The position numbers and the translations under genes were made by a program. Positions 1 through 64,000 of a stretch of DNA of 64,000 nucleotides are shown here, one piece after another. The notes beneath the pieces were generated by a model. That model saw only the letters and a program-made list of their open reading frames with translations, did no database searches and had not been told where the DNA came from. The stretch is taken from positions 48,019 through 112,018 of the forward strand of contig JAQGNS010000189.1 of NCBI GenBank assembly GCA_028291705.1. Direction: 5' to 3'. This DNA comes from Nevskia sp. Its GTDB lineage: Bacteria > Pseudomonadota > Gammaproteobacteria > Nevskiales > Nevskiaceae. Within the stretch, counting starts at the first letter, position 1; each line of letters starts with the position of its first letter.

Positions 1-2
1 TC

Positions 3-182
3 GATCCGGATCCGGAAGCCTGGCGCAAGTCGGCGCAGCACCAATCAGGGAGCTGGTGGCCGCACTGGCATGCGTGGCTGCACGAGCGCTCAGGGAGCCT
101 TCGGCCGGCGCCGGCCCAACTGGGTAGTGCCGACTATCCGGAGCTGGGCAAAGCGCCAGGCAGCTACGTGCTGGTGGTATAA
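3..182 (+). CDS. C-terminal fragment of a poly(3-hydroxyalkanoate) synthase-like protein (truncated by window edge)
   Basis: Frame 3 reads DPDPEAWRKSAQHQSGSWWPHWHAWLHERSGSLRPAPAQLGSADYPELGKAPGSYVLVV*, resembling the PhaC C-terminus (GSWWPxWxxWLxxRSG ... PGxYVL). Not in the ORF track because it has no start codon in the window. Confidence 0.7.
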   Translation, partial: DPDPEAWRKSAQHQSGSWWPHWHAWLHERSGSLRPAPAQLGSADYPELGKAPGSYVLVV

Positions 183-314
183 GGACAGCCCTGCCCTCAT
201 TTCAACGGCATACTGGATTGGTGGGTTGCTCCGGGACCTGCGGTGCCCTGGGTCCTGATCCCTCGGCTTCGCCGCCGGCTGCGACGCAGGCGGGTTCAAC
301 AAAGGGCAAGAGCA

Positions 315-1235
315 GTGAAACTGAACCGCCTGCTGAATAATGCGCGTCCCTGGGGATCCGGGCTGGAACGCCAGCGCGAGGCTCTGGCTGCGTCCGGCGT
401 AGATGTCGGCTATGTCGTCGTGGAAGGTGTCCGGCTGCGCTACGCGCAGAGCAGGGGAGAGTCCGCCCCATTGCTGTTCTGCAACGGTATCGGCGCCAAC
501 CTCGAATTGGCGCTGCCACTGTTCAAGGCGCTGCCGCATATCCGAATGGTGACGTTCGACATTCCGGGCTGCGGTGGGTCGGAGGCGGCCTGGTTCTGGC
601 CGCGGTTTTCCGCCTTTGCCCGGTTTGCGGTGGGACTTCTCGACCACTTGGGGTACAAAGACGGCTTCGACGTGGCAGGGGTTTCCTGGGGCGGTTGCTT
701 GGCCCAGACCATCGCCCGGGAGTATGCCGAACGAGTTGGGCGATTGATTCTGATGGCAACGGCAGCAGGTTTTCCGATGATTCCTGGTCGGTTGCGGGCC
801 AGCCTTCGCATGTTCACGCCGATGCGCTACCTCTCCCGGACCTACATGGCCCAAAATGCGTCGATCATTTACGGTGGCGAGTTGCGAAACCGACCGGACC
901 GAGCCATCGACTATGCCAGGTACACACGGGCGCCAACAACTCGGGCGTATTTGCAGCAGCTCGCAGCGATATCGCACTTCTCCAGTTGGCCGTGGCTGCA
1001 TCGGATCCATTGCCCGACGTTGGTGCTGACTGGCGATGATGATCCCCTAGTTCGACCTATCAATGCGCGTCTGCTGGCCGCGTTGCTGCCAAACGGCCGC
1101 CTGGAGGTGGTCAAGGGCGGGGGACACCTGTTCATGGTCTTCAGTGCCGAGGACACAGCTCAGCGGATTGAGTCCTTCCTGAGGGGATCTGCTGAGCGAG
1201 GGCGGCGCACGCCCGAGGCATTCCGGCTGTCCTAG
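315..1235 (+). CDS. alpha/beta hydrolase (PHA depolymerase-like)
   Basis: FCNGIGANLELALPLFKAL, nucleophile elbow GVSWGG, GDDDPLV, GGGHLFM; GTG start at 315 preferred over 243. Confidence 0.8.
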   Translation: MKLNRLLNNARPWGSGLERQREALAASGVDVGYVVVEGVRLRYAQSRGESAPLLFCNGIGANLELALPLFKALPHIRMVTFDIPGCGGSEAAWFWPRFSAFARFAVGLLDHLGYKDGFDVAGVSWGGCLAQTIAREYAERVGRLILMATAAGFPMIPGRLRASLRMFTPMRYLSRTYMAQNASIIYGGELRNRPDRAIDYARYTRAPTTRAYLQQLAAISHFSSWPWLHRIHCPTLVLTGDDDPLVRPINARLLAALLPNGRLEVVKGGGHLFMVFSAEDTAQRIESFLRGSAERGRRTPEAFRLS

Positions 1236-1304
1236 CAGCCGGGCCTAGACTGCGGCATCGGCTGGGCAAGATAATGGGCAAATCACCACTTCTGCGGACG
1301 TGCC

Positions 1305-1973
1305 ATGCGTAAAGCAGCAAAGAAAGCTCCGCCGGTTCGAAAGCGCCGTGAACAGCAGCGCTCCATGGACACGCGCGACACGATCCTTAAGGCCGCTTTG
1401 GCGGAGTTTGCCGATAAGGGGTTCGATGGAGCTAGCATTCGCGTCATTGCCGAGCGTATAGGGCTGATGCACCAGCTGATCACCCATCACTTCAAGAACA
1501 AAGAAATCCTCTGGCAGGCTGTCGCCGATCATATCTTCGATCGTATTCGTGCTCGGTGGGACGAGCGGGTGCCTGAAGGATCGAGCCTGTCGCCGATCGA
1601 GCGTGTCCGCGAGGAATATCGCACGGTCTTCAATGTGACGTTGGAGTTTCCAGAATTTCATCACTTCATGCTCCGCGAAAGTCGCCCGGGCAGTCCGCGA
1701 ATGCCTTGGCTGGCGGAAAAGTACCTCAAACCGCTGATGGGACGTCTGCTACCGCAAATCACCGATGCTCAGGAGCAGGGTGACCTGCCTCCCGGTGATC
1801 CGGTACTCATTCACTATATGCTGATTGGCATGACTACGGCCCTGTCTTCGCTTGGCGCCGATATGGCCGCGACATCCGGTCGTACGCCAGAGAACCCGGC
1901 GGTGGTGGCCAACTACTGGACGTTACTCGAAGTGGTGATTCTCAATAAAAAACTTTACAAGCGGAAAGTTTAA
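1305..1973 (+). CDS. TetR/AcrR family transcriptional regulator (copy 1)
   Basis: N-terminal HTH: TRDTILKAALAEFADKGFDGASIRVIAERIGLMHQLITHHFKNKEILWQAV. Confidence 0.88.
   Translation: MRKAAKKAPPVRKRREQQRSMDTRDTILKAALAEFADKGFDGASIRVIAERIGLMHQLITHHFKNKEILWQAVADHIFDRIRARWDERVPEGSSLSPIERVREEYRTVFNVTLEFPEFHHFMLRESRPGSPRMPWLAEKYLKPLMGRLLPQITDAQEQGDLPPGDPVLIHYMLIGMTTALSSLGADMAATSGRTPENPAVVANYWTLLEVVILNKKLYKRKV
1950..1971 (+). promoter_or_regulatory. Candidate TetR operator copy 1 (AAACTTTACAAGCGGAAAGTTT), overlapping the 3' end of TetR copy 1
   Basis: Imperfect palindrome, 19/22 identical to the 2825 copy; right half overlaps a -10-like TTTAAT. Confidence 0.6.
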
Positions 1974-2182
1974 TAGTAGAGTTTTCTTCGGCTCCCGTGC
2001 CTGCGCGCCGGGATCGTTGTGCCGCCCCATGCAGCAGCAGGCTTCAATCGTGATGCCAGCGCAGCCGGCTATGCCGGCTCGTTTCGAGGCCGAGTCTGAA
2101 TGGTTGAGGGCGCCCGCAGCTTTCAGTAGGGGAGCCAGGACAGGCTGACGCAGGCTCAACCCAGGCCCCCCTACAGAGCTGT

Positions 2183-2848
2183 ATGAACGCTGTCATCAAA
2201 CGCAAAACCCCGGCTAGGCGCCGAGAGCAGCAGCGCGCCGTAGAGACCCGCCTGACAATCCTCAAGGCGGCGTTGTCCGAATTCGCGGACAAAGGGTTCG
2301 ACGCTGCCAGCATCCGTACCATCGCCGAACGGACCGGCTTGCGGCACCAGCTGATCACCTACCACTATCGCACCAAGGACGCTCTGTGGAAGGCCGTTGC
2401 CGAGCACGTTTTCACTCGAGTGCGCGAGTTGTGGGACGAGCGCGTTCCGGAAAACGGTCGGATGACACCGATTGAGCGGGTCCGCGAGGAGTACCGCGCG
2501 TTTTTCAACGTCACCCTCGATTATCCCGACCTGCATCACTTCATGCTCAGGGAGAGCCGCCCGGGCAGTTCGCGGATGCCATGGCTGGCGGAAAAATACC
2601 TGAAGCCGCTGCTTTCCCGGCTGCTCCCGCAGATTGTCGCAGCGCAGGCGGATGGAGAGCTGCCTCCGGGCGACCCCGCACTGATCCACTACATGTTGGT
2701 CGGCATGGCGACCGTGCTGACCTCTCTGGGCGCGGACATGGCCACGACATCTGGTCGGGAACCGAGTGATCCAGCTGTGATTGCCAATTACTGGACGCTG
2801 CTTGAAGCGATCATCCTCAATAAAAAACTTTACAACTGGCAAGTTTAA
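2183..2848 (+). CDS. TetR/AcrR family transcriptional regulator (copy 2)
   Basis: TRLTILKAALSEFADKGFDAASIRTIAERTGLRHQLITYHYRTKDALWKAV; strongly similar over full length to the 1305 gene. Confidence 0.88.
   Translation: MNAVIKRKTPARRREQQRAVETRLTILKAALSEFADKGFDAASIRTIAERTGLRHQLITYHYRTKDALWKAVAEHVFTRVRELWDERVPENGRMTPIERVREEYRAFFNVTLDYPDLHHFMLRESRPGSSRMPWLAEKYLKPLLSRLLPQIVAAQADGELPPGDPALIHYMLVGMATVLTSLGADMATTSGREPSDPAVIANYWTLLEAIILNKKLYNWQV
2825..2846 (+). promoter_or_regulatory. Candidate TetR operator copy 2 (AAACTTTACAACTGGCAAGTTT)
   Basis: Imperfect palindrome overlapping the 3' end of TetR copy 2 and a -10-like TTTAAT; upstream of the monooxygenase gene. Confidence 0.65.
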
Positions 2849-2914
2849 TAATATATTCCCTCCAAATGCGGAACCGGTGTTTGTTCGCTTACCGCTCAGC
2901 TGGAGGAAAAAATC

Positions 2915-4522
2915 TTGGACTCGATCCCTGTCTTGGTCGTCGGCGCCGGCCCTGTGGGCCTGGCGACGGCTTATGAACTGCAATCCCGTGGCATTCGCGT
3001 GCTGGTCGTCGAACGTAACGCGACAACTACGCGGCATCCCAAAATGGATGTCACGAACGGTCGGAGCATGGAGCACTTCCGCCGTCTCGGGATCGCAGAG
3101 AAGGTTCGCGACGCCGGCGTGTCCCGCGAAAACGTCATGGATGTGGCGTGGGTGACCCGCCTCGGCGAGTGGGAGGTGGCCAGGTTCAACTATCCCAACG
3201 TGCACGACTGGCGTGCGAAAATCGCGGATAACAACGACGGTACTCAGCCGCTCGAACCGTACATGCGGATGAGCCAGATCGTGCTCGAACCCGTCCTGCG
3301 CGATCTGCTGCTGCAGTCTCCGCTCGCGGAGATCCGCTACGGCTGGGCGTTCGAGAGCTTCAAGGAGGACGCCGAGGGCGTTACTGTGACGATCCGCTCC
3401 GCCGACGGCAAAGCGGAGCAGGTGCGGTGCCAGCTGCTTGCCGGCTGCGACGGGGGCAACAGCCGGGTGCGCGAGCAGATGGGCATCACCTGCCAGGGTA
3501 AATGGTCCATCGTGCAGTTCTACATGATCCACTACCGCACGCCCAACCGCGACCTGATGCAGCGCTTTGGCGTCGCCTGGCATTACCAGTCGCCGGTCGG
3601 GGGAACCCTCATCGCCCAGGACGACAAGGAAATCTGGACGCTGCACAACATTATTCCGCCGGACGTCGACCCCAAGAGCATCGATCCGAAGAAGCTGCTG
3701 TTCGAATCCCTGGGCTTCGAGTTCGAGGCGGAGATCCTGCAGGCTAACCCCTGGACGCCGCACCTGGTCGTCGCGGACGGCTACGGCCGAGGGCGGGTTT
3801 GGCTGGGCGGAGATTCCACGCACCAGTACATTCCCACCGGTGGCTATGGCATGAACACTGGTATTGGCGATGCCGTGGATCTGGGCTGGAAGTTCGCTGC
3901 CGTTCTCGAGGGCTGGGGCGGACCAAAGCTGCTCGAAAGCATCGAGGTGGAGCGGCGTCCAGTCGGGCTCGCGAACTGCGAGGCCGCTGGTTACAACATG
4001 GACATCCGCATCAAGATCGCTGAAGCCTATTCACCTCTTGTCCATGAGGATTCCGAAGCCGGAGCGACGGCGCGCGAAGCCTGGGGTGCGCGGATTCTGG
4101 AACTGCTCAACGAGGAAAATGAATCGCTGGGCCTCGAACTGGACTATCGCTATCGCAATTCGCCAATTATTTGCTCCGAAGGCGACGAGCCGGAGTGGCA
4201 CCGCTTGAAATTCCAGGCGGGTACTTGGCCTGGGAAACGTGCCCCTCATGTGTTCTTGGAGTCCGGGAAGCCGATCTTCGACCTGTTCGGACAGTGGTTC
4301 ACGCTCCTGCAATTCGACGAGTCCGTCGATGTTTCGGGGATCGTGTCTGCCGCGGCTAACCGTAAGGTACCGCTGAAGGTCGTACGGGTCGACGACGCTA
4401 ACGCGCGGCGTATCTATGAACGCGACCTTGTGTTGATCCGGCCCGACCAGCATGTCGCCTGGCGCGGCGACGGCGTGCCGGATGACTGCATCGGCATCAT
4501 TGACCGCGCCCGGGGGGCTTGA
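2915..4522 (+). CDS. FAD-dependent aromatic-ring monooxygenase (MhpA/PheA/TfdB-like)
   Basis: PVLVVGAGPVGLATAYELQSRGIRVLVVERN, CDGGNSRVRE, WLGGDSTHQYIPTGGYGMNTGIGDAVDLGWKFAAVLEGW; TTG start. Confidence 0.88.
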   Translation: MDSIPVLVVGAGPVGLATAYELQSRGIRVLVVERNATTTRHPKMDVTNGRSMEHFRRLGIAEKVRDAGVSRENVMDVAWVTRLGEWEVARFNYPNVHDWRAKIADNNDGTQPLEPYMRMSQIVLEPVLRDLLLQSPLAEIRYGWAFESFKEDAEGVTVTIRSADGKAEQVRCQLLAGCDGGNSRVREQMGITCQGKWSIVQFYMIHYRTPNRDLMQRFGVAWHYQSPVGGTLIAQDDKEIWTLHNIIPPDVDPKSIDPKKLLFESLGFEFEAEILQANPWTPHLVVADGYGRGRVWLGGDSTHQYIPTGGYGMNTGIGDAVDLGWKFAAVLEGWGGPKLLESIEVERRPVGLANCEAAGYNMDIRIKIAEAYSPLVHEDSEAGATAREAWGARILELLNEENESLGLELDYRYRNSPIICSEGDEPEWHRLKFQAGTWPGKRAPHVFLESGKPIFDLFGQWFTLLQFDESVDVSGIVSAAANRKVPLKVVRVDDANARRIYERDLVLIRPDQHVAWRGDGVPDDCIGIIDRARGA

Positions 4523-4525
4523 ACC

Positions 4526-5635
4526 ATGACGATGAAATTCAATCCCGATGCTCCAACACATTTCGAGCGTCTTGAGCGACCGACTTCGATTGCCAAGGCG
4601 GTGGCGATATCGCGACTGATGTTCGAACGGCGCGACGTTGCGGAAATGACGCGCTTCCTGAAGGATTTCGGCTTGGTCCTGGTCGACGCCCCCAGACCGA
4701 CGCGCTACTTCAGAGGTTACGGTACCGCAGCTTGGCTGGTCTCGGTGACACCAGCGGATCAGGATCGCTTCGTCGGCTTTGCCGTCAGCGTTGGAGCCGC
4801 GGCGGATCTGTCAGTCCTGTCCAAGGAGGCTGGGGTTGCGATCGAAAGCGCTGGTGGCCCAGGCGGTGGGCAGCGTGTCCGCCTGACGGATCCAGACGGC
4901 CTGATTGTCGATGTCCTGCACGGCGAGGACAGTGTGGCTCACCTGCCGACCCGCCTCAGTCAGATCCCCGCAAATACCCCTGCCAACCGGGGCCGCATCA
5001 ATCAGGGCGTACGGACACCGATCGAACCGGCGCCGGTGTTCCGAATAGGGCACGTTGTCTTGCAGCGCCCCGATTTCGCTCGCTCGTCCACTTGGTACAT
5101 GCGGCACCTGGGTCTGATTCCCTCGGACGTCCAGCTCCTGGAAGACGGCAAGCCGGCGATGGGCTTCTTCCGCCTCGATCGCGGCGCTGACCCGACCGAC
5201 CACCACAGCGTGGCGATCCTCGGAGGTCCGGCAGTCTCGTTGCTCCATGTGTCTTTCGAGACCTTCGACCTAGAATCAATCGGCCAGGGACATCAGTTTC
5301 TGCGCGCGCAGGGATGGACGCCATACTGGGGGATCGGCCGCCACAACCTGGGCAGCCAGATCTTCGACTATTGGAAGGATCCGGTCGGTGACGAGTGGGA
5401 GCACTACGCCGACGGCGACCTGATGGACGCCTCCAATCCCACCGGATACCACGCACTGACGCGCGGGACCCTGTGGGCCTGGGGCCAGGATCTGCCCGCC
5501 TCGATGCGTCCGCCGCTCAAGCTGGAGGAGGTCCCTCACATTCACGCCGCCGGCGGATTCGGAAAGATGGACCTTCAAGCGGTGAGCGGCCTGATGAAGG
5601 CTCTTCTGGCCAAGCCCCGCCCCTGGATGGAATAG
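4526..5635 (+). CDS. VOC-superfamily extradiol (catechol 2,3-)dioxygenase-like protein
   Basis: Two VOC modules; metal-ligand pattern HVVLQ...LLHVSFE...GDEWEHYADGD. Confidence 0.82.
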   Translation: MTMKFNPDAPTHFERLERPTSIAKAVAISRLMFERRDVAEMTRFLKDFGLVLVDAPRPTRYFRGYGTAAWLVSVTPADQDRFVGFAVSVGAAADLSVLSKEAGVAIESAGGPGGGQRVRLTDPDGLIVDVLHGEDSVAHLPTRLSQIPANTPANRGRINQGVRTPIEPAPVFRIGHVVLQRPDFARSSTWYMRHLGLIPSDVQLLEDGKPAMGFFRLDRGADPTDHHSVAILGGPAVSLLHVSFETFDLESIGQGHQFLRAQGWTPYWGIGRHNLGSQIFDYWKDPVGDEWEHYADGDLMDASNPTGYHALTRGTLWAWGQDLPASMRPPLKLEEVPHIHAAGGFGKMDLQAVSGLMKALLAKPRPWME

Positions 5636-5664
5636 GCCGCGACCATTTTTTTGGAGATTTGAAG

Positions 5665-6648
5665 ATGGGAATACTCATTGTTCGGTATCTGGATGGAAAG
5701 AAGATCAAGTGGGGCAGGCTGGAAGGGCCCGCGCCGTCCTCGAAGACCGAAAATCTGGAAGTGGTCCCCTTCGCGGGCAATCCGCGGACTACATCGGACC
5801 TGATCTCTGCCTTCGAGCGCGGCGAACTGCGCGCCGAGAAGAACACGACCATCACCATCGAGGCGAAGCAGCTACGCAGCCCGATCACGAACGACGCGAC
5901 CCTGCTCTGCCAGGGACTGAACTACCAGGACCACGCCGCCGAGGCGCAGCAACATATTCGCAAGCAAAACCTTTTCTTCGCCAAGGCCAGTTCAAGCATT
6001 TCTGGGGCCTACGATCCAATCATTCGGCCGAAGGAAGTCGAGCTGCTCGACTATGAGGTTGAATTCGGCGTTGTGATGCGCAAGACCCTGGATCACGAAC
6101 TCGAACCTGGGGAGGGGAATTTGGGCACCTACATTGCCGGCGTGGTGCTGGCTAACGACGTGTCCGCGCGAGACGTCATGTTCGGTGCTTCCTTCCTGCA
6201 GTGGTTCCAGGGGAAGAGCTACCGAACGTTCTGCCCGCTCGGACCGGTGCTCTACCTGCTCGAGAAGGACGAGGTCGAAACGGTTCTTTCGAATCTGGAG
6301 ATCAAGCTCTGGGTCAATGGAGAGCTGCGGCAGTCGGCGAAGTCCTCGCAGCTGATTTACGGTCCACTCGAAACACTCGGGCAGCTGTCCGGATTCATGA
6401 ACCTCAAGGTGGGCGATGTGATTCTGACAGGCACTCCCGGAGGCGTGACATCGCCGGCGTCGCCAAAGCTGGTGGAAATCCTGAAAACGCAGTTGATGGC
6501 GGATGCCCAGCGCAAGCTGGAATTGCGTACGGAAATGACCAAGGGGCGGCCTTTCTTGAAGCCTGGCGATGTGGTTCGTTCCACGTTCCACGACCTTCAC
6601 GCCGACCGATTCCTCGGAGGGCAGGAAAGCCGCATCGTTGCTGGCTAG
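5665..6648 (+). CDS. Fumarylacetoacetate hydrolase (FAH) family protein
   Basis: CQGLNYQDHAAEA, DYEVEFGVVM, NDVSARD, GDVILTGTPGGV; ATG at 5665 chosen over the longer ORF at 5395. Confidence 0.88.
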   Translation: MGILIVRYLDGKKIKWGRLEGPAPSSKTENLEVVPFAGNPRTTSDLISAFERGELRAEKNTTITIEAKQLRSPITNDATLLCQGLNYQDHAAEAQQHIRKQNLFFAKASSSISGAYDPIIRPKEVELLDYEVEFGVVMRKTLDHELEPGEGNLGTYIAGVVLANDVSARDVMFGASFLQWFQGKSYRTFCPLGPVLYLLEKDEVETVLSNLEIKLWVNGELRQSAKSSQLIYGPLETLGQLSGFMNLKVGDVILTGTPGGVTSPASPKLVEILKTQLMADAQRKLELRTEMTKGRPFLKPGDVVRSTFHDLHADRFLGGQESRIVAG

Positions 6649-6666
6649 TTCGATCGGGAGGGCGAG

Positions 6667-7911
6667 ATGACAAGTTCGGCTGCGGACCCAGGTACGGCCC
6701 CGAGGCGACTGAGCGACACGTTGTATTCGGACATGCTGCTGCCTCCAGAGACGATCGAAATCCGGAATGAGGCGAGGGCGTTTGCCGATCGGGTATTACG
6801 GCCGATCGCGCACGAGCTCAATTGCACGCCCGAGCGTGCCGACGCGTTCCGCTTCGATGTTTTTAAGGCGATCGCCGACGCGGGCCTCTACGAGATTCCC
6901 TACGGCAAGGATGTCGGTGGCCGTGGCCTGACCTACCCGACGCTGGGAACTCTGGTCGTCACGGAGGAGCTGGCCTACTACTCACCGGGCATCGCTTCAG
7001 CGATGTACGACGCCCAGGCGATCCTGGTGGGCGGCACACTCAACAGTGCAGGCGGCACTCTGCGCCGGGAATTCCTGCCGCGCATCGTGCGCGGCGAATT
7101 CGTCGCGTCCTTTGCCACCAGCGAACCCGAAGCGAGCACGGACCTGTCGCCTGCGGCGATCCGTACGGTCGCAACACGGGCGCAGGGCGGCTGGACGCTG
7201 AACGGCGTCAAGCGCTGGATCACCAATTCTCCGGCGGCCGAGTTCGTGGTGCTGCTCTGCCGTACCGGCGACCAGTTGTCGATGATGTTGGCCAACATGC
7301 GCGACCCAGGCGTCAAGGTCTCCGCGCCCGATCTGAAGATGGGCAACCATCCCCAACTCACTGCCGACATCACGTTCACGAATGTCTTCGTGCCTGACGA
7401 GCATGTGGTCGGCGCCGTAGGCGGCGGCCTCAGGGTGGCTTTGTCGTCACTGATGCTGGGCAGGATGGGCATCGGCGCCGTTGGTGTCGGTATGGGACAA
7501 AGGGCGATGGATGTGGCCACGGACTACATTCAGCACCGGAAAGTTTACGGACGGCCCATCGCCTCATTCCAACACTGGCAATTCCGGTTCGCAGAGCTTG
7601 CTACGGAACTTGAAACCGCGCGCAGCCTGTACCTCAAGGGCGCCTATGTGCAGGACCGTGGCGGTGATGCCTCGATCCTCGCTTCGATGGCTAAGGTGAA
7701 AGGCAGCGAGACCGCGGTCGATATCGCCAGGCAGGCGATACAGGCCTGCGGTGCCTATGGATTTGCCAGGCATATCAGCGGCTCCAACGAAAAGTGGCCG
7801 CTGGAGGCGATCTACCGCGACGCCAAAATCGGCGAGATCTACGAAGGTGCCAACGAAATCCAGAAATGGATCGTCGCGCGCCAAATCTTCGGCCGGACAA
7901 TTACGGGCTGA
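6667..7911 (+). CDS. Acyl-CoA dehydrogenase family protein
   Basis: ASFATSEPEASTD, GWTLNGVKRWITNSPAAEF, RKVYGRPIASFQHWQFRFAEL, AIYRDAKIGEIYEGANEIQKWIVAR. Confidence 0.9.
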   Translation: MTSSAADPGTAPRRLSDTLYSDMLLPPETIEIRNEARAFADRVLRPIAHELNCTPERADAFRFDVFKAIADAGLYEIPYGKDVGGRGLTYPTLGTLVVTEELAYYSPGIASAMYDAQAILVGGTLNSAGGTLRREFLPRIVRGEFVASFATSEPEASTDLSPAAIRTVATRAQGGWTLNGVKRWITNSPAAEFVVLLCRTGDQLSMMLANMRDPGVKVSAPDLKMGNHPQLTADITFTNVFVPDEHVVGAVGGGLRVALSSLMLGRMGIGAVGVGMGQRAMDVATDYIQHRKVYGRPIASFQHWQFRFAELATELETARSLYLKGAYVQDRGGDASILASMAKVKGSETAVDIARQAIQACGAYGFARHISGSNEKWPLEAIYRDAKIGEIYEGANEIQKWIVARQIFGRTITG

Positions 7912-7924
7912 GATTGGCTGCAGG

Positions 7925-7940
7925 CCGGTTCTGATACCGG
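7925..7940 (+). promoter_or_regulatory. Palindrome CCGGTTCTGATACCGG (second operator family, copy 1)
   Basis: 13/16 identical to the 8014 copy; in the 557-bp intergenic region. Confidence 0.4.
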
Positions 7941-7964
7941 GCAGGATCGATTGGCACCATCTAT

Positions 7965-7986
7965 ATACTTGCCAATCGTAAAGATA
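7965..7986 (-). promoter_or_regulatory. Candidate TetR operator copy 3 (inverted orientation)
   Basis: Reverse complement TATCTTTACGATTGGCAAGTAT is 17/22 identical to the 2825 copy. Confidence 0.55.
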
Positions 7987-8013
7987 AATAACGAATACTC
8001 CTGCGATGCCAAA

Positions 8014-8029
8014 CCGGTATTCATACCGG
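8014..8029 (+). promoter_or_regulatory. Palindrome CCGGTATTCATACCGG (second operator family, copy 2)
   Basis: Perfect 7-bp arms around TC. Confidence 0.42.
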
Positions 8030-8142
8030 CAATGGATCCTCTGCAGCCGATGAAATTCATATAAATAGCTGGATTTATCGACTTCAATCCCGAATCACTA
8101 TGTCCGCCGTTCGTCGGCTGCCTGGATTTTGAGCTACCTTAT

Positions 8143-8164
8143 AAACTTGACAGACGGCAAGTAT
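8143..8164 (+). promoter_or_regulatory. Candidate TetR operator copy 4 (AAACTTGACAGACGGCAAGTAT) overlapping -10-like TATAAT
   Basis: 17/22 identical to the 2825 copy; TATAAT at 8162-8167. Confidence 0.6.
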
Positions 8165-8229
8165 AATGAAATAGTCGGCTCAGACAGTAGACGCGGCCAA
8201 GACCGCGCGACAGTGGAGGAGAAGGCGAG

Positions 8230-8352
8230 ATGGAAGGCGTTATTCAGCTTGCGACGTGCCATCAGTTTTTTTCGCTGGCACCACCTTGGATGCTCCAGGT
8301 GAGTGCCGCACTCCGCGGTCCGCGCCTCTACTCCGCAACGGTGCCCGCATGA
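8230..8352 (+). CDS. Putative 40-aa small ORF / leader peptide
   Basis: ATG at 8230 preceded by GGAGGAG (8215-8221); reads MEGVIQLATCHQFFSLAPPWMLQVSAALRGPRLYSATVPA*; too short for the supplied track. Confidence 0.4.
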   Translation: MEGVIQLATCHQFFSLAPPWMLQVSAALRGPRLYSATVPA

Positions 8353-8467
8353 CGCAGCCCGGGAATTTCAATTCGAACCAGCGCGCGACTGGTCAATTCA
8401 GCCCTGCCTTGTACTGGCAGTAGCGCCTTAATCCAGATCCAGAAACGAAGTAGAGGAGGAGAACAAC

Positions 8468-9829
8468 GTGTCTACCAGCAGGATGTTCATCCTGGCCGCC
8501 GTCGCGGCGGCCAGCATCACGGGTCAAGCGATCGCAGCCGTGTCGCCTGACGAGGCGGCCAAGCTCAAGACCACGCTGACCCCGCTCGGCGCGGAGCGCG
8601 CCGGCAATGCCGACGGCAGCATCCCCGCCTGGACGGGCGGCTACACCACGGTTGTTCCCGGCTGGACGCCGGACAAGCCCCGCCCGGATCCGTTTGCCGA
8701 CGAGAAGCCGTTGTACTCCGTGACCGGCGAGAACGCCGACAAGTACGGCGACAAGCTGAGCGAAGGCGTCAAGGCGGTCCTGAAGAAGTATCCCGACTGG
8801 CGCATCGATGTGTATCCGACGCACCGCACCGCAGCGGCACCGCAGTACGTCTACGACAACACCTACGCTAACGCCACCCGGGCCGAGCTCGTCAACGACG
8901 GCATCTCCACCAAGGGCGCCTATGGTGGAATCCCTTTCCCGATCGTCAAAACCGGCGCGGAGGCGATCTGGAATCACCTGCTCTCATGGCACGCCGAAAG
9001 CAAGCACCTGTTCGGCGACACGCTGGTGATGACGTCCGACGGCAAACTGGTGTTGGCCTCGACTAGCGACAGCTACATGCAGTACCCGTATTACGACCAC
9101 CACAACAGCCTGGAGAAGTTCGGCGACGGCGATTTCTGGTGGCTTGACCAGACCAACGTGGCCCCGCCGTACAAGGCCGGCGAGCGCCTCCTGGTCCGCG
9201 ACCCGGTCGACATCGCCAAGGGCCGCAAAGCATGGCAATACCTGGTCGGACAGCGTCGCGTCCGCCTGGCGCCGACGGTGGCGTTCGACACCCCCAACTT
9301 CATTACCTCGGGCGTCGCCAACTTCGATGAGACGTTCATGTTCAATGGCTCCCCCGAGCGCTACACCTGGAAGCTCGTGGGCAAGAAGGAAATGATCGTT
9401 CCCTACAACCAAAACAGGCTGGGAGTGGAAGCCCAGTCAGGGCACGAGGACCAGATTGCCAAGCCGCACTTCCTCAATCCGGATCTGACGCGCTGGGAGC
9501 TGCACCGCGTCTGGGTCGTCGAAGGCGAGCTCCGGCCCGGCGCGCGTCATACCGAGCCAAAGCGCCGTTTCTACCTCGACGAGGACACCTGGTTCGCCAT
9601 GCTGGCCGAGAGCTATGACGCGCAAGGCCACCTCTGGAAGTACTACCAGGCCATCCCCTTTCTCTATCCCGACCTGCCCGGGGTGGTCTCGGAAAGCGGC
9701 GTGGTGTTCAACCTGCTGGACGGGAACTACGTTGTCGATTTCCTGCAGGTCAAGCCGACCAGGTTCATTCCGAACATGCCGGCCTCCGCGTTCACTCCCG
9801 AGGCGATCGCCGCCTCCAGCGTGAAGTAG
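8468..9829 (+). CDS. DUF1329 domain-containing (LolB-like outer-membrane/periplasmic) protein
   Basis: Signal peptide, then VSPDEAAKLKTTLTPLGAERAGNADGSIPAWTGG; GTG start with GAGGAGGAG Shine-Dalgarno. Confidence 0.82.
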   Translation: MSTSRMFILAAVAAASITGQAIAAVSPDEAAKLKTTLTPLGAERAGNADGSIPAWTGGYTTVVPGWTPDKPRPDPFADEKPLYSVTGENADKYGDKLSEGVKAVLKKYPDWRIDVYPTHRTAAAPQYVYDNTYANATRAELVNDGISTKGAYGGIPFPIVKTGAEAIWNHLLSWHAESKHLFGDTLVMTSDGKLVLASTSDSYMQYPYYDHHNSLEKFGDGDFWWLDQTNVAPPYKAGERLLVRDPVDIAKGRKAWQYLVGQRRVRLAPTVAFDTPNFITSGVANFDETFMFNGSPERYTWKLVGKKEMIVPYNQNRLGVEAQSGHEDQIAKPHFLNPDLTRWELHRVWVVEGELRPGARHTEPKRRFYLDEDTWFAMLAESYDAQGHLWKYYQAIPFLYPDLPGVVSESGVVFNLLDGNYVVDFLQVKPTRFIPNMPASAFTPEAIAASSVK

Positions 9830-9856
9830 GTCCAGGACCCGTTGCCGGGAGCGCTC

Positions 9857-10912
9857 ATGAAGTCCCAACTGATCTGTGCCGCACTGCTCGCCGCGTCGGC
9901 GGTTGCAGACGCCGGCGTCGACGTGGTGAGCCGTCCGGCGGAACCTGCAATCTACGGCTCCCACTCCGTCATGCTCGACGTGGCCCGAGCTGGCAATCGT
10001 CTCGTTGCTGTCGGCGAGCGGGGTATCGTGCTGGTCTCGGACGACAGCGGGATCAACTGGAAGCAGAGCCCAGTGCCGACCAGCGTCAGCCTGGTGAAGC
10101 TTGCGTTTGCGACGTCGGACCTGGGTTGGGCAGTGGGTCATTTCGGGACCGTCCTGCACACGCAGGACGGTGGCAAGACCTGGGAGCGCCAGCTCGGCGG
10201 CGTGCAGGCGGCGAAGCTGGCGTTGCAGTATTTCGAAGACCTGTCGCAGAAAGGGGGAGGGGATCCGCAAGCTCTGGCCAAGCAGGTCGCCGATGCCAAA
10301 CAGCTCGTCGACGACGGCCCGGACAAGCCATTCCTCGACGTTTTCTTCGACACCCCGCAGCACGGATTCATCGTTGGCGCCTACAACCTCATTTTCTCGA
10401 CCTCCGACGGAGGCAAGAGCTGGGTTCCCTGGCAAGACCACGTCGACAATCCGCGCGGCTTGCATCTTTACGCAATCCACCAGATCGGCACCGACTGGTA
10501 CATCGCCGGTGAACAGGGCTTGCTGCTCAAATCGGTAGATGGCGGGCAAAGCTTCCGTGCGCTGAAGTCGCCCTACGACGGAAGCTTCTTCGGCGTGACG
10601 CCAGGATCCGCCTCCGACGTCCTGGCATTCGGCCTGCGCGGCAACGTGTTCCGCTCCACGGACAACGGCCAGACGTGGACGCCGGCCAGGACCACCATAT
10701 CCCCGACCTGGAACGCAGGCTCACTGTTGAATGGAGCCGTCTACCTAGGCGGGCAAGACGGGCAGCTCGATCGCTTGGGCCGGGAAGGCGATGTCGACCA
10801 CTTGGTCAAGACCGCTTCGGCGGCTCCTATCACAGGTATCGCCGCGGCGCCTGATGGTGCCTTAGTCCTGAGCCGCATGGGTGGGATGGATCGCATCCCC
10901 CTGAATCAATAG
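9857..10912 (+). CDS. YCF48/BNR-like beta-propeller secreted protein
   Basis: Signal peptide; repeats such as DDSGINWKQSPVPT, QDGGKTWERQL, SDGGKSWVPW, VDGGQSFRAL, TDNGQTWTPA. Confidence 0.78.
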   Translation: MKSQLICAALLAASAVADAGVDVVSRPAEPAIYGSHSVMLDVARAGNRLVAVGERGIVLVSDDSGINWKQSPVPTSVSLVKLAFATSDLGWAVGHFGTVLHTQDGGKTWERQLGGVQAAKLALQYFEDLSQKGGGDPQALAKQVADAKQLVDDGPDKPFLDVFFDTPQHGFIVGAYNLIFSTSDGGKSWVPWQDHVDNPRGLHLYAIHQIGTDWYIAGEQGLLLKSVDGGQSFRALKSPYDGSFFGVTPGSASDVLAFGLRGNVFRSTDNGQTWTPARTTISPTWNAGSLLNGAVYLGGQDGQLDRLGREGDVDHLVKTASAAPITGIAAAPDGALVLSRMGGMDRIPLNQ

Positions 10913-10923
10913 GCGAGATCGAC

Positions 10924-13338
10924 ATGGATACCAACACCTCGGGAGCGGAATATCCCGTCATCTCCAAGCTGGCGGATTTCGACCGGTCGTCGGGTTCCCT
11001 CGGTGAAAGGCTGATCTTCAACAACCGGCTCCTGGTCGTCATTCTGTGCCTGGCGATCACCCTGGTCCTGGCGTTCGAGATGACGCACATCCGCGCCAAC
11101 GCCAGCTTCGAGAGGATGATTCCGCGGCAGCAGCCGTATATCGCCAACTACCTGGCGAACAAGTCCGAGTTGAGTGGCGTCGGCAACAGCGTGCGCATCG
11201 CCGTCGCGGCGACCCACGGCACCATCCTGGACGCGGGGTACCTGCAGCGCCTACAGAAGATCAACGACGAGGTGTTCCTGCTGCCCGGCGTCGACCGCGC
11301 CTACATGAAGTCCCTGTGGACGCCGAACACCCGCTGGATCGCGGTGACCGAGGAGGGCCTCGACGGCGGCACCGTGATGCCGGACGACTACGACGGTTCT
11401 GCGGCGAGCCTGGCCCGCGTGCGCGCCAACATCGAGCGCTCGGGCGAGATCGGCCAGCTGGTCGCCGCCGACTACCAGTCGAGCATCATCGCCATTCCGT
11501 TGCTGGACCGACTGCCGGACGGCTCGCCGCTGGACTACCGCCAGCTGTCGCTGAGCCTGGAGCAGGTCCGCGCGAAGTACCAGGACGCGGACCTCAGCAT
11601 CCACATCGTCGGCTTTGCCAAGGTCGCCGGCGATCTGATCGAAGGGCTGCGGCAGGTCGGTGGCTTCTTCCTGGTCGCGTTGCTGATGGCGACGGTGATG
11701 GTTTATTGGTTCAACCGCGACCTACGCAGCACGGTGCTGGTGGTGTTCTGCTCGCTGGTGGCCGTGATCTGGCAGCTGGGCATTCTTGCGGCCCTGCGCA
11801 TGGATCTCGATCCGTATTCGATGCTGGTGCCCTTTTTGGTCTTCGCTATCGGGATGAGCCACGGCACCCAGAAAATGAACGGCATCCTGCAGGATATCGG
11901 CCGGGGGACGCACCGGCTGATCGCCGCGCGCTACACATTCCGCCGCCTGTTCGTACCGGGCCTCACCGCCTTGTTGTGCGATGCGGTGGGATTTGCGGTT
12001 CTGATGATCATTCACATTGAAGTGATCCAGGAGCTGGCGATAGCCGCCAGCATCGGCGTGGGGGTACTGATCTTTACCAACCTGGTCCTGCTCCCAGTGT
12101 TGCTGAGCTACACCGGCGTGGGCGCTCACGCCGCCGCCCGCAGCGTGCGGGCCGAAGCGCAGGACAGCAAGCCGCGCATCTGGCAGTTCCTGGACCTGTT
12201 CACACAGCGCGAATGGGCCAGTGTTGCCCTGCTGGGTTCGGTGCTGCTCGGCGTTGCCGCTTACGTCGTCTCGACCCACCTGCAGATCGGCGACCTCGAC
12301 TCCGGCGCCCCCGAGCTGCGCCCCGATTCCCGCTACAACCTCGACAATGCCTTCATCGTCTCCCACTACACCAACAGCTCGGACGTGCTGGTGACGATGG
12401 TGAAGACCCCGGACTATGGCTGCGCCACCTACGAGACGCAGGAGCGTGTCGACGCGCTGGAGCAGAAGTTGCGCCGGGTTCCGGGCGTGGAGGGAACACA
12501 GTCACTAGCCGGTCTCAGCCGCAATGTCATCATGCAGATGAACGAGGGATCGCCTAAGTGGTACGAGCTGATTCCCAATACCAGCGTGCTCGGTTCGATT
12601 CTCACCAAGTCACCGCGCGAGCTGTTCAATCAGACCTGCTCGATCGTCCCAGTGTTCGCCTACCTCAAGGACCACAAGGCGCAGACGCTGACCTCGACGG
12701 TGCAGGCGGTGGAGGACTTCGCCGCCGAAAACAACTCGCCGAAGTTCCAGGTGCTTCTAGCCGCGGGCAACGCCGGCATCGATGCCGCGACCAATATCGT
12801 GGTCAAGAGCGCCTCCAGGCAGATGCTTTATTGGGTCTACGGCGCGGTGATCCTGCTCAGCTTCGTCACCTTCAGATCCTGGCGCGCGGTCACCGCCGCG
12901 GTGCTGCCCCTGGTGTTGACCTCGATTCTTTGTGAAGCCCTGATGGTAGCCCTAGGTATCGGCGTGAAGGTCGCCACCTTGCCGGTAATCGCTCTGGGCG
13001 TAGGCATCGGCGTCGATTACGCATTGTATGTGCTCAGCGTCACCCTCGCGCAGATGCGCAAGGGCAAGTCGCTGTCCGAGGCCTATTTCCAGGCCCTGCA
13101 GTTCACCGGGAAGGTCGTGCTGCTGACTGGGCTGACCCTGGGCGCGGCCGTGGCCACCTGGATCCTGTCGCCGATCAAGTTCCAGGCCGACATGGGGATC
13201 CTGCTGGCCTTCATGTTCGTCTGGAACATGCTGGGCGCGTTGGTGCTGCTGCCCGCGCTCGCCCACTTCTTGTTGAAACCCGTGAAGGTCTCCACTGCCG
13301 AGGCCAAACGGGATGGCGTGTTGGCGTCCACAAAGTGA
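10924..13338 (+). CDS. MMPL/RND family transporter
   Basis: 804 aa with two TM clusters, GVGIGVDYALYVLSV, SHGTQKMNGI, large periplasmic loops. Confidence 0.87.
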   Translation: MDTNTSGAEYPVISKLADFDRSSGSLGERLIFNNRLLVVILCLAITLVLAFEMTHIRANASFERMIPRQQPYIANYLANKSELSGVGNSVRIAVAATHGTILDAGYLQRLQKINDEVFLLPGVDRAYMKSLWTPNTRWIAVTEEGLDGGTVMPDDYDGSAASLARVRANIERSGEIGQLVAADYQSSIIAIPLLDRLPDGSPLDYRQLSLSLEQVRAKYQDADLSIHIVGFAKVAGDLIEGLRQVGGFFLVALLMATVMVYWFNRDLRSTVLVVFCSLVAVIWQLGILAALRMDLDPYSMLVPFLVFAIGMSHGTQKMNGILQDIGRGTHRLIAARYTFRRLFVPGLTALLCDAVGFAVLMIIHIEVIQELAIAASIGVGVLIFTNLVLLPVLLSYTGVGAHAAARSVRAEAQDSKPRIWQFLDLFTQREWASVALLGSVLLGVAAYVVSTHLQIGDLDSGAPELRPDSRYNLDNAFIVSHYTNSSDVLVTMVKTPDYGCATYETQERVDALEQKLRRVPGVEGTQSLAGLSRNVIMQMNEGSPKWYELIPNTSVLGSILTKSPRELFNQTCSIVPVFAYLKDHKAQTLTSTVQAVEDFAAENNSPKFQVLLAAGNAGIDAATNIVVKSASRQMLYWVYGAVILLSFVTFRSWRAVTAAVLPLVLTSILCEALMVALGIGVKVATLPVIALGVGIGVDYALYVLSVTLAQMRKGKSLSEAYFQALQFTGKVVLLTGLTLGAAVATWILSPIKFQADMGILLAFMFVWNMLGALVLLPALAHFLLKPVKVSTAEAKRDGVLASTK

Positions 13339-13364
13339 AAAGAGTGTAACTGAGGAGATCATCA

Positions 13365-15284
13365 ATGAAGTTCTGGCGTGGAGGGGGATCCGCCCGGCGG
13401 ATCCACGCGGCGCTGCAAATGTCGATCGTGGTTCTTGGCGTGGCGCTTTGGGGGCCAGCGGAGGCAATGAATCTGAATCTTGGCGTTCCGAATCTGGATG
13501 CCAGTCTCGATACGGATCTGCGCTATAACGTCGGCGTTCGCGTACAGAAGCGGAATCCGGAGGTAGGGCTCAACTCCTCCTACGATCAGTCCGATTACCG
13601 ATTCGGTCAGGGCGCAATTGTGACTGACCGCGTTGACGCGACGCCCCAGCTCCAGTTGAAGTACAACGCCGGGTGGAGCCTGCTTCCGTCCCTTGGCATC
13701 CGGGTGACGGGCAACGCGTTCAGGGACTTCGCCTACAACAACGATACGACTGCGTGCCGTCCTGGCACGGCTCCGGTGGGGCTGCCGCCGGGCCTTCTGG
13801 GTCCGACGTTTCCGGGTGTGGCGCTGCCAGGCCAGAGACTGTCGTATTGCGATCCTCAGATCAGTGACTACAACGATGCGACATACAACCACGAAGCACG
13901 GCGCTCCAGCTTTGAGTACGCTGAATTGCTGGACGCGTTCACCTTCATGAATTTCCAGTTCGGCAGCGTGCCGGTCAACGTAAAGGCCGGCCATTACGCG
14001 TTGTTCTGGGGTGAGTCGCTGTTCAACCCGTTCCTGGGCGTCTCGGCCGGGATGGGCCCGGTCGACCTCAACAAGCTCCTGAGCGTGCCGGGCTCGAACG
14101 CGCAGGATCTGTTCAGACCGGTGAACCAGATATCGGCCACCGCAACCGTAACGCCGGAGCTGTCGGTAGGATTCCAGTACTTCCTGCCGTGGTTGGGCTG
14201 GGACCATGTCAGAGGTCCGGAAGGCGGCACCTTCCTGAACCCACTCGATGCTCTGTTCTACGGCCCGGACAAGTTCTACATCACCACGCTCCCGTATGCG
14301 GGCCCTTATTCTTTGATACGCGCTGAAGATATTCGCGGCGACAATCATGGAAACTACGGCCTCCAGGCGAAGTTGACGTCCCATTTCCTCTTCGATGCGA
14401 CCTACGGCTTCTACTACCGGCAGTTCGATGAAACGCTGCCCTGGCTGAATCCACGTCCCGCGACGCCGCAGAACCAGCCTGCAATTTTTGCTAACGCGAC
14501 TCAGTTGTCGACTCTGCTCGGCATTCCAGCTGCCGCGCTGTCCGCATTTCCGGGCGACTACAGGCTTGTCTTTCCGAAGAGGACCCGCATGCTCGGCCTG
14601 AGCATGTCGACGCAGCAACTGGGGATCAGCATCGGCGCCGATGTCGCGTACTCGCCGAATCGTGCCCTGCAATCCGAGTTGTTCGCAGTGGACAACAGCG
14701 GTTTGCGTGCCAGAGGGCAAACCTTGTCGGGGGTGATCAACGGCCTATACCTGACGCCCTCGGTGTCCGTGGCCGGATTCAAGCTATGGGATTCTGCCAC
14801 CATCATCACGGAGCTGAACTGGAGCTATCTGCTCAAGGTGACGGAGGGTCAGCAGTTCTACAAGGGCGTGAACACGGATGCATGTCGTGCCGATGCCGGC
14901 ATCTCTGGTGCGATCAATGTACCAGGCGAAACTGTAGACGGATGCTCAAGCCGCTACAGCCTGGGCATCAGCTTCGCGTTCCAGCCGAACTGGTATCAGG
15001 TCTTTCCAGGTATCGATCTGAACGGGTCGGTCGTCTTCCAGGACGGTGTCAAGAACGACTCTCCGATCAATGGGGCCTCGTATGAAGGCCAGATCACGGG
15101 ATCAGTGGGTGTCGGCGCCCTGTTCTACAACAAGGTCACCGCAGCACTGGCCTACAACTTCTACGGTGTCGAGCATCGTGACGGGCCGAATCTGGACGGC
15201 GAGATTGTCGACACGAGCGTGAACTACCTTGGAGATATCCGCGACCGTGCGTGGACATCTCTGACGCTGAAGTATTCGTTTTAG
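13365..15284 (+). CDS. DUF1302 family outer-membrane beta-barrel-like protein
   Basis: Signal peptide, LDTDLRYNVGVRVQKRNPEV, C-terminal aromatic residue (LTLKYSF); typical neighbour of DUF1329. Confidence 0.78.
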   Translation: MKFWRGGGSARRIHAALQMSIVVLGVALWGPAEAMNLNLGVPNLDASLDTDLRYNVGVRVQKRNPEVGLNSSYDQSDYRFGQGAIVTDRVDATPQLQLKYNAGWSLLPSLGIRVTGNAFRDFAYNNDTTACRPGTAPVGLPPGLLGPTFPGVALPGQRLSYCDPQISDYNDATYNHEARRSSFEYAELLDAFTFMNFQFGSVPVNVKAGHYALFWGESLFNPFLGVSAGMGPVDLNKLLSVPGSNAQDLFRPVNQISATATVTPELSVGFQYFLPWLGWDHVRGPEGGTFLNPLDALFYGPDKFYITTLPYAGPYSLIRAEDIRGDNHGNYGLQAKLTSHFLFDATYGFYYRQFDETLPWLNPRPATPQNQPAIFANATQLSTLLGIPAAALSAFPGDYRLVFPKRTRMLGLSMSTQQLGISIGADVAYSPNRALQSELFAVDNSGLRARGQTLSGVINGLYLTPSVSVAGFKLWDSATIITELNWSYLLKVTEGQQFYKGVNTDACRADAGISGAINVPGETVDGCSSRYSLGISFAFQPNWYQVFPGIDLNGSVVFQDGVKNDSPINGASYEGQITGSVGVGALFYNKVTAALAYNFYGVEHRDGPNLDGEIVDTSVNYLGDIRDRAWTSLTLKYSF

Positions 15285-15356
15285 CCGCAGGCGGTGCGCC
15301 CCTGATGGGCCATTCCCGATAGGGGCGCGCCGAGACAAGGCTCTCGAGGATCAATC

Positions 15357-17270
15357 ATGCAAGCAGCTTCCACTCCGCCGCAGAACCAGCCCCGTCCGGA
15401 TGAAAGGGTGCTGATTCGCTCGATGCTCGACATTGAGACATTCGAAAGCGTGGCAATCGAATCCAGGCTGGCGGGGGCGCTGAGCACTTACGATGTCCTC
15501 AGGGAGTCCGCCAAGCGCCATCCGGACGCCATCGCGCTGACGGCGTTGGTTGAGGGTGGCGGGGCTGAGGTCGAGCGGCGGCTGACCTATTCCGACCTAA
15601 TGCGAAACGTCAATCGGGCGGCAAACGCGTTTGTGCAGCTCGGCATCGGTAGCGAAGACGTGATTTCCTACCTGCTGCCAAATCTTCCGGAGACGCACTA
15701 CACGTTCTGGGGAGGTGAGGCGGCCGGCATCGTCAACCCTATCAACTGGTACCTGGAACCGGTGCAGATCGCGGAGATCATGAACGCGGCCGGGACCAAG
15801 GTCCTGGTCGCCGCCGGCTCTGCCCGGTTTCCGGACGTCTGGGAAAAGGTGCGGGCTGTGCGTCCGCTGGTCCCAACCTTGCGCGCGGTCATCCAGGTCG
15901 GGCAGGGGGGCTCGCCCGATGGCGCCCTGGACTTCGCCGAACTGCTGGCCGCGCAGCCCGATGACCGGCTGATCAGCGGCAGGATCATCAGGGGCGGCGA
16001 TATCGCTGCCTATTTCCACACCGGCGGAACGACCGGTGCTCCCAAGCTTGCGTCGCACACTCACTTCAACGAGGTCGTGGATGGCCTGATGGCGAAAACG
16101 GCGCTGGACCTGACCAGGGACGATACGCTGTTGTGCGGGCTGCCGATGTTCCATGTCAACGCCATGGTCATAACCGGAATCGCGAGCTTCATGGCAGCCT
16201 CGCAAGTGGTCCTGGTGGGGAGCACAGGATACCGGAACAAGACGGCGGTGAAATCGTTCTGGAAAATCGTCGAGTCCACGAAGGCATCGGCATTCTCGGC
16301 GGTGCCTTCCGTCTACTCCAGCCTGTTGAACGAGCCGATCGGTGACCACCGTGTGGGATCATTGCGGTACGGGCTGTGCGGGGCGGCGCCGATGTCCGTT
16401 GAGCTGTTCCGCAGGTTCGAGGCGACCACAGGGATCAAGATCCTTGAAGCGTACGGGCTGACCGAGAGCACCTGCCTTAGCACGGCCAACCCGCGCGATG
16501 GCGAGCGCAAGATCGGTTCGATTGGGTTGCGCGCGCCCTATCAAAGGATGAAGGCCGCCATCCTCGACGAAAACATGCAGTTCGTGCGTGACTGCGCGGT
16601 CGACGAGGTTGGAAGCCTGCTGATCCAGGGGCCGAACGTCTTCCCGGGATACAAGCAGGAGGCCCACAACAAGAATGTCTGGGCAGCTCCGGGTTGGCTC
16701 AACACCGGCGATCTGGGGCGCCAGGATGCCGATGGCTACTTCTGGCTTGCGGGCCGCCTGAAGGAATTGATCATTCGCGGCGGCCACAACATCGATCCGG
16801 CGATCATCGAGGAGGCCATGCTGGCGCATCCGTTCGTCAATGGAGCAGCTGCGGTGGGCAAGCCTGATGCCTACGCCGGCGAGTTGCCGGTTGTTTTCGT
16901 GACCCTGAAGCCCGGCGCCGTGGTGGATGCCGCGGCGTTGCTGGATCACGCGCGCCGAGCCGTCCCGGAACGCGCGGCCGTCCCGGTCGAAGTGTTTGTC
17001 CTTGACGGCTTGCCGCTGACCGCCGTTGGCAAGATCTTCAAGCCGCAACTGCGCTATGACGCAACGAGGTTTGTGTTCGAGAAGGTCGCGCGCGAATGTT
17101 GCGGGGACCGGGTCCAGTATCAGGTGCAGGTGGGCCCGCACCCCAAGACCGGTACTGCAGCCATCGTCAGCCTCGAAGGCAGTGCCGACACGGACCGTGA
17201 AGAGATTGAACGGGTTCTAGGGGAAGCGCTGGCTGCATTCCACGTCCCATGCACGATTCAATGGCGCTGA
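15357..17270 (+). CDS. Acyl-CoA synthetase (AMP-dependent synthetase/ligase)
   Basis: FHTGGTTGAPKLASHTH, EAYGLTEST, WLNTGDLGRQDADGYFWLAGRLKELIIRGGHNIDP. Confidence 0.9.
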   Translation: MQAASTPPQNQPRPDERVLIRSMLDIETFESVAIESRLAGALSTYDVLRESAKRHPDAIALTALVEGGGAEVERRLTYSDLMRNVNRAANAFVQLGIGSEDVISYLLPNLPETHYTFWGGEAAGIVNPINWYLEPVQIAEIMNAAGTKVLVAAGSARFPDVWEKVRAVRPLVPTLRAVIQVGQGGSPDGALDFAELLAAQPDDRLISGRIIRGGDIAAYFHTGGTTGAPKLASHTHFNEVVDGLMAKTALDLTRDDTLLCGLPMFHVNAMVITGIASFMAASQVVLVGSTGYRNKTAVKSFWKIVESTKASAFSAVPSVYSSLLNEPIGDHRVGSLRYGLCGAAPMSVELFRRFEATTGIKILEAYGLTESTCLSTANPRDGERKIGSIGLRAPYQRMKAAILDENMQFVRDCAVDEVGSLLIQGPNVFPGYKQEAHNKNVWAAPGWLNTGDLGRQDADGYFWLAGRLKELIIRGGHNIDPAIIEEAMLAHPFVNGAAAVGKPDAYAGELPVVFVTLKPGAVVDAAALLDHARRAVPERAAVPVEVFVLDGLPLTAVGKIFKPQLRYDATRFVFEKVARECCGDRVQYQVQVGPHPKTGTAAIVSLEGSADTDREEIERVLGEALAAFHVPCTIQWR

Positions 17271-17375
17271 GAGAGCCCGACGCTACTTCGGTCGCGACGG
17301 CTACCCTAGGAGCCTGGGGCGTGTAAGGCTGGGCCGACTCGCAGGATACCTAGAACCACAGGACAGGAGCGAAGC

Positions 17376-17816
17376 GTGACCAACAGGACGGTTCTTGCGC
17401 CGATCGACGTCGCCAAGGCATATTTCGACAGGGATGATCGTGGCGCTCCGGAGTTGTTCGAGCTCTTCGCCGAGGATTTCACGTTCTATTTCCCCAAGTT
17501 TGGGCTGGGAAAGGGCGTGCGGGAGTTCGTCGCCTGCATGAGTGGCCTGTTGGATCGCGTCGAGAGCATCAAGCACGATCTGGGGCGGACCTCTTTCATT
17601 GCTGCTGGCGACAAGGTGATCGTAGAAGGTATCTCGTCGGGGTGGATGAAAACCGGCAAGGAGTGGCGAGGTGGTGCTACGCCTGGTGGACGTTTTTGCA
17701 ATGTATTTGAAATCCGCGATAGCCTAATTCAGCGGGTCCACATCTACCTGGATCCTGACTACGTGTCGGAGGATGTGGAGCGTTTCCTGTGGAAGGGCCG
17801 TGAAAGCAGGTGGTAA
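17376..17816 (+). CDS. SnoaL/NTF2-like protein
   Basis: Small alpha+beta fold pattern AKAYFDRDDRGAPELFELFAEDFTFYFPKFG...CNVFEIRDSLIQRVHIYLDPDY. Confidence 0.7.
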   Translation: MTNRTVLAPIDVAKAYFDRDDRGAPELFELFAEDFTFYFPKFGLGKGVREFVACMSGLLDRVESIKHDLGRTSFIAAGDKVIVEGISSGWMKTGKEWRGGATPGGRFCNVFEIRDSLIQRVHIYLDPDYVSEDVERFLWKGRESRW

Positions 17817-17895
17817 GCGACAGGGAGACAGCGGCGATGGGCGAAACGTGAGCGGACAACATTCAGGCAACGCAGTAGTTGGCGCGCTTTAGCCC

Positions 17896-18891
17896 ATGCA
17901 CTACCGCTCGCTTGGCAGGACAGGTCCGATCGTGTCGAGCATCGGATTGGGGTGTATGGGCTTTTCCGATGGATATGGTGCTCCGCGCCCGGAGGTTCAC
18001 CAAGAGAGCGTCGCAACAATACAGGCGGCGCTCGATTCGGGCATCAATCTCCTGGATACCGCCGATTTCTACGGGTCTGGTCACAATGAGCTGTTGATCA
18101 GGGAGGCCCTGAAAGGGCGGCACCGCGACCAGGCGATTCTCAGCGTCAAGTTCGGTGTGATGCGTGACCCCAAGGGAGGCTTGAACGGCCTGGACAACCG
18201 GCCTTCTGCAATCTGGAATTTCATCGCGTATTCGCTTAAACGCCTGGATGTGGAATACATCGATATCTACCGTCCCGCGCGAATTGATCCGGACGTTCCA
18301 GTGGAAGAGACGATCGGCGCGATAGCCGATCTGGTGAAAGCCGGATATGTCCGCCACATCGCCCTGTCGGAAGTGAATGCGGAAACCGTGCGCCGTGCCG
18401 CGGCGGTGCATCCGATTGTTGACCTGCAGATCGAATATTCGCTGCTGGAGCGCCGCCTCGAAGGCACGCTTTTGAACACCTGCCGCGAGTTGGGCATTTC
18501 CATCACGGCCTACGGAGTGCTCGCTCGCGGCCTTTTGGGAGGCCATATCCGGACCACACTGCCAGCAGGCGACCTCAGGGGAAGCAGTCCGCGCTTTCAA
18601 GGAGGGAACCTGCAGGAAAATCTGGAATTGGCTGAGCGTCTTCGTGTAGCAAGCCGGGCCTTGGACGCGACGCCCGCCCAAGCTGCGATCGCATGGGTCG
18701 CAGCGCAAGGACCGGATATATTCCCCCTCGTCGGGACTCGCAGTCGGTCGCGGCTGGTAGAGGCCATTGGAGCAGCCAACCTCAAATTGACTGCTGCTCA
18801 TGCCGGCGCACTCTCTGCCGTGGTCCCGGCGGGTGCTGCCATAGGTAGTGCGTTCCCAGTGGACCAGCAAGACAGCAGGTGGGAGCAATGA
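17896..18891 (+). CDS. Aldo/keto reductase
   Basis: LGCMGFSDGYG, GINLLDTADFYGSGHNELLIREAL, VEYIDIYRPARIDP, VRHIALSEV. Confidence 0.87.
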   Translation: MHYRSLGRTGPIVSSIGLGCMGFSDGYGAPRPEVHQESVATIQAALDSGINLLDTADFYGSGHNELLIREALKGRHRDQAILSVKFGVMRDPKGGLNGLDNRPSAIWNFIAYSLKRLDVEYIDIYRPARIDPDVPVEETIGAIADLVKAGYVRHIALSEVNAETVRRAAAVHPIVDLQIEYSLLERRLEGTLLNTCRELGISITAYGVLARGLLGGHIRTTLPAGDLRGSSPRFQGGNLQENLELAERLRVASRALDATPAQAAIAWVAAQGPDIFPLVGTRSRSRLVEAIGAANLKLTAAHAGALSAVVPAGAAIGSAFPVDQQDSRWEQ

Positions 18892-18898
18892 CGGCGCT

Positions 18899-19816
18899 TT
18901 ACCGTTTTCTATCCAGCTCAGCGAATCCGGCGGTGAGCGCGTCCAGCAAATGACGAACCGCTGGAACCATCCCTCGGCGCGTCGGAAAGATCGCATGAAC
19001 CAGGCCGGCCCTGGTTGCCAGGTTGGGGAGCAGGTGTCGTAACAGTCCGGCCTTGATGTCGGCGTCAACCAGTTCTCGCGGAAGCAGCGCCACTCCGACA
19101 CCCTGCATGGCGGCAATTCGCAGGCTGGCTAGGTCGTCGGTTGCCAATCGTGGCCGGTGCGCCCACGAAATCGTCTGTCCCGTTTCATCCATCAGGTTCC
19201 ACACAAACCGCTCGCTGCTATTTGCCATGGCAAGAGTCGGCCAGTCTTTTAGCGAATCAAGAGACTTGGGCGCTGGATAGCGCTTCGCCAGGGCTGGACA
19301 GCCCACCAGAATCAGGACCGACAATCCCAGCTGTCGTACAGCCAGATCGGTGTTCTCCAGCGGAGGAAGCCTGACCCGGATGGCGAAGTCGAGCCCTTCC
19401 TCGACCACGTCGACGCGCCGATTGGTCGCATCGATCAGAACCTGGACATCGGGATTGTCCTGGACATACTTCGCAATACTGGCGGAGACGCCAGAACTCA
19501 GAAGTCCGACCGGGCAGCTGATTCGAACAATGCCCTGTGGCTTGGATCGCGTTTGGTCGACGATGTCTTTTGCTGCCTTCGACTCCGCCACCAGGGCCAG
19601 GCAATGCTGGTGGAATTGCCGTCCTGTTTCCGTCAAAGACAGACTTCTGCTGGTCCGGTTGAGCAGGCGGACCCCGAGCTCTTCCTCCAACGCGCGAACG
19701 CGGCGGCTGAGCTTGGAAGTCTGCACGCCAAGTGTCCGCGCGGCAGCGGTGAAGCTCGCATGTTCGACCACCGCAGCAAAAATCCGAAGGTCATTGAGAT
19801 CCGAGATCTGGTCCAT
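18899..19816 (-). CDS. LysR family transcriptional regulator
   Basis: LNDLRIFAAVVEHASFTAAARTLGVQTSKLSRRVRALEEELGVRLLNRTSRSLSLTETG. Confidence 0.92.
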   Translation of the reverse strand: MDQISDLNDLRIFAAVVEHASFTAAARTLGVQTSKLSRRVRALEEELGVRLLNRTSRSLSLTETGRQFHQHCLALVAESKAAKDIVDQTRSKPQGIVRISCPVGLLSSGVSASIAKYVQDNPDVQVLIDATNRRVDVVEEGLDFAIRVRLPPLENTDLAVRQLGLSVLILVGCPALAKRYPAPKSLDSLKDWPTLAMANSSERFVWNLMDETGQTISWAHRPRLATDDLASLRIAAMQGVGVALLPRELVDADIKAGLLRHLLPNLATRAGLVHAIFPTRRGMVPAVRHLLDALTAGFAELDRKR

Positions 19817-19994
19817 GGGTAGCCCGAAATCCGAGAATATCGTTGTGGAAATGGCAATGATTCATTGTCGATTTGGAGATTATGCCAAAAACATTGCTGT
19901 TATAGCATCTTCCTCACTGACCAAGTCATAGCTGCTTGGACTGAATGCAGACCTCGGTAGCGAGCCATATCGGGCTCCCGGAAAAGGAACGGAA

Positions 19995-20693
19995 ATGCTT
20001 ACGCACAGGCGGTGGGATTCACTGGACAAGGCGGATCATGGCTGGCTGCACGCGAAATACCATTTTCTGGTCAATGTGCAGGGCAACCCCGCCCATCACG
20101 CCCTCGGTCCGCTGATCATCTGGAACGACGACGAAATTGCCGTAGGCGGCGGTTTCCCCCTCCATGGTCACCGCGACATGGAAATCATCACCTACGTTCG
20201 GCAAGGCGTCCTCGGACACCGTGACAGCATCGGGTCCGAAGGAACCATTCAGACCGGCGACGTTCAGGTCATGAGCGCCGGCACGGGCATACGCCACAGC
20301 GAGTTCAACAAGGGCGGTGTCCCGTTGAAGTTGTATCAGGTTTGGTTGCTGCCGCGTGAGCCCGGTGGCTCGCCCCGCTGGGATACGAGGTCATTTCCCA
20401 AGGCCGATCGCTCAGGGCGCTTCGTCATCCTGGCGAGTGGCTTCGCCAGCGACGAGGGTGCGCTGCCCATTCGGGCCGATGCACGGTTGCTCGGGGCGAC
20501 TCTGAAAGCCGGCCAACGCATCCGGCACGAATTCGATCCGGCGCGGCGTTCTTACCTTGTTGCGGCGTCGGGGCGGATCGAGGTCAACGGCGAGCCGGTT
20601 GGGCCGCTCGATGGCGTAGCAATCACGAAACTCGCAGCGGCCGAGGTCTCTGCGCTCGAAGATTCCGAACTGGTGATGGTGGACGCCGGTTAG
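19995..20693 (+). CDS. Pirin family protein (232 aa)
   Basis: GGGFPLHGHRDMEIITYVRQGVLGHRDSIGSEGTIQTGDVQVMSAGTGIRHSEFN. Confidence 0.9.
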   Translation: MLTHRRWDSLDKADHGWLHAKYHFLVNVQGNPAHHALGPLIIWNDDEIAVGGGFPLHGHRDMEIITYVRQGVLGHRDSIGSEGTIQTGDVQVMSAGTGIRHSEFNKGGVPLKLYQVWLLPREPGGSPRWDTRSFPKADRSGRFVILASGFASDEGALPIRADARLLGATLKAGQRIRHEFDPARRSYLVAASGRIEVNGEPVGPLDGVAITKLAAAEVSALEDSELVMVDAG

Positions 20694-20739
20694 GACCCTC
20701 TTTCTCCACCTGGTGAAATTGTTCTTTTAGGAGGTTGTC

Positions 20740-21147
20740 ATGGAAAGCTACAAGTTTCTTCCGCTGTTGGGTCGTATCCTGCTCGGTGCTCCGTTCCTAA
20801 TGAGCGGCCTGAGCAAACTGGGGGCCTACGCTGCGACGGTGGGCTATATCACGGCGATGGGGCTGCCGCTGCCGCCGCTCGCGTTCATCATCTCGGTCGT
20901 GATCGAGGTGGGCGGCGGCCTGCTGCTGCTGTCGGGCTACCGCGTGCGTTTCGCGGCCCTGGTGTTGGCGGTCTTCAGCGTGCTCGCCGCGGTGTTCTTT
21001 CACCGCAACTTCGCCGACCAGAACCAGATGATTCACTTTCTCAAGAACGTGATGATGGCGGGCGGCCTGCTGCAGATCACCTACTTCGGTGCCGGCGCGT
21101 TCAGTCTGGACGCCCGTTCCGATCGTTCCGCACTGAGTGCGGGGTAG
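20740..21147 (+). CDS. DoxX family membrane protein
   Basis: LGRILLGAPFLMSGLSKLGAYAATVGYI; four predicted TM segments. Confidence 0.85.
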   Translation: MESYKFLPLLGRILLGAPFLMSGLSKLGAYAATVGYITAMGLPLPPLAFIISVVIEVGGGLLLLSGYRVRFAALVLAVFSVLAAVFFHRNFADQNQMIHFLKNVMMAGGLLQITYFGAGAFSLDARSDRSALSAG

Positions 21148-21242
21148 GAGGGGCGTATCCGGCGAGACGACCATCCACCCGATCAGGTTGGTGGTCGTTT
21201 CGTCGGATCCGTTATTGACGCAATGCTAAAAGGAGGTAGGTC

Positions 21243-22109
21243 ATGAACGCCGTCGCCAATCGTATGAAAGCCACTGGAGTCTCGAGCAAGGCGGCACGCA
21301 AGGTCGCCTTCGTCACCAGGGGAAGCACGCACGGTCCGATTAGTCGTCTCGTCAGCCCCTCGGATCTCGGCGATTTGATCAAGCCGTTCGTTTTCCTCGA
21401 CCTGTTCGACGTCCCGCCATCCAAGACACAGCTGTTCGGCTGGCATCCACATTCGGGCATCGCGACGCTTACCCTCGTGATAGAGGGTCAGGCCAGCTAT
21501 GAGGAAACCACCGGCGTCAAAGGTATCCTGAGTTCCAATGGCGGCGTGGAATGGATGCAGGCCGCCGGCGGATCCTGGCACACCGGCGGTGTGGTCGGAC
21601 AGGAGCGCCTCCGTGGGTTCCAGTTGTGGGTTGCGCTGCCGCCGGAACTCGAGCTCAAGCCCGCATCGAGCCTCTATCTCGAACCTGAACAGGTTCCGGC
21701 CGTGGGTCCTGCCCGTATCATCCTGGGAAGTTACGAGGGAGAAACCGGGCCTGTTCCTGCTCCGAGCGACATGGTCTACATGTATGTCCGCCTGGCACCG
21801 GGAGAGCGCTGGTCGTTCCGGAATCCGAACACGCATTCCGTCGCTTGGCTTTCGGTACTCGACGGCCAGTTGTCCGAGCCTGCGAACGTCGGTGCGGGAG
21901 ACCTCGCTATTTTCGAGGAGTCCGGCGCTGATGTGGAAGTAGTGGCGACCACGGAAACGCTGTTTGTGTTCGGCTCGGCGCGCAAGCATCCCCATGATCT
22001 GGTGCTGGGTAACTACTCGGTGCATACCAGCGCAGATGCATTGGCGACTGGCGAATCCAACATCAAGCAACTTGGGAAGACTCATTTCCACAGATACTCT
22101 TTGGGCTAG
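21243..22109 (+). CDS. Pirin family protein (288 aa)
   Basis: VFLDLFDVPPSKTQLFGWHPHSGIATLTLVIEGQASYEETTGVKGILSSNGGVEWMQAAGGSWH. Confidence 0.87.
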   Translation: MNAVANRMKATGVSSKAARKVAFVTRGSTHGPISRLVSPSDLGDLIKPFVFLDLFDVPPSKTQLFGWHPHSGIATLTLVIEGQASYEETTGVKGILSSNGGVEWMQAAGGSWHTGGVVGQERLRGFQLWVALPPELELKPASSLYLEPEQVPAVGPARIILGSYEGETGPVPAPSDMVYMYVRLAPGERWSFRNPNTHSVAWLSVLDGQLSEPANVGAGDLAIFEESGADVEVVATTETLFVFGSARKHPHDLVLGNYSVHTSADALATGESNIKQLGKTHFHRYSLG

Positions 22110-22179
22110 TGGCCGCGGGAATCGACATGAGATCAGACACGTTTGCGCCGCGATAGGTTGATCGGCACAAGGAAGCGCT

Positions 22180-22959
22180 ATGTCAGATCGTCTACATGCT
22201 ATTGCCGAGGTTTGTATCAACATGGGACAGACTCAATCGCGGGCAGCCGTTCGAGAGACATTAAAGGCGGCAATACCAATTTTTGGGACGTCGTTTGTAC
22301 TGTTCGGCATGCGAACCGGTAGGAGCATTACGCCGCCACGGCAGCTTGTGATCACTACATATCCCAAGGCTTGGCAGGACTACTACGACGCCAACAATGC
22401 CTACGCGTTCGACCCTGTGATCAACAAAGCGTTTCAGAGTGAGGGGGCGTTCCGGTGGGACGGTCTGCATCACGACCCGCGCCAACTAGCGCTCCGCCGA
22501 GAATCTGTGCGCAACGGAATGGAGTTTGGGTTTTCATGTGCGGATCGCGGATCTGACGGGTCATTGGCGATTCTGTCCTTCTGCGGCGGCCAGCCAATCG
22601 CGCGTGAGCCTGACCAGTGGGAGCAAGTCGCAGCTGCGGCGGCGCTTCTTACATCTGTGACCAACAAGGCCGTCACGCGCATAATCGAGGCGACTGCCAA
22701 GACATTCGGTAAAGCTCTCAGCTTGTCAGAGCTAAAGACCCTTGAGATCATCGGGGCGGGCCATACTGGAAAACAGGCCGCGGCAATCCTAGGCGTCAAA
22801 CCCAGAACGATTCGCTATTACCTAGATCGCGCTGCTGAAAAGCTGGGAGTTGATACCCGCAAGGAAGCGATCCTTAAAGCAGTAGCCGATGGAATCGTCG
22901 ATACCCGCGAGTTTCCCCCAGCCGGCTTCAGCTCGGCAACGGCGAAGGACGAAGGCTAA
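22180..22959 (+). CDS. LuxR family regulator with autoinducer-binding-like domain (LuxR solo in this window)
   Basis: N-terminal W/Y/D pattern plus C-terminal HTH LSLSELKTLEIIGAGHTGKQAAAILGVKPRTIRYYLDRAAEKLGVDTRKEAI. Confidence 0.8.
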   Translation: MSDRLHAIAEVCINMGQTQSRAAVRETLKAAIPIFGTSFVLFGMRTGRSITPPRQLVITTYPKAWQDYYDANNAYAFDPVINKAFQSEGAFRWDGLHHDPRQLALRRESVRNGMEFGFSCADRGSDGSLAILSFCGGQPIAREPDQWEQVAAAAALLTSVTNKAVTRIIEATAKTFGKALSLSELKTLEIIGAGHTGKQAAAILGVKPRTIRYYLDRAAEKLGVDTRKEAILKAVADGIVDTREFPPAGFSSATAKDEG

Positions 22960-23423
22960 GGATCAACCAGCGCAACACCTAAGTCCCTGCGCAACTGTGG
23001 CCGCTTGTAATTTGCGTACGTGAATTTTCCAACAATGTTCCCGGCAGAATCAAAATGGAAGACGTCTAATCCTTCCCAGCCAAATCGCTGGCCAACGACG
23101 GCGCTCACTGCAAGGCGCTGTAGCGTTAGTGAAAGACCTGAAGATTTTGCGCCCGCTAAATCGTGCCGACATATCCAACGAATTGCTGCCTTGCGTTGGA
23201 CGTCGTCGATGATGCGGTCGTGCTCGTCGAAACGCATGGTGCCGAAGGCGCCATTGAACTGAGGCTCGAAAGCACGTCTGATCGCTGCAGGGCCTACGTG
23301 CTCTGACCCGTCACCAGGCTTGTAGACGGCGTCGTCGGCAAAGAAGGTTACGACCTTGTCCAGGTCGTTGACGTTAAACGCGTCGACAAACCCATCGATG
23401 GTCTTGCGGATGTCGTAGGGCAT
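22956..23423 (-). CDS. SnoaL/NTF2-like protein
   Basis: TIDGFVDAFNVNDLDKVVTFFADDAVYKPGDGSEHVGPAAIRRAFEP. Confidence 0.75.
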   Translation of the reverse strand: MPYDIRKTIDGFVDAFNVNDLDKVVTFFADDAVYKPGDGSEHVGPAAIRRAFEPQFNGAFGTMRFDEHDRIIDDVQRKAAIRWICRHDLAGAKSSGLSLTLQRLAVSAVVGQRFGWEGLDVFHFDSAGNIVGKFTYANYKRPQLRRDLGVALVDP

Positions 23424-23499
23424 AGCTCTCCGTCCTTAGATGAATGCCACGTGGACTACAGGGTGCTTATGGTCGCAATCCGTCGCTAATTCCTGCAAG

Positions 23500-23511
23500 T
23501 GGACGCGTCCA
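23500..23511. promoter_or_regulatory. 12-bp perfect palindrome TGGACGCGTCCA upstream of the T4SS operon
   Basis: Read directly; about 135 bp upstream of the virB2-like start. Confidence 0.35.
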
Positions 23512-23645
23512 TATTGCAATGATGAATCAATACGGACAAGTACGGACTGGCAAAAGTGACAGTGACAAGGTCCAAGTGCGCGTGGTGAAGTCGGTCCGTA
23601 GTCGGTTTCATTAGGCAATGATTGCCTACTTCGGAGGACAAGGAC

Positions 23646-23966
23646 GTGAATGATCAAGCCGCAATGATTCGCCGCCGCCAAGTCAGTTTCCGCTTCATTG
23701 TTGTATTTGCACTGGTACTTGCTCTGCCGATGGCTGCGCACGCGCAAGACATCGCGCCGGTTAGTGGGACGTTAACTGCAATCCATGGGTTTCTGCAAAG
23801 CACCGCGATGCGGACGCTCGCTGCAATCGCCGTTATCGGTGCGGGCATCACGGCGATGGTAGGGCGCCTGCGGTGGTCTTGGGCGGGCTCCATCATCGGC
23901 GGGATTATCCTGATTTTTGGCGCCGATGCCTTTGTCTCGTTTTTTACCACCTCGGCCGGCGGCTGA
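23646..23966 (+). CDS. virB2: TrbC/VirB2 family pilin
   Basis: Signal peptide plus two TM segments; MRTLAAIAVIGAGITAMVGRLRWSWAGSIIGGIILIFGA; GTG start after CGGAGGA. Confidence 0.82.
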   Translation: MNDQAAMIRRRQVSFRFIVVFALVLALPMAAHAQDIAPVSGTLTAIHGFLQSTAMRTLAAIAVIGAGITAMVGRLRWSWAGSIIGGIILIFGADAFVSFFTTSAGG

Positions 23967-23969
23967 GCT

Positions 23970-24263
23970 ATGAACGAGGACCGCGCGGGTCGGGATGCGC
24001 TCGTGGTCGGCATGACGCGTCCGCTCCTGTTGCTCGGTGTCACCTACTCGTACTTCGTGATCGAAGGAGTAGGGTCCACCGTGCTTTTCTTGATGGGTAA
24101 CAACCTCCTCTACCTACTTGCCATCATCCCACTGCACAGCGTTGGTCTGTTGCTATGCAAATGGGATGCGCGCTTCTTCGACATCTTTTTCCGCGCAGCT
24201 CAGCATGCCCGGCCGGTACGCAACCGGCCGCTGTACCGCTGCAATCTCTACTTGCCGTTTTGA
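23970..24263 (+). CDS. virB3: VirB3 family T4SS protein
   Basis: RDALVVGMTRPLLLLGVTYSYFVIEG...DARFFDIFFRAAQHARPVRNRPLYRCNLYLPF; position between VirB2 and VirB4. Confidence 0.85.
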   Translation: MNEDRAGRDALVVGMTRPLLLLGVTYSYFVIEGVGSTVLFLMGNNLLYLLAIIPLHSVGLLLCKWDARFFDIFFRAAQHARPVRNRPLYRCNLYLPF

Positions 24264-24276
24264 TCGGAAGCCCACC

Positions 24277-26730
24277 GTGTCGCGCCGTATACAGTCTGCC
24301 CTGCTTAAGCCAGCGACGCAGCGCACCCGCGCTGGTCGGACGGCCGCAAGGGATGCCGCTGGCGGGGAGCACATCCCTTACGTTCGGCATGCGGACCCGT
24401 GGACCTTGCAAACCCGAAGCGGGGAAATGGTCCAGATTCTCCATTTGGAAGGGAAGAGCTTTGAAACGGAGGATATCCACGAGCTGGATCGGCTGAAGGG
24501 GACACGAAATACGCTGCTGAGAGCGCTGGCCGGCGGCGACTATGCTGTATGGCAGCACATCGTTCGACGCAGGATAGAGCCAGAGCTTGTTGGAGACGTC
24601 CCGACAGGCTTCGCGGCCGATCTGGACCGAAAATGGTTCGAGCGGCTCCGCGGGCGTCGCCTGTTCGTCAACGATATCTATCTCAGCGTGGTACGCCGTG
24701 CTCCGGCTGGCGCCGGGGCATTGACCCGACGGCTCCAGCACGCCTTTTCCCCGAAGGCGGACCGCACCGAAGGGCTGCGCAGAGACAGCGAGTCGCTTAA
24801 ACAACTGCATCAGCAGGTCGAAAATATTAAGGCCAAGCTAGCGCCTTATGGCGCCCGCCAACTCGGCCTTGTCGAAAGCGGCTCCGGACTTCATTCGGAA
24901 CCCCTGCGCCTGATCCTCCATTTGCTGACCGGCCGCGACAGGCCCGTAGCGCTGCCTCAGTCCTCACTCGATCTCTTTCTCGGTGGAATGGTGCCGGCGG
25001 TATCGTTGGATGGATACCTCCCGGGTTCAACCGATTTTCTCGGCGCCGAAGGGTTCGAGATGCGCGGCCCAGGGTGGTCCCGCTTCGGCGCCGTGCTGAC
25101 CATCAAGGACTACGCCCCGCAGACCTTCGCCGGAATGCTGGATAGTCTGTTTACGCTTCCCTGCGAGGCCATAGTTACACAATCCTTTGCTTTCATTGGT
25201 CGCAGTACAGCGCTCGAAGCGCTCGCGCGCCAGGCTCGCATCATGGAAAACATCGACGATCCGGCGCTGTCGCAGATCGACGAGATCGAGCAGGCAAGAG
25301 ACGACTTGGCATCCGGACGGCTAGCCTACGGCAGCCACCATTTCTCAGTCGTTCCCATTGTCGAGGCCGACGACGACCTGGATGGCGCCTGCAACGAAAT
25401 CGACAAGCGCCTGACGGATCTGGGATTGATCACTGTTCGGGAGTCCGGCGGAGCGATGGAACTGGCCCGATGGGCTCAGCTCCCGGCCAATTTTGGCTAC
25501 ATCGCCAGGCCGGCGCCGATCTCCAGCACCAACTTCGCCGCCTTCGCCTCTCTCCATAACTATGCCTACGGGCGGGCGGGCGGCAACCACTGGGGGCCGG
25601 CGGTAACGATTCTGGAGACCGTCAGCGGCACCCCGTATTACTTCAATTTCCACGACGCCGATATCGGAAATACTCTGGTAATCGGCGCCAGCGGTACGGG
25701 CAAAACCGCCTTGATGGGCTTCTTGTTGGCGCAGTCCCTTCGAACCGGAGCCCGGATCATCTACTTCGACAAGGACCGCGGCGCCGATCTCCTGATTCGG
25801 GCATTGGGCGGGCGCTACAGCATCATCCGCCAAGGCCAGGCGACAGGATTCAACCCGCTACAGCTTCCGGACTCTCCCGCCGCCCGCGCATTTCTGGGTA
25901 GTTGGCTGGCTACCCTACTGACCGCGCGCGGCGAGCACCTGACCGCCCAGGAAGCCGATCTGGTAAGGCGGGCGGTGGACGACACGTTCAAGCTGCCGGA
26001 CGTTGAACGTCGCCTGGCCGTCATCGCGGCGTTCGTGCCCAGGATCAGCGCCGGCGGGCTGGCGGAGCGGCTGCAGCCGTGGCATGGCGCAGGCCAGCAA
26101 GCATGGCTGTTCGACAATGAAGAGGACCGGCTGACACTGGATCAGCGTGTGATGGGCTTCGACCTGACCGAGGTACTGAAGGACCCGGTCATCCGTGTCC
26201 CCGCCCTCTACTACATGCTGGAGCGGGTCGACCGCGTCCTGTCGAGTGGGCAGCCGACCATCATCGTCATCGACGAAGGCTGGGCGGTGGTAGCCGATCC
26301 GGTCATGGCGCCCCTGGTCGACAACTGGGAACGCACCATCCGCAAGCGTGGTGGCCTGGTTATGTTCGCCTCGCAGTCGCCGGAGTCCATCACTCGCAAC
26401 CCGGTCGGTGGCGTGATTATCAGCCAGTCGCCGACCCACATCTTCATGCCGAACCCGAAGAGCGAGGCGAAGGCGTTCGAGGGCTATAACCTCACGCAGC
26501 GCGAGCTTGAATTGATCCTGACCCTGGACAAGGAAAGCCGTTGCTTTCTGATCAAACACGGGCACCACAGCGTGGTTGCCCGACTGGATTTATCCGGGAT
26601 GGAGGATGAGATCGCCATCCTGTCCGGTCGGCAGGAGACGGTGGAGCTTCTCGACCGAATCCTCCCTGAAACCGGGGAAGACCCGGCGGCATGGATGCCG
26701 CTATTCCAGCAACGGAGGAAGCACCTATGA
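24277..26730 (+). CDS. virB4: VirB4 family T4SS ATPase
   Basis: Walker A VIGASGTGKTAL, Walker B TIIVIDEGWAVV; GTG start at 24277 fits better than 24118. Confidence 0.93.
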   Translation: MSRRIQSALLKPATQRTRAGRTAARDAAGGEHIPYVRHADPWTLQTRSGEMVQILHLEGKSFETEDIHELDRLKGTRNTLLRALAGGDYAVWQHIVRRRIEPELVGDVPTGFAADLDRKWFERLRGRRLFVNDIYLSVVRRAPAGAGALTRRLQHAFSPKADRTEGLRRDSESLKQLHQQVENIKAKLAPYGARQLGLVESGSGLHSEPLRLILHLLTGRDRPVALPQSSLDLFLGGMVPAVSLDGYLPGSTDFLGAEGFEMRGPGWSRFGAVLTIKDYAPQTFAGMLDSLFTLPCEAIVTQSFAFIGRSTALEALARQARIMENIDDPALSQIDEIEQARDDLASGRLAYGSHHFSVVPIVEADDDLDGACNEIDKRLTDLGLITVRESGGAMELARWAQLPANFGYIARPAPISSTNFAAFASLHNYAYGRAGGNHWGPAVTILETVSGTPYYFNFHDADIGNTLVIGASGTGKTALMGFLLAQSLRTGARIIYFDKDRGADLLIRALGGRYSIIRQGQATGFNPLQLPDSPAARAFLGSWLATLLTARGEHLTAQEADLVRRAVDDTFKLPDVERRLAVIAAFVPRISAGGLAERLQPWHGAGQQAWLFDNEEDRLTLDQRVMGFDLTEVLKDPVIRVPALYYMLERVDRVLSSGQPTIIVIDEGWAVVADPVMAPLVDNWERTIRKRGGLVMFASQSPESITRNPVGGVIISQSPTHIFMPNPKSEAKAFEGYNLTQRELELILTLDKESRCFLIKHGHHSVVARLDLSGMEDEIAILSGRQETVELLDRILPETGEDPAAWMPLFQQRRKHL

Positions 26731-27437
26731 AAATCCCCAAAGTAGTACGGGGCGTCATTGCAGGCGCCGCGTTGCTCGCGGCGGCGGATGCATCTGCCAC
26801 CGGATACCCGGTGATCGACATCAGCAATCTGATGCAGGCGATGCAGGAATATGAGCAGCTAACCCACCAGCTTGCGCAGATGCAACAGCAATATGCCTCG
26901 CTGACCGGCGGCCGGGGTATGGGCAACCTCTACAACTCCCCGCTGGAGCAAGGGATGCGCCAGTTCGCGCCGGGGTCGTGGCAACAGTCGCTAGGTGTCT
27001 TGCAACAAGGCGGCTTGCCGGGCAGCGCGGCCGACGTCAGCCGTGCCGCCCAGACTTTCGCGACTTCGCAGGGGATCAACCAAACCGGCTCCCAGGTATT
27101 CCCGGGCCGAAGCGGAAACAACGCGGACGCCGTGGCCTACACCAATAGCAGCGGGGCGACCGCCGCCGCAGCCGGCCTGAGCCAGGCCGCATTCGATCAG
27201 ACCCAGGCTCGCATGCAACGAATCCAGCAGTACCTCGCTCAGATCAACTCGACTTCGGACATCAAAGCGTCGATCGACCTCAATGCCCGTCTGCTGGCTG
27301 AGCTGAACGAGGCGATAACCCAACTGATCCAGCTCCAGGCGGCGCAAATGCAGGTTGCCGGGTCGGCCAGCGCGGCGCATCTCAGAGGCAACGTCGAAGA
27401 GACTGCGTTCGTGCCTTACAACGGAGTCCGGCCATGA
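26727..27437 (+). CDS. virB5: VirB5/TrbJ-like T4SS protein
   Basis: Signal peptide; YPVIDISNLMQAMQEYEQLTHQLAQMQQQYASLTG; overlaps the VirB4 stop. Confidence 0.78.
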   Translation: MKIPKVVRGVIAGAALLAAADASATGYPVIDISNLMQAMQEYEQLTHQLAQMQQQYASLTGGRGMGNLYNSPLEQGMRQFAPGSWQQSLGVLQQGGLPGSAADVSRAAQTFATSQGINQTGSQVFPGRSGNNADAVAYTNSSGATAAAAGLSQAAFDQTQARMQRIQQYLAQINSTSDIKASIDLNARLLAELNEAITQLIQLQAAQMQVAGSASAAHLRGNVEETAFVPYNGVRP

Positions 27438-27571
27438 AGCGCTTTGCCTGTTTGGTGCTGGTGTCCCTCCTGGCCGGTTGCGCACACGGTGATCTGAAGG
27501 CTCCCTGCAGCCACCCTGCCGTGGCGCTCTTCGCCAGCAGCTGCGGGCCACTATCGCCGATCAACCGCTGA
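27434..27571 (+). CDS. 45-aa lipoprotein (VirB7-position)
   Basis: MKRFACLVLVSLLAGCAHGDLKAPCSHPAVALFASSCGPLSPINR*: lipobox LAGC; overlaps the VirB5 stop; too short for the track. Confidence 0.7.
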   Translation: MKRFACLVLVSLLAGCAHGDLKAPCSHPAVALFASSCGPLSPINR

Positions 27572-27597
27572 CAAATGCCTAGGGCACGGAGGCCCCA

Positions 27598-27996
27598 ATG
27601 AAAAAGAAGACACTGATCTCGGCCGCGTTTGGCGCGGCACTCCTTTTCTCAGCGTGCGCCCAAGGTGTTGCGGCTGGCGCCGGTGCGCATGGCTCGGTTG
27701 TACCCGCTGCATCGACGCTAGGTCGCTTCCAGCCGCGGGAGGACGGGTGGCAGAACGATCCTGCGAACCAGCCTCACCCGAGCGATCCGAACCCGCTGCG
27801 CCGGGCTCTCGGTGACAGCCCGATCTACCACAAGCTGTTCGGAAAACCCGCCACGGCTACTTACTTGGGTTGTGTGAAGCAGCGTTCGGGGTCGCAATGC
27901 GACGCCCTGCAACAGGATTTACTGCAAAAGGTCCATGCCGCTGGCTTCACCGACGCGACGGCAGACGATGCGTTTGACCCGCACATCGTGCATTAA
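27598..27996 (+). CDS. Secreted/lipoprotein-like T4SS-associated protein of unknown function
   Basis: Signal peptide with FSAC lipobox-like site; embedded in the virB operon. Confidence 0.6.
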   Translation: MKKKTLISAAFGAALLFSACAQGVAAGAGAHGSVVPAASTLGRFQPREDGWQNDPANQPHPSDPNPLRRALGDSPIYHKLFGKPATATYLGCVKQRSGSQCDALQQDLLQKVHAAGFTDATADDAFDPHIVH

Positions 27997-28007
27997 GGGT
28001 CGCAGCC

Positions 28008-28964
28008 GTGGCCGATACCGTCTTCACCACATTCCTCAACAGCGTCGATCAAGTGGTGAACAGCTACCTGATCGACGGCTACGGCCGGTTGCGGGACGCC
28101 TGCGTCACGCCGCTGCGTCTGTGCCTGGTGATTTTCATCGGCGTCTATGGCGTGCTGATGCTCACCGGTCACGCCAAACTGAGTTTTCGGGACGCGATGG
28201 GAAGATTGGGCGTCGTCCTGTTTGTCTACGTCCTGGCTACCAGCGCCGACGTCTACACCCAGATTCTGGAAGGTTTTTTTGTCAAGAGTCCCGCAGCGAT
28301 CGCGGATGTCGTCGTCGGGGGCGGTGGAGCGACCGGCCAGAACTCGGCGATGGACAATTTTTACAACACCGGTATGGATGCTGGGAACAAGATCTGGGAT
28401 CGCGGCCACGTCACCGGACCGTGGTCGCCTTTCCTGGCCGCCGTCGTCGTCTACATCATGACGCTAGGGGTGGCCGCGTATGCAGCCTTTTTGCTGGCCC
28501 TGGCCAAAGTTGCCCTTGCCGTGCTGCTGATTCTGACGCCGCTGTTTGCGCTGCTGTATCTGTTTGGCCATACGAGGCGGATCTTCGAGGGCTGGCTCGG
28601 TCAGGTGATCCACTTCGCTCTGGTGCCGGTCATGGTCTACGCCATTCTCGGTCTGATTCTCGCCATCGCCCAGCAGAACCTCAATTTGCTGGACGCGAAG
28701 GCCGACGACGCCACCATGCAGGACGTGCTTGACCTGGCTCTGGTAGGCGTCGTCGCCATCCTCCTATTGGCCCAGGTGATGTGGATCACCGGCGGTATCG
28801 CCGGCGGCGTCAGCCTGACCACGATGGGTGTATTCCGGCAGGCTGTCGGCCGCGGCCTGGACATGGTAGGCGCGGCCGCCGGCCGGCGGTCTATGCAGTG
28901 GACTCGCTATCTGAATCGTCCCGGCCGCACACCGCCTCGTGGGAACCAGCGCCATGGCTCCTGA
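28008..28964 (+). CDS. virB6: VirB6/TrbL family T4SS membrane protein
   Basis: Multi-TM; DAMGRLGVVLFVYVLATSADVYTQILEGFF; operon position. Confidence 0.88.
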   Translation: MADTVFTTFLNSVDQVVNSYLIDGYGRLRDACVTPLRLCLVIFIGVYGVLMLTGHAKLSFRDAMGRLGVVLFVYVLATSADVYTQILEGFFVKSPAAIADVVVGGGGATGQNSAMDNFYNTGMDAGNKIWDRGHVTGPWSPFLAAVVVYIMTLGVAAYAAFLLALAKVALAVLLILTPLFALLYLFGHTRRIFEGWLGQVIHFALVPVMVYAILGLILAIAQQNLNLLDAKADDATMQDVLDLALVGVVAILLLAQVMWITGGIAGGVSLTTMGVFRQAVGRGLDMVGAAAGRRSMQWTRYLNRPGRTPPRGNQRHGS

Positions 28965-29676
28965 TAGCGGATTGAAAAGCGATAGTGCCAAGCCACCGCA
29001 GCTCGACATGAGCGGTTTCACGGCTGCGGCCGAAAGCTTTTATGACGAGGGCTATAGGCGGATTAGTGCTTCCCGCGACCGCGCCTGGATCGTGGCTGGA
29101 GCGTTCGCCGTCCTTGCCGGCCTTTCGGTGCTGGCCGTAGCGCTTCTGGCTCCGCTGAAGCGTACCGACGTCGTTCCTGTCGTCGTCGATCGCAGTACAG
29201 GCGAGGCGCATACCGTCTCCCAACTCGCAGGGCAGACCATCAGCCAGCAGGAGGCGGTTCGGAAGGCGGATCTCGCCGCCTATGTCATCGCCCATGAATC
29301 GTTTGATCGGACGCTACTACGCCAGTATTACGGAGCTGTTCAGGACCGGTCGGCCGACAGCGTGTTCAAGCCGTATGCGGCGCAATTCCAGACCGGAATA
29401 CCGGATTCGGTGTTCACGAAGTACGCCGGCGCGACTCGCAGCATCGAGGTCCGAAGCGTGGTCCTGCTGTCCGACGGCCTCGGTCAGGTCCATTTCACGG
29501 CCACCCTGACCAAGACGGCAACGATGCCGGTTTCCGAAAACTTCATCGCCAGCATCGGCTTCGCCTATGTGTCTGACAAACAGAGTTTCGCCCAGCGCAT
29601 GCGCAACCCGCTGGGTTTCGCCGTCACGTCGTATCGAGTGGATCAGGAGTCCTTACCCACGGAGGGGTCGCCATGA
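28954..29676 (+). CDS. virB8: VirB8 family T4SS protein
   Basis: ESFYDEGYRRISASRDRAWIVAGAFAVLAGLSVLAVALLAPLKRTDVVPVVVDRSTGE. Confidence 0.88.
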   Translation: MAPDSGLKSDSAKPPQLDMSGFTAAAESFYDEGYRRISASRDRAWIVAGAFAVLAGLSVLAVALLAPLKRTDVVPVVVDRSTGEAHTVSQLAGQTISQQEAVRKADLAAYVIAHESFDRTLLRQYYGAVQDRSADSVFKPYAAQFQTGIPDSVFTKYAGATRSIEVRSVVLLSDGLGQVHFTATLTKTATMPVSENFIASIGFAYVSDKQSFAQRMRNPLGFAVTSYRVDQESLPTEGSP

Positions 29677-30518
29677 AATGGTTTGCGGAAGTCTTGCTGT
29701 TGTACGCCCTGGTTGTTCCGCCCCTCGTAGTCGCGGAGGAATTGCCCCAGTCCGGGCCGGAAGACCCCCGCATGCGCAGCGTGGTATATGACCCCAACCA
29801 GGTCGTCGTGATCAAAGGGCATTACGGCTTCGAACAGATGGTGCAGCTGGCCGACGACGAGAAGATCGAATCGCTATCGATCGGCGACTCATTGGCCTGG
29901 CAGGTGGCACCGAACAAGGCCGGTAACCTGCTATTCCTAAAGCCGGTCGAGCCGGATGCGCACACCAACCTGGCGGTCGTTACCAACCGGCGCACTTATG
30001 CCTTCGAGCTGGTCGCGATCAACCTCATCAAGCAAGCGGCCGGGATGAACTATATCGTCCGGTTCCGCTATCCCCAGGACGAAGAAGCCAAGGTGCAGGC
30101 ACAACTTGCGGCCGCCAGCCACGACAAACAACAGGAGGTCGTGCCGGATCGAAAGCTTGATCCCATGGCTTGGAATCTGGACTACACCTCCCAAGGAAAG
30201 CCCGATCAGACGCCGCTGCACGTTTTCGACGATGGCAACTTCACCTACTTCCAGTTCCGCGACCATCAGGACACGCCGGCGATCTTCCTGGTTGGGGACG
30301 ATCGCAAAGAGTCCCTACTGAATTACCACATCTCCGGCAAATATCTGGTGGTGGAGCGCACCGGCAAGCAGTTCACCTTGAGAGGCCGCGACGGCGAAGT
30401 TTGCGTTTATAACGAAGCCGCCTTGCGCGCCCCGCCCACGGTCCCTGCAGTAGCCGAGGTGCCACCTGCGTCTTCGCCCCCCGCGCCGGCGGCCGGTGAA
30501 AGTCATGCGTCCGAATGA
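29673..30518 (+). CDS. virB9: VirB9/TrbG/CagX family T4SS protein
   Basis: DPRMRSVVYDPNQVVVIKGHYGFEQMVQLADDEKIESLSIGDSLAWQVAPNKAGNLLFLKP. Confidence 0.92.
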   Translation: MKWFAEVLLLYALVVPPLVVAEELPQSGPEDPRMRSVVYDPNQVVVIKGHYGFEQMVQLADDEKIESLSIGDSLAWQVAPNKAGNLLFLKPVEPDAHTNLAVVTNRRTYAFELVAINLIKQAAGMNYIVRFRYPQDEEAKVQAQLAAASHDKQQEVVPDRKLDPMAWNLDYTSQGKPDQTPLHVFDDGNFTYFQFRDHQDTPAIFLVGDDRKESLLNYHISGKYLVVERTGKQFTLRGRDGEVCVYNEAALRAPPTVPAVAEVPPASSPPAPAAGESHASE

Positions 30519-31674
30519 CCGGGATCCGCCGGAGGGCGAGGCGCAGGAGCCGCGCCGACAGCGCGGTGCGAGTCCCGTCGTCCAGCCCGTTCGGAGCAAG
30601 ATCGGTATCGTGGCCGGGTGTATCGGAATCTGTCTGGTGGTGGTGTTCCTCTTCATGACCGGCGGCCATAAGCCGAAGACGAAGCGTGAGGCAGAAGTGC
30701 CTGTACTGTCGGCGAATAACACGCCACCGCCCGCGCTTCCAGACGTGCCCTCGGATTCGAGTGCGTCCCCATTTGAGGTGCCTAACAACCAACAGCACTT
30801 CGAATCGGGCCATTCCGAAGCCGCGGACGCGGAAAAGCAGAAGGCGGAGGCCCGCCGGCATTCGCCGATGCTGGTATACGACGACTCAGGGCATGGCGAA
30901 GCGGGCACTCCGCCTAAGCCCTCCTCCGACAATCCCTTTGCCTCCCTGATTGCAGCACAGCTACAGAATAGTCAGCAGCCGGCGCAAGGGGCGTCGGCCG
31001 AAGAGCATAAGCAGGATCGCAGTTCGCCTGCCGAAGGCTACGCGGAACGAACGCAGGCGTTTGCCCAGACTGCTGCGGATCACGGCACACCCGAGGCGGT
31101 GGCGCGCCGAATTACGATGGACAACCGTGTCGCTGAGGGAAAGATGATTCCGGCGATCCTGGAAACGGCTGTCAGTTCTGATCTTCCCGGCAAGCTGCGG
31201 GCGATCATCTCTCAGGACGTCTGGAGCGAAGACGGCAGCCGCAAACTGATCCGCCGCGGCTCCCGGCTGGCTGGTGAGTATCGCTCCGGGCTGGTGCGCG
31301 GGCAGACGCGGGTATTTGTGATCTGGACTCGGGTGTTGGAGCCGGACGGCCTGGACGTCGCTATTGGCTCCCCAGGGACCGACGATATCGGACGTTCAGG
31401 AATGACTGGCGATATCGACCGGCACTTCGTGGAGCGCTTCGGCGCGGCGTTTCTTCTATCGCTGATCGGCTCGGCGACCACGGCAAGCCAGGGTGGCAAT
31501 ACCTTCGTGGTGAATACGTCGCAAGGGTTCGGCCAAGTGGCGCAGGATTCGCTGCAGGACAGCATCAATATTCCACCGACCATCTATGTCGACCAGGGTA
31601 CGCCGGTACAGGTGTTTGTGGCGCGGGATCTAGTGTTCGGGCCGCCGGAAACGGCGGAGGCTGCGCTACGGTGA
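30505..31674 (+). CDS. virB10: VirB10/TrbI family T4SS protein
   Basis: Single TM near the N-terminus; VAEGKMIPAILETAVSSDLPGKLRAIISQDVWSEDGSRKLIRRGSRLAGEY. Confidence 0.93.
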   Translation: MRPNDRDPPEGEAQEPRRQRGASPVVQPVRSKIGIVAGCIGICLVVVFLFMTGGHKPKTKREAEVPVLSANNTPPPALPDVPSDSSASPFEVPNNQQHFESGHSEAADAEKQKAEARRHSPMLVYDDSGHGEAGTPPKPSSDNPFASLIAAQLQNSQQPAQGASAEEHKQDRSSPAEGYAERTQAFAQTAADHGTPEAVARRITMDNRVAEGKMIPAILETAVSSDLPGKLRAIISQDVWSEDGSRKLIRRGSRLAGEYRSGLVRGQTRVFVIWTRVLEPDGLDVAIGSPGTDDIGRSGMTGDIDRHFVERFGAAFLLSLIGSATTASQGGNTFVVNTSQGFGQVAQDSLQDSINIPPTIYVDQGTPVQVFVARDLVFGPPETAEAALR

Positions 31675-32726
31675 GCGCCGTAGTCCAGCGGTTCGATCAC
31701 GCGAGCGCGGGCGGGGCCGCGCTACGTGCGTTCCTCGGTCCCTTGGCCGAGCTCCTCGCTCGACCGGAAATAACAGAGGTGTCCATCAACCAACCCGGCG
31801 AGGCGTTTGTCGATGCAGGCGGGACGATCGAGCGGCTGGCGCTGCCGGAGCTCGGCTATGACCATCTACAGCGGCTGGCGTCGCTGATCGCCTACGAGAC
31901 GCATCAAGTCACAGACGCGGAGCGGCCGCTGCTGTCCGCATGGCTGCCGACCGGGCAGCGTGTCCAGGTGGTGATGCCGCCGGCCTGTGAGGCTGGCACC
32001 GTGGTGATGTCGTTCCGCCGCCAAGCCGAGCGGCAGTACACGCTCGAGGATTACGACGCCTCGGGGATGTTCGATGCGGTTGCGGTGGTACAGGATGACG
32101 CGTTGAGCCCGGACGATCTTGAGCTGATTGGCCTGCTCGGTTCGGGGAAGCTGAAGGATTTCCTGCGACATGCGGTGCGATATCGCAAGAACATCGTCGT
32201 GTCAGGATCGACCAGCAGCGGGAAAACGACGTTCCTCAATACCCTGCTGAGGGAGGTGCCGGCGGATGAGCGGCTGTTGACCATCGAGGACGTTCGCGAG
32301 CTGCGCACCAGCGTCCCAAATACAGCCCATTTGCTGGCCAGCAAGGGCGGCCAAGGTGTGGCGAAAGTCACAATCCAGGATTTGCTGGAAGCCTGCCTGC
32401 GTCTGCGACCGGATCGCATCATTATGGGCGAGCTGCGCGGGGCGGAGGCCAGTAGCTTCCTGCATGCAGTGAATAGTGGACACCCTGGCTCCTTAACGAG
32501 CGTACATGCGGACTCACCAGCGTTGGCCTTCGAGCGTCTGGCGCTGATGGTGATGCAGGGCAACGCGGCCCTGACGCGGGAACAGATCCTTGCGTATCTT
32601 CGCGGTGTCGTCGATATCGTAGTGCAGGTCCGCAAGTGCGGAGCTGAACGGAAGGTATCAGCGATCTATTTCAAACATGCCCACGCCGCCGGCAGTTCTA
32701 CCAACAAGCGGTCAACGTCGTCTTAG
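31671..32726 (+). CDS. virB11: VirB11 family P-type DNA-transfer ATPase
   Basis: VVSGSTSSGKTTFLNTLL, IIMGELRGAEASSFLHAVNSGHPGSLTSVHADSP. Confidence 0.93.
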   Translation: MSAVVQRFDHASAGGAALRAFLGPLAELLARPEITEVSINQPGEAFVDAGGTIERLALPELGYDHLQRLASLIAYETHQVTDAERPLLSAWLPTGQRVQVVMPPACEAGTVVMSFRRQAERQYTLEDYDASGMFDAVAVVQDDALSPDDLELIGLLGSGKLKDFLRHAVRYRKNIVVSGSTSSGKTTFLNTLLREVPADERLLTIEDVRELRTSVPNTAHLLASKGGQGVAKVTIQDLLEACLRLRPDRIIMGELRGAEASSFLHAVNSGHPGSLTSVHADSPALAFERLALMVMQGNAALTREQILAYLRGVVDIVVQVRKCGAERKVSAIYFKHAHAAGSSTNKRSTSS

Positions 32727-32730
32727 TGCA

Positions 32731-33216
32731 ATGACTGACGACGAAAAAAGCTCAAAGGTGGTACGACTCTTTCCGTCAGGTTCGTCGCCGAGCGATTCCA
32801 GCGCCGACCAAAACAATGAATCCCTCGCGGCGATCGGTTCGGAGATTCAGGGGCTATTGGGGGCGGCTGTTCCGATCGAGGCGGGTGAAGCGAAACCTGA
32901 CCCTCGACACCGCAATGCCGTCCCATGCCCACAATGCGACGAATACACATGGAAGCAGACCAAGTATTGTCTGCACTGCGGTACCGACCTGTTGGCGCGC
33001 GCGGCCGAGTTAGCTGCAGCGAGACGCGATCGCCGCAACGCTGCCTTGTGGCCCTGCGCCATCGCGAGCTGGGCAGCCGCTTTGGGTTGCATTCAGGCAA
33101 CAGAGCGCTACGCACTTCCTGACCGTGTTCGATCGATGCTGCATTGGACAGTGCTCGCGATTGTCGCCGTAAACCTCTTTGGGTTTTGGATCGCGTCAAT
33201 GAGCAACCGGCGCTGA
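32731..33216 (+). CDS. Zinc-ribbon plus two-TM protein downstream of virB11
   Basis: CPQCDEYTWKQTKYCLHCG (CxxC...CxxC) followed by hydrophobic segments; ATG at 32731. Confidence 0.65.
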   Translation: MTDDEKSSKVVRLFPSGSSPSDSSADQNNESLAAIGSEIQGLLGAAVPIEAGEAKPDPRHRNAVPCPQCDEYTWKQTKYCLHCGTDLLARAAELAAARRDRRNAALWPCAIASWAAALGCIQATERYALPDRVRSMLHWTVLAIVAVNLFGFWIASMSNRR

Positions 33217-33243
33217 CAAATCGTCAGAACCACCGGGGGGACG

Positions 33244-33672
33244 CTACATCGCCTCTAATCGGGCGCGTGCTTCTCGCTTGCCGATTGTGCGAAGGCTGGC
33301 CAGCGCCGCCTTTTGTTCGGAGCGAGGAGTTGTCTTTGCGCCTTCCCAACTATAAATAGTCGGGCCGCTGACTTGGATGAGTTTCCCAAACGCCTCCGCG
33401 CTCAAATCGAGACGCTGACGCAGCGAGCGTAGCCCTTTGGCACTGAATCGGACGGTCTGAGCGTCTATCGAAGGCTGGGATGGCTGTGGGTGCACCATCT
33501 TGCGACGCAGCAGCGCAACCTCGCGTTCCAACTGTTGTACCTGCTTTTTCAACGCCGCAAGTTGGGTGCGAACGCTGCTTGAAGCGGCTTTTATGGGACT
33601 TACTTCCTGGCGCGAAACCTTCTTCGATATTCGCGTGATCTCGTCCTTCAATACTGCACCGATGTTCGGCAT
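33244..33672 (-). CDS. HTH (XRE-like) DNA-binding protein with N-terminal coiled coil
   Basis: LRSLRQRLDLSAEAFGKLIQVSGPTIYSWEGAKTTPRSEQKAAL; start taken at MPNIGAVLKDEI. Confidence 0.75.
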   Translation of the reverse strand: MPNIGAVLKDEITRISKKVSRQEVSPIKAASSSVRTQLAALKKQVQQLEREVALLRRKMVHPQPSQPSIDAQTVRFSAKGLRSLRQRLDLSAEAFGKLIQVSGPTIYSWEGAKTTPRSEQKAALASLRTIGKREARARLEAM

Positions 33673-33974
33673 ATGACCCTGTTGCTCGAGGTGGTTCTCT
33701 ATTTTGCACTCAAGTTGTTGCAGGCGCTGGTAGCCGCGCCGCGCCCGCAGTTGCTCGCGCAGGATTTGATCCAGCACTATGGTGCGTACAGCCGGGAATG
33801 TGGGGGAATTTTCGAGTACGTCGAGATATACTGTATACGCGTGCATGTACTGCAGTGAGCGGGGACATCCGCCTTTTGAAATAGCCTCCTGTTTTTCGTC
33901 GCCATTCACCGGCTTCGTCAATAGGCTGCTGGGGACCGTCACCGGAACGGCAAAAAAGGATCTGGGTCACCTTG

Positions 33975-34226
33975 ATGGCAGGGTATCGCAAGTTGATTGG
34001 GAAGCAGCGCTTGATCGAACTCGTCCGCGCCCGGATGCATGGGACGGGTGTGGGCATGTCTTGCGACGGCTGTGGTTTGAAGAGCGTGGCGCAGCGCGAG
34101 CGCGTCGGCGAATCCTCAAATTGGGTGCCGGTGGTCAACAATGAATGCAGTTCGGATTGCGAGAAGAAGCTGGTGAAACTGCTGGCGCACCTGAGCGGCG
34201 AATATGACGTGATCTTCTCGCGTTAA
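33975..34226 (+). CDS. Small Cys-containing hypothetical protein
   Basis: MAGYRKLIGKQRLIELVRARMHGTGVGMSCDGCGLKS... Confidence 0.5.
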   Translation: MAGYRKLIGKQRLIELVRARMHGTGVGMSCDGCGLKSVAQRERVGESSNWVPVVNNECSSDCEKKLVKLLAHLSGEYDVIFSR

Positions 34227-34254
34227 CACGCCCGTGGTGTCATGCCTGACTTTC

Positions 34255-34851
34255 TCATGGCAGTTGATAGCTCACTTTGCCATCTGAGATCACTACAACC
34301 TTGCGCTCTTGGAGTTGCTTGACCAGGTCGGCAACTTCTTCTTCGGAAATTTTATTGACAAACAGGGACCTGATGCTGCCGCCCAGGGTCTTCAGCGTGC
34401 GTGGCCTGCCTGACTTTCGTTTCGCGAGGTTATCGACAATGGCGTCCACGCGCTCGGTCAATGGCTTCGAGTTGCTGATGCGAACCGGCGGCGCGACGTC
34501 ACCGAAGGTTGCGGTGCGCTGGCACTCGATTTGTAGAGCGGAAAGATGTTTGATCAGCGGATCGAAGCCGGTATCTTTCGAGACGATGTGGAATGATGCA
34601 CCGGGATTTTCGCTTGCCAGCTTGCCGATGTAGAAGGCGATGTGGAAATCCAGGGCATTGCTTCCGTTACCTGAGACTTGAATATATTCCGCACTGGATC
34701 CGAGCGCCTGTAAGGCGCGGGCCAGCTCGAACGGAACCTTGGTCTGGCTGGCGCCCACGAAGACCTTGACCCGCTTGTCGATACCCGTGAGGGGACCGAC
34801 ATTGTTCGGCTGTACGTTCTCGAAATCTACGAGAATGAATTGGGTGCTCAT
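34255..34851 (-). CDS. PIN/NYN-like domain protein
   Basis: FILVDFENVQP, NALDFHIAFYIGKLA, FHIVSKDTGFDPLIKHL: acidic residue pattern of NYN/PIN-like nucleases. Confidence 0.75.
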   Translation of the reverse strand: MSTQFILVDFENVQPNNVGPLTGIDKRVKVFVGASQTKVPFELARALQALGSSAEYIQVSGNGSNALDFHIAFYIGKLASENPGASFHIVSKDTGFDPLIKHLSALQIECQRTATFGDVAPPVRISNSKPLTERVDAIVDNLAKRKSGRPRTLKTLGGSIRSLFVNKISEEEVADLVKQLQERKVVVISDGKVSYQLP

Positions 34852-35554
34852 TGTTCTTCGACCTCAATGACGATTGACGGAAGTGTGCCTGAAAGGCCTC
34901 TCTCTGACGCTGCGCTCTGTTTCAGCGACGTTGCATCTAACCCTCTAAATCTATGGCGTCTCCCCGGCGATGCCGGTGACCGGGTGCTACTCGCTGCGCT
35001 CACCGAGCCACGATGAAGCTGTGTCTCGGCCCTTCGGGTAACGCCCCCTGACGCGCGGCGCGTGGCTGCCCCGAATCTACTTTCCGCAATCAGTTACTCA
35101 ACTCGCCGGATCAGTACGCTCCGTGGAGAGTAGGCCGGCGCAGGTCCAGCCGGCAAAAAGCGCCGGCTCGACCTGAAGCGTCGCCGGCCGCAGCGAGCGT
35201 TCCGCACGCTGCCCCGGCCGCCGAGTCCGGCAGCCGCATCGGTCTGCGCTGGCGCGCAGTCATGTTCGGTGCCCGCGCAGCCGCACGGGCAACCCTCCGG
35301 TCCGTCCACCGTCAAGCCGCGCTCGACGCCCGCGATGTGCTCCGTTCGTCGGTGACCCGACGAAACGGGGGCACGCGGCCGACGAGGCGCTACGCGCCCC
35401 TTCGGGCGGAACTTGACGGTGGCCAGCCCTCCGGGATCTCGCCAGGGGCGAGTCGCGCACCCAGCGCGACTACGCCCAACGGCCCCGGAGGTGGCAACGG
35501 CGTAACCCCCATCCCCTTGTTTGGCATTTCTTCTATTTCTGCAAGGAGATTCAT

Positions 35555-37414
35555 ATGGACATGAGAGTCAATACCGCCACGCGTGAAATCGTGGTTCCAC
35601 TCAACAAGCTGCGTCCGTCGACCCGCAACGTCCGCAAGAGCGGCGGCACGTCGATCCAGCAACTGGCCCGGAGCATCGACCGGGTCAGCCTGCTGCAAAA
35701 CCTGATCGTCACCGATCCCGGCGATGGCGGGTATTTCGATGTGGAAGCTGGCCAGCGCCGGCTCAAGGCGCTGCAACTGCTGGTGAAGCGCAAGAAACTG
35801 GCGCAAGACCACGACGTGCGGTGCCTGCTGGTGCCGGATGCTTCGGCACGGACGGTGAGCCTGACCGAAAACATCCAGCGCGAGGCCATGCACCCGGCCG
35901 ACGAGTTCGAGGCGTTCAAAGCGCTGGTGGACGAGGGGCGACCCATCGAGGACATCGCGGCCGACTTCGGCGTCACGCCACTGACGGTGCAACGCCGTCT
36001 CAAGCTCGCCAACGTCTCGCCCAAGCTGCTGGCGGACTACCGCAAGGAGCGGGTGACCATGGAGCAGCTGATGGCGCTGGCCGTCACCGACGATCACAAG
36101 GCGCAGGAGACGGCGTTCTATGACGTGCCGGAATGGCAGCGCGATCCGCAGCAACTGCGGGAGCACTTGACTGTGGAGGACGTGGACGCCGCACGCGATG
36201 CGGTGGCGCGGTTCGTCGGCATCGAGGACTACCAGCGGGCGGGCGGCGTGTCGCGGCGCGACCTGTTTGCCGATGCAGGGCATGGCGTGTATCTGAGCGA
36301 CCGCTCGTTGCTCGACAAGCTGGCCGTGGATCGGCTTGCCAACATCGCCACCGATGTCGAACTGGAAGGCTGGGGCTGGATCGAGGCGGTGCCCCGCACC
36401 ATGTCGTCCGACATTTACGCCTTCCAGCGAGTGCAGCCGAAGCGGCGCAAGCCGACCGACAAGGAGTCCCGGCAAATCGCCAAGATCGAAAAGCGCGTCG
36501 AGCGTATCCAGACGATCTTGCAGGGTGGCGAGTGCGACGAGTCGGAGGTCAGCGCCTTGCAGGAGGAATGGGATCGACTGGACGGCGAGCGTGAGGCGAT
36601 CACGCAATCGCTTTCTGTCTATTCGGAGAAGGCCAAGGCCCATGCCGGCGTCGTCGTGACCATCGACGGCCAAGGCAAGCCGAGCGTGCATCGCGGTCTG
36701 GTGCGGGAGGCCGATGTGAAGCAGGCGAAGGCCGAGGACGGTAACGGCGAGGACAAGAATAAGGAGAAGAAGGCCAAGACCGACACTAGCGTTTCAGACA
36801 AGCTGGCCCGTCAGTTGAGTACCCACCGCACGGCGGCCTTGCAGGCGGAAATGGCCCGTCAGCCAGCAATGGCGTTGGTCGCCGTTGTGCATAAGCTGGC
36901 GTTGCAGACCTTGTACGGCGAGCGCCGCGCCGGATCGGTGTTGCAGGTGACCTGTACCCCGCCGGAGCGACTGGAGCGCTTCGCCCCCGACCTTCCGGGG
37001 TCGGCGGCAGTGGCGGCGGTCACCGAGGCCAAGCAGGCATGGCAGGCCAAGCTGCCCGCCGAAGTGGATGGTCTGTTCGCGGCGGTGCGCGAACTGTCTC
37101 AGGACGATCTGCTGTCGCTGCTGGCGGTTTGCGCCGCCTGCTGCGTCGAGGCGGTGACGGCGGATGAAAGCGACGATCGGGCCAGCACGCTGGCGGTGGC
37201 GCTCGGGCTGGACATGGGGCAGTGGTGGACGCCCACGGCGGCGGGCTACTTCGAGCAGGTGTCCAAGGGCCGCATCATCGAGGCCATCAAGGACTTCTCG
37301 CCGGACGATGCCCACCAGCTCGACGTAATGAAGAAGGGCGAGCTGGCCGCGACCGCCGAACGGCTGGTAGCGGGCAAGAACTGGCTACCGCTGATGCTGC
37401 GCCAAGCGGCGTAG
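35555..37414 (+). CDS. parB: ParB/RepB/Spo0J family partition protein (ICE-type)
   Basis: VVPLNKLRPSTRNVRKSGGTSIQQLARSIDRVSLLQNLIV...VEAGQRRLKALQLL...VSLTENIQREAMHPADEFEAF. Confidence 0.92.
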   Translation: MDMRVNTATREIVVPLNKLRPSTRNVRKSGGTSIQQLARSIDRVSLLQNLIVTDPGDGGYFDVEAGQRRLKALQLLVKRKKLAQDHDVRCLLVPDASARTVSLTENIQREAMHPADEFEAFKALVDEGRPIEDIAADFGVTPLTVQRRLKLANVSPKLLADYRKERVTMEQLMALAVTDDHKAQETAFYDVPEWQRDPQQLREHLTVEDVDAARDAVARFVGIEDYQRAGGVSRRDLFADAGHGVYLSDRSLLDKLAVDRLANIATDVELEGWGWIEAVPRTMSSDIYAFQRVQPKRRKPTDKESRQIAKIEKRVERIQTILQGGECDESEVSALQEEWDRLDGEREAITQSLSVYSEKAKAHAGVVVTIDGQGKPSVHRGLVREADVKQAKAEDGNGEDKNKEKKAKTDTSVSDKLARQLSTHRTAALQAEMARQPAMALVAVVHKLALQTLYGERRAGSVLQVTCTPPERLERFAPDLPGSAAVAAVTEAKQAWQAKLPAEVDGLFAAVRELSQDDLLSLLAVCAACCVEAVTADESDDRASTLAVALGLDMGQWWTPTAAGYFEQVSKGRIIEAIKDFSPDDAHQLDVMKKGELAATAERLVAGKNWLPLMLRQAA

Positions 37415-37438
37415 TCATTTCCATCTGAGGTACTTCCG

Positions 37439-37467
37439 CTCCCCGGTGCAATGCCGGGGAGTTTTTT
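37439..37467 (+). terminator. Rho-independent terminator downstream of parB
   Basis: CTCCCCGG-TGCAATG-CCGGGGAG followed by TTTTTT. Confidence 0.85.
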
Positions 37468-37743
37468 GTTTCCGGGCCTCGTAACTCGCGCGCCCGGGGC
37501 GCGCTCGGCGGGTCCGCTTTGGCGGACCCGAAAGTGTGCTCCCGCTGTTTGTCTTCAGAGGTTAGCACCGTGCTCGGCCCGTCAAGGGTCCGCTGCGCCG
37601 GCTTGCGCTCCGTTCGTCGCCTCGCATGCAGCCGCGAGCCGACGAGCCGGTGCCGCCGCCCTTGACCGTCCTGCGACTCGGTGCAGGGGGAAGGCGCAAA
37701 CAGCGCTCGCCCGGAGTGCTGGCTAAACCTGGAGGTATTTCAC

Positions 37744-37917
37744 ATGGACGACTTCTTCTATCCCATTTCCCGCCCGAAAACCCTGGCCGAGTGGCGCGCG
37801 CTGCCGGAAGACGTACTGGCCGGCATCTACGAGGAGATCGCGGAACTCCGCGAGCAGGACCGCGCCGAGCAGCACTGGGCCTGGTCCTTCGTGCAGCCCT
37901 TCCTGGACTTCGAATAA
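37744..37917 (+). CDS. 57-aa conserved-looking small protein
   Basis: MDDFFYPISRPKTLAEWRALPEDVLAGIYEEIAELREQDRAEQHWAWSFVQPFLDFE; GGAGG Shine-Dalgarno; immediately upstream of ardC. Confidence 0.6.
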   Translation: MDDFFYPISRPKTLAEWRALPEDVLAGIYEEIAELREQDRAEQHWAWSFVQPFLDFE

Positions 37918-37931
37918 GGGAGGGCGCAGCG

Positions 37932-38825
37932 ATGGATATCTACGAGAAAGTCACGCAGACGGTGGTGGACCTGCTGGAACAGGGCGTCAAGCCCTGGACT
38001 CAGCCGTGGAGCGGTGGGGCGGGTGCGATCCGCCCGCTGCGGCACAATCATCAGGGCTACCGGGGGATCAATGTCCTGATCCTCTGGGCCACGGCGCAGG
38101 AAGCGGGGTACGCCTCGCCCTACTGGATGACGTACCGGCAGGCCAGCGAACTGGGCGGCCAAGTCCGCAAGGGCGAGCATTCGACCCAGGTCGTTTACTA
38201 CGGCTCTATGGTGAAGGAGGACCAGGAGGCGGACAAGGACGAGCGAGGGCATAAGCTGGTCAGGTTCCTGCGCACCTTCAACGTCTTCAACGCCGACCAG
38301 ATCGACCGGCTGCCGCAGCCGTACTATGCCAAGGCGGCGCAGCCGCAATCCGTGGCCGAGCGCATCCCGGAACTGGATGCCTTCGCTCAGGCGACCCGGG
38401 CCGACATCCGCGAGGGTGGCGGACGGGCGTTCTACCGCATAGATGAGGATTTCATCCAAATGCCGGATTTCCGAGCATTTGCCGACGCCGAAGTTTTCTA
38501 TGCCACCCGCGCCCATGAGCTGGTGCACTGGACCCGGCACCCGTCGCGGCTGGACCGGGACATGGGCCGCAAACGCTGGGGCGATGAAGGATATGCGGCG
38601 GAGGAGCTGGTGGCCGAGTTGGGCGCAGCATTTCTCGGCGCCGAGTTGGGGCTACGTCCCGACCACATTAACGACCATGCCGCTTATATTGGATCGTGGT
38701 TGAAAGTGCTGCGTGACGACCGCCGCTTCATCTTCAGTGCGGCGGCCAAGGCGCAGGAAGCTGCCGACTACCTGATGGCGTGCCAGGAAGGCGCAAAGGC
38801 GAAAGTCGCCGGGAGGAGCCAATGA
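37932..38825 (+). CDS. ardC: ArdC-like antirestriction/ssDNA-binding protein with zincin-like domain
   Basis: MDIYEKVTQTVVDLLEQGVKPWTQPW, YRGINVLILWATAQEAGYASPYWMTYRQA, ATRAHELVHWTRHPSRLDRDMG. Confidence 0.88.
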   Translation: MDIYEKVTQTVVDLLEQGVKPWTQPWSGGAGAIRPLRHNHQGYRGINVLILWATAQEAGYASPYWMTYRQASELGGQVRKGEHSTQVVYYGSMVKEDQEADKDERGHKLVRFLRTFNVFNADQIDRLPQPYYAKAAQPQSVAERIPELDAFAQATRADIREGGGRAFYRIDEDFIQMPDFRAFADAEVFYATRAHELVHWTRHPSRLDRDMGRKRWGDEGYAAEELVAELGAAFLGAELGLRPDHINDHAAYIGSWLKVLRDDRRFIFSAAAKAQEAADYLMACQEGAKAKVAGRSQ

Positions 38826-39841
38826 ACGCGCAACCGCTCAACGTGCAGGACGCGATCCGCGAATTCGGTGATGTGCTGCAGGAGGCTGGGCTGGTGCTGG
38901 ATGGTTTGCCGGACATGGACGACCGCTTGCATCGGGTTACGGTCGAGGGCGATAAAGGCCGGGAGCGCAGCGGCGCTTATGTCGGCCACCTGGATGCCTG
39001 GCCCGCCGGCTACGTCCAGAACTTCCGTGCCGGAATCAAGCGTAACTGGAAGTTCTCCAAGGGCGGTTTGCAGCTATCGGCGGAGGAGCGCCGGCAACTG
39101 CAAGCGGAGACGCAGCGTAGGCAGCAGGAGCGCGAAGCGGAGCGGCAGCGCCTGCACGAACGCACGGCGGCACGGCTGTGGCGAATGGTCCGGGCTCATG
39201 CGTTCCGTCAGGCACCGATCGATCATCCGTACCTGGTGGCGAAGGGGTTGGCGACATCACCCCGGCCCTTGCAGGATCGCGACGGCAACCTGGCAATCAT
39301 GGCCTACGACATCGGCGGCAAGCTGTGGAGCATGCAGCGGATTGGGCCGGACGGACGCAAGCGCTTCCTGCACGATGGGCGAATCAACGGGCTGCATCAC
39401 GTCATGCGGGGACGGGGTTGGCAGTACATCGATGCGCGGCGCCCGCTGGTCATCGCTGAAGGCTGGGCCACCGGGGAAACCATCGCCCGGTTGACCGGCG
39501 CGACGGTGGTGGTGGCGTTCAGTTCTTGGAACCTGGAGATCGTGGCCACGGAGTACCGGGCGCGGTTTCCGAAGACACTGATCGTTATCGCCGGGGACAA
39601 TGACCACCGCAAACCGATGGAGATCGGTCCAGACGGTCAATCCAAGCGCAATGTCGGACGCGAGGCCGCTGAAACCGCAGCGGCGGCCGTGAAAGGTTAC
39701 GCAGTGCTGCCGGAGTTTGCCCCGGACGAAAATGGGAGCGACTGGAACGACCGGATGCGCCGCTACGGCGCGGCGCTGGTCAAGTTGGAACTGTTGGCCG
39801 GGTTCGAGCGGGCAGTGAGTGCATTCGAGTCCGGAACCTGA
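38822..39841 (+). CDS. Toprim-domain primase-like protein (TraC/DUF5710-like plasmid primase)
   Basis: HPYLVAKGLATSPRPLQD, LVIAEGWATGETIARLTGATVVVAFSSWNLEIVA, LIVIAGDND, GSDWND. Confidence 0.82.
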   Translation: MNAQPLNVQDAIREFGDVLQEAGLVLDGLPDMDDRLHRVTVEGDKGRERSGAYVGHLDAWPAGYVQNFRAGIKRNWKFSKGGLQLSAEERRQLQAETQRRQQEREAERQRLHERTAARLWRMVRAHAFRQAPIDHPYLVAKGLATSPRPLQDRDGNLAIMAYDIGGKLWSMQRIGPDGRKRFLHDGRINGLHHVMRGRGWQYIDARRPLVIAEGWATGETIARLTGATVVVAFSSWNLEIVATEYRARFPKTLIVIAGDNDHRKPMEIGPDGQSKRNVGREAAETAAAAVKGYAVLPEFAPDENGSDWNDRMRRYGAALVKLELLAGFERAVSAFESGT

Positions 39842-39849
39842 CGTAGTTC

Positions 39850-39892
39850 AGCCGACGCTTGCGGTGTTTGCACCGCAGGCGTCGGCTTTTTT
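39850..39892 (+). terminator. Rho-independent terminator
   Basis: AGCCGACGC...GCGGTG-TTTG-CACCGC...GCGTCGGCTTTTTT. Confidence 0.88.
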
Positions 39893-39918
39893 CTGGGTCG
39901 CTCTTTAGACCGGACCCA

Positions 39919-40212
39919 TCATCCATTTCCGGGCGATTGGTCAGGGGACGCGGATGCCTCCGCGTTTGCTGTACCGAGCAGCAGCGTCCTGAGTTCGGGC
40001 AGCCGCTGCTGCCAGGTCTCCACTGGCACCTGATCTAGACCCTCGGACTGCAGTAGCGTGGAAATTGCTCTGGCGTTGCGCTCCTGGTCCCGGCGCTTTT
40101 TCTCTTTCAGGTCGCTGTGCAACCGTTTGAGCTTCGTTTCCTGGCGGGCGATTTCATCTTCCAGGCTGCGCCCCTTGCGGGTCGGTATGGTCTTTTTTGC
40201 GGCTTCAGTCAT
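39919..40212 (-). CDS. Small coiled-coil conjugation-associated-like protein
   Basis: MTEAAKKTIPTRKGRSLEDEIARQETKLKRLHSDLKEKKRRDQERNARAI. Confidence 0.5.
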   Translation of the reverse strand: MTEAAKKTIPTRKGRSLEDEIARQETKLKRLHSDLKEKKRRDQERNARAISTLLQSEGLDQVPVETWQQRLPELRTLLLGTANAEASASPDQSPGNG

Positions 40213-40769
40213 TACGAACTCCTGTTCGATTGGGCGGTACGGCACCCGCCTGCGCGTCGGAGTAATCCTTGCTCCGTGCTTCAGATGTTAGACCGCAGCC
40301 GCCTTTAGGCCACTGTCAAAAGATGCAGTGCCGATGATTTTCGAGAGAGTCCCCCGGGTTGGGGCGCGCCCGAAAAATTGGGCGTGGTCGCCGTGTGGTC
40401 GATTGCTGTTGCTGGTCGAAAATGCGGTTAATGACACGGAGCGTTCGCAGCCTACCAGCGTCCATTTTGCCGTGAACGGAGCCATGCGCCGGCACGCAGC
40501 GCACGGCGGAATTGCGGCGAGGTGGGTTCGCGGCTTCGCCGCACTGAATGCTCGGACGCAAGCGCGGCTGCGCCGCGCTTATGGTCCGGGCGTGCGGCAA
40601 TTCCGCGTAGCGGCGAGTTTTGCGGGTTGAGCCCTCTCAGGCACCCCCAGCCCTGAGACATCACGCAATCGAAGATTGCGTAAAAATTTGCGCATGATTA
40701 GTAGTTTATGTGCCCCCTCAGTGTATTTGCTCGGATCTACCCCATAACTCTCTCAATCGCGTAATCCAT

Positions 40770-41003
40770 TCATATCTTTGAAGCTTGTTGTATTTGCTCC
40801 TCGATCCAGCCGTCCCTTGAGGCTGTGGCTGGTGTGTAGCGAAAGCGCGCCGCACACAGACCAGGAATCGCCGGAGCAACGCCCTTGGCAAGTGCAAACG
40901 CGGTGAACTGGTCAATCAATTCGGCATTTGCTTCTAACTTAGCTTGCGACTCGTTAGCGATATTTTCGAAGTATCGCTACAGTAATTCAGCGTGCGTTGC
41001 CAT
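40770..41003 (-). pseudogene. Small ORF interrupted by an in-frame amber at codon 9
   Basis: Reads MATHAELL*RYFENIANESQAKLEANAELIDQFTAFALAKGVAPAIPGLCAARFRYTPATASRDGWIEEQIQQASKI*; TAG at 40979-40977. Confidence 0.5.
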
Positions 41004-41070
41004 CGGTTCGTCCTAGAATGCTGCTTATATTCTTACGTCTAACGCATGGGACTGAGTGCTCCAGCCGTAC

Positions 41071-41865
41071 TCAGATCATTCCGCGATCGATTATGTTCAG
41101 GAGACTCAGCACATCTCCAGTGCTCGACAAGCATGCCTGCTCCTCGATCTCGAATCGCTCGCAGCCGCGCCGATCAAACCAAGCATCTGCTGAAATCTTG
41201 GTGGCCCGCTCATTTCCGCCGCCTTGCATGAGAAGACTAAATGCCGTGCTTTCCGTGCTGAGTTGGTCCTGGGGAAACCAGTGTTCTGGTACATCTGAAG
41301 CACGAACGAACCATGCCCTTCCGCCTGGGCGATGACAAACCAGGAGACTGGGCACAATGTTGGCTTCGACAAGGCGAATGGCTGTTGCTGGCAAACTTGT
41401 ATTGAATAGAGTTGCAATTCGGCGCACTACATTCCAGTCGAGCTTTCCAATCTTGCCGACGGCGGGCTTCAGCAAATACGTTGGCATAAGCAACTCCGAT
41501 CCAAACCGATCGGCTACTCTTTCGTCATCTAGTACCCCACGCCGTCGGTTTCCCGCTTCGATTACCCCGGCAGTACACATTGAAATGCGTCCGCGATGGA
41601 ACTGCCAATGGCCTAACTCGTGAGCGATAGAGAAACGCTGCCGTTGGGGTGCGCAGTGCGAATTGACTGTCACGATGCCATGATCCCCAATCGCCATGAT
41701 GCAAGCATCACAACTTTCCAACGGCCTATAGCGAATCTTTAAGCCTTGCGAATAAGCTATGGCCTCTACGTCGATCTCCTTGGGATCGGTGATCCCAAGA
41801 TCGTAAAGGACTCGCTCCGCTGGCTTAAGGTCATCCACTCTCGCCGCCGGAAGGCAGTAGTCCAA
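41071..41865 (-). CDS. ImmA/IrrE family metallo-endopeptidase
   Basis: RFSIAHELGHWQFHRG (HExxH); DDERVADRFGSELLMP. Confidence 0.9.
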   Translation of the reverse strand: MDYCLPAARVDDLKPAERVLYDLGITDPKEIDVEAIAYSQGLKIRYRPLESCDACIMAIGDHGIVTVNSHCAPQRQRFSIAHELGHWQFHRGRISMCTAGVIEAGNRRRGVLDDERVADRFGSELLMPTYLLKPAVGKIGKLDWNVVRRIATLFNTSLPATAIRLVEANIVPSLLVCHRPGGRAWFVRASDVPEHWFPQDQLSTESTAFSLLMQGGGNERATKISADAWFDRRGCERFEIEEQACLSSTGDVLSLLNIIDRGMI

Positions 41866-42289
41866 GCTCGTGAGCCATCTCTATCCAAGACTGCACGTCG
41901 CTATCCGGGAGTTGTCCAAGCGAGGTCTTAGCATTTCGCGCAGCAAGCATTAGCTTGTCCCGAAATTGTGGATTGTTCGCGGCGACCTGGTTGAGCATTG
42001 CGCGTGCGCTCTGAGGATTAGCGAAAGCGCTTTGAGTTGATCGCTTACGGCCTTCATCTTGCTGAGCAGAAAGCTTTGCCGCCGCGAGGCGAGCCTTTCC
42101 AGCCTGAGCTTCAGCTCTCTTCAGAATCGCATCGAACCGCTCACTCTCGGACTCAAGGTCCTGGTCTGCGGCTTTTAGATCATCTAGCAATTCGGCGTCG
42201 GAAGCCTTCCAGGTTTCCTCGGCAAGCCAGTTCTGAATCTGGAAAAGCTGTTTGCTGTGGCCGCGATCTCGTGACGTCATGGCTGCCAC
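41831..42289 (-). CDS. Hypothetical coiled-coil protein between sigma factor and ImmA/IrrE genes
   Basis: Overlaps both neighbouring genes (13 and 35 nt), helical composition. Confidence 0.65.
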   Translation of the reverse strand: MAAMTSRDRGHSKQLFQIQNWLAEETWKASDAELLDDLKAADQDLESESERFDAILKRAEAQAGKARLAAAKLSAQQDEGRKRSTQSAFANPQSARAMLNQVAANNPQFRDKLMLAARNAKTSLGQLPDSDVQSWIEMAHELGLLPSGGESG

Positions 42290-42837
42290 CCGTTTGGATA
42301 TTTGCGGTTAATCATTCGTCTGATTGCCTTCCGTTGGCTGTCATATTCGACCGGCGTTAAGCCACAGGTTTCCTGAATTTCAGCCGGCGTACACTGTTCG
42401 GCCACGCATAGAAGCACCATCTGCGCCGGCTCATTGCCCTCGAAGGCGTCAGACAGAAGACGCAAACCCTGTTCCGCCGCCGCCTCACGCATGACATCGC
42501 GGCTACTGGCGGGATCGAATTTTAGTCGCCCATCCGCGTCTTCCTCGCTCAAACTGTCCCGCCGCCCCTGCCAAGGGGAGGCAAGTTTTGCACTCGCGAT
42601 GCTCCTGATTGCGCCGTAGAGGAAAATCATGACATCTGTACCACGGGGACATCTCCTGGTGCCCGCCAGCGCCGCAACAAGCGCCTCCTGAACCAAGTCG
42701 TCGGCCTCGATTCCCGAGCCAAACGAGTAGCGGACGGCGATTTTAAGGAGCCGGACTCTGTCAATTTTTGACAACTTTTCAAGAGCTTGCCGAATTTCGA
42801 CGACGCCGAGAACTGGCTCATCCGCATCATCCTCCAT
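42277..42837 (-). CDS. Sigma-70-like (ECF-like) RNA polymerase sigma factor
   Basis: SGIEADDLVQEALVAALAGTRRCPRGTDVMIFLYGAIRSIASAKL (region 2-like); ...CTPAEIQETCGLTPVEYDSQRKAIRRMI (region 4-like). Confidence 0.75.
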   Translation of the reverse strand: MEDDADEPVLGVVEIRQALEKLSKIDRVRLLKIAVRYSFGSGIEADDLVQEALVAALAGTRRCPRGTDVMIFLYGAIRSIASAKLASPWQGRRDSLSEEDADGRLKFDPASSRDVMREAAAEQGLRLLSDAFEGNEPAQMVLLCVAEQCTPAEIQETCGLTPVEYDSQRKAIRRMINRKYPNGWQP

Positions 42838-42885
42838 TTCAAATCCCCTATTGGACGCACCCCTGTAGGCGGGCCAAAGGCCCTG

Positions 42886-42916
42886 TTGCGGACATTTTTT
42901 TCCCGGTTGTCCGCAA
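42886..42916. promoter_or_regulatory. Inverted repeat TTGCGGACA-N13-TGTCCGCAA in divergent intergenic region
   Basis: Perfect 9-bp arms. Confidence 0.5.
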
Positions 42917-42931
42917 GCGACGGTTTGCCCT

Positions 42932-42945
42932 GCCTATTAATAGGC
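42932..42945. promoter_or_regulatory. 14-bp perfect palindrome GCCTATTAATAGGC in divergent intergenic region
   Basis: Read directly. Confidence 0.5.
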
Positions 42946-43014
42946 GGATGCTTGCCGTTCTGCATCCTCACGCTACAGCAATAGGTACGAACCAACTACT
43001 AAAGGAATCACAAA

Positions 43015-44202
43015 ATGCCTCAAAACTTCAAGTTACCCGACAAGAAAGCGGTTATCTACTGGCCGGTGGGAACCGGCGACTCAACAACCCTTGTACTCCG
43101 CCCCGGCGAGCTGGTCATGCAGATCGACCTTAACCATCTGGAGAAGGCCGACGATCCGGACGAGCCGTCCTGGCCCATCATTGATCACCTGGTCAAAACA
43201 CTCCCCAAGCGCAACGGCCGCCCGTACCTGGCGGTTTTCGCTTTGACCCATCCGGATCAGGATCACTGCCGCGGCTTCGCCGAGCTACTCAAGAAGGTCG
43301 ACATCGGCGAACTCTGGCACACGCCGAAGGTATTCCGCGCTCACAGTAAAGACGAGCCGCTTTGCCCGGACGCCCGCGTATTCCGTAACGAAGCGCACCG
43401 CCGTCGCAAAGCGATCCTGGCGCGGCCCAGCTCGGTACCTTCCGGCGACCGCCTGCGCGTCATTGGCCACGACGCTATCCTCAACGAGGATCAGTACAAA
43501 GGCCTTCCGGATACGGCCAAATCCCGCGCTGGTGACAAGGTGACTCTGGTGGACGGTGTGAACTTGGCCGGCCATTTCCAGGCGTTCATCCATGCGCCGT
43601 TCAGCGACGACCAGGAGGCCGACAAGAACAATACCAGCCTGGCCCTCAACGTTGTGTTGTGGGAGGGTAAGACCCACGGTCAGTTCGCCTTCTTCGGCGA
43701 TCGGGAGTACCCGACAATCAAGCGAATCTTTGAAGTCACGGAGTTCAACAAGACCAATACCCCGTACCTGTACTGGGACGTGATGCTGGCGTCGCACCAC
43801 TGCTCCAAGAAAGTGATGTACTGGAAGGACGAGGGTCAGAAGGATGCCACCCTGAAACAGGACATCATGGACTACTTCGAGAAGTATGCCCGCAAGGGGG
43901 CGTATATCGTGTCCAGCTCGAAGTCCGATTTCACCGACGAGCCGGGCGACAACCCTCCCCACAGGAAGGCGCGGAAGAAGTACGAGGAAATAGTGGACGC
44001 CGGCGGCTTCGTCTGCACGCACGAATACCCCAGCAAAAAGGATCCGGCTCCCCTGGTCTTCGTGGTGCTGGAACAGGGCGTGAAGTTGGAGGACGCCCGT
44101 ACCAAGGCGGCAGTGGCTGCCGGTCTGGCAACGGCTGCAACGGCTGCGCGCGGCGCAGGGCAGCCGCCGGGGCTCCAGGTCGGCTTCGGCCGCAAGCGGT
44201 GA
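43015..44202 (+). CDS. Metallo-beta-lactamase-fold (ComEC-C-like) hydrolase
   Basis: FALTHPDQDHCRGFAELL, FAFFGDREY, VMLASHHCSKK; first gene of a four-gene operon. Confidence 0.82.
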   Translation: MPQNFKLPDKKAVIYWPVGTGDSTTLVLRPGELVMQIDLNHLEKADDPDEPSWPIIDHLVKTLPKRNGRPYLAVFALTHPDQDHCRGFAELLKKVDIGELWHTPKVFRAHSKDEPLCPDARVFRNEAHRRRKAILARPSSVPSGDRLRVIGHDAILNEDQYKGLPDTAKSRAGDKVTLVDGVNLAGHFQAFIHAPFSDDQEADKNNTSLALNVVLWEGKTHGQFAFFGDREYPTIKRIFEVTEFNKTNTPYLYWDVMLASHHCSKKVMYWKDEGQKDATLKQDIMDYFEKYARKGAYIVSSSKSDFTDEPGDNPPHRKARKKYEEIVDAGGFVCTHEYPSKKDPAPLVFVVLEQGVKLEDARTKAAVAAGLATAATAARGAGQPPGLQVGFGRKR

Positions 44203-46478
44203 CGCCGGGGCAGGAAAGGGCCGTACGCGAGTTGCGCCGCTTGTGTACGGTTGGTCCCAACGAGATCGACTTCGAGGAACCGGCCCTCATGTCGAACAAC
44301 TGGCTGGACATTCCTTTGAGCCTGAGGATAGGCCCGGTGGAACACCGCGAGGGCGGTTTGCGCCTCAAAGACCGCGAGCGCCTGTCCTTGCTGGTGCCAC
44401 CGGACTTCCCGTTCCGCAAGCCCGTGGCGTTTGTCGAGCATGACCGTTTTGCCGGATTTCCTCATGTGGTATGGGGCACGACACTGTGCCTCTACCAGAG
44501 CGAATTGGAATGGAACCCTTCTGATGGGCTTTACGGGTACTTCACGCGACTGTCGGCGTGGCTAGGGCGCGCCGCGGCAAATGACATGGACCCGGTAGAA
44601 GGTCCGCTTGAACCGCCCCATCACATAACCGATTTCAGCAAGACGCCATTTCTCATCTCCTTCAACGCCCCTGTAGCTGCAGGTACGGGATGGGTGGGGC
44701 TCGCCGAACTCAGCAAAAAGCCTAACCGCATCGAAATCGTCGGTTGGCACCAGAGCGAAGAATCGATTCCCCAGACATCGGCCACGGCCCTGGTCGTGTT
44801 GCTGCCTGAACGGTTGCCCATGGAGTTCCCAAGGAAGGGAAAGGACTTCTTCCGCGAACTGGAGAAGCAGCATCTCGATCGCGATCGCATCTTGAATCTG
44901 CTGCGGCTTGCCGCGAGCTATGGCGAGGAATCCGATCCCGTCTACGTGGTGCTGGGTTCCCCATCCCGGCGTGGGCCGGATGGCACCCCCAAGCATCATT
45001 TCGCGGTCTGGGCTGCCCATTTCAGGAAATCCCTGAAAGTTATTGAACCGACGGCTGGCGACAACGACGTACTGGCGCACCTGAGAAAGGAAATCGCCGA
45101 CCTGATCTACAGCTCATTCGAAGACTCCGACTTGACTTGGTGTCCAGTCCTCGATGATCGAAGCGAAATTATAGTGCGGCGCGACCGGGGACGGCCGATG
45201 GCATGGTTCGAGGGCAAGCGCGTGCTACTACTAGGCTGCGGCGCATTGGGGTCCTGGGCCGGGGAAATGATCGCGCGGGCTAATCCAGCCCTATTGGACC
45301 TCGTGGATCAGGGCCAGGTAAAACCGGGGCTGCTGATTCGGCAAAACTTCACGCGCGACGACATCGGCGCAGCGAAAGCCACGGCCCTGGCGCAGCGGCT
45401 CGGCGCGTTCTCCAAAGCCGAGATCAAGGGCTATGACATGGACGCGCATCAGTTTTTGATTGGCGACGTCGACCGTGCGGCATGTTACGACCTGATCATC
45501 GACTGCACCGCTTCGCGAATCTTCCAGATGAAGCTGGAGCGCGATTGGGGCAAGCTGGCGGGGAAACTGCGGCGGCTGGCGTCCCTGGTCATCGATGGTC
45601 AAGCGCAGAACGCAATCGCTGTCGATCTGAGTTCGGGTTCTGCGCATGGTCCTTGGATCGGGTATCTCCGTCTAAAACAAGCGCTTTGCGGCGCCAAACG
45701 CACGCACGTGCTGTTGGACGCGTTTTATTCCGACCAGGCTATTGGGGATTTATTTCAGCCGGAGCCCGGCTGCTCGGACCCTACGTTTGCCGGGTCTGCA
45801 GTAGACGCCGTGTCGCTTGCTGGGGATTTCTTGAATTTGATTGCCAGCCGACCCGAGCAAGATAGCTCGTCGATGGGGTACGCTTTTTCCAGCCACGCTG
45901 CAGGCGCGTCTGCGCCGATTCACGAACTTGTGCCGCTGCTTGATCTTGATGTCATCACCGTCGGGCAGTATCGCGTGTTCGTATCCCCAGTGGTCTACGA
46001 GAGTGCCCGGAACCATGTCACGGAAAACAACCAGGAAAGGTCACGACGGCACGAAACTGGAGGCTTGCTCTGGGGCTATTGGGACGACGCCGCTAACGTG
46101 ATCGTGATATTCGACGCTTCGGGACCTCCACCTGACAGCCGTCATGACCCAGGACACTTCGAATGCGGTACGCGCGGCACCAAGGCCGAACATGCTAGGC
46201 GTTCGAAAAATAGCCGCGGAAGCTCGGACTTCATCGGGATGTGGCACACCCATCCGGGAATGTCACCTAAGCAGAGCATGGAGGATGTGGCCGGGATGGC
46301 CGGCCTCGTTGCCGGACTCGGTCAGAACCAGCGCCGAGCACTAATGATGATCTTCGGCCGGCTCCGCGGTCGGGCCGAAGTAGGACTCTATGTATATGAG
46401 AGCATTGACGCCGACCGGCGGGGTGAACGGCTTGCAATCGGTGAGGCGTTGGTCGCACTTAAAGAGCCGGTGGTCTAA
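44199..46478 (+). CDS. E2-E1(ThiF)-JAB triple-domain ubiquitin-like conjugation/deconjugation protein
   Basis: E2-like GTTLCLYQSELEWNPSDGLYGYFTRLSAWLGRAA (Cys97); E1 VLLLGCGALGSWAGEMIARAN and EPGCSDPTFAGSAVDAVSLAG (Cys525); JAMM ETGG plus HTHPGMSPKQSMED (HxHx7SxxD). GTGA overlap with the MBL stop. Confidence 0.9.
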   Translation: MTPGQERAVRELRRLCTVGPNEIDFEEPALMSNNWLDIPLSLRIGPVEHREGGLRLKDRERLSLLVPPDFPFRKPVAFVEHDRFAGFPHVVWGTTLCLYQSELEWNPSDGLYGYFTRLSAWLGRAAANDMDPVEGPLEPPHHITDFSKTPFLISFNAPVAAGTGWVGLAELSKKPNRIEIVGWHQSEESIPQTSATALVVLLPERLPMEFPRKGKDFFRELEKQHLDRDRILNLLRLAASYGEESDPVYVVLGSPSRRGPDGTPKHHFAVWAAHFRKSLKVIEPTAGDNDVLAHLRKEIADLIYSSFEDSDLTWCPVLDDRSEIIVRRDRGRPMAWFEGKRVLLLGCGALGSWAGEMIARANPALLDLVDQGQVKPGLLIRQNFTRDDIGAAKATALAQRLGAFSKAEIKGYDMDAHQFLIGDVDRAACYDLIIDCTASRIFQMKLERDWGKLAGKLRRLASLVIDGQAQNAIAVDLSSGSAHGPWIGYLRLKQALCGAKRTHVLLDAFYSDQAIGDLFQPEPGCSDPTFAGSAVDAVSLAGDFLNLIASRPEQDSSSMGYAFSSHAAGASAPIHELVPLLDLDVITVGQYRVFVSPVVYESARNHVTENNQERSRRHETGGLLWGYWDDAANVIVIFDASGPPPDSRHDPGHFECGTRGTKAEHARRSKNSRGSSDFIGMWHTHPGMSPKQSMEDVAGMAGLVAGLGQNQRRALMMIFGRLRGRAEVGLYVYESIDADRRGERLAIGEALVALKEPVV

Positions 46479-46493
46479 AAAATTGGAGGCGTT

Positions 46494-47636
46494 GTGAAAA
46501 TCGGACTTGCGCTCTCTGGGGGCGGGACTAGGGCTGCTATTTTTCATCTCGGCGTTTTGCGGCGTCTGGCATTAGACGGGCGACTGGAACAGATTGCATG
46601 CGTTTCGTCTGTGTCCGGCGGAAGCATCGCCATTGCTCTCGTCATGTCCCATGCGGGAGTAAAATGGCCCACGTCCCAAGAATATCTAACGTCAGTTTAT
46701 CCAGAATTAAGAAACCTTCTCTCAAGTAGGGACTTATTCTCTGTCGGGGCCATCGCAGCATCGCCTTTGCACTGGCATAGAGTTTTTACAAACAGAGCAA
46801 GAATTGTTGCTGATTTTTTGGAGAAGCGATGGCAAGTAAAGGGCGACTTAATTGAGCTTCCTGACTCACCTCGGTGGCTGATCAACACCACTTGCATCGA
46901 AACGGGGAAAAACTGGCGCTTCAGCAAGATGGAAATGGGTGACTGGGTTTTTGGAAAGCACTATCAGCCTCCATTCTCCGTGGCAGAAGCTGCAGCTGCG
47001 TCTGCTGCGGTACCTTATGTAATTGGCTCACTCGCCTTCAAATTACCAGTCGAAGGTTGGTATGAGACAAATCCCGGAACAAAGGAGCCCCTTGGCCGGA
47101 AGGCATTGCCGTTTCGAAAAGTAAATCTATGGGATGGAGGTGCTTACGAAAATCTAGGGCTTGAACCCCTATACAAAATTGAGCAAGGGATGATCAACTG
47201 CGATTGTGTGCTGGTGAGCGACGCCTCCGGCGGACTGCCGCCAGTAGGCGGGTCATCCCTAATCAAATTGCTGAGGGGGCAGCTATCGTCTCCACGCCTC
47301 TTCGATATTTCAAGCGATCAAATCCGTTTCTTGCGCAGCCGAATGTTTGTCAGCGCCTTGACTAGGGGTGAAGCCAAGGGCGCTTTTATTCGAATGGGAA
47401 ATTCTGTCCGAGATATAGACATTGCGTGCAATAGGCTGCAGGCTCCATCCCATTACGCCGCATTTCAATCAGATGCGGATGCTCAATTTGCTCTTAAGCA
47501 TCCGACTACGCTATCGGCGGTTACGGCACATGAATTCGAACGCATTGCAAGGAACGGATTCGAGATAGCTAACGCAACCATCAACGCATATTGCAAAGAA
47601 CTTAATCTAAGCAAGCAGATATGGGAGGCCCATTGA
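46494..47636 (+). CDS. Patatin-like phospholipase
   Basis: IGLALSGGGTRAAIFHLGVLRRL, ACVSSVSGGSIAIAL, LWDGGAYENLGLEPLY. Confidence 0.9.
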   Translation: MKIGLALSGGGTRAAIFHLGVLRRLALDGRLEQIACVSSVSGGSIAIALVMSHAGVKWPTSQEYLTSVYPELRNLLSSRDLFSVGAIAASPLHWHRVFTNRARIVADFLEKRWQVKGDLIELPDSPRWLINTTCIETGKNWRFSKMEMGDWVFGKHYQPPFSVAEAAAASAAVPYVIGSLAFKLPVEGWYETNPGTKEPLGRKALPFRKVNLWDGGAYENLGLEPLYKIEQGMINCDCVLVSDASGGLPPVGGSSLIKLLRGQLSSPRLFDISSDQIRFLRSRMFVSALTRGEAKGAFIRMGNSVRDIDIACNRLQAPSHYAAFQSDADAQFALKHPTTLSAVTAHEFERIARNGFEIANATINAYCKELNLSKQIWEAH

Positions 47637-48703
47637 TGGACGCCCCCTGTACAGAAACATCCCCCGTCGAAACTGCCGATCTTGCGAACGCGGGAGCGCG
47701 CGCGATGTTCCAAAATGATCTTGGCGCAGGCGGCGATACAAACGCCTTTAAGCCGTGGGATCCCGCAATGCCGCAACTCCCGACCGGGCCTTTTCGTTAT
47801 AAACGACGGTCCTCTCTCAACTCGCAGCTGGGACGGACTAGTCGCAAAACGAAGCCGAACCCCGTGCGCGTAGCTGTTCGCCGATTTCTGGCATTTATGA
47901 GCACGACTAGCGCGTCGCAGAAGCGATACCTGTTTTCAGCGTTGCTTTGGGCGATGGTGATCGTCATTCACCTGACTCCATTGAGAAATGACCCGACTTG
48001 GGCCAGTGTTACTCACCTGGCGCTGATCGTATGGCTACTCGCGATGGCGTTGGATGGCGTGCGGGTCTACGAGAGGATCAAGGCTACAACGGTTGGCAAT
48101 TGGGTGATCTGGGGCTTGGGTCTGGCGTTGGGCAACTTCCTGGTGGTAACTGCCGCACAAGAAGTAGCAGTCATCACGAGTGAGGATCCGAGCAAATTTC
48201 CCCACACAGTCGCCATGGTGGCTTTACTAGAGGTCCCGCAGCTGACGATCGTCGTTTTGATCTTGATCACCGTGCCCTGGGTGGTGTTCGGATTTCTCGG
48301 GCTTATGCACGAATTCTCGCCGGAATTAAAGCTGCTCTGGTTCGACAAGCCTGAGCCGCCAGCGCGCACTGAACCCTATGCTATACCTTCCAAGGTAATT
48401 CGCTTCGCAAGCTTCACCGCCTTGCTCATCTATATTGGAATCAACTGGCAGCACGGCATACCGGGGTACGATGCATGGGTCAAGCAGCGTGCAGAAGGAT
48501 TCCTGTACACATTTGAGATGTATACAAAAAGCGCTTGTGTTGCGGCCCAGGGACGGCACCATACCCTAATTGGCGACGCCAAGGTTCTTATCGGAACGGA
48601 AAACAAGGGTGTCTATGCATTCAGCTCCGTAGAATGCAAAGCAGAGGCGCCGAAGAAGATGACTCTAAGCCCGTTGCCATCGGACCAAAGCCCGACGCCG
48701 TAG
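47636..48703 (+). CDS. Multi-TM membrane protein, last gene of the MBL/E2-E1-JAB/patatin operon
   Basis: TGATG overlap with the patatin stop; about five hydrophobic segments and a C-terminal soluble tail. Confidence 0.75.
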   Translation: MDAPCTETSPVETADLANAGARAMFQNDLGAGGDTNAFKPWDPAMPQLPTGPFRYKRRSSLNSQLGRTSRKTKPNPVRVAVRRFLAFMSTTSASQKRYLFSALLWAMVIVIHLTPLRNDPTWASVTHLALIVWLLAMALDGVRVYERIKATTVGNWVIWGLGLALGNFLVVTAAQEVAVITSEDPSKFPHTVAMVALLEVPQLTIVVLILITVPWVVFGFLGLMHEFSPELKLLWFDKPEPPARTEPYAIPSKVIRFASFTALLIYIGINWQHGIPGYDAWVKQRAEGFLYTFEMYTKSACVAAQGRHHTLIGDAKVLIGTENKGVYAFSSVECKAEAPKKMTLSPLPSDQSPTP

Positions 48704-48824
48704 GTCATCTACTCAGTGCTCGTGCGGCCGACGCCGCAAGATAACTTACTCGATGATTATGCCTTGCTCCGCTAGGCGCGCCATATCGCCTAGCGGAGTA
48801 GGCCAATTGATTACGTTCGTCCCG

Positions 48825-49037
48825 CTACTTTTTCTCGACCAAAAGCGAAGTGCTGGGCGCCGGCGTCTCGTGAGCGGAGTCAAGCGCCATCTTGCTTTGC
48901 GGAAAAGGTGGTCGCGGCTGCGGTGCCGCCGCCGATTGCTGTGACTGATTCTGGCCCGGCGTAGGGGGGGGAGCCGGAACGGGAGCTGCCTGCGCCCCAT
49001 TTGTAGACTGATCGCTCTGGTTGGTTTGATTGCTCAT
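48825..49037 (-). CDS. 70-aa low-complexity Pro/Gln/Ser-rich protein
   Basis: MSNQTNQSDQSTNGAQAAPVPAPPPTPGQNQSQQSAAAPQPRPPFPQSKMALDSAHETPAPSTSLLVEKK; GAGGATA upstream of ATG. Confidence 0.5.
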   Translation of the reverse strand: MSNQTNQSDQSTNGAQAAPVPAPPPTPGQNQSQQSAAAPQPRPPFPQSKMALDSAHETPAPSTSLLVEKK

Positions 49038-49084
49038 CGGCGTATCCTCGATCGCATATATTTAAATGACAATTTCTTGCTCTA

Positions 49085-49918
49085 CTACTTTTCCGCTTTG
49101 TCATCCTTTTTTGGAATCTTCTTCCCGGGAGCGGGTATCTCCATTGAATCGCGAGTCATAATGCTCTTCGGGAACGCAGGTCTTTGGAGCGGCGTCTGTG
49201 ACGAATCTTGGGCGGACTGATTCGACTGGACTGGTGCACCGGCAGCGGCGGGCGCCGGGATTGGTTGAGCAGGGGTAGTGTCGGTGGCTTGTCTGCCCTG
49301 GTCAGGAGAACTTTCCTGAGTTATCTGGTTGGACATCGATATATCCTGAACTACATGAATGGGGGACACTAGCTCAACAGGTTGAGCTTCCGATTTCGCT
49401 TTGGAGGTAACGAGGGCGTAGCGCGGGAGCGCAAGAATGATGGGCAACAACGAGAAAAATGCCAAGCGTTGAGCGAGTAACAAATGGTAAGTACGGCGCT
49501 CATTCTGCTTCACATTGTGGTCAACCGATTTTGCATACTCTTTGACGAGATTTAGCCGCGCTTCATCAAGCGCCTTATCGGGTTCCGGATGTTGTTCAAG
49601 ATAGTCTATAAGTGGCAGGGGCTGGGGAACCCTCATGTACTCGAAACCCCTGAGAAGAACGTAGGCAACAACCGTCGCCGAAAGCAACAAGATCAAAATC
49701 GCAACTGCCAAGGGAATCCAAAAGTAGCGCAGGTCCGAAGCTATCGCCAGGTGCCCTTTGAAGCCGCTTGCGAGGTAGACGACAATTCCAGAGAATGGAG
49801 TGATGGCAAGGGTGATCACGAAGCTGATTCGCTCCTTGATCCTGCTCGTGGCGTCCCGCTCGGCCTCATAGGCTGAAACGGAGTGCTCCAATATCCACTC
49901 GATCGTATCGGAGTTCAT
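49085..49918 (-). CDS. Multi-TM protein with disordered C-terminal tail
   Basis: Two N-terminal TM segments plus a third, then a PQS-rich tail MSNQITQESS...; tail resembles the 48825 ORF. Confidence 0.68.
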   Translation of the reverse strand: MNSDTIEWILEHSVSAYEAERDATSRIKERISFVITLAITPFSGIVVYLASGFKGHLAIASDLRYFWIPLAVAILILLLSATVVAYVLLRGFEYMRVPQPLPLIDYLEQHPEPDKALDEARLNLVKEYAKSVDHNVKQNERRTYHLLLAQRLAFFSLLPIILALPRYALVTSKAKSEAQPVELVSPIHVVQDISMSNQITQESSPDQGRQATDTTPAQPIPAPAAAGAPVQSNQSAQDSSQTPLQRPAFPKSIMTRDSMEIPAPGKKIPKKDDKAEK

Positions 49919-49989
49919 CTGTTCATCTGTCAGTACCGCTGGGAGTTCTGAAGCTGCTGCTTATAGTCGATCATTTTGGACCTTCCTGA

Positions 49990-50598
49990 TCACATTAGCT
50001 CCGCGAATTCGGCGAGCATATCGGCCGTAGTGGTCAGGCCCCAAGCCGTGCGCATTTCGGCAAGCATATCGTGCACGGTATAGGTGGGGTTCCGGCGCCG
50101 CTGCCGCGTTTTGCGCACCGCTTCGATCACGTCATGCAGATCCAGGCTGGCGGCATGCCGGAAGAAATCGTCTGGATGCTGGGCCTCGACGCCATGCCGG
50201 GCCAGCATTTCAGCCGGAAAGTCGTTCAGATTGTAGGTAACGATGACAGCGGCCTTGGAATAGATCGCGGCGGCCAGGACGTGGCGATCATGCGGATCGG
50301 GCAATGCCAGCGTAGGCTCCAGGAACTCGTAGCCTTCGACCAGGCAATCCGGCACCGCGGCATCCATCAGAGCACGTCGTCTGTCCAGGCGCAGGCGCTC
50401 CTGGTCCGCCCGCTCTCGTCCGTGCTGTTCCAGCATCGTTTCATAAACTGCGCGCACCCATTCTTCGTGGATGCGCGCAGTCCATTTCGCGCGATACAGC
50501 CCGGTCAAGGCCAAGTCGATGGCCAGACTTGTAAGGCCGGGCGAAAACAGGACATTGGCATCAAACAGCGCGGCGAATGAGCTTGTTCGGAAGTTCAT
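49990..50598 (-). CDS. PIN-domain toxin-like protein
   Basis: AALFDANVLFSPGL, LALPDPHDRHVLAAAIYSKAAVIVTYNLNDFP. Confidence 0.85.
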   Translation of the reverse strand: MNFRTSSFAALFDANVLFSPGLTSLAIDLALTGLYRAKWTARIHEEWVRAVYETMLEQHGRERADQERLRLDRRRALMDAAVPDCLVEGYEFLEPTLALPDPHDRHVLAAAIYSKAAVIVTYNLNDFPAEMLARHGVEAQHPDDFFRHAASLDLHDVIEAVRKTRQRRRNPTYTVHDMLAEMRTAWGLTTTADMLAEFAELM

Positions 50599-51070
50599 GC
50601 AAGCCTAGCTCGTGGTCGATGCGGCCAATTTCGTCCAGAGCGTCGCTGCTCCGCTGACGCTGCTGGTTCCGATACCTGAGGATATCCGCGGCCAGGATGC
50701 GACGATGCGTGCCCACCATATGGAACGGGATCGTGCCGTTTTCGAGCAGCTTCACCAGGAAGGGGCGCGACACGTTCAGCAGATCCGCAGCTTCCTGAGT
50801 CGTCAGTTCAGCGTGAATGGGCATCAAAGTCACGGCATTGCCGCGCGCAAGCTCGGACAGGGCACCTCTGAGCAAGCCCACAGCCAGAGCTGGAAGACTC
50901 ACTTCCTCATCGTTGCCACCGGGACCGAGCAAACGGATGCGCACCGGACCCGCTTCGCCATGAACAAGCCGGGCAAAGGCGCGACTTGCCTGTGCCGCCG
51001 CTTGAGCAACGGCCGGCTCGGGCAGCGACACCTCATCACGAGCTACGGGTTCTCTGAGTACAGCGTTCAT
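50561..51070 (-). CDS. Excisionase/HTH_17-type antitoxin partner of the PIN gene
   Basis: ELTTQEAADLLNVSRPFLVKLLENGTIPFHMVGTHRRILAADILRYRNQQ; overlaps the toxin start; AGGAGG Shine-Dalgarno before ATG 51070. Confidence 0.85.
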   Translation of the reverse strand: MNAVLREPVARDEVSLPEPAVAQAAAQASRAFARLVHGEAGPVRIRLLGPGGNDEEVSLPALAVGLLRGALSELARGNAVTLMPIHAELTTQEAADLLNVSRPFLVKLLENGTIPFHMVGTHRRILAADILRYRNQQRQRSSDALDEIGRIDHELGLHELPNKLIRRAV

Positions 51071-51121
51071 ATGAAGCCTCCTAGTGTCGTTTTGACACCA
51101 CCATTGGGCCGAGGATACGTC

Positions 51122-51149
51122 ATATCCGAAATAAGTGCAATATCCGAAA
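51122..51149 (-). promoter_or_regulatory. Two ATATCCGAAA direct repeats with 18-bp period upstream of the TA operon
   Basis: Copies at 51122-51131 and 51140-51149. Confidence 0.4.
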
Positions 51150-51301
51150 CAACTGTATCGATACCAAGATGTTGTAGTTTGGAGTCGCTTCAAGCCCAGA
51201 TATTGTGCGAAGTACCCTTGAAAAGAAGATTGGCCGTCCTCAGCGTCAATTTAAGGCGTCTGACGATGGCGTCCGCCCGACCGATGGGCAAGGGGTGCAG
51301 C

Positions 51302-51721
51302 ATGCCGTACCAGAATCTCCCCGACGGCCTTTTCCTCCTGAAAAGGCCGTCGCCGGAAAAGGGTGTCGAGCATTATGGAGTGCTCGATGTCGGTAATCGC
51401 TTTGGACTCCCTGAGGCCGACGGAACTCACCCAGTCGTGGCCCACCAAACGCCGCCATCAGTGCGGTTCGACTGGCTCCAGGACACCGGTACCTGGCAGA
51501 TCGTTGGTCAGGTCACTGACGAAGAAACTGCCATCGCCCGGCTCGCCGTGGCCTTGTCCACGCCCGACTACAACTTGTTCGGCCACAACTGTGAGCACTT
51601 CGCCCGCTATGTCGCAATGGGAACCTGGGAGAGCACCCAACTGCAAGCGGCCGGGCTGATGCTCGGAGTCGCTGCGCTGACGGTGGCGTCGCTGCACAAC
51701 ACCAGGCAGCAGGGAGCATAG
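51302..51721 (+). CDS. LRAT/NlpC-P60-like (permuted papain fold) protein with C-terminal hydrophobic segment
   Basis: GVEHYGVLDVG...YNLFGHNCEHFARYVAMG (H...NCEHF motif); start inside the longer ORF at 50612. Confidence 0.72.
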   Translation: MPYQNLPDGLFLLKRPSPEKGVEHYGVLDVGNRFGLPEADGTHPVVAHQTPPSVRFDWLQDTGTWQIVGQVTDEETAIARLAVALSTPDYNLFGHNCEHFARYVAMGTWESTQLQAAGLMLGVAALTVASLHNTRQQGA

Positions 51722-51727
51722 AACCAC

Positions 51728-53077
51728 ATGCAAGAAGGACGTCTCGAAGATCTGTTGCTGGAGCCCCAGGAACGGCCCCACGTTGAAATTAAGGAATGGC
51801 TCGACCTCAAGGACAACAACGATCACAAGGTCAAGCTGTCCAAGGGCATTTGCGCGCTGGCCAATCATGGCGGCGGCCACGTCATCATTGGTCTGCGTAA
51901 GGGTGACGACGGACAATACCAGGAAGCACCCGGCCGGCCCGGTCAACTGGCCCGCTACGACACCGACACGATCAACCAGATCGTCGCAAAGTACATCGAC
52001 CCCGTCATCCATTGCGAAAGCCGAGTGGTCCGCAGTAATGAGAATGCTCCAGCATTTCCCATCATCACCGTGCCAGGCGGCCACACCGTTCCTCTGCGCG
52101 TGAAGAAGCAGAGTGCAAACGAGCAGGATGCAATCGGATATTACGTACGCAGACCCGGCCCCTGCAGCGAACAGCCCCAGACCGCGCAGGAATGGGATCA
52201 GCTGATCCGCCGCTGCGTGGCCAATGCGAAGGACGATCTGTTGAATCAGATCCGGCTACTCCTTGCCGGCGGGCCTTCGGCCGAATCCAAGCCGGACGAG
52301 GCCGCGCTGGTGCGGCAATGGTTCGACGCATGTATGGCCCACTGGCGCTCGCTGGCAAAGCCGCAACAGGGCCAGGAGCAGACCGCCGGCCCACACCTGC
52401 CGTTCGGGCACTACGCCGTGGGGTTTCGACTATTTGACCTGCCGGCCGAGGTCGGCGGCGCCGAACTGCTAAAGAGGCTGACCAACGGCGTGGTGAGGCT
52501 CACCGGATGGCCTCCGTTTTGGGTTCCTACCAACCGGCAGGAGATCAAACCCTACCCAGCTGGGGACCACATCGAATGTTGGATCGGATCGGACGGCCGC
52601 GATGATGCCGCCCACAGCGACTTCTGGCGCGTGTCCCCACGGGGAGAATTCTTCTTGATCCGCGGCTATCAAGAGGATACTTCGCTGATGCAGATGCACA
52701 TCGGCGAAGGCAGGCGCGGGTTCGACATCACCCTGCCAGTTTGGCGCCTCGGAGAAATCCTACTCTATGCAGCGAGCATGGCGCAGCAGCTGGGAAACCC
52801 TTCAGCCAAGGCCGTATTCCAGATCGAGTACACCGGCCTGGCCGCACGCCAGCTTGGAGCCTGGGGAAACACCCGCCGTCATATGCACGGAGGACAAATC
52901 GCGCGCGACGACACATTCCGTGCGGTCTTGACGGCCCAGGCGGACCAGATTCAGGACTCGCTCCCCGAGCTCGTGTCTCGGATCGTGTACCCGCTCTACG
53001 AACATTTCGATTTTGCGCAACCCACTCGGGCGCTGGTACCTGAGGAATTGCAGAGAATGATTCGACGAGAGGCGTAG
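51728..53077 (+). CDS. Schlafen AlbA_2-domain protein
   Basis: HVEIKEWLDLKDNNDHKVKLSKGICALANHGGGHVIIGLRKGDDG. Confidence 0.82.
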   Translation: MQEGRLEDLLLEPQERPHVEIKEWLDLKDNNDHKVKLSKGICALANHGGGHVIIGLRKGDDGQYQEAPGRPGQLARYDTDTINQIVAKYIDPVIHCESRVVRSNENAPAFPIITVPGGHTVPLRVKKQSANEQDAIGYYVRRPGPCSEQPQTAQEWDQLIRRCVANAKDDLLNQIRLLLAGGPSAESKPDEAALVRQWFDACMAHWRSLAKPQQGQEQTAGPHLPFGHYAVGFRLFDLPAEVGGAELLKRLTNGVVRLTGWPPFWVPTNRQEIKPYPAGDHIECWIGSDGRDDAAHSDFWRVSPRGEFFLIRGYQEDTSLMQMHIGEGRRGFDITLPVWRLGEILLYAASMAQQLGNPSAKAVFQIEYTGLAARQLGAWGNTRRHMHGGQIARDDTFRAVLTAQADQIQDSLPELVSRIVYPLYEHFDFAQPTRALVPEELQRMIRREA

Positions 53078-53111
53078 GACAATACTTTGCCGGCGGACCT
53101 AGGGGACAGTG

Positions 53112-54089
53112 ATGCTCGAAGACGAAGCGCACTCGATGACGTCGGAGCAGGAATTCGACTACTTCGCGGAACGGTATTCCGTAGCTTTCGTGCTGCTGGA
53201 CAAAACCTCAGACAAGCTGCGACTCGGCGATCCCAACCAGCGAGTATGTCGATACTGCAAAAAGGGGGCACCTGAGACGAGTTTCAAGAAGGTTGCGCAT
53301 ACCGTGCCGCACATGACCGGCAACAAATGGCTCACTTCTCTGGACGAATGCGACCGTTGCAACGAAATCTTCGCCGTACACGAAGACCACTTTGGCAAGT
53401 ATGCACTGCCGCTGAGAACACTGAGCGGGATTCGCGGCAAGAATGGGCTTCCGACCTTGAAGACTTCGTTGGGTCGCGTCGAGGCCACTGAGACGGGAGT
53501 AAACGTCAGCCACAATGCCGGCTCTCCGATCTTGGCTAGCGACGACGAGCGCAAGCAGCTGACCATTCGCGTTGCCCGGCACACCTACGTGCCGATGGGC
53601 GTCTACAAAAGCTTGGTGAAGATGGCCTTGGCGCTCATGCCGGCGGAGGAATTACCCAAGTACGAGTACTTTATTCCTTGGATCCTTGAGCGCGAGTATC
53701 GCGCCGAGTCGTGTCCGTTCTCGCCGCTCACTATGCTTGAACAGATCGCAACTTCCCGCCCGCGTGAAGCTGGAATCCGAATACTGTTGTTCAGGCGCAA
53801 TCCGGGGATACTTGACTGCCCCTCGTGTTGCTTTGTCCTGCTGTTCGGCAACATCCAATATCAGATCATCCTACCGTCGCCGGTCGAAGATGCCCACTTT
53901 GTCGGCAAGGAGTTTCCACCCCTGGTGTGGTTTCCAGTGCCCAATACGCCGGACCAGCGATTTGGTCCCAGCATTCGGCGCGTCCGTGACCTATCTTCCA
54001 GCCAGCCGGTCAGTGACGATGTGCAGGAAGCAATGTTCAGCTACGAGTCGATCATGCCGGTCCCCCCTCTGTCCGTGCCCGGCGATTAG
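53112..54089 (+). CDS. HNH endonuclease-like protein
   Basis: CRYCKKGAPETSFKKVAHTVPHMTGNKWLTSLDECDRCNEIFA. Confidence 0.75.
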   Translation: MLEDEAHSMTSEQEFDYFAERYSVAFVLLDKTSDKLRLGDPNQRVCRYCKKGAPETSFKKVAHTVPHMTGNKWLTSLDECDRCNEIFAVHEDHFGKYALPLRTLSGIRGKNGLPTLKTSLGRVEATETGVNVSHNAGSPILASDDERKQLTIRVARHTYVPMGVYKSLVKMALALMPAEELPKYEYFIPWILEREYRAESCPFSPLTMLEQIATSRPREAGIRILLFRRNPGILDCPSCCFVLLFGNIQYQIILPSPVEDAHFVGKEFPPLVWFPVPNTPDQRFGPSIRRVRDLSSSQPVSDDVQEAMFSYESIMPVPPLSVPGD

Positions 54090-54126
54090 AAACACGCCCC
54101 AGACTCATCTACCAGGAGCTAATACG

Positions 54127-54762
54127 TTGGATGCAGAAAAATACGTCCAGCCGAATCGCGAGTCGTTCGGGCAGGACCCCTTCGGCTACAGCGCCTCAGC
54201 CTGGCACAAGTGGGGGCTGGCGCAGACGATCTCCGGATTCGAGGTCGATATAACGCGCCCACCGACCAGTGATGAGCTGAAATCCCCTGTTCTCTGGCTT
54301 ACACAAGCGCACGCGCTGTCGGAGGCCGCTACAACCTTGTTACGCAATTCTCCCGATCTGCAACGGGTGCCAGACTTGCTGAAAGGCGTATGCGACTGCC
54401 AATACTGCGCCGTCGTGCTCATGCTGGTCGGATACAGCCTTGAAATATGCCTCAAGGCGATGCTCATCATGCAGAAGGGTGTTGCAACCTATACTAATGA
54501 TGAAGCCAAGCACCGCCATCACAAACTGGAGAAACTCTCCGAGTTCGTCCCCAATCTGAGCGCCAAAGACAAAGCCATTTTGAGAACTTTGACCCAATTC
54601 GTGATGTGGGCTGGCCGCTACCCGGATCCGGGATCGGGCCGCGAGGGCGACGCAGAAGACATCTTCGCCGTCTCGGAAAAATATCGCGTGTCGGCGTGCG
54701 AGCTGTTCGACCTTGCTTCCCGTGTCATGAGGTATTCGCGGCAAATCGCAGCAGCCCTGTAG
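54127..54762 (+). CDS. HEPN-like domain protein
   Basis: VVLMLVGYSLEICLKAMLIMQKG...HRHHKLEKLSEFV; TTG start with GGAG Shine-Dalgarno; ORF track extends artefactually upstream. Confidence 0.6.
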   Translation: MDAEKYVQPNRESFGQDPFGYSASAWHKWGLAQTISGFEVDITRPPTSDELKSPVLWLTQAHALSEAATTLLRNSPDLQRVPDLLKGVCDCQYCAVVLMLVGYSLEICLKAMLIMQKGVATYTNDEAKHRHHKLEKLSEFVPNLSAKDKAILRTLTQFVMWAGRYPDPGSGREGDAEDIFAVSEKYRVSACELFDLASRVMRYSRQIAAAL

Positions 54763-54835
54763 TGCCGCGGCAACCGCCGATGAAAAGGCCGGGCACGGCC
54801 GCCCGCATCGTTGGACCACGGTGGCCCTGGTTATT

Positions 54836-54869
54836 TTGTGGATCATGAATATCGATTCGTGATCCACAA
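54836..54869. repeat. Long inverted repeat TTGTGGATCATGAAT-ATCG-ATTCGTGATCCACAA between convergent genes
   Basis: 15-bp arms with one mismatch; no adjacent T-run. Confidence 0.7.
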
Positions 54870-54980
54870 CCAGGATTGTGGCGCACAGTTGATCCTCAAC
54901 TGTGAAAACGTGTCGACGGCATCAACATAACACCCGCTTCACGTCGATACGATGTTCTTCAGAATCAAAAAAAAATGTTT

Positions 54981-55895
54981 TCAGGGCCAACCGTAGTAAT
55001 TCTGTAAGGCCGTCGCCAACACACCACTCGCGACGCCAATTTCAACTTGCCAGGATGTCTCTACGGCTTTAGAAAACATTTTCTGGAGCCACGTGCGGAC
55101 AGATGGTCCAAATTTTTTTTGTAGGTGTTCGGCGCTTCCTTCATCTTTGGAAATAGCAGTTTCGAGTTGCACAATGTCTTCGTCCGGCACGTTCCAACGC
55201 TCGAGTTCTTTCTTCAGGCTGGCAATGTTGCCCTCCACCACCTTGTTTTGAATGGTCTGGACGTTGCTGTTGCCAACGACAATCGTCGTGTTGTGCCCGA
55301 AAATGGCGCTGTTAAAGAGGTTTTGCGCATCGAGCGAACTCTTCTTTTGAACCAATTCGTCGTCGTCCTTCACGTTGCCAACCCTCTCTTTCAGTTCTAG
55401 GATGAAATCTAGTAGCCGTGACCGAACTTGTACAAGAATCTGCGTGACATCCGTGATGCTAATTTGACACCAGGCACGTTGAATGCGATATCCATTTCCT
55501 AGTGATCTACCTAGCAGTGGGTTCGCCTCCATCGGAATCGGGCTTTCCAAGTGATTCTCAGCCTTGGACAGGAACTGTTCGAGTACCGCGAGCGACTGGT
55601 GCATCGGGGCATTTTGAAGGGATTCGCGGTATTCGGAATCCAGGTGCATCAGCGGTATGGGGTGCGAGTTAACTTGATAGGCCGGATTTGCCATGTTCGC
55701 AAGCACCTGCGCCGGCAGGATGCGATAGGCAGGCAAATTATCCTTGTCCTCGTATCCATTCAGTTCATGGTTTACCCATTCAACCAGCTCTTTATGGCCG
55801 ATTTTGTGGAGCAGAACCTTGGTCTTGAGTAGCGCAGCACTTAGCGAAGTGCTCTCGTCACTCAAAAGATCGACAAGCTCATCGACGAGCTTCAT
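54981..55895 (-). CDS. AbiTii-domain protein
   Basis: LVDELVDLLSDESTSLSAALLKTKVLLHKIGHKELVEWVNHELNGYEDKDNLPAYRILP. Confidence 0.82.
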   Translation of the reverse strand: MKLVDELVDLLSDESTSLSAALLKTKVLLHKIGHKELVEWVNHELNGYEDKDNLPAYRILPAQVLANMANPAYQVNSHPIPLMHLDSEYRESLQNAPMHQSLAVLEQFLSKAENHLESPIPMEANPLLGRSLGNGYRIQRAWCQISITDVTQILVQVRSRLLDFILELKERVGNVKDDDELVQKKSSLDAQNLFNSAIFGHNTTIVVGNSNVQTIQNKVVEGNIASLKKELERWNVPDEDIVQLETAISKDEGSAEHLQKKFGPSVRTWLQKMFSKAVETSWQVEIGVASGVLATALQNYYGWP

Positions 55896-55909
55896 TGCGC
55901 AGCTCCAGT

Positions 55910-56407
55910 TTATGTTTGATCGGTCAACTCGGTGCGCATCAATCCGACAAGGACGCGCAATTGTTCTTGCAGTTTCAGATACTCCGCTGATGCCGCCTCT
56001 TTATATTTTGCAGTAGGGTCCGGCGCTTGCAGCAGCACAATTGGGACACCGCCAACATCCATACGCCGTGGATTCGTAGCTGCATGAAGTCGGGACCAGC
56101 TTTCGAGCAGCAATGAAGTCTCTTCGTATTGTTTCGCTACGTCTGTAGAGCCCAATAAGTGAATACGGGCATTGGTCTTGGCGAATTCGTCAAACAGGCT
56201 GAACTTTTCCGCGGACAGAACCTGTTTCATTGCCCGCTCAAAGAGGATATACACATCTTGATACAGTTGCTCGACACTGGACCGGCGTTGTGTCTCCTTG
56301 GCAATTCGGCTTGCGCGGTCATCGGATGCGTTTCGCAACTTCCAAGCGAGAAGCGCGGAGACAAGCGCAAAAGCCCCAGCAACGCACGCGGTTACGATGG
56401 TCAGCAT
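55910..56407 (-). CDS. Membrane-anchored coiled-coil hypothetical protein upstream of abiTii
   Basis: N-terminal TM (MLTIVTACVAGAFALVSALLAWKL) then helical region. Confidence 0.6.
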   Translation of the reverse strand: MLTIVTACVAGAFALVSALLAWKLRNASDDRASRIAKETQRRSSVEQLYQDVYILFERAMKQVLSAEKFSLFDEFAKTNARIHLLGSTDVAKQYEETSLLLESWSRLHAATNPRRMDVGGVPIVLLQAPDPTAKYKEAASAEYLKLQEQLRVLVGLMRTELTDQT

Positions 56408-56446
56408 ACCGGCGGATTCTTGAGCATGAGGTTCTATTTCAGTCCA

Positions 56447-56486
56447 GCGAATTCGGCCAGCATGTCGGCTATGGTGGTGAGTCCCC
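56447..56486 (-). pseudogene. Relic of the 3' end of a PIN toxin gene
   Basis: Minus strand encodes GLTTIADMLAEFA, cf. GLTTTADMLAEFA of the intact PIN gene; 33/40 nt identical to 50003-50042. Confidence 0.7.
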
Positions 56487-56522
56487 TGGCGGACGATTAC
56501 GGTAGACGCATGGGACTTGAAA

Positions 56523-56960
56523 TTACAATGCCGAGATTGAAAGAACATGCTCGACGTGGTCGTCGTCGAGCTTGCCTTTGAGTTGAACGTACTGATTCAG
56601 CAATACGATCAGTCGCGCCTTTTTCTCCAACGGCAACTTCAATCGGCTCCTCGCCAGATGCTGTTCCACCTTGATGATGATCTCGGCCAGCAACTCGGGC
56701 TTGGTCGGCGTCTTGATGCTACGCGGATCATTTCCCGGTCCTGACAGCAGCCACACCGGATCGACGCTAAACATCTCGTACAACGCCTTGATCGCTTCGG
56801 CCGAAATCGTCCGCTCGCCGCGTTCGTAGTTCGAGTAGGCGCGGGGCGAAACCCCCAAGCGCTCAGCAAACTCCGGCTGCAGCAGGCGCGCCCTTTCGCG
56901 GACGGTTTTTAGCCGCTCACCGATCTCAATGTCGAATTGGTGTCTTGACAACATACTCAA
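56523..56960 (-). CDS. XRE family HTH transcriptional regulator
   Basis: ERLKTVRERARLLQPEFAERLGVSPRAYSNYERGERTISAEAIKALYEMF. Confidence 0.87.
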   Translation of the reverse strand: MSMLSRHQFDIEIGERLKTVRERARLLQPEFAERLGVSPRAYSNYERGERTISAEAIKALYEMFSVDPVWLLSGPGNDPRSIKTPTKPELLAEIIIKVEQHLARSRLKLPLEKKARLIVLLNQYVQLKGKLDDDHVEHVLSISAL

Positions 56961-57023
56961 ACGTGCGTATTACTAATCCCGAAGTTGCCTAGAGGGTATC
57001 ACATGGAAGTGGTCCTGGAAACC

Positions 57024-57058
57024 GGCTGCGCCCCCGCTGGACGTGGGGCAACGCAGCC
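57024..57058 (+). promoter_or_regulatory. Inverted repeat GGCTGCG...CGCAGCC (inner CCCC/GGGG) abutting the start codon of the mobilisation accessory gene
   Basis: Read directly; GGGG at 57045-57048 lies inside the stem at Shine-Dalgarno distance. Confidence 0.5.
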
Positions 57059-57433
57059 ATGAAGCACAACGTCTTCACCATCCGCCTGGCCCCGGAAACG
57101 GCGGTCCGGGTCACCCAGGAGGCGATGCGCCGCGGCATCACCCGGACGAGTTGGGCGGCGCATCTCATAGAGCGTGGTCAGGTCGTCGAGAGCCTGGAAA
57201 CGCTGCTACCGGAAGCGCTGGCATCGGCAGGCAAAGCGGCCGGCGGTCCCGCCGGCATCCCCTCGCGGGCCATGGAGCGCTTGCTGTTCGCCGCCTGCTT
57301 CTCCGAGGCCATACTCAAGAAGCTCAACGCAACTCTTAACCGCTCGTCCACCGAACTGGGCACCATCGCCGCCCAGGCACGCGACCAGGCGCTGGCGGAA
57401 ACCGCCGCGCTGATGAAGCCGGCGGAGGACTAA
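57059..57433 (+). CDS. Mobilisation accessory (TraJ/MobC/TrwA-position) protein
   Basis: MKHNVFTIRLAPETAVRVTQEAMRRGITRTSWAAHLIERG; directly upstream of coupling protein and relaxase. Confidence 0.55.
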   Translation: MKHNVFTIRLAPETAVRVTQEAMRRGITRTSWAAHLIERGQVVESLETLLPEALASAGKAAGGPAGIPSRAMERLLFAACFSEAILKKLNATLNRSSTELGTIAAQARDQALAETAALMKPAED

Positions 57434-57439
57434 GCGGCC

Positions 57440-59248
57440 ATGCGTAGCTTGCTCGTTCTCGTCGCCGCCGGCTTGGCTGCGGCGGCCCTGTACTTCGCCG
57501 TTGCCGCTTCGTGGGACGAGCTCGCGTACTGCAAGGCGGATGTGGTTGCCCTAGTGCGTCATGGATTGGCCCTTTCCTCAAAGCCCATCTTGGTGCGATT
57601 GGGCTCCGGCGACGTGCATCGGGTGAATGCCGGCGCTTTGGTGGCTTATTTCGACGGCCTCCCAGGATGGCGTGCCGGTTTGTGTCTGCTGATACTCGCC
57701 AGCATGTTCTGCGGCGGAATCGCCGCCTGCACGGTAGGGGCCATCTTTCCAGCCGTGTTTCAGCTGAGAGGCGGCCCTGAAAAGCACAAGCGCGGTGCAC
57801 TGCTGGATTCGGTCACGCCGCGCCTGTTCCGCGGGGGCACCCGTCAGATATGGATGCTGGGCGTGGCGCTGTCGGTACTAGCGTGGCTCTCCCTTCATCT
57901 CATCGGCGACGCGCATGCTGCAGGTGGCGGGCATCCACCTGACTCGGATGCACCGCTGCAGACCTTGCGCGCACTGGCTTGCGGGTATGGCCTGGCGTTC
58001 AGCTTCGCACTATGCGGTATGGGCAAGGGGCAGGAATCCCTGGTGCTCCGGCTCGGTCATGTTCCGATTCCCCGCCCGGCCGAACTGTTCCATATCCTGG
58101 TCGCCGGGCGCACCGGCGCCGGCAAGACCCAGGCGATTCAGCAGTTGCTGCGGCCGGTTCGGGCGCGCGGCGATCGCGGGTTGGTAGCCGACCCGGACGG
58201 CGGCTATCTGGCCCGGTTCGGGACCGAGTCCGATTGCCTGCTCAATCCCTTCGATCGGCGTGGCCTGCGCTGGAGCCCGTTCGCGGAAATCAGGGCGCCG
58301 TTCGACTACGACGTGCTGGCCAACGCCGCCATCCCGCAGGGCAATACCGCCAATGAAGAGGAATGGCGGCGTTTCGGCCGGGTACTGCTGGCCGCCACCC
58401 TGCGCAAGCTGCACGAGGACGGCCGCGGTTCCGCTCGCGAGGTCCTGCACATGATCAACGCCGCCAGCGATGAGGACTTGCGCAAGATGCTGGCCGACAC
58501 CAACGCGGCCGGCCTGCGCCGGCACGACGCCATGTTCCATTCCATCCTGGGCGTCGTCACCCCGCACATCCAGAGTTGGGAATACCTAGTTGAGCCGGAC
58601 GCGCAGCATCCTGCGTTTTCCGTTCGGGACTGGGTCCGCGAAGGGCGGGACTGGCTGTTCATGCCCTACCGGGATGACCAGCTTGAAGCGCTAAAATTCC
58701 TGATGGCGACCTGGATCGCCCTGGCGGTCGCTGAGGCGTTGTCCCTGTCGGAAGATCTCGGGCGACGGTTCTGGTTCGTGATTGATGAACTGGACTCCCT
58801 CGGCAAGGTAGCGTCCATGCGGCTGGCGGCCACCAAGCTGCGCAAGCACGGTGGAGTGATGGTCGCCGGCCTGCAGACGGTGGCCCAGTTGAGGGCGACC
58901 TACGGCCCGGACGAAGCACAGGTGCTGCTCAGCTCGCTGTCCAACAAGCTGATCCTGGCTATGGGCGACCATGAGACCGCCCGCTACTTTCAGGAAGAGT
59001 TGGGCCAGCATGAAGTCGAGCGGCGGCGGGTGACCAGACAGTCCGGGCGTTCTGGCGGCCGCGGCACCAGTTCGGCGACGAAATCCACGGAAATCGCTGT
59101 GGAGCATCTGGTGCTGGCTTCGCAGCTGCAAGGGCTGAAAGAGCGACGCGGCTATCTGCGGCGGGCGGGGGACGCCCAGATTCACCCGGTCGAGATTCCC
59201 CTGGTGCCGATGCCGTCGCGGATCGCTTCCTTTATTCCGGCGAGGTGA
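57440..59248 (+). CDS. TrwB/TraD/VirD4-like type IV coupling protein
   Basis: FHILVAGRTGAGKTQAIQQLL, FWFVIDELDSLGKVASMRLAATKLRKHGGVMVAGLQTVAQLRATYG. Confidence 0.92.
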   Translation: MRSLLVLVAAGLAAAALYFAVAASWDELAYCKADVVALVRHGLALSSKPILVRLGSGDVHRVNAGALVAYFDGLPGWRAGLCLLILASMFCGGIAACTVGAIFPAVFQLRGGPEKHKRGALLDSVTPRLFRGGTRQIWMLGVALSVLAWLSLHLIGDAHAAGGGHPPDSDAPLQTLRALACGYGLAFSFALCGMGKGQESLVLRLGHVPIPRPAELFHILVAGRTGAGKTQAIQQLLRPVRARGDRGLVADPDGGYLARFGTESDCLLNPFDRRGLRWSPFAEIRAPFDYDVLANAAIPQGNTANEEEWRRFGRVLLAATLRKLHEDGRGSAREVLHMINAASDEDLRKMLADTNAAGLRRHDAMFHSILGVVTPHIQSWEYLVEPDAQHPAFSVRDWVREGRDWLFMPYRDDQLEALKFLMATWIALAVAEALSLSEDLGRRFWFVIDELDSLGKVASMRLAATKLRKHGGVMVAGLQTVAQLRATYGPDEAQVLLSSLSNKLILAMGDHETARYFQEELGQHEVERRRVTRQSGRSGGRGTSSATKSTEIAVEHLVLASQLQGLKERRGYLRRAGDAQIHPVEIPLVPMPSRIASFIPAR

Positions 59249-59251
59249 GCC

Positions 59252-61945
59252 ATGGCCCTCGCCAAGAACATCAGCGCCGGCCAGGCCGATCGTTACTACG
59301 ACAAGGACGACTATTACACCAAGGATGCGGCCGCGCCGTCGCAATGGCATGGCAGCGGCGCCAAAGCGCTTAGATTGAGTGGCGCCGTCAAACCGGAGGA
59401 CTTCAAGGCTCTGGTGCGAGGCGAATTACCCGATGGCACAACGCTCCACCGGGGCGGCAGCAATGTTCGCCGGGCGGGGACCGATTTCGAGTTCAGCGCG
59501 CCGAAGTCGTTTTCGATCCAGGCGTTGGTGGTGGGCGACGACCGCTTGGTCAAGGCGCACCAGCAGGCGGTGGCGGTTGCGCGGCAGCGGATCGAAGCGG
59601 TCATTGCCACACGCGTGACTAAGGCCGGCAAGACCACAGTGGAGTACACCGGCAGCGCTGTCATCGCCGAGTTCCTGCACACCACCAGCCGGGGCGGCGA
59701 CCCAGACCTGCACAGCCACGTTGTTGCCCTGAACATGACCCAACGGAAAGACGGCCAATGGCGCAGCGTCGACAACGAGGCGATGTTCAAGGAACAGCGC
59801 CTGATGTACCAGATTTACCTATCGGAACTGGCCAGGGCCGCGAAGGAGCTGGGCTATGGGATCACCACGGGCAAGCATGGAAACCCCGAACTGGCCCACA
59901 TCACCCGTGACCAGATCGAGCAATTCAGCAGCCGCGCGGTGGAGATCGAGGCACTGCTGGCCGCACAAGGCTTGACGCTGGAAACAGCGACGCCGAAGCA
60001 GAAGAAGGCGGCGACGATGAAGACGCGCCGTGCCAAGCAGAAATACGACCGCGGCGAGTTGGAACGGCGATGGCGCGAGCGGGCAGAGGCCATCGGCGTC
60101 AGGCGCTCGATTCCCGGAAGGGATGGACCTGACTCCGAAAACCGGAATCCCCGGAGCACCGGATTGCCGGACGAACGTGAGGCGGCGCGGGAGGCGATCG
60201 GGTTCGCCTTGGCTCATCTCGGTGAGCGGGAGGCGGCATTCGAGCGGGGGAAGCTGTTGGCGGTCGCCCTGCGGGAGTCGCGTGTTGTCAGCTATCACGC
60301 CATCGCGAACGAGTTGAAGCTACGGGAACGGTGGGGCAGCGTTATGGCGTCGCCGAACGGACGGAGGGTCACGACGCGGCAGGCACGCGACATCGAGCGG
60401 CGGATATTGGCCATCGAGAAGCGGGGCCGCGGTCATGTACGGCCAATCACTCCTGCAGATCAGGTGGCCCGTCATCTGGCCGAGCGGGATCTGAATGTGG
60501 GGCAGGCCGAAGCCACGCAACTGGCTGCGACCAGCGGCAACCGGGTGATCGGCATTCAGGGTCTGGCTGGCAGCGGCAAGACGACCATGCTGCGCACCTT
60601 TCAGGAAATCGCGCAGCAGAACGGCTATCACGTCATGGCTCTGGCACCCTCACATAGTGCAGTCCAAGCCCTCTCCAAGTCGGGCATAGAGGCCAAGACC
60701 CTGCAAAGTTGGCTGCTTGACCGGGAGGCTTCGGCGGCTCTGTCGAACCGGACGATTGTGGTGCTGGACGAGGCTGGTCTCGTGGGCAATCGCGCAGTGC
60801 TTGCCACGCTAGAGCGCGTGCGGGACCGCGGTGCGCGCATCATCCTCGTCGGAGACAAGAAGCAGTATGAGGCTGTCGAGGCCGGCCGTGCCTTTGCGCA
60901 GTTGCAGCAGCATGGCATGGCCACTGCGCAGATGACCCAGATGCTGCGCCAGCGCGACGGACGCCTGGCGCAGGCTGCGCGGCTGTCGGTCGATACCCCG
61001 GCGCAGGCGCTGGGACACCTTGAGGTGCGGGAGATCACCGATCCGGGAGAGCGCTATCGCCGGATCGCACAGGACTATGTCCGTTTGGATCCGGTGGAAA
61101 GGGGCAAGACCTTGATCCTGACCGGGACCAATGAGGCGCGCACGCAGCTCAACAACGCCGTACGGGTAGCGCTGACCGCAAGCGATGAGTTGGCCGGAGC
61201 ACGAACCACGATCCGCGTTTTCCAGCGCAAGGACATGACGGAGGCGGAACAGAAACGATTGGATCGCTACGCCATCGGCGACACGGTGCTGTTCCAGAAG
61301 GACTATCGGTCGATTGGGGCGGCACGCGGCGAAATCTACCGGGTGACCGGTATAGGGTTGGACGGGGTGCGTGCGGAGAGTGAGGACGATAAGGCGGTCG
61401 TGTTCGTGCCCGCGCAGGTGAGTGGCAAAGGTTTTACGCTGGGGAGGATCGAGTTGCGGGAAGTGGCGGCGGGCGAGGCGGTTAGGTTCACCGGCACCGA
61501 CCGGGCACAGGGCTTTAAGAACGGCGAGCGCGCCACGGTGGAGTCGGTTTCAGGAACGTCTCTCGTACTGGAGGCACCGGACGGGACGCGCAAGGCGCTG
61601 TCCACCGACCGAATTCTTCCATTGGAATACGGATACGCCGCCACTGGGCACAGTGCGCAGGGTCTTGGCGCCGATCGCGTGTTGATGGACCGCGATACCA
61701 GTGCGCCTACGACCAATCACCGCAGTTTCTACACCGATCTGACCCGCGCCAAACACGCCGTGGTGATTTACACGAATGATCGCCGCGGTTTACCGAAGGC
61801 CATTGTTCGTCAATCGCAGAAGACCACGGCCTTGGAAGTGGTGCGCGAACGCTCTAGGACGGAACGGACAGCACCGCCGCCGTCTCCTCAACACGGACGT
61901 TCCGCGCCTATTCCACAAGCCCCGCAACAACCGGCCGGACGGTGA
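59252..61945 (+). CDS. MobF-family relaxase/helicase (TrwC/TraI-like)
   Basis: N-terminal YYDKDDYYTKD...DFEFSAPKSFSIQAL...GGDPDLHSHVVALN; helicase IQGLAGSGKTTMLRTF, VVLDEAGLVGNRA. Confidence 0.94.
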   Translation: MALAKNISAGQADRYYDKDDYYTKDAAAPSQWHGSGAKALRLSGAVKPEDFKALVRGELPDGTTLHRGGSNVRRAGTDFEFSAPKSFSIQALVVGDDRLVKAHQQAVAVARQRIEAVIATRVTKAGKTTVEYTGSAVIAEFLHTTSRGGDPDLHSHVVALNMTQRKDGQWRSVDNEAMFKEQRLMYQIYLSELARAAKELGYGITTGKHGNPELAHITRDQIEQFSSRAVEIEALLAAQGLTLETATPKQKKAATMKTRRAKQKYDRGELERRWRERAEAIGVRRSIPGRDGPDSENRNPRSTGLPDEREAAREAIGFALAHLGEREAAFERGKLLAVALRESRVVSYHAIANELKLRERWGSVMASPNGRRVTTRQARDIERRILAIEKRGRGHVRPITPADQVARHLAERDLNVGQAEATQLAATSGNRVIGIQGLAGSGKTTMLRTFQEIAQQNGYHVMALAPSHSAVQALSKSGIEAKTLQSWLLDREASAALSNRTIVVLDEAGLVGNRAVLATLERVRDRGARIILVGDKKQYEAVEAGRAFAQLQQHGMATAQMTQMLRQRDGRLAQAARLSVDTPAQALGHLEVREITDPGERYRRIAQDYVRLDPVERGKTLILTGTNEARTQLNNAVRVALTASDELAGARTTIRVFQRKDMTEAEQKRLDRYAIGDTVLFQKDYRSIGAARGEIYRVTGIGLDGVRAESEDDKAVVFVPAQVSGKGFTLGRIELREVAAGEAVRFTGTDRAQGFKNGERATVESVSGTSLVLEAPDGTRKALSTDRILPLEYGYAATGHSAQGLGADRVLMDRDTSAPTTNHRSFYTDLTRAKHAVVIYTNDRRGLPKAIVRQSQKTTALEVVRERSRTERTAPPPSPQHGRSAPIPQAPQQPAGR

Positions 61946-61975
61946 CGGATGTGTCGCAGATAGTTGGAGTAAGCG

Positions 61976-62428
61976 ATGTCTAGAAAATGGAGTGGAACGT
62001 TGCCGGCAAGCAGTTCGGTACGCCGCCGGAGATTGGCGGCCTCCGACTATGCTGAGGCCGCCGGGCAGCTCAGTCTTGAATTGACGCCGCCCGCTCGCGC
62101 TGCTGAGTCGCAGCTGATTAAGCGATCGCGGAAGGTCGGACCCAGGCCTCAACCGCAAATTCCCCAACGACTGCCAGCGGTTAGCGGAACTATTCCCCTT
62201 GTTAAGTACGAGGATCGAGCGGAAGTCCAGACGACCAGACCATCCGACACTATCCTGCGACTTCCGGCCGTTAAGGCGGCGACTGGTTTGAGCCGATCTA
62301 CTATTTATGACCGAATTGGCAAAGGAACCTTTCCAGCGCCAGTACCACTGGATGGGAATCTAGTTGGATGGTCAGCCTTTGAAATTGGAGAGTGGGTTCA
62401 GCGAAGAATTGAAGCACGGCGGAACTGA
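61976..62428 (+). CDS. AlpA-family regulator/possible excisionase with N-terminal extension
   Basis: ILRLPAVKAATGLSRSTIYDRIGKGTFPAPVPLDGNLVGWSAFEIGEWVQRRIEARR. Confidence 0.8.
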   Translation: MSRKWSGTLPASSSVRRRRLAASDYAEAAGQLSLELTPPARAAESQLIKRSRKVGPRPQPQIPQRLPAVSGTIPLVKYEDRAEVQTTRPSDTILRLPAVKAATGLSRSTIYDRIGKGTFPAPVPLDGNLVGWSAFEIGEWVQRRIEARRN

Positions 62429-62576
62429 CAAAACTGGCTAGTTGCTCGGTACGACGCGAGTCCGATGATGTCCGAATACAGCCGACCAAAAATTATTTCT
62501 TTTGTGGGGTGATTTGTGGGGTAAATCCTGGCGATCCTTTGAAAATCTTTTTAAAAATAAATAGATGTGAAGTGGC

Positions 62577-62599
62577 TTCGAGTCCTAGTCCCCCAGCCA
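62577..62599 (+). other. tRNA-Gln 3'-end fragment: candidate attR of the ICE
   Basis: TTCGAGTCCTAGTCCCCCAGCCA matches the T-loop/acceptor/CCA of a tRNA-Gln; the preceding bases (GTGGC) do not pair as a T-stem, so the tRNA is incomplete. Confidence 0.78.
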
Positions 62600-62603
62600 A
62601 ATC

Positions 62604-62635
62604 AAAAAGCCCCTGGCGCGAGCCAGGGGCTTTTT
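62604..62635 (+). terminator. Rho-independent terminator immediately after the tRNA fragment
   Basis: AAAAAGCCCCTGGC-GCGA-GCCAGGGGCTTTTTT. Confidence 0.92.
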
Positions 62636-62833
62636 TGTTTGTGGCGGCGAGTGTTTTAATCGGGCTCTGTACCCGATTATCTACCCTAGTGGCGCCGGTC
62701 CACAGATAGCCCACGAAGTCAGCATATCGTCAATCTGCTACTGTCAACGCAAGGTAAGAGCGGCATAAAACATTGCATTTGGCGAACTTCAGCTTCGGTA
62801 GGAAGTGCACAATAGAACGAGAGGATCGGACGC

Positions 62834-63715
62834 ATGGCCTTTTTGGGGATAGACCCTGACGGCGTACTGATGGCCGAGGGGCCGACCCACGGAGGTAGAA
62901 TCCTCTGGCCGCATCCCATCGTTACTCTGGCCACATTGATCCATAGCGACCTCGACCTTCAGAAGATCGAGATCGAGGCAAATCTCTACGCGGCGCCGCT
63001 GCTTTTCCGAGAAGAGTATTTCGATCCAGTGACCCGCATTAGGCGCGGACGACTTTATCGGAACCAGGGTAATCAGCCGTCTATGTGGAATGGAGTACAG
63101 GGACATCCCGGCGGTCAGATTCAGCAGCTCAATTTGTGCACGTACCAAGCGGCCCAGTGGCGCGACCTGGAAGGCGACAGACCAATCAGTCGAACTCGCA
63201 TCGCGCTAGGGACGCGCAATGCGTTTGGCTTGTGGTCGGTTGTAATGGTGGAGCGGACTACAGGCCGAACTGATTTGATCACCCTTCGCACGCAGTCAAC
63301 TTTTGGGTTGCTACCTTCCGCCGAAGAACTGGACGTCCCCGCTGACGCGCGTGGCGAAATCCAAAGGGCTATCGATGGTGCAGTGAACGCAGCCCATCAC
63401 CAGTTGTCCGACGCAACGGTCGATGCGTGTAGGCATGCGGCAGTAGCCGCGCTTGGCACTTGGCGGCTTGCGGCTGCTAGCGTCGGAGCTGAATATCACG
63501 ACCTGGGAAAATTGGTGAGCATTATTGAAAAGCTCTCCGATTCGCCGAGCGTAATAGTCAACTGCGGCCGCATACTTGCTCGACTTCACTCCAGAACAAA
63601 GCCTAATGAGCGCAAGCTTCGTGACTTGCGCCGTAACGAGGACGCAGACGGCGAAGCGGCAATTGCTGTGCTGGGACTATTGTTGCGCGAACTGCGCCCC
63701 AGTCCTTTGCCATGA
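62834..63715 (+). CDS. Hypothetical protein outside the element
   Basis: 293-aa ORF, MAFLGIDPDGVLMAEGPTHGGRILWPHPIVTLATLIHSDLDLQKIEIEANLY...; no domain recognised. Confidence 0.55.
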   Translation: MAFLGIDPDGVLMAEGPTHGGRILWPHPIVTLATLIHSDLDLQKIEIEANLYAAPLLFREEYFDPVTRIRRGRLYRNQGNQPSMWNGVQGHPGGQIQQLNLCTYQAAQWRDLEGDRPISRTRIALGTRNAFGLWSVVMVERTTGRTDLITLRTQSTFGLLPSAEELDVPADARGEIQRAIDGAVNAAHHQLSDATVDACRHAAVAALGTWRLAAASVGAEYHDLGKLVSIIEKLSDSPSVIVNCGRILARLHSRTKPNERKLRDLRRNEDADGEAAIAVLGLLLRELRPSPLP

Positions 63716-63740
63716 TGCGGTTCTCCGGCGGATGCGTGAT

Positions 63741-63766
63741 GGTGGGCAAAGCGTAGCGTGCCCACC
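63741..63766. repeat. REP-like palindromic element GGTGGGCA-AAGCGTAGCG-TGCCCACC
   Basis: Perfect 8-bp inverted arms in an intergenic position. Confidence 0.55.
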
Positions 63767-63827
63767 GTGGCTACGATCCTCGTGGGCATTGCCTTCGGTC
63801 TTGACCCGCCCTATTGCGTACCTGAGA

Positions 63828-64000
63828 TCAATTCCCGATCTTTTCTCCAGCCAACGCCGGCGTATTGATCGGTAGCCGGTGTGCCTTGGTCGCCTGTTCG
63901 AACGAGTAACCCAGCGCCAGCAGCTTCGGTTCGCTGAAGGCGGGGCCGAAGAAGGAGATGCCCACGGGCAGGCCGCCGGTGGTGAAGCCGGCGGGCACGA
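63828..64000 (-). CDS. Amidase, C-terminal fragment (truncated by window edge)
   Basis: Minus strand reads VPAGFTTGGLPVGISFFGPAFSEPKLLALGYSFEQATKAHRLPINTPALAGEKIGN*, typical amidase-signature C-terminus. Confidence 0.85.
   Translation of the reverse strand, partial: VPAGFTTGGLPVGISFFGPAFSEPKLLALGYSFEQATKAHRLPINTPALAGEKIGN

Follow-up and report, generated by a model that had tools for sequence, protein, structure and literature searches.

A 22-bp palindrome as the probable operator of a TetR-family aromatic catabolic regulon, with two copies lying in the coding ends of the repressor genes

The 22-bp element that recurs in the 64,000-nucleotide stretch of Nevskia DNA analysed here (the window) is best understood as an operator through which a TetR-family repressor, be it T1, T2 or both, would control an aromatic catabolic regulon of about 40 kb; on the comparative evidence we give this reading a probability of about 0.87. 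In this scenario a TetR dimer would bind an interrupted palindrome laid over the promoter core, blocking RNA polymerase, and a metabolite of the pathway would release it. We infer binding, repression, inducer and autoregulation alike from the sequence; autoregulation is probable because the second tetR gene lies behind operator 1. Control of this sort is familiar: an interrupted palindrome of 22 bp has a form suited to a TetR dimer, and CymR, PaaR and RolR are TetR-family local repressors of catabolic operons. With such repressors the window shares the TetR_N domain, palindromic operators over promoters and a regulator beside its target operon; it differs in operator sequence, in its tandem pair of paralogues, in the scatter of its eight operators and in the location of two of these inside the regulators' coding ends. 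A regulon of known kind, with an unusual overlap of operator and coding sequence, is a well-supported description.

The preliminary description listed four copies of the element, and all four are present at the positions it gave. Operator 1, AAACTTTACAAGCGGAAAGTTT, occupies 1950-1971 (+) within the last codons of tetR1, upstream of tetR2, and scores 32.2 bits; operator 2, AAACTTTACAACTGGCAAGTTT, at 2825-2846 (+), is contained in the final codons of tetR2 and precedes the monooxygenase operon (33.7 bits). Operator 3, TATCTTTACGATTGGCAAGTAT, at 7965-7986 (-), separates the acyl-CoA dehydrogenase gene from the DUF1329 gene, in the gap that they leave, and is the weakest (27.4 bits); operator 4, AAACTTGACAGACGGCAAGTAT, at 8143-8164 (+), lies upstream of the DUF1329 operon (30.9 bits). 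They carry one, zero, three and zero mismatches, respectively, to the core proposed earlier, which found no chance match in 100 dinucleotide shuffles of the window. The unit is an interrupted palindrome, readable on either strand at each site; the former distinction between direct and inverted copies therefore carries little weight. The window operators are less symmetric than many sites in relatives. Copies 1 and 2 are not mutually independent, as they end homologous genes (73% DNA identity over gene and operator). The centres of operators 3 and 4 are 178 bp apart, or about 17.0 helical turns, a spacing at which DNA looping would be allowed.

The two regulators are encoded in tandem: tetR1 (1305-1973, +) specifies a protein of 222 aa, T1, with the recognition helix HQLITHH, and tetR2 (2183-2848, +) one of 221 aa, T2, 71% identical to T1, with HQLITYH. 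Both have an N-terminal TetR_N DNA-binding domain (PF00440; 44.9 and 44.6 bits, where the Pfam cut-off is 24 bits). The predicted model of T2 consists entirely of helices, with a mean pLDDT of 90.2, and has a TetR-family fold; in it helices 44-51 and 55-61 form the expected helix-turn-helix, the latter being the recognition helix. Among solved structures RutR (4x1e) is the best profile match (E 3.4e-14). Neither protein belongs to the RutR family, however, since their scores fall far below the NCBIfam cut-offs: 47.0 and 41.5 bits against 230 for NF011584, and 40.9 and 45.2 against 368 for TIGR03613.

The position-weight scan suggested in the preliminary description was run on the host contig (C362) with a symmetric weight matrix and found exactly eight sites, at 27.4-34.0 bits; the ninth-best score is 10.8, and the maximum in 30 simulated contigs is 15.7. 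The matrix was trained on these same eight sites and their own scores are inflated as a result; the gap in scores, and the tests in other genomes, are unaffected. The family of four is thus real but is half of a set of eight, the remainder lying outside the window, further upstream on C362. In contig numbering the window operators are at C362:49968, 50843, 55983 and 56161. The upstream sites are at C362:18990, about 80 bp before an amidohydrolase gene (operon); at C362:27198, between divergent genes for an aldehyde dehydrogenase and an FAD (flavin) monooxygenase; at C362:30084, between an alcohol dehydrogenase gene and an operon for a P450 and a VanA-type Rieske protein; and at C362:42168, before the gene for IcmF, a fused isobutyryl-CoA mutase. 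Upstream of tetR1 the matrix finds no site of at least 10 bits. The other contigs (whole genome 5.88 Mb, 614 contigs) contain no match to the 18-bp core with zero or one mismatch, and no near DNA copy of the locus was found among plasmids. A single TetR regulon covering the second tetR gene, the monooxygenase operon and the DUF1329 operon was the original proposal, and the comparative evidence argues for all three targets; its size was underestimated, as the four upstream transcription units or gene pairs also appear to belong.

Behind operator 2 come an FAD-dependent aromatic hydroxylase (2915-4522, +; FAD_binding_3, Rng_hyd_C), a glyoxalase/extradiol-dioxygenase (VOC) protein (4526-5635, +; PF00903, with a weak match to biphenyl-2,3-diol dioxygenase), a fumarylacetoacetate-hydrolase (FAAH) family protein (5665-6648, +; PF01557) and an acyl-CoA dehydrogenase (6667-7911, +; PF00441, PF02770, PF02771). 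Operators 3 and 4 precede an envelope operon (8468-15284, +) whose products match the DUF1329, YCF48-like, MMPL/RND and DUF1302 families of Pfam. Taken together, these enzymes suggest hydroxylation and cleavage of the ring and hydrolysis of an aromatic compound, with an isobutyryl-CoA-type intermediate and an envelope transporter resembling AmeABCD. The last, from Castellaniella defragrans, exports monoterpenes (PMC6394551); there, too, DUF1302, DUF1329, YCF48-like (COG4447) and RND proteins are encoded together in a catabolic island, in a different gene order (PMC6394551). The IcmF gene (C362:38863-42216, -), outside the window, passes the NCBIfam equivalog NF045497 (1944.9 bits, cut-off 1500); its place behind a regulon operator hints at a substrate from which isobutyryl-CoA, or a branched acyl-CoA like it, is formed. 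In the leader of about 300 nt between operator 4 and the DUF1329 gene there is a 40-codon ORF, MEGVIQLATCHQFF... (8230-8352, +), preceded by TGGAGGAG, which might encode a leader peptide or small protein.

Just three sigma-70-like promoters are predicted in 1850-8600 (1.6 expected), and they coincide with operators 1, 2 and 4: TTTACA-17-TAGAGT, TTTACA-17-TATATT and TTGACA-17-AATAGT, each using the left half of the operator as its -35. In the three direct copies the right half of the element was earlier read as overlapping a -10-like hexamer. Such a hexamer is indeed common at the right edge in relatives, several of which have TATAGT there and TTGAAA or TTGCAT 17 bp upstream, so that the operator fills the promoter spacer; operator 4 has TATAAT at this edge. 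The scan of the window nevertheless prefers the left half as -35, with the -10 further downstream. On either promoter reading the operator would cover the promoter core, and steric repression is predicted. No promoter of its own could be assigned to operator 3.

Relatives of the TetR proteins were collected by protein similarity alone, in a search with a six-sequence alignment (a single-protein query matched nothing). The resulting 72 loci (1.41 Mb) contain 92 sites of at least 18 bits, distributed over 48 loci, where about one would be expected by chance; Markov sequences gave two in three replicates, and column-permuted matrices zero or one each. Some of the loci are closely related or overlapping, and the sites are accordingly not all independent; some of the more distant loci have no site. 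The consensus across genera is close to ATACTTTACGATCGTAAAGTAT. When the eight C362 sites are included there are 95 distinct sites, 85 of them no more than 500 bp from where a gene is predicted to start; 11 of the 95 lie inside predicted ORFs, some perhaps through wrong start calls. The neighbours recur as well. Several Paraburkholderia-type loci have a site some 80-100 bp ahead of an amidohydrolase gene whose product is 69-73% identical to that encoded behind C362:18990. Near TetR in sphingomonads and Burkholderia there is the monooxygenase-VOC-FAA-hydrolase operon; copies of the monooxygenase beside related TetR genes are 61-68% identical to that of the window. No earlier account of the motif, of its overlap with coding sequence or of the regulon turned up in the literature searched, which leaves out most subscription journals. 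What sequence alone defines here is an operator code, with its regulon, for a TetR subfamily whose genes accompany clusters for aromatic degradation (in Burkholderiaceae, Bradyrhizobium, sphingomonads and others), and the regulon becomes predictable across genomes.

The half-site varies with the recognition helix of the accompanying TetR protein. HPL proteins are paired with TTTAC (or TTCAC/TTTCC) and HQL proteins with TTGCC; in sphingomonads, YTL proteins accompany TCCAC-like palindromes. To the HQL group belong T1, T2 and the proteins of five Mitsuaria/Roseateles/Rubrivivax loci that share a conserved TTTGCCNNNCGGCAAGTTTTAAT ahead of tetR. In these loci (L078-L082) TTTGCCNNNCGGCAAGTTTTAATGTGT is conserved about 200 bp upstream of tetR; its right half matches the right half of window operator 2, and the TetR there has the HQL helix. 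The co-variation of helix and half-site is a strong lead, not proof, because few independent lineages are involved; it does supply pairs of repressor and operator ready for testing. One might go further and suppose that the operators are hybrids on which T1 and T2 act together as a heterodimer, or as separate repressors between which the half-site preference is split. The inner half-sites are TTAC, TGCC, TGAC and TTCC, and no operator among the eight pairs two identical ones; many relatives with a single TetR have a near-perfect TTAC/TTAC palindrome. Random re-pairing gives P ~0.08 for this absence of homotypic sites, and the seven of eight operators mixed at the A/C position give P ~0.09. Since Cupriavidus genomes that have one TetR contain asymmetric sites too, a heterodimer is not claimed, and we regard such an arrangement as distinctly doubtful.

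That operators 1 and 2 are translated has a likely origin in the layout of this TetR family, in which the operator can be placed at the very end of tetR, with the next gene immediately after it; two operators inside coding sequence would follow from this. As the preliminary description had noted, the copies encode the C-termini KKLYKRKV* and KKLYNWQV*. In five sphingomonad loci (L028, L037, L039, L043 and L050) the tetR stop codon marks the start of a palindrome, and the monooxygenase operon comes next; examples from sphingomonad loci are CAATAAATCTGTCAACTGACAAATTTAG and TAAACTCCACAACTGTAGAGTTT. The TetR-monooxygenase-VOC-FAAH module of Sphingopyxis granuli pRW412a (L028) and Sphingobium is like the window in gene order after tetR, with a monooxygenase 63-68% identical; unlike the window, its operator begins at the stop codon, is untranslated and has another half-site sequence. 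The window equivalent, CTCAATAAAAAACTTTACAACTGGCAAGTTTAA, contains the same AATAA string one base out of phase (CTC AAT AAA versus TTC CAA TAA), so that translation runs through the operator to a TAA at its right edge. In this lineage the frame difference would add eight residues, probably with no function of their own; the direction of the change is presumably toward read-through. The arrangement is not universal: in Undibacterium, which outside the host is the closest relative (72-74%), the end of tetR lacks an operator, and the only one lies about 5.6 kb downstream. Relatives of T1 and T2 have no comparable KKLYxxxV tail, and the last 10 or so residues of T2 are modelled with low confidence (pLDDT); the tail accordingly looks like a by-product of operator position. 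Where the T1 and T2 tails share a residue the codon is identical in six of six cases, against 47% gene-wide (P ~0.01), which points to selection on DNA rather than peptide. The tails are not unusual in rare codons compared with the genes of the cluster (14th and 28th percentile). An operator read through into the C-terminus of its putative repressor would be a clear case of regulatory DNA turned coding sequence, and a caution that a conserved protein end need not be functional.

This account of the tail has to be set against the supposition that the KKLYxxxV peptide is itself what is conserved, that sites 1 and 2 are alike through recent paralogy, and that the intergenic sites alone are operators. 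T1 and T2 are indeed homologous to the last codon, with the copies at the same place. Yet the relatives manage without the tail, a palindrome is retained at this place in sphingomonads although it is not translated, and the synonymous positions are all identical; moreover, the changed residues fall in the spacer and the inner right half, the outer bases being kept, and sites 1 and 2 score alongside the intergenic ones with sequence that matches half-sites elsewhere. We hold this peptide-based explanation to be extremely improbable. Another idea, that only some sites work, operators 1 and 3 being relics and tetR2 not autoregulated, seems to us unlikely. Operator 1, more than 200 bp from tetR2, may be a mere by-product of the tetR duplication, and operator 3 combines the lowest score with a position far from any gene start; but operator 1 keeps both half-sites and its promoter-like sequence although the genes have diverged to 73% DNA identity, and operator 3 stands far above background.

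The sites might also be bound by another regulator in or near the cluster, with the tetR genes as bystanders: on the contig, genes for a LysR-type regulator and for a PAS/sigma-54 activator lie close to the sites. This we judge very improbable: in many genera, among changing neighbours, the motif accompanies this TetR subfamily, its half-sites change together with the recognition helix of TetR, and its length and symmetry fit a TetR dimer. The TetR operator remains the preferred reading.

On the Sphingobium sp. CFD-1 plasmid pCFD-1-4 (L029:10284-11449) the related tetR is truncated and runs directly into an FAA-hydrolase gene, as though the intervening genes for the monooxygenase and the VOC protein had been lost by deletion. 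In Cupriavidus basilensis OR16 (L092:10001-10626) the tetR relative is in two pieces in different frames, the result of either pseudogene formation or a sequencing error.

Follow-up and report, generated by a model that had tools for sequence, protein, structure and literature searches.

A probable 110-kb ICE with catabolic cargo in a Nevskia tRNA-Gln gene

Transfer genes and cargo

The window analysed here is a stretch of 64,000 nucleotides from a Nevskia sp., corresponding to positions 48019-112018 of contig C362 (112,018 bases) in a draft genome of 614 contigs. Coordinates without a contig name refer to the window. Its centre holds a VirB-type T4SS operon on the + strand (23622-33216), in which VirB2, B3, B4, B5, B6, B8, B9, B10 and B11 were recognised by domain matches; VirB1 and VirB7 were not identified. 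The operon is followed on the same strand by a ParB-N-like protein (35555-37414), which is 65% identical to the product of a gene beside the integrase of a related element in genome G011, and by an ArdC-like antirestriction protein (37626-38825, PF08401/PF18818). The remaining transfer genes lie close together at the right, all on the + strand. The gene at 57059-57433 is assigned to the trwA position by location only; it has no Pfam hit and shows 50-61% identity in three congeners. Next to it are a TrwB-type coupling protein (57440-59248, PF10412, 7.7e-100) and a TrwC/MobF relaxase-helicase (59252-61945, PF08751, 8.7e-78), the latter with 65-68% identical relatives in three congeners. The last gene of the series, at 61976-62428, encodes an AlpA-family regulator (PF05930, 4.5e-15) that is likely an excisionase and has its counterpart at the corresponding place of the G011 element. 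The PF08751 relaxase, together with VirB3, TrbL/VirB6, VirB8 and CagX/VirB9, identifies the system as MobF with MPF_T, going by the MPF_T markers given in PMC3158045.

A candidate oriT region lies between an HTH gene and the trwA-position gene (56961-57058). It contains intergenic blocks partly conserved in four related elements and is unmatched in the related plasmid pPL2. A motif here resembling IncW nic sites was rejected as an oriT motif, being absent at the same place in pPL2. Directly left of the T4SS is a LuxR-type regulator with an autoinducer-binding domain (22180-22959), which may tie transfer to cell density.

The left third of the window (1-22109) is the right part of a catabolic block of about 65 kb that extends left to about C362:6574. 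The whole block contains efflux, oxidoreductase, P450, Rieske, FAD, aldehyde dehydrogenase, meta-cleavage-type and acyl-CoA genes as well as regulators. Within the window these include a ring hydroxylase, an extradiol-type dioxygenase, an FAA hydrolase, an acyl-CoA dehydrogenase, a DUF1329/YCF48/MMPL/DUF1302 set, an AMP ligase and regulators. For the two catabolic markers tested, relatives elsewhere in the taxonomic family are only 37-47% identical and therefore give no information on a donor. Two adjacent TetR-type genes in the block (1305-1973 and 2183-2848) are 81% identical over 83 nt at their 3' ends, a local duplication.

Between the ArdC-like gene and the relaxase cluster is a variable/defence region (41071-56548), where domain matches indicated an MBL-fold-like protein, an E2-E1-JAB fusion, a patatin, a Schlafen-type protein and AbiTii. 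The MBL-fold-like protein, the E2-E1-JAB fusion, the patatin-like protein and a membrane protein follow in succession at 43015-48703, with no recognised CD-NTase among them; this is a ubiquitin-like conjugation operon, possibly with a defence role. The AbiTii-family protein (54981-55895) lies near PIN, Schlafen-type and HNH genes. To the left of the window, at C362:2459-6179, a Cap4-nuclease/MC4/SMC-like trio fits Lamassu models and sits close behind an integrase. From left to right the full order is thus integrase, Lamassu/ABC-3C-like trio, catabolic block, LuxR-type regulator, VirB2-VirB11, ParB-like gene, ArdC, variable/defence region, trwA-position gene, TrwB, TrwC, AlpA and a tRNA remnant. 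No transposase was found among the element proteins scanned, a set that covers part of the small ORFs.

The tRNA-Gln remnant and the intact gene

The remnant, TTCGAGTCCTAGTCCCCCAGCCA, is a tRNA-Gln 3' fragment at 62577-62599 on the + strand. It is the sole match in the window allowing up to three mismatches, and shuffled sequences gave an expectation of 0 such matches. ARAGORN finds no tRNA gene in the window, so the sequence at 62577-62599 is a fragment. With the following AAT it forms attR (62577-62602, +), the displaced 3' end of tRNA-Gln(CTG), which is identical at 25/26 nt to the end of an intact gene at C362:606-631. Immediately behind it, a hairpin at 62604-62635 (+) has a fold energy of -26.7 kcal/mol (z = -5.15) and resembles a strong terminator. 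Its homologue stands behind the uninterrupted tRNA-Gln in the congener G001, and the hairpin is probably the native tRNA-Gln terminator. These results bear out the preliminary description, which had reported a tRNA-Gln 3' end lacking its 5' part and followed by a strong and presumably native tRNA terminator, with AlpA, relaxase, coupling protein and T4SS genes to its left, and with neither a second copy in 1-62576 nor an integrase. Likewise, our analysis found no second tRNA copy in the window and no integrase among the window proteins scanned.

When the complete draft genome was searched for its pattern, the remnant sequence occurred at two places only, the remnant itself and C362:606-628, in the same orientation and with one mismatch; no third copy of the tRNA end was found. 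The second place is the 3' end of an intact tRNA-Gln(CUG/CTG) at C362:555-628 (ARAGORN; Rfam, 60.3 bits), which lies 87 bp downstream of rpsI (C362:60-467). Beginning 186 bp after this tRNA, a tyrosine integrase gene (C362:815-2068) reads into the element; its product has an arm-binding, a central and a catalytic domain. The two tRNA ends form a 26-nt direct repeat with one mismatch, in the same orientation and 109,989 bp apart; about 2e-7 chance matches of this quality are expected in the contig. The mismatch falls at tRNA position 60, which is C in the intact copy and T in the remnant. No internal att copy is present on C362, where the best other match reaches only 21/32 nt.

The preliminary description had predicted an intact tRNA-Gln and a tyrosine integrase upstream of coordinate 1, and both lie about 47 kb upstream. 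It had also held that the element passes coordinate 1 and includes the catabolic cluster, and had named an attL between that cluster and virB2 as the finding that would speak against it; no attL-like sequence was found there. The catabolic cluster is thus enclosed by the two attachment sites. What had been predicted from 23 nt of a tRNA was borne out by the adjoining sequence.

Empty sites, integrase relatives and a related element

An empty site is present in G001 (contig C344), where rpsI (protein 98% identical) is followed by an uninterrupted tRNA-Gln and then by a terminator like that of the remnant. The sequence to the right of the remnant, comprising the terminator and following bases, is 83% identical to G001 over 103 nt, and the left and right C362 flanks, when joined at the tRNA, are collinear with the G001 site. 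G003 is the closest sister at the tRNA-Gln locus, with 95.6% identity over the left 631 nt, and nothing that resembles an integrase or matches the element follows its tRNA. Its right flank differs from that of C362 and was not found in the source genome, and five relatives lack the ORF at 62834-63715. Consequently, past the first 100 nt or so nothing links the right flank to a shared native neighbourhood. The DNA behind the rpsI tRNA-Gln varies between species. In G007 (contig C4), the intact tRNA-Gln shares a longer stretch with a tRNA-Gln fragment lying about 27 kb further downstream (50601 and 77944), and the pair probably marks a different island inserted at this tRNA. At the right edge of the window, the last 127 bases (63874-64000) match the end of contig C228 without a difference, with amidase-like paralogues, and the chromosome may continue there.

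Position 60 was considered as a marker of the host copy. The genus-wide T60 first suggested that C60 came with the element; this was abandoned, as G003 has C60 and no element. T60 may be element-borne, the crossover having taken place 3' of position 60; another possibility is that an older element left C60 as a scar. Neither position 60 nor the deeper right flank tells which tRNA copy is ancestral.

Relatives of the integrase occur at eight loci among the named genomes scanned. All six independent integrases with 59-68% identity and upstream DNA lie behind tRNA-Gln(CTG), about 195-250 bp after it, a count that omits a seventh locus of the group with at least 59% identity, on a short contig without the upstream tRNA region. 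The integrases of at most 45% identity that were checked are at tRNA-Leu, tRNA-Gly or tRNA-Glu, including those in the same taxonomic family (42-45%, tRNA-Leu) and a 36% identical relative at tRNA-Gly. For two of the tRNA-Gln integrase genomes and for G011, the first base of the remnant is at the T-loop position where the C362 remnant also starts. The T loop or T-acceptor junction is a known crossover subsite (PMC4383910).

The G011 element (contig C4) comprises tRNA-Glu, an integrase 37-38% identical to that of C362, the ParB-like gene, ArdC, T4SS, TrwB/C and AlpA; some 190 bp beyond alpA, 16 nt from the 3' end of tRNA-Glu recur. Most T4SS genes are 69-83% identical between the two and TrwB/C about 65-68%, with the relaxase at about 66-68%. 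The elements share the transfer backbone and the right-end order trwC-alpA-remnant. However, they differ in integrase and target tRNA, their T4SS orientations are opposite and they have no catabolic genes in common. The ParB-like gene adjoins the integrase in G011, whereas in C362 it lies 81 kb away, with the catabolic block and the T4SS in between. For this reason the catabolic block is read as cargo added to the backbone.

Interpretation and comparison with known elements

Read from its sequence, the window very probably holds the right 62.6 kb of an ICE of about 110.0 kb (C362:606 to 110594), of MobF/MPF_T type and with catabolic cargo, inserted in tRNA-Gln(CUG). This reading draws on the direct-repeat att sites, the intact tRNA, the terminal integrase at its target, the empty site in a congener and the conserved transfer genes (relaxase, coupling protein and VirB4-type T4SS), features by which an ICE is recognised. 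In the proposed mechanism, the integrase beside the intact tRNA would have recombined the attP of the element into the sole tRNA-Gln(CUG) gene, which lies behind rpsI, at the 3' end of that gene, rebuilding the full tRNA at the left end and moving the old 3' end and terminator to the right end (62577). For excision, the integrase and AlpA, the latter in a presumed role, would recombine the two repeats into a circle. TrwC would then nick an oriT close to the trwA-position gene, and one strand would travel by way of TrwB and the VirB channel to a recipient, where re-integration would again occur at tRNA-Gln. The catabolic and defence genes, lying between the repeats, would move along.

It is extremely improbable that the tRNA fragment is there by chance or is unrelated, with the catabolic cluster being ordinary chromosome. 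Older islands can leave tRNA fragments, but matches of this quality are hardly expected by chance in the contig (about 2e-7), an integrase sits beside the cognate tRNA and the terminator has its homologue in G001. It is somewhat unlikely that the boundaries are genuine and the element is a relic in which excision or transfer is dead. The difference at position 60 and the failure to identify VirB1 and VirB7 would fit such decay, whereas the integrase, relaxase, coupling protein and main VirB genes are all open frames with full domains. A composite history, which is compatible with the ICE reading, is unlikely: a non-conjugative island made up of the integrase, the Lamassu-like genes and the catabolic block would have inserted in tandem with an independent ICE, running from T4SS to AlpA, at one tRNA, with the middle att later lost. 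Integrases of the same subfamily do occur in loci without shared transfer genes, and the displaced ParB-like gene also points in this direction. However, C362 retains no internal att copy, and with two outer sites only, all 110 kb would still leave together on excision. Because these outer repeats are the only ones left, the catabolic genes would be taken along whatever their history.

Like the tRNA-targeting islands of Islander (PMC4383910), the C362 element has an intact tRNA, an integrase and a displaced 3' fragment in the same orientation that mark both ends; unlike them, it carries a conjugation gene set. The order of the trwA-position gene, trwB and trwC and the VirB2-11 components are those of R388/IncW-type conjugation. 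The best plasmid relaxase matches to its TrwC are annotated MobF/TrwC, with at most 38% identity among the best listed. In contrast to the R388/IncW type, this element is integrated at tRNA-Gln, has an integrase and AlpA, and its candidate oriT is unmatched in the related plasmid pPL2. Catabolic ICEs such as ICEclc and Tn4371 likewise unite an integrase of the phage type with genes for conjugation and a catabolic block; they are not known to share the target site or the relaxase type of the C362 element. Tn4371 is named in PMC3158045. Our literature search found no report of Nevskia ICEs or of tRNA-Gln catabolic ICEs. On this reading the element belongs to a kind already known, the MobF/MPF_T ICE at a tRNA 3' end, here with a large catabolic cargo.

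We tentatively suggest, as a possibility rather than a firm assignment, that MobF/MPF_T ICEs of the Nevskia lineage form a family in which the transfer core and the trwC-alpA-attR end are conserved and integrase modules (tRNA-Gln, tRNA-Glu) and cargo are swapped. In this host it would spread a degradation pathway of about 65 kb, perhaps controlled by the LuxR-type gene beside the T4SS. Both ends of the 110-kb element are fixed almost to the base. A large degradation cluster in this lineage thus appears, from the sequence, to sit on a self-contained mobile unit, and is better treated as transferable cargo than as a species trait.
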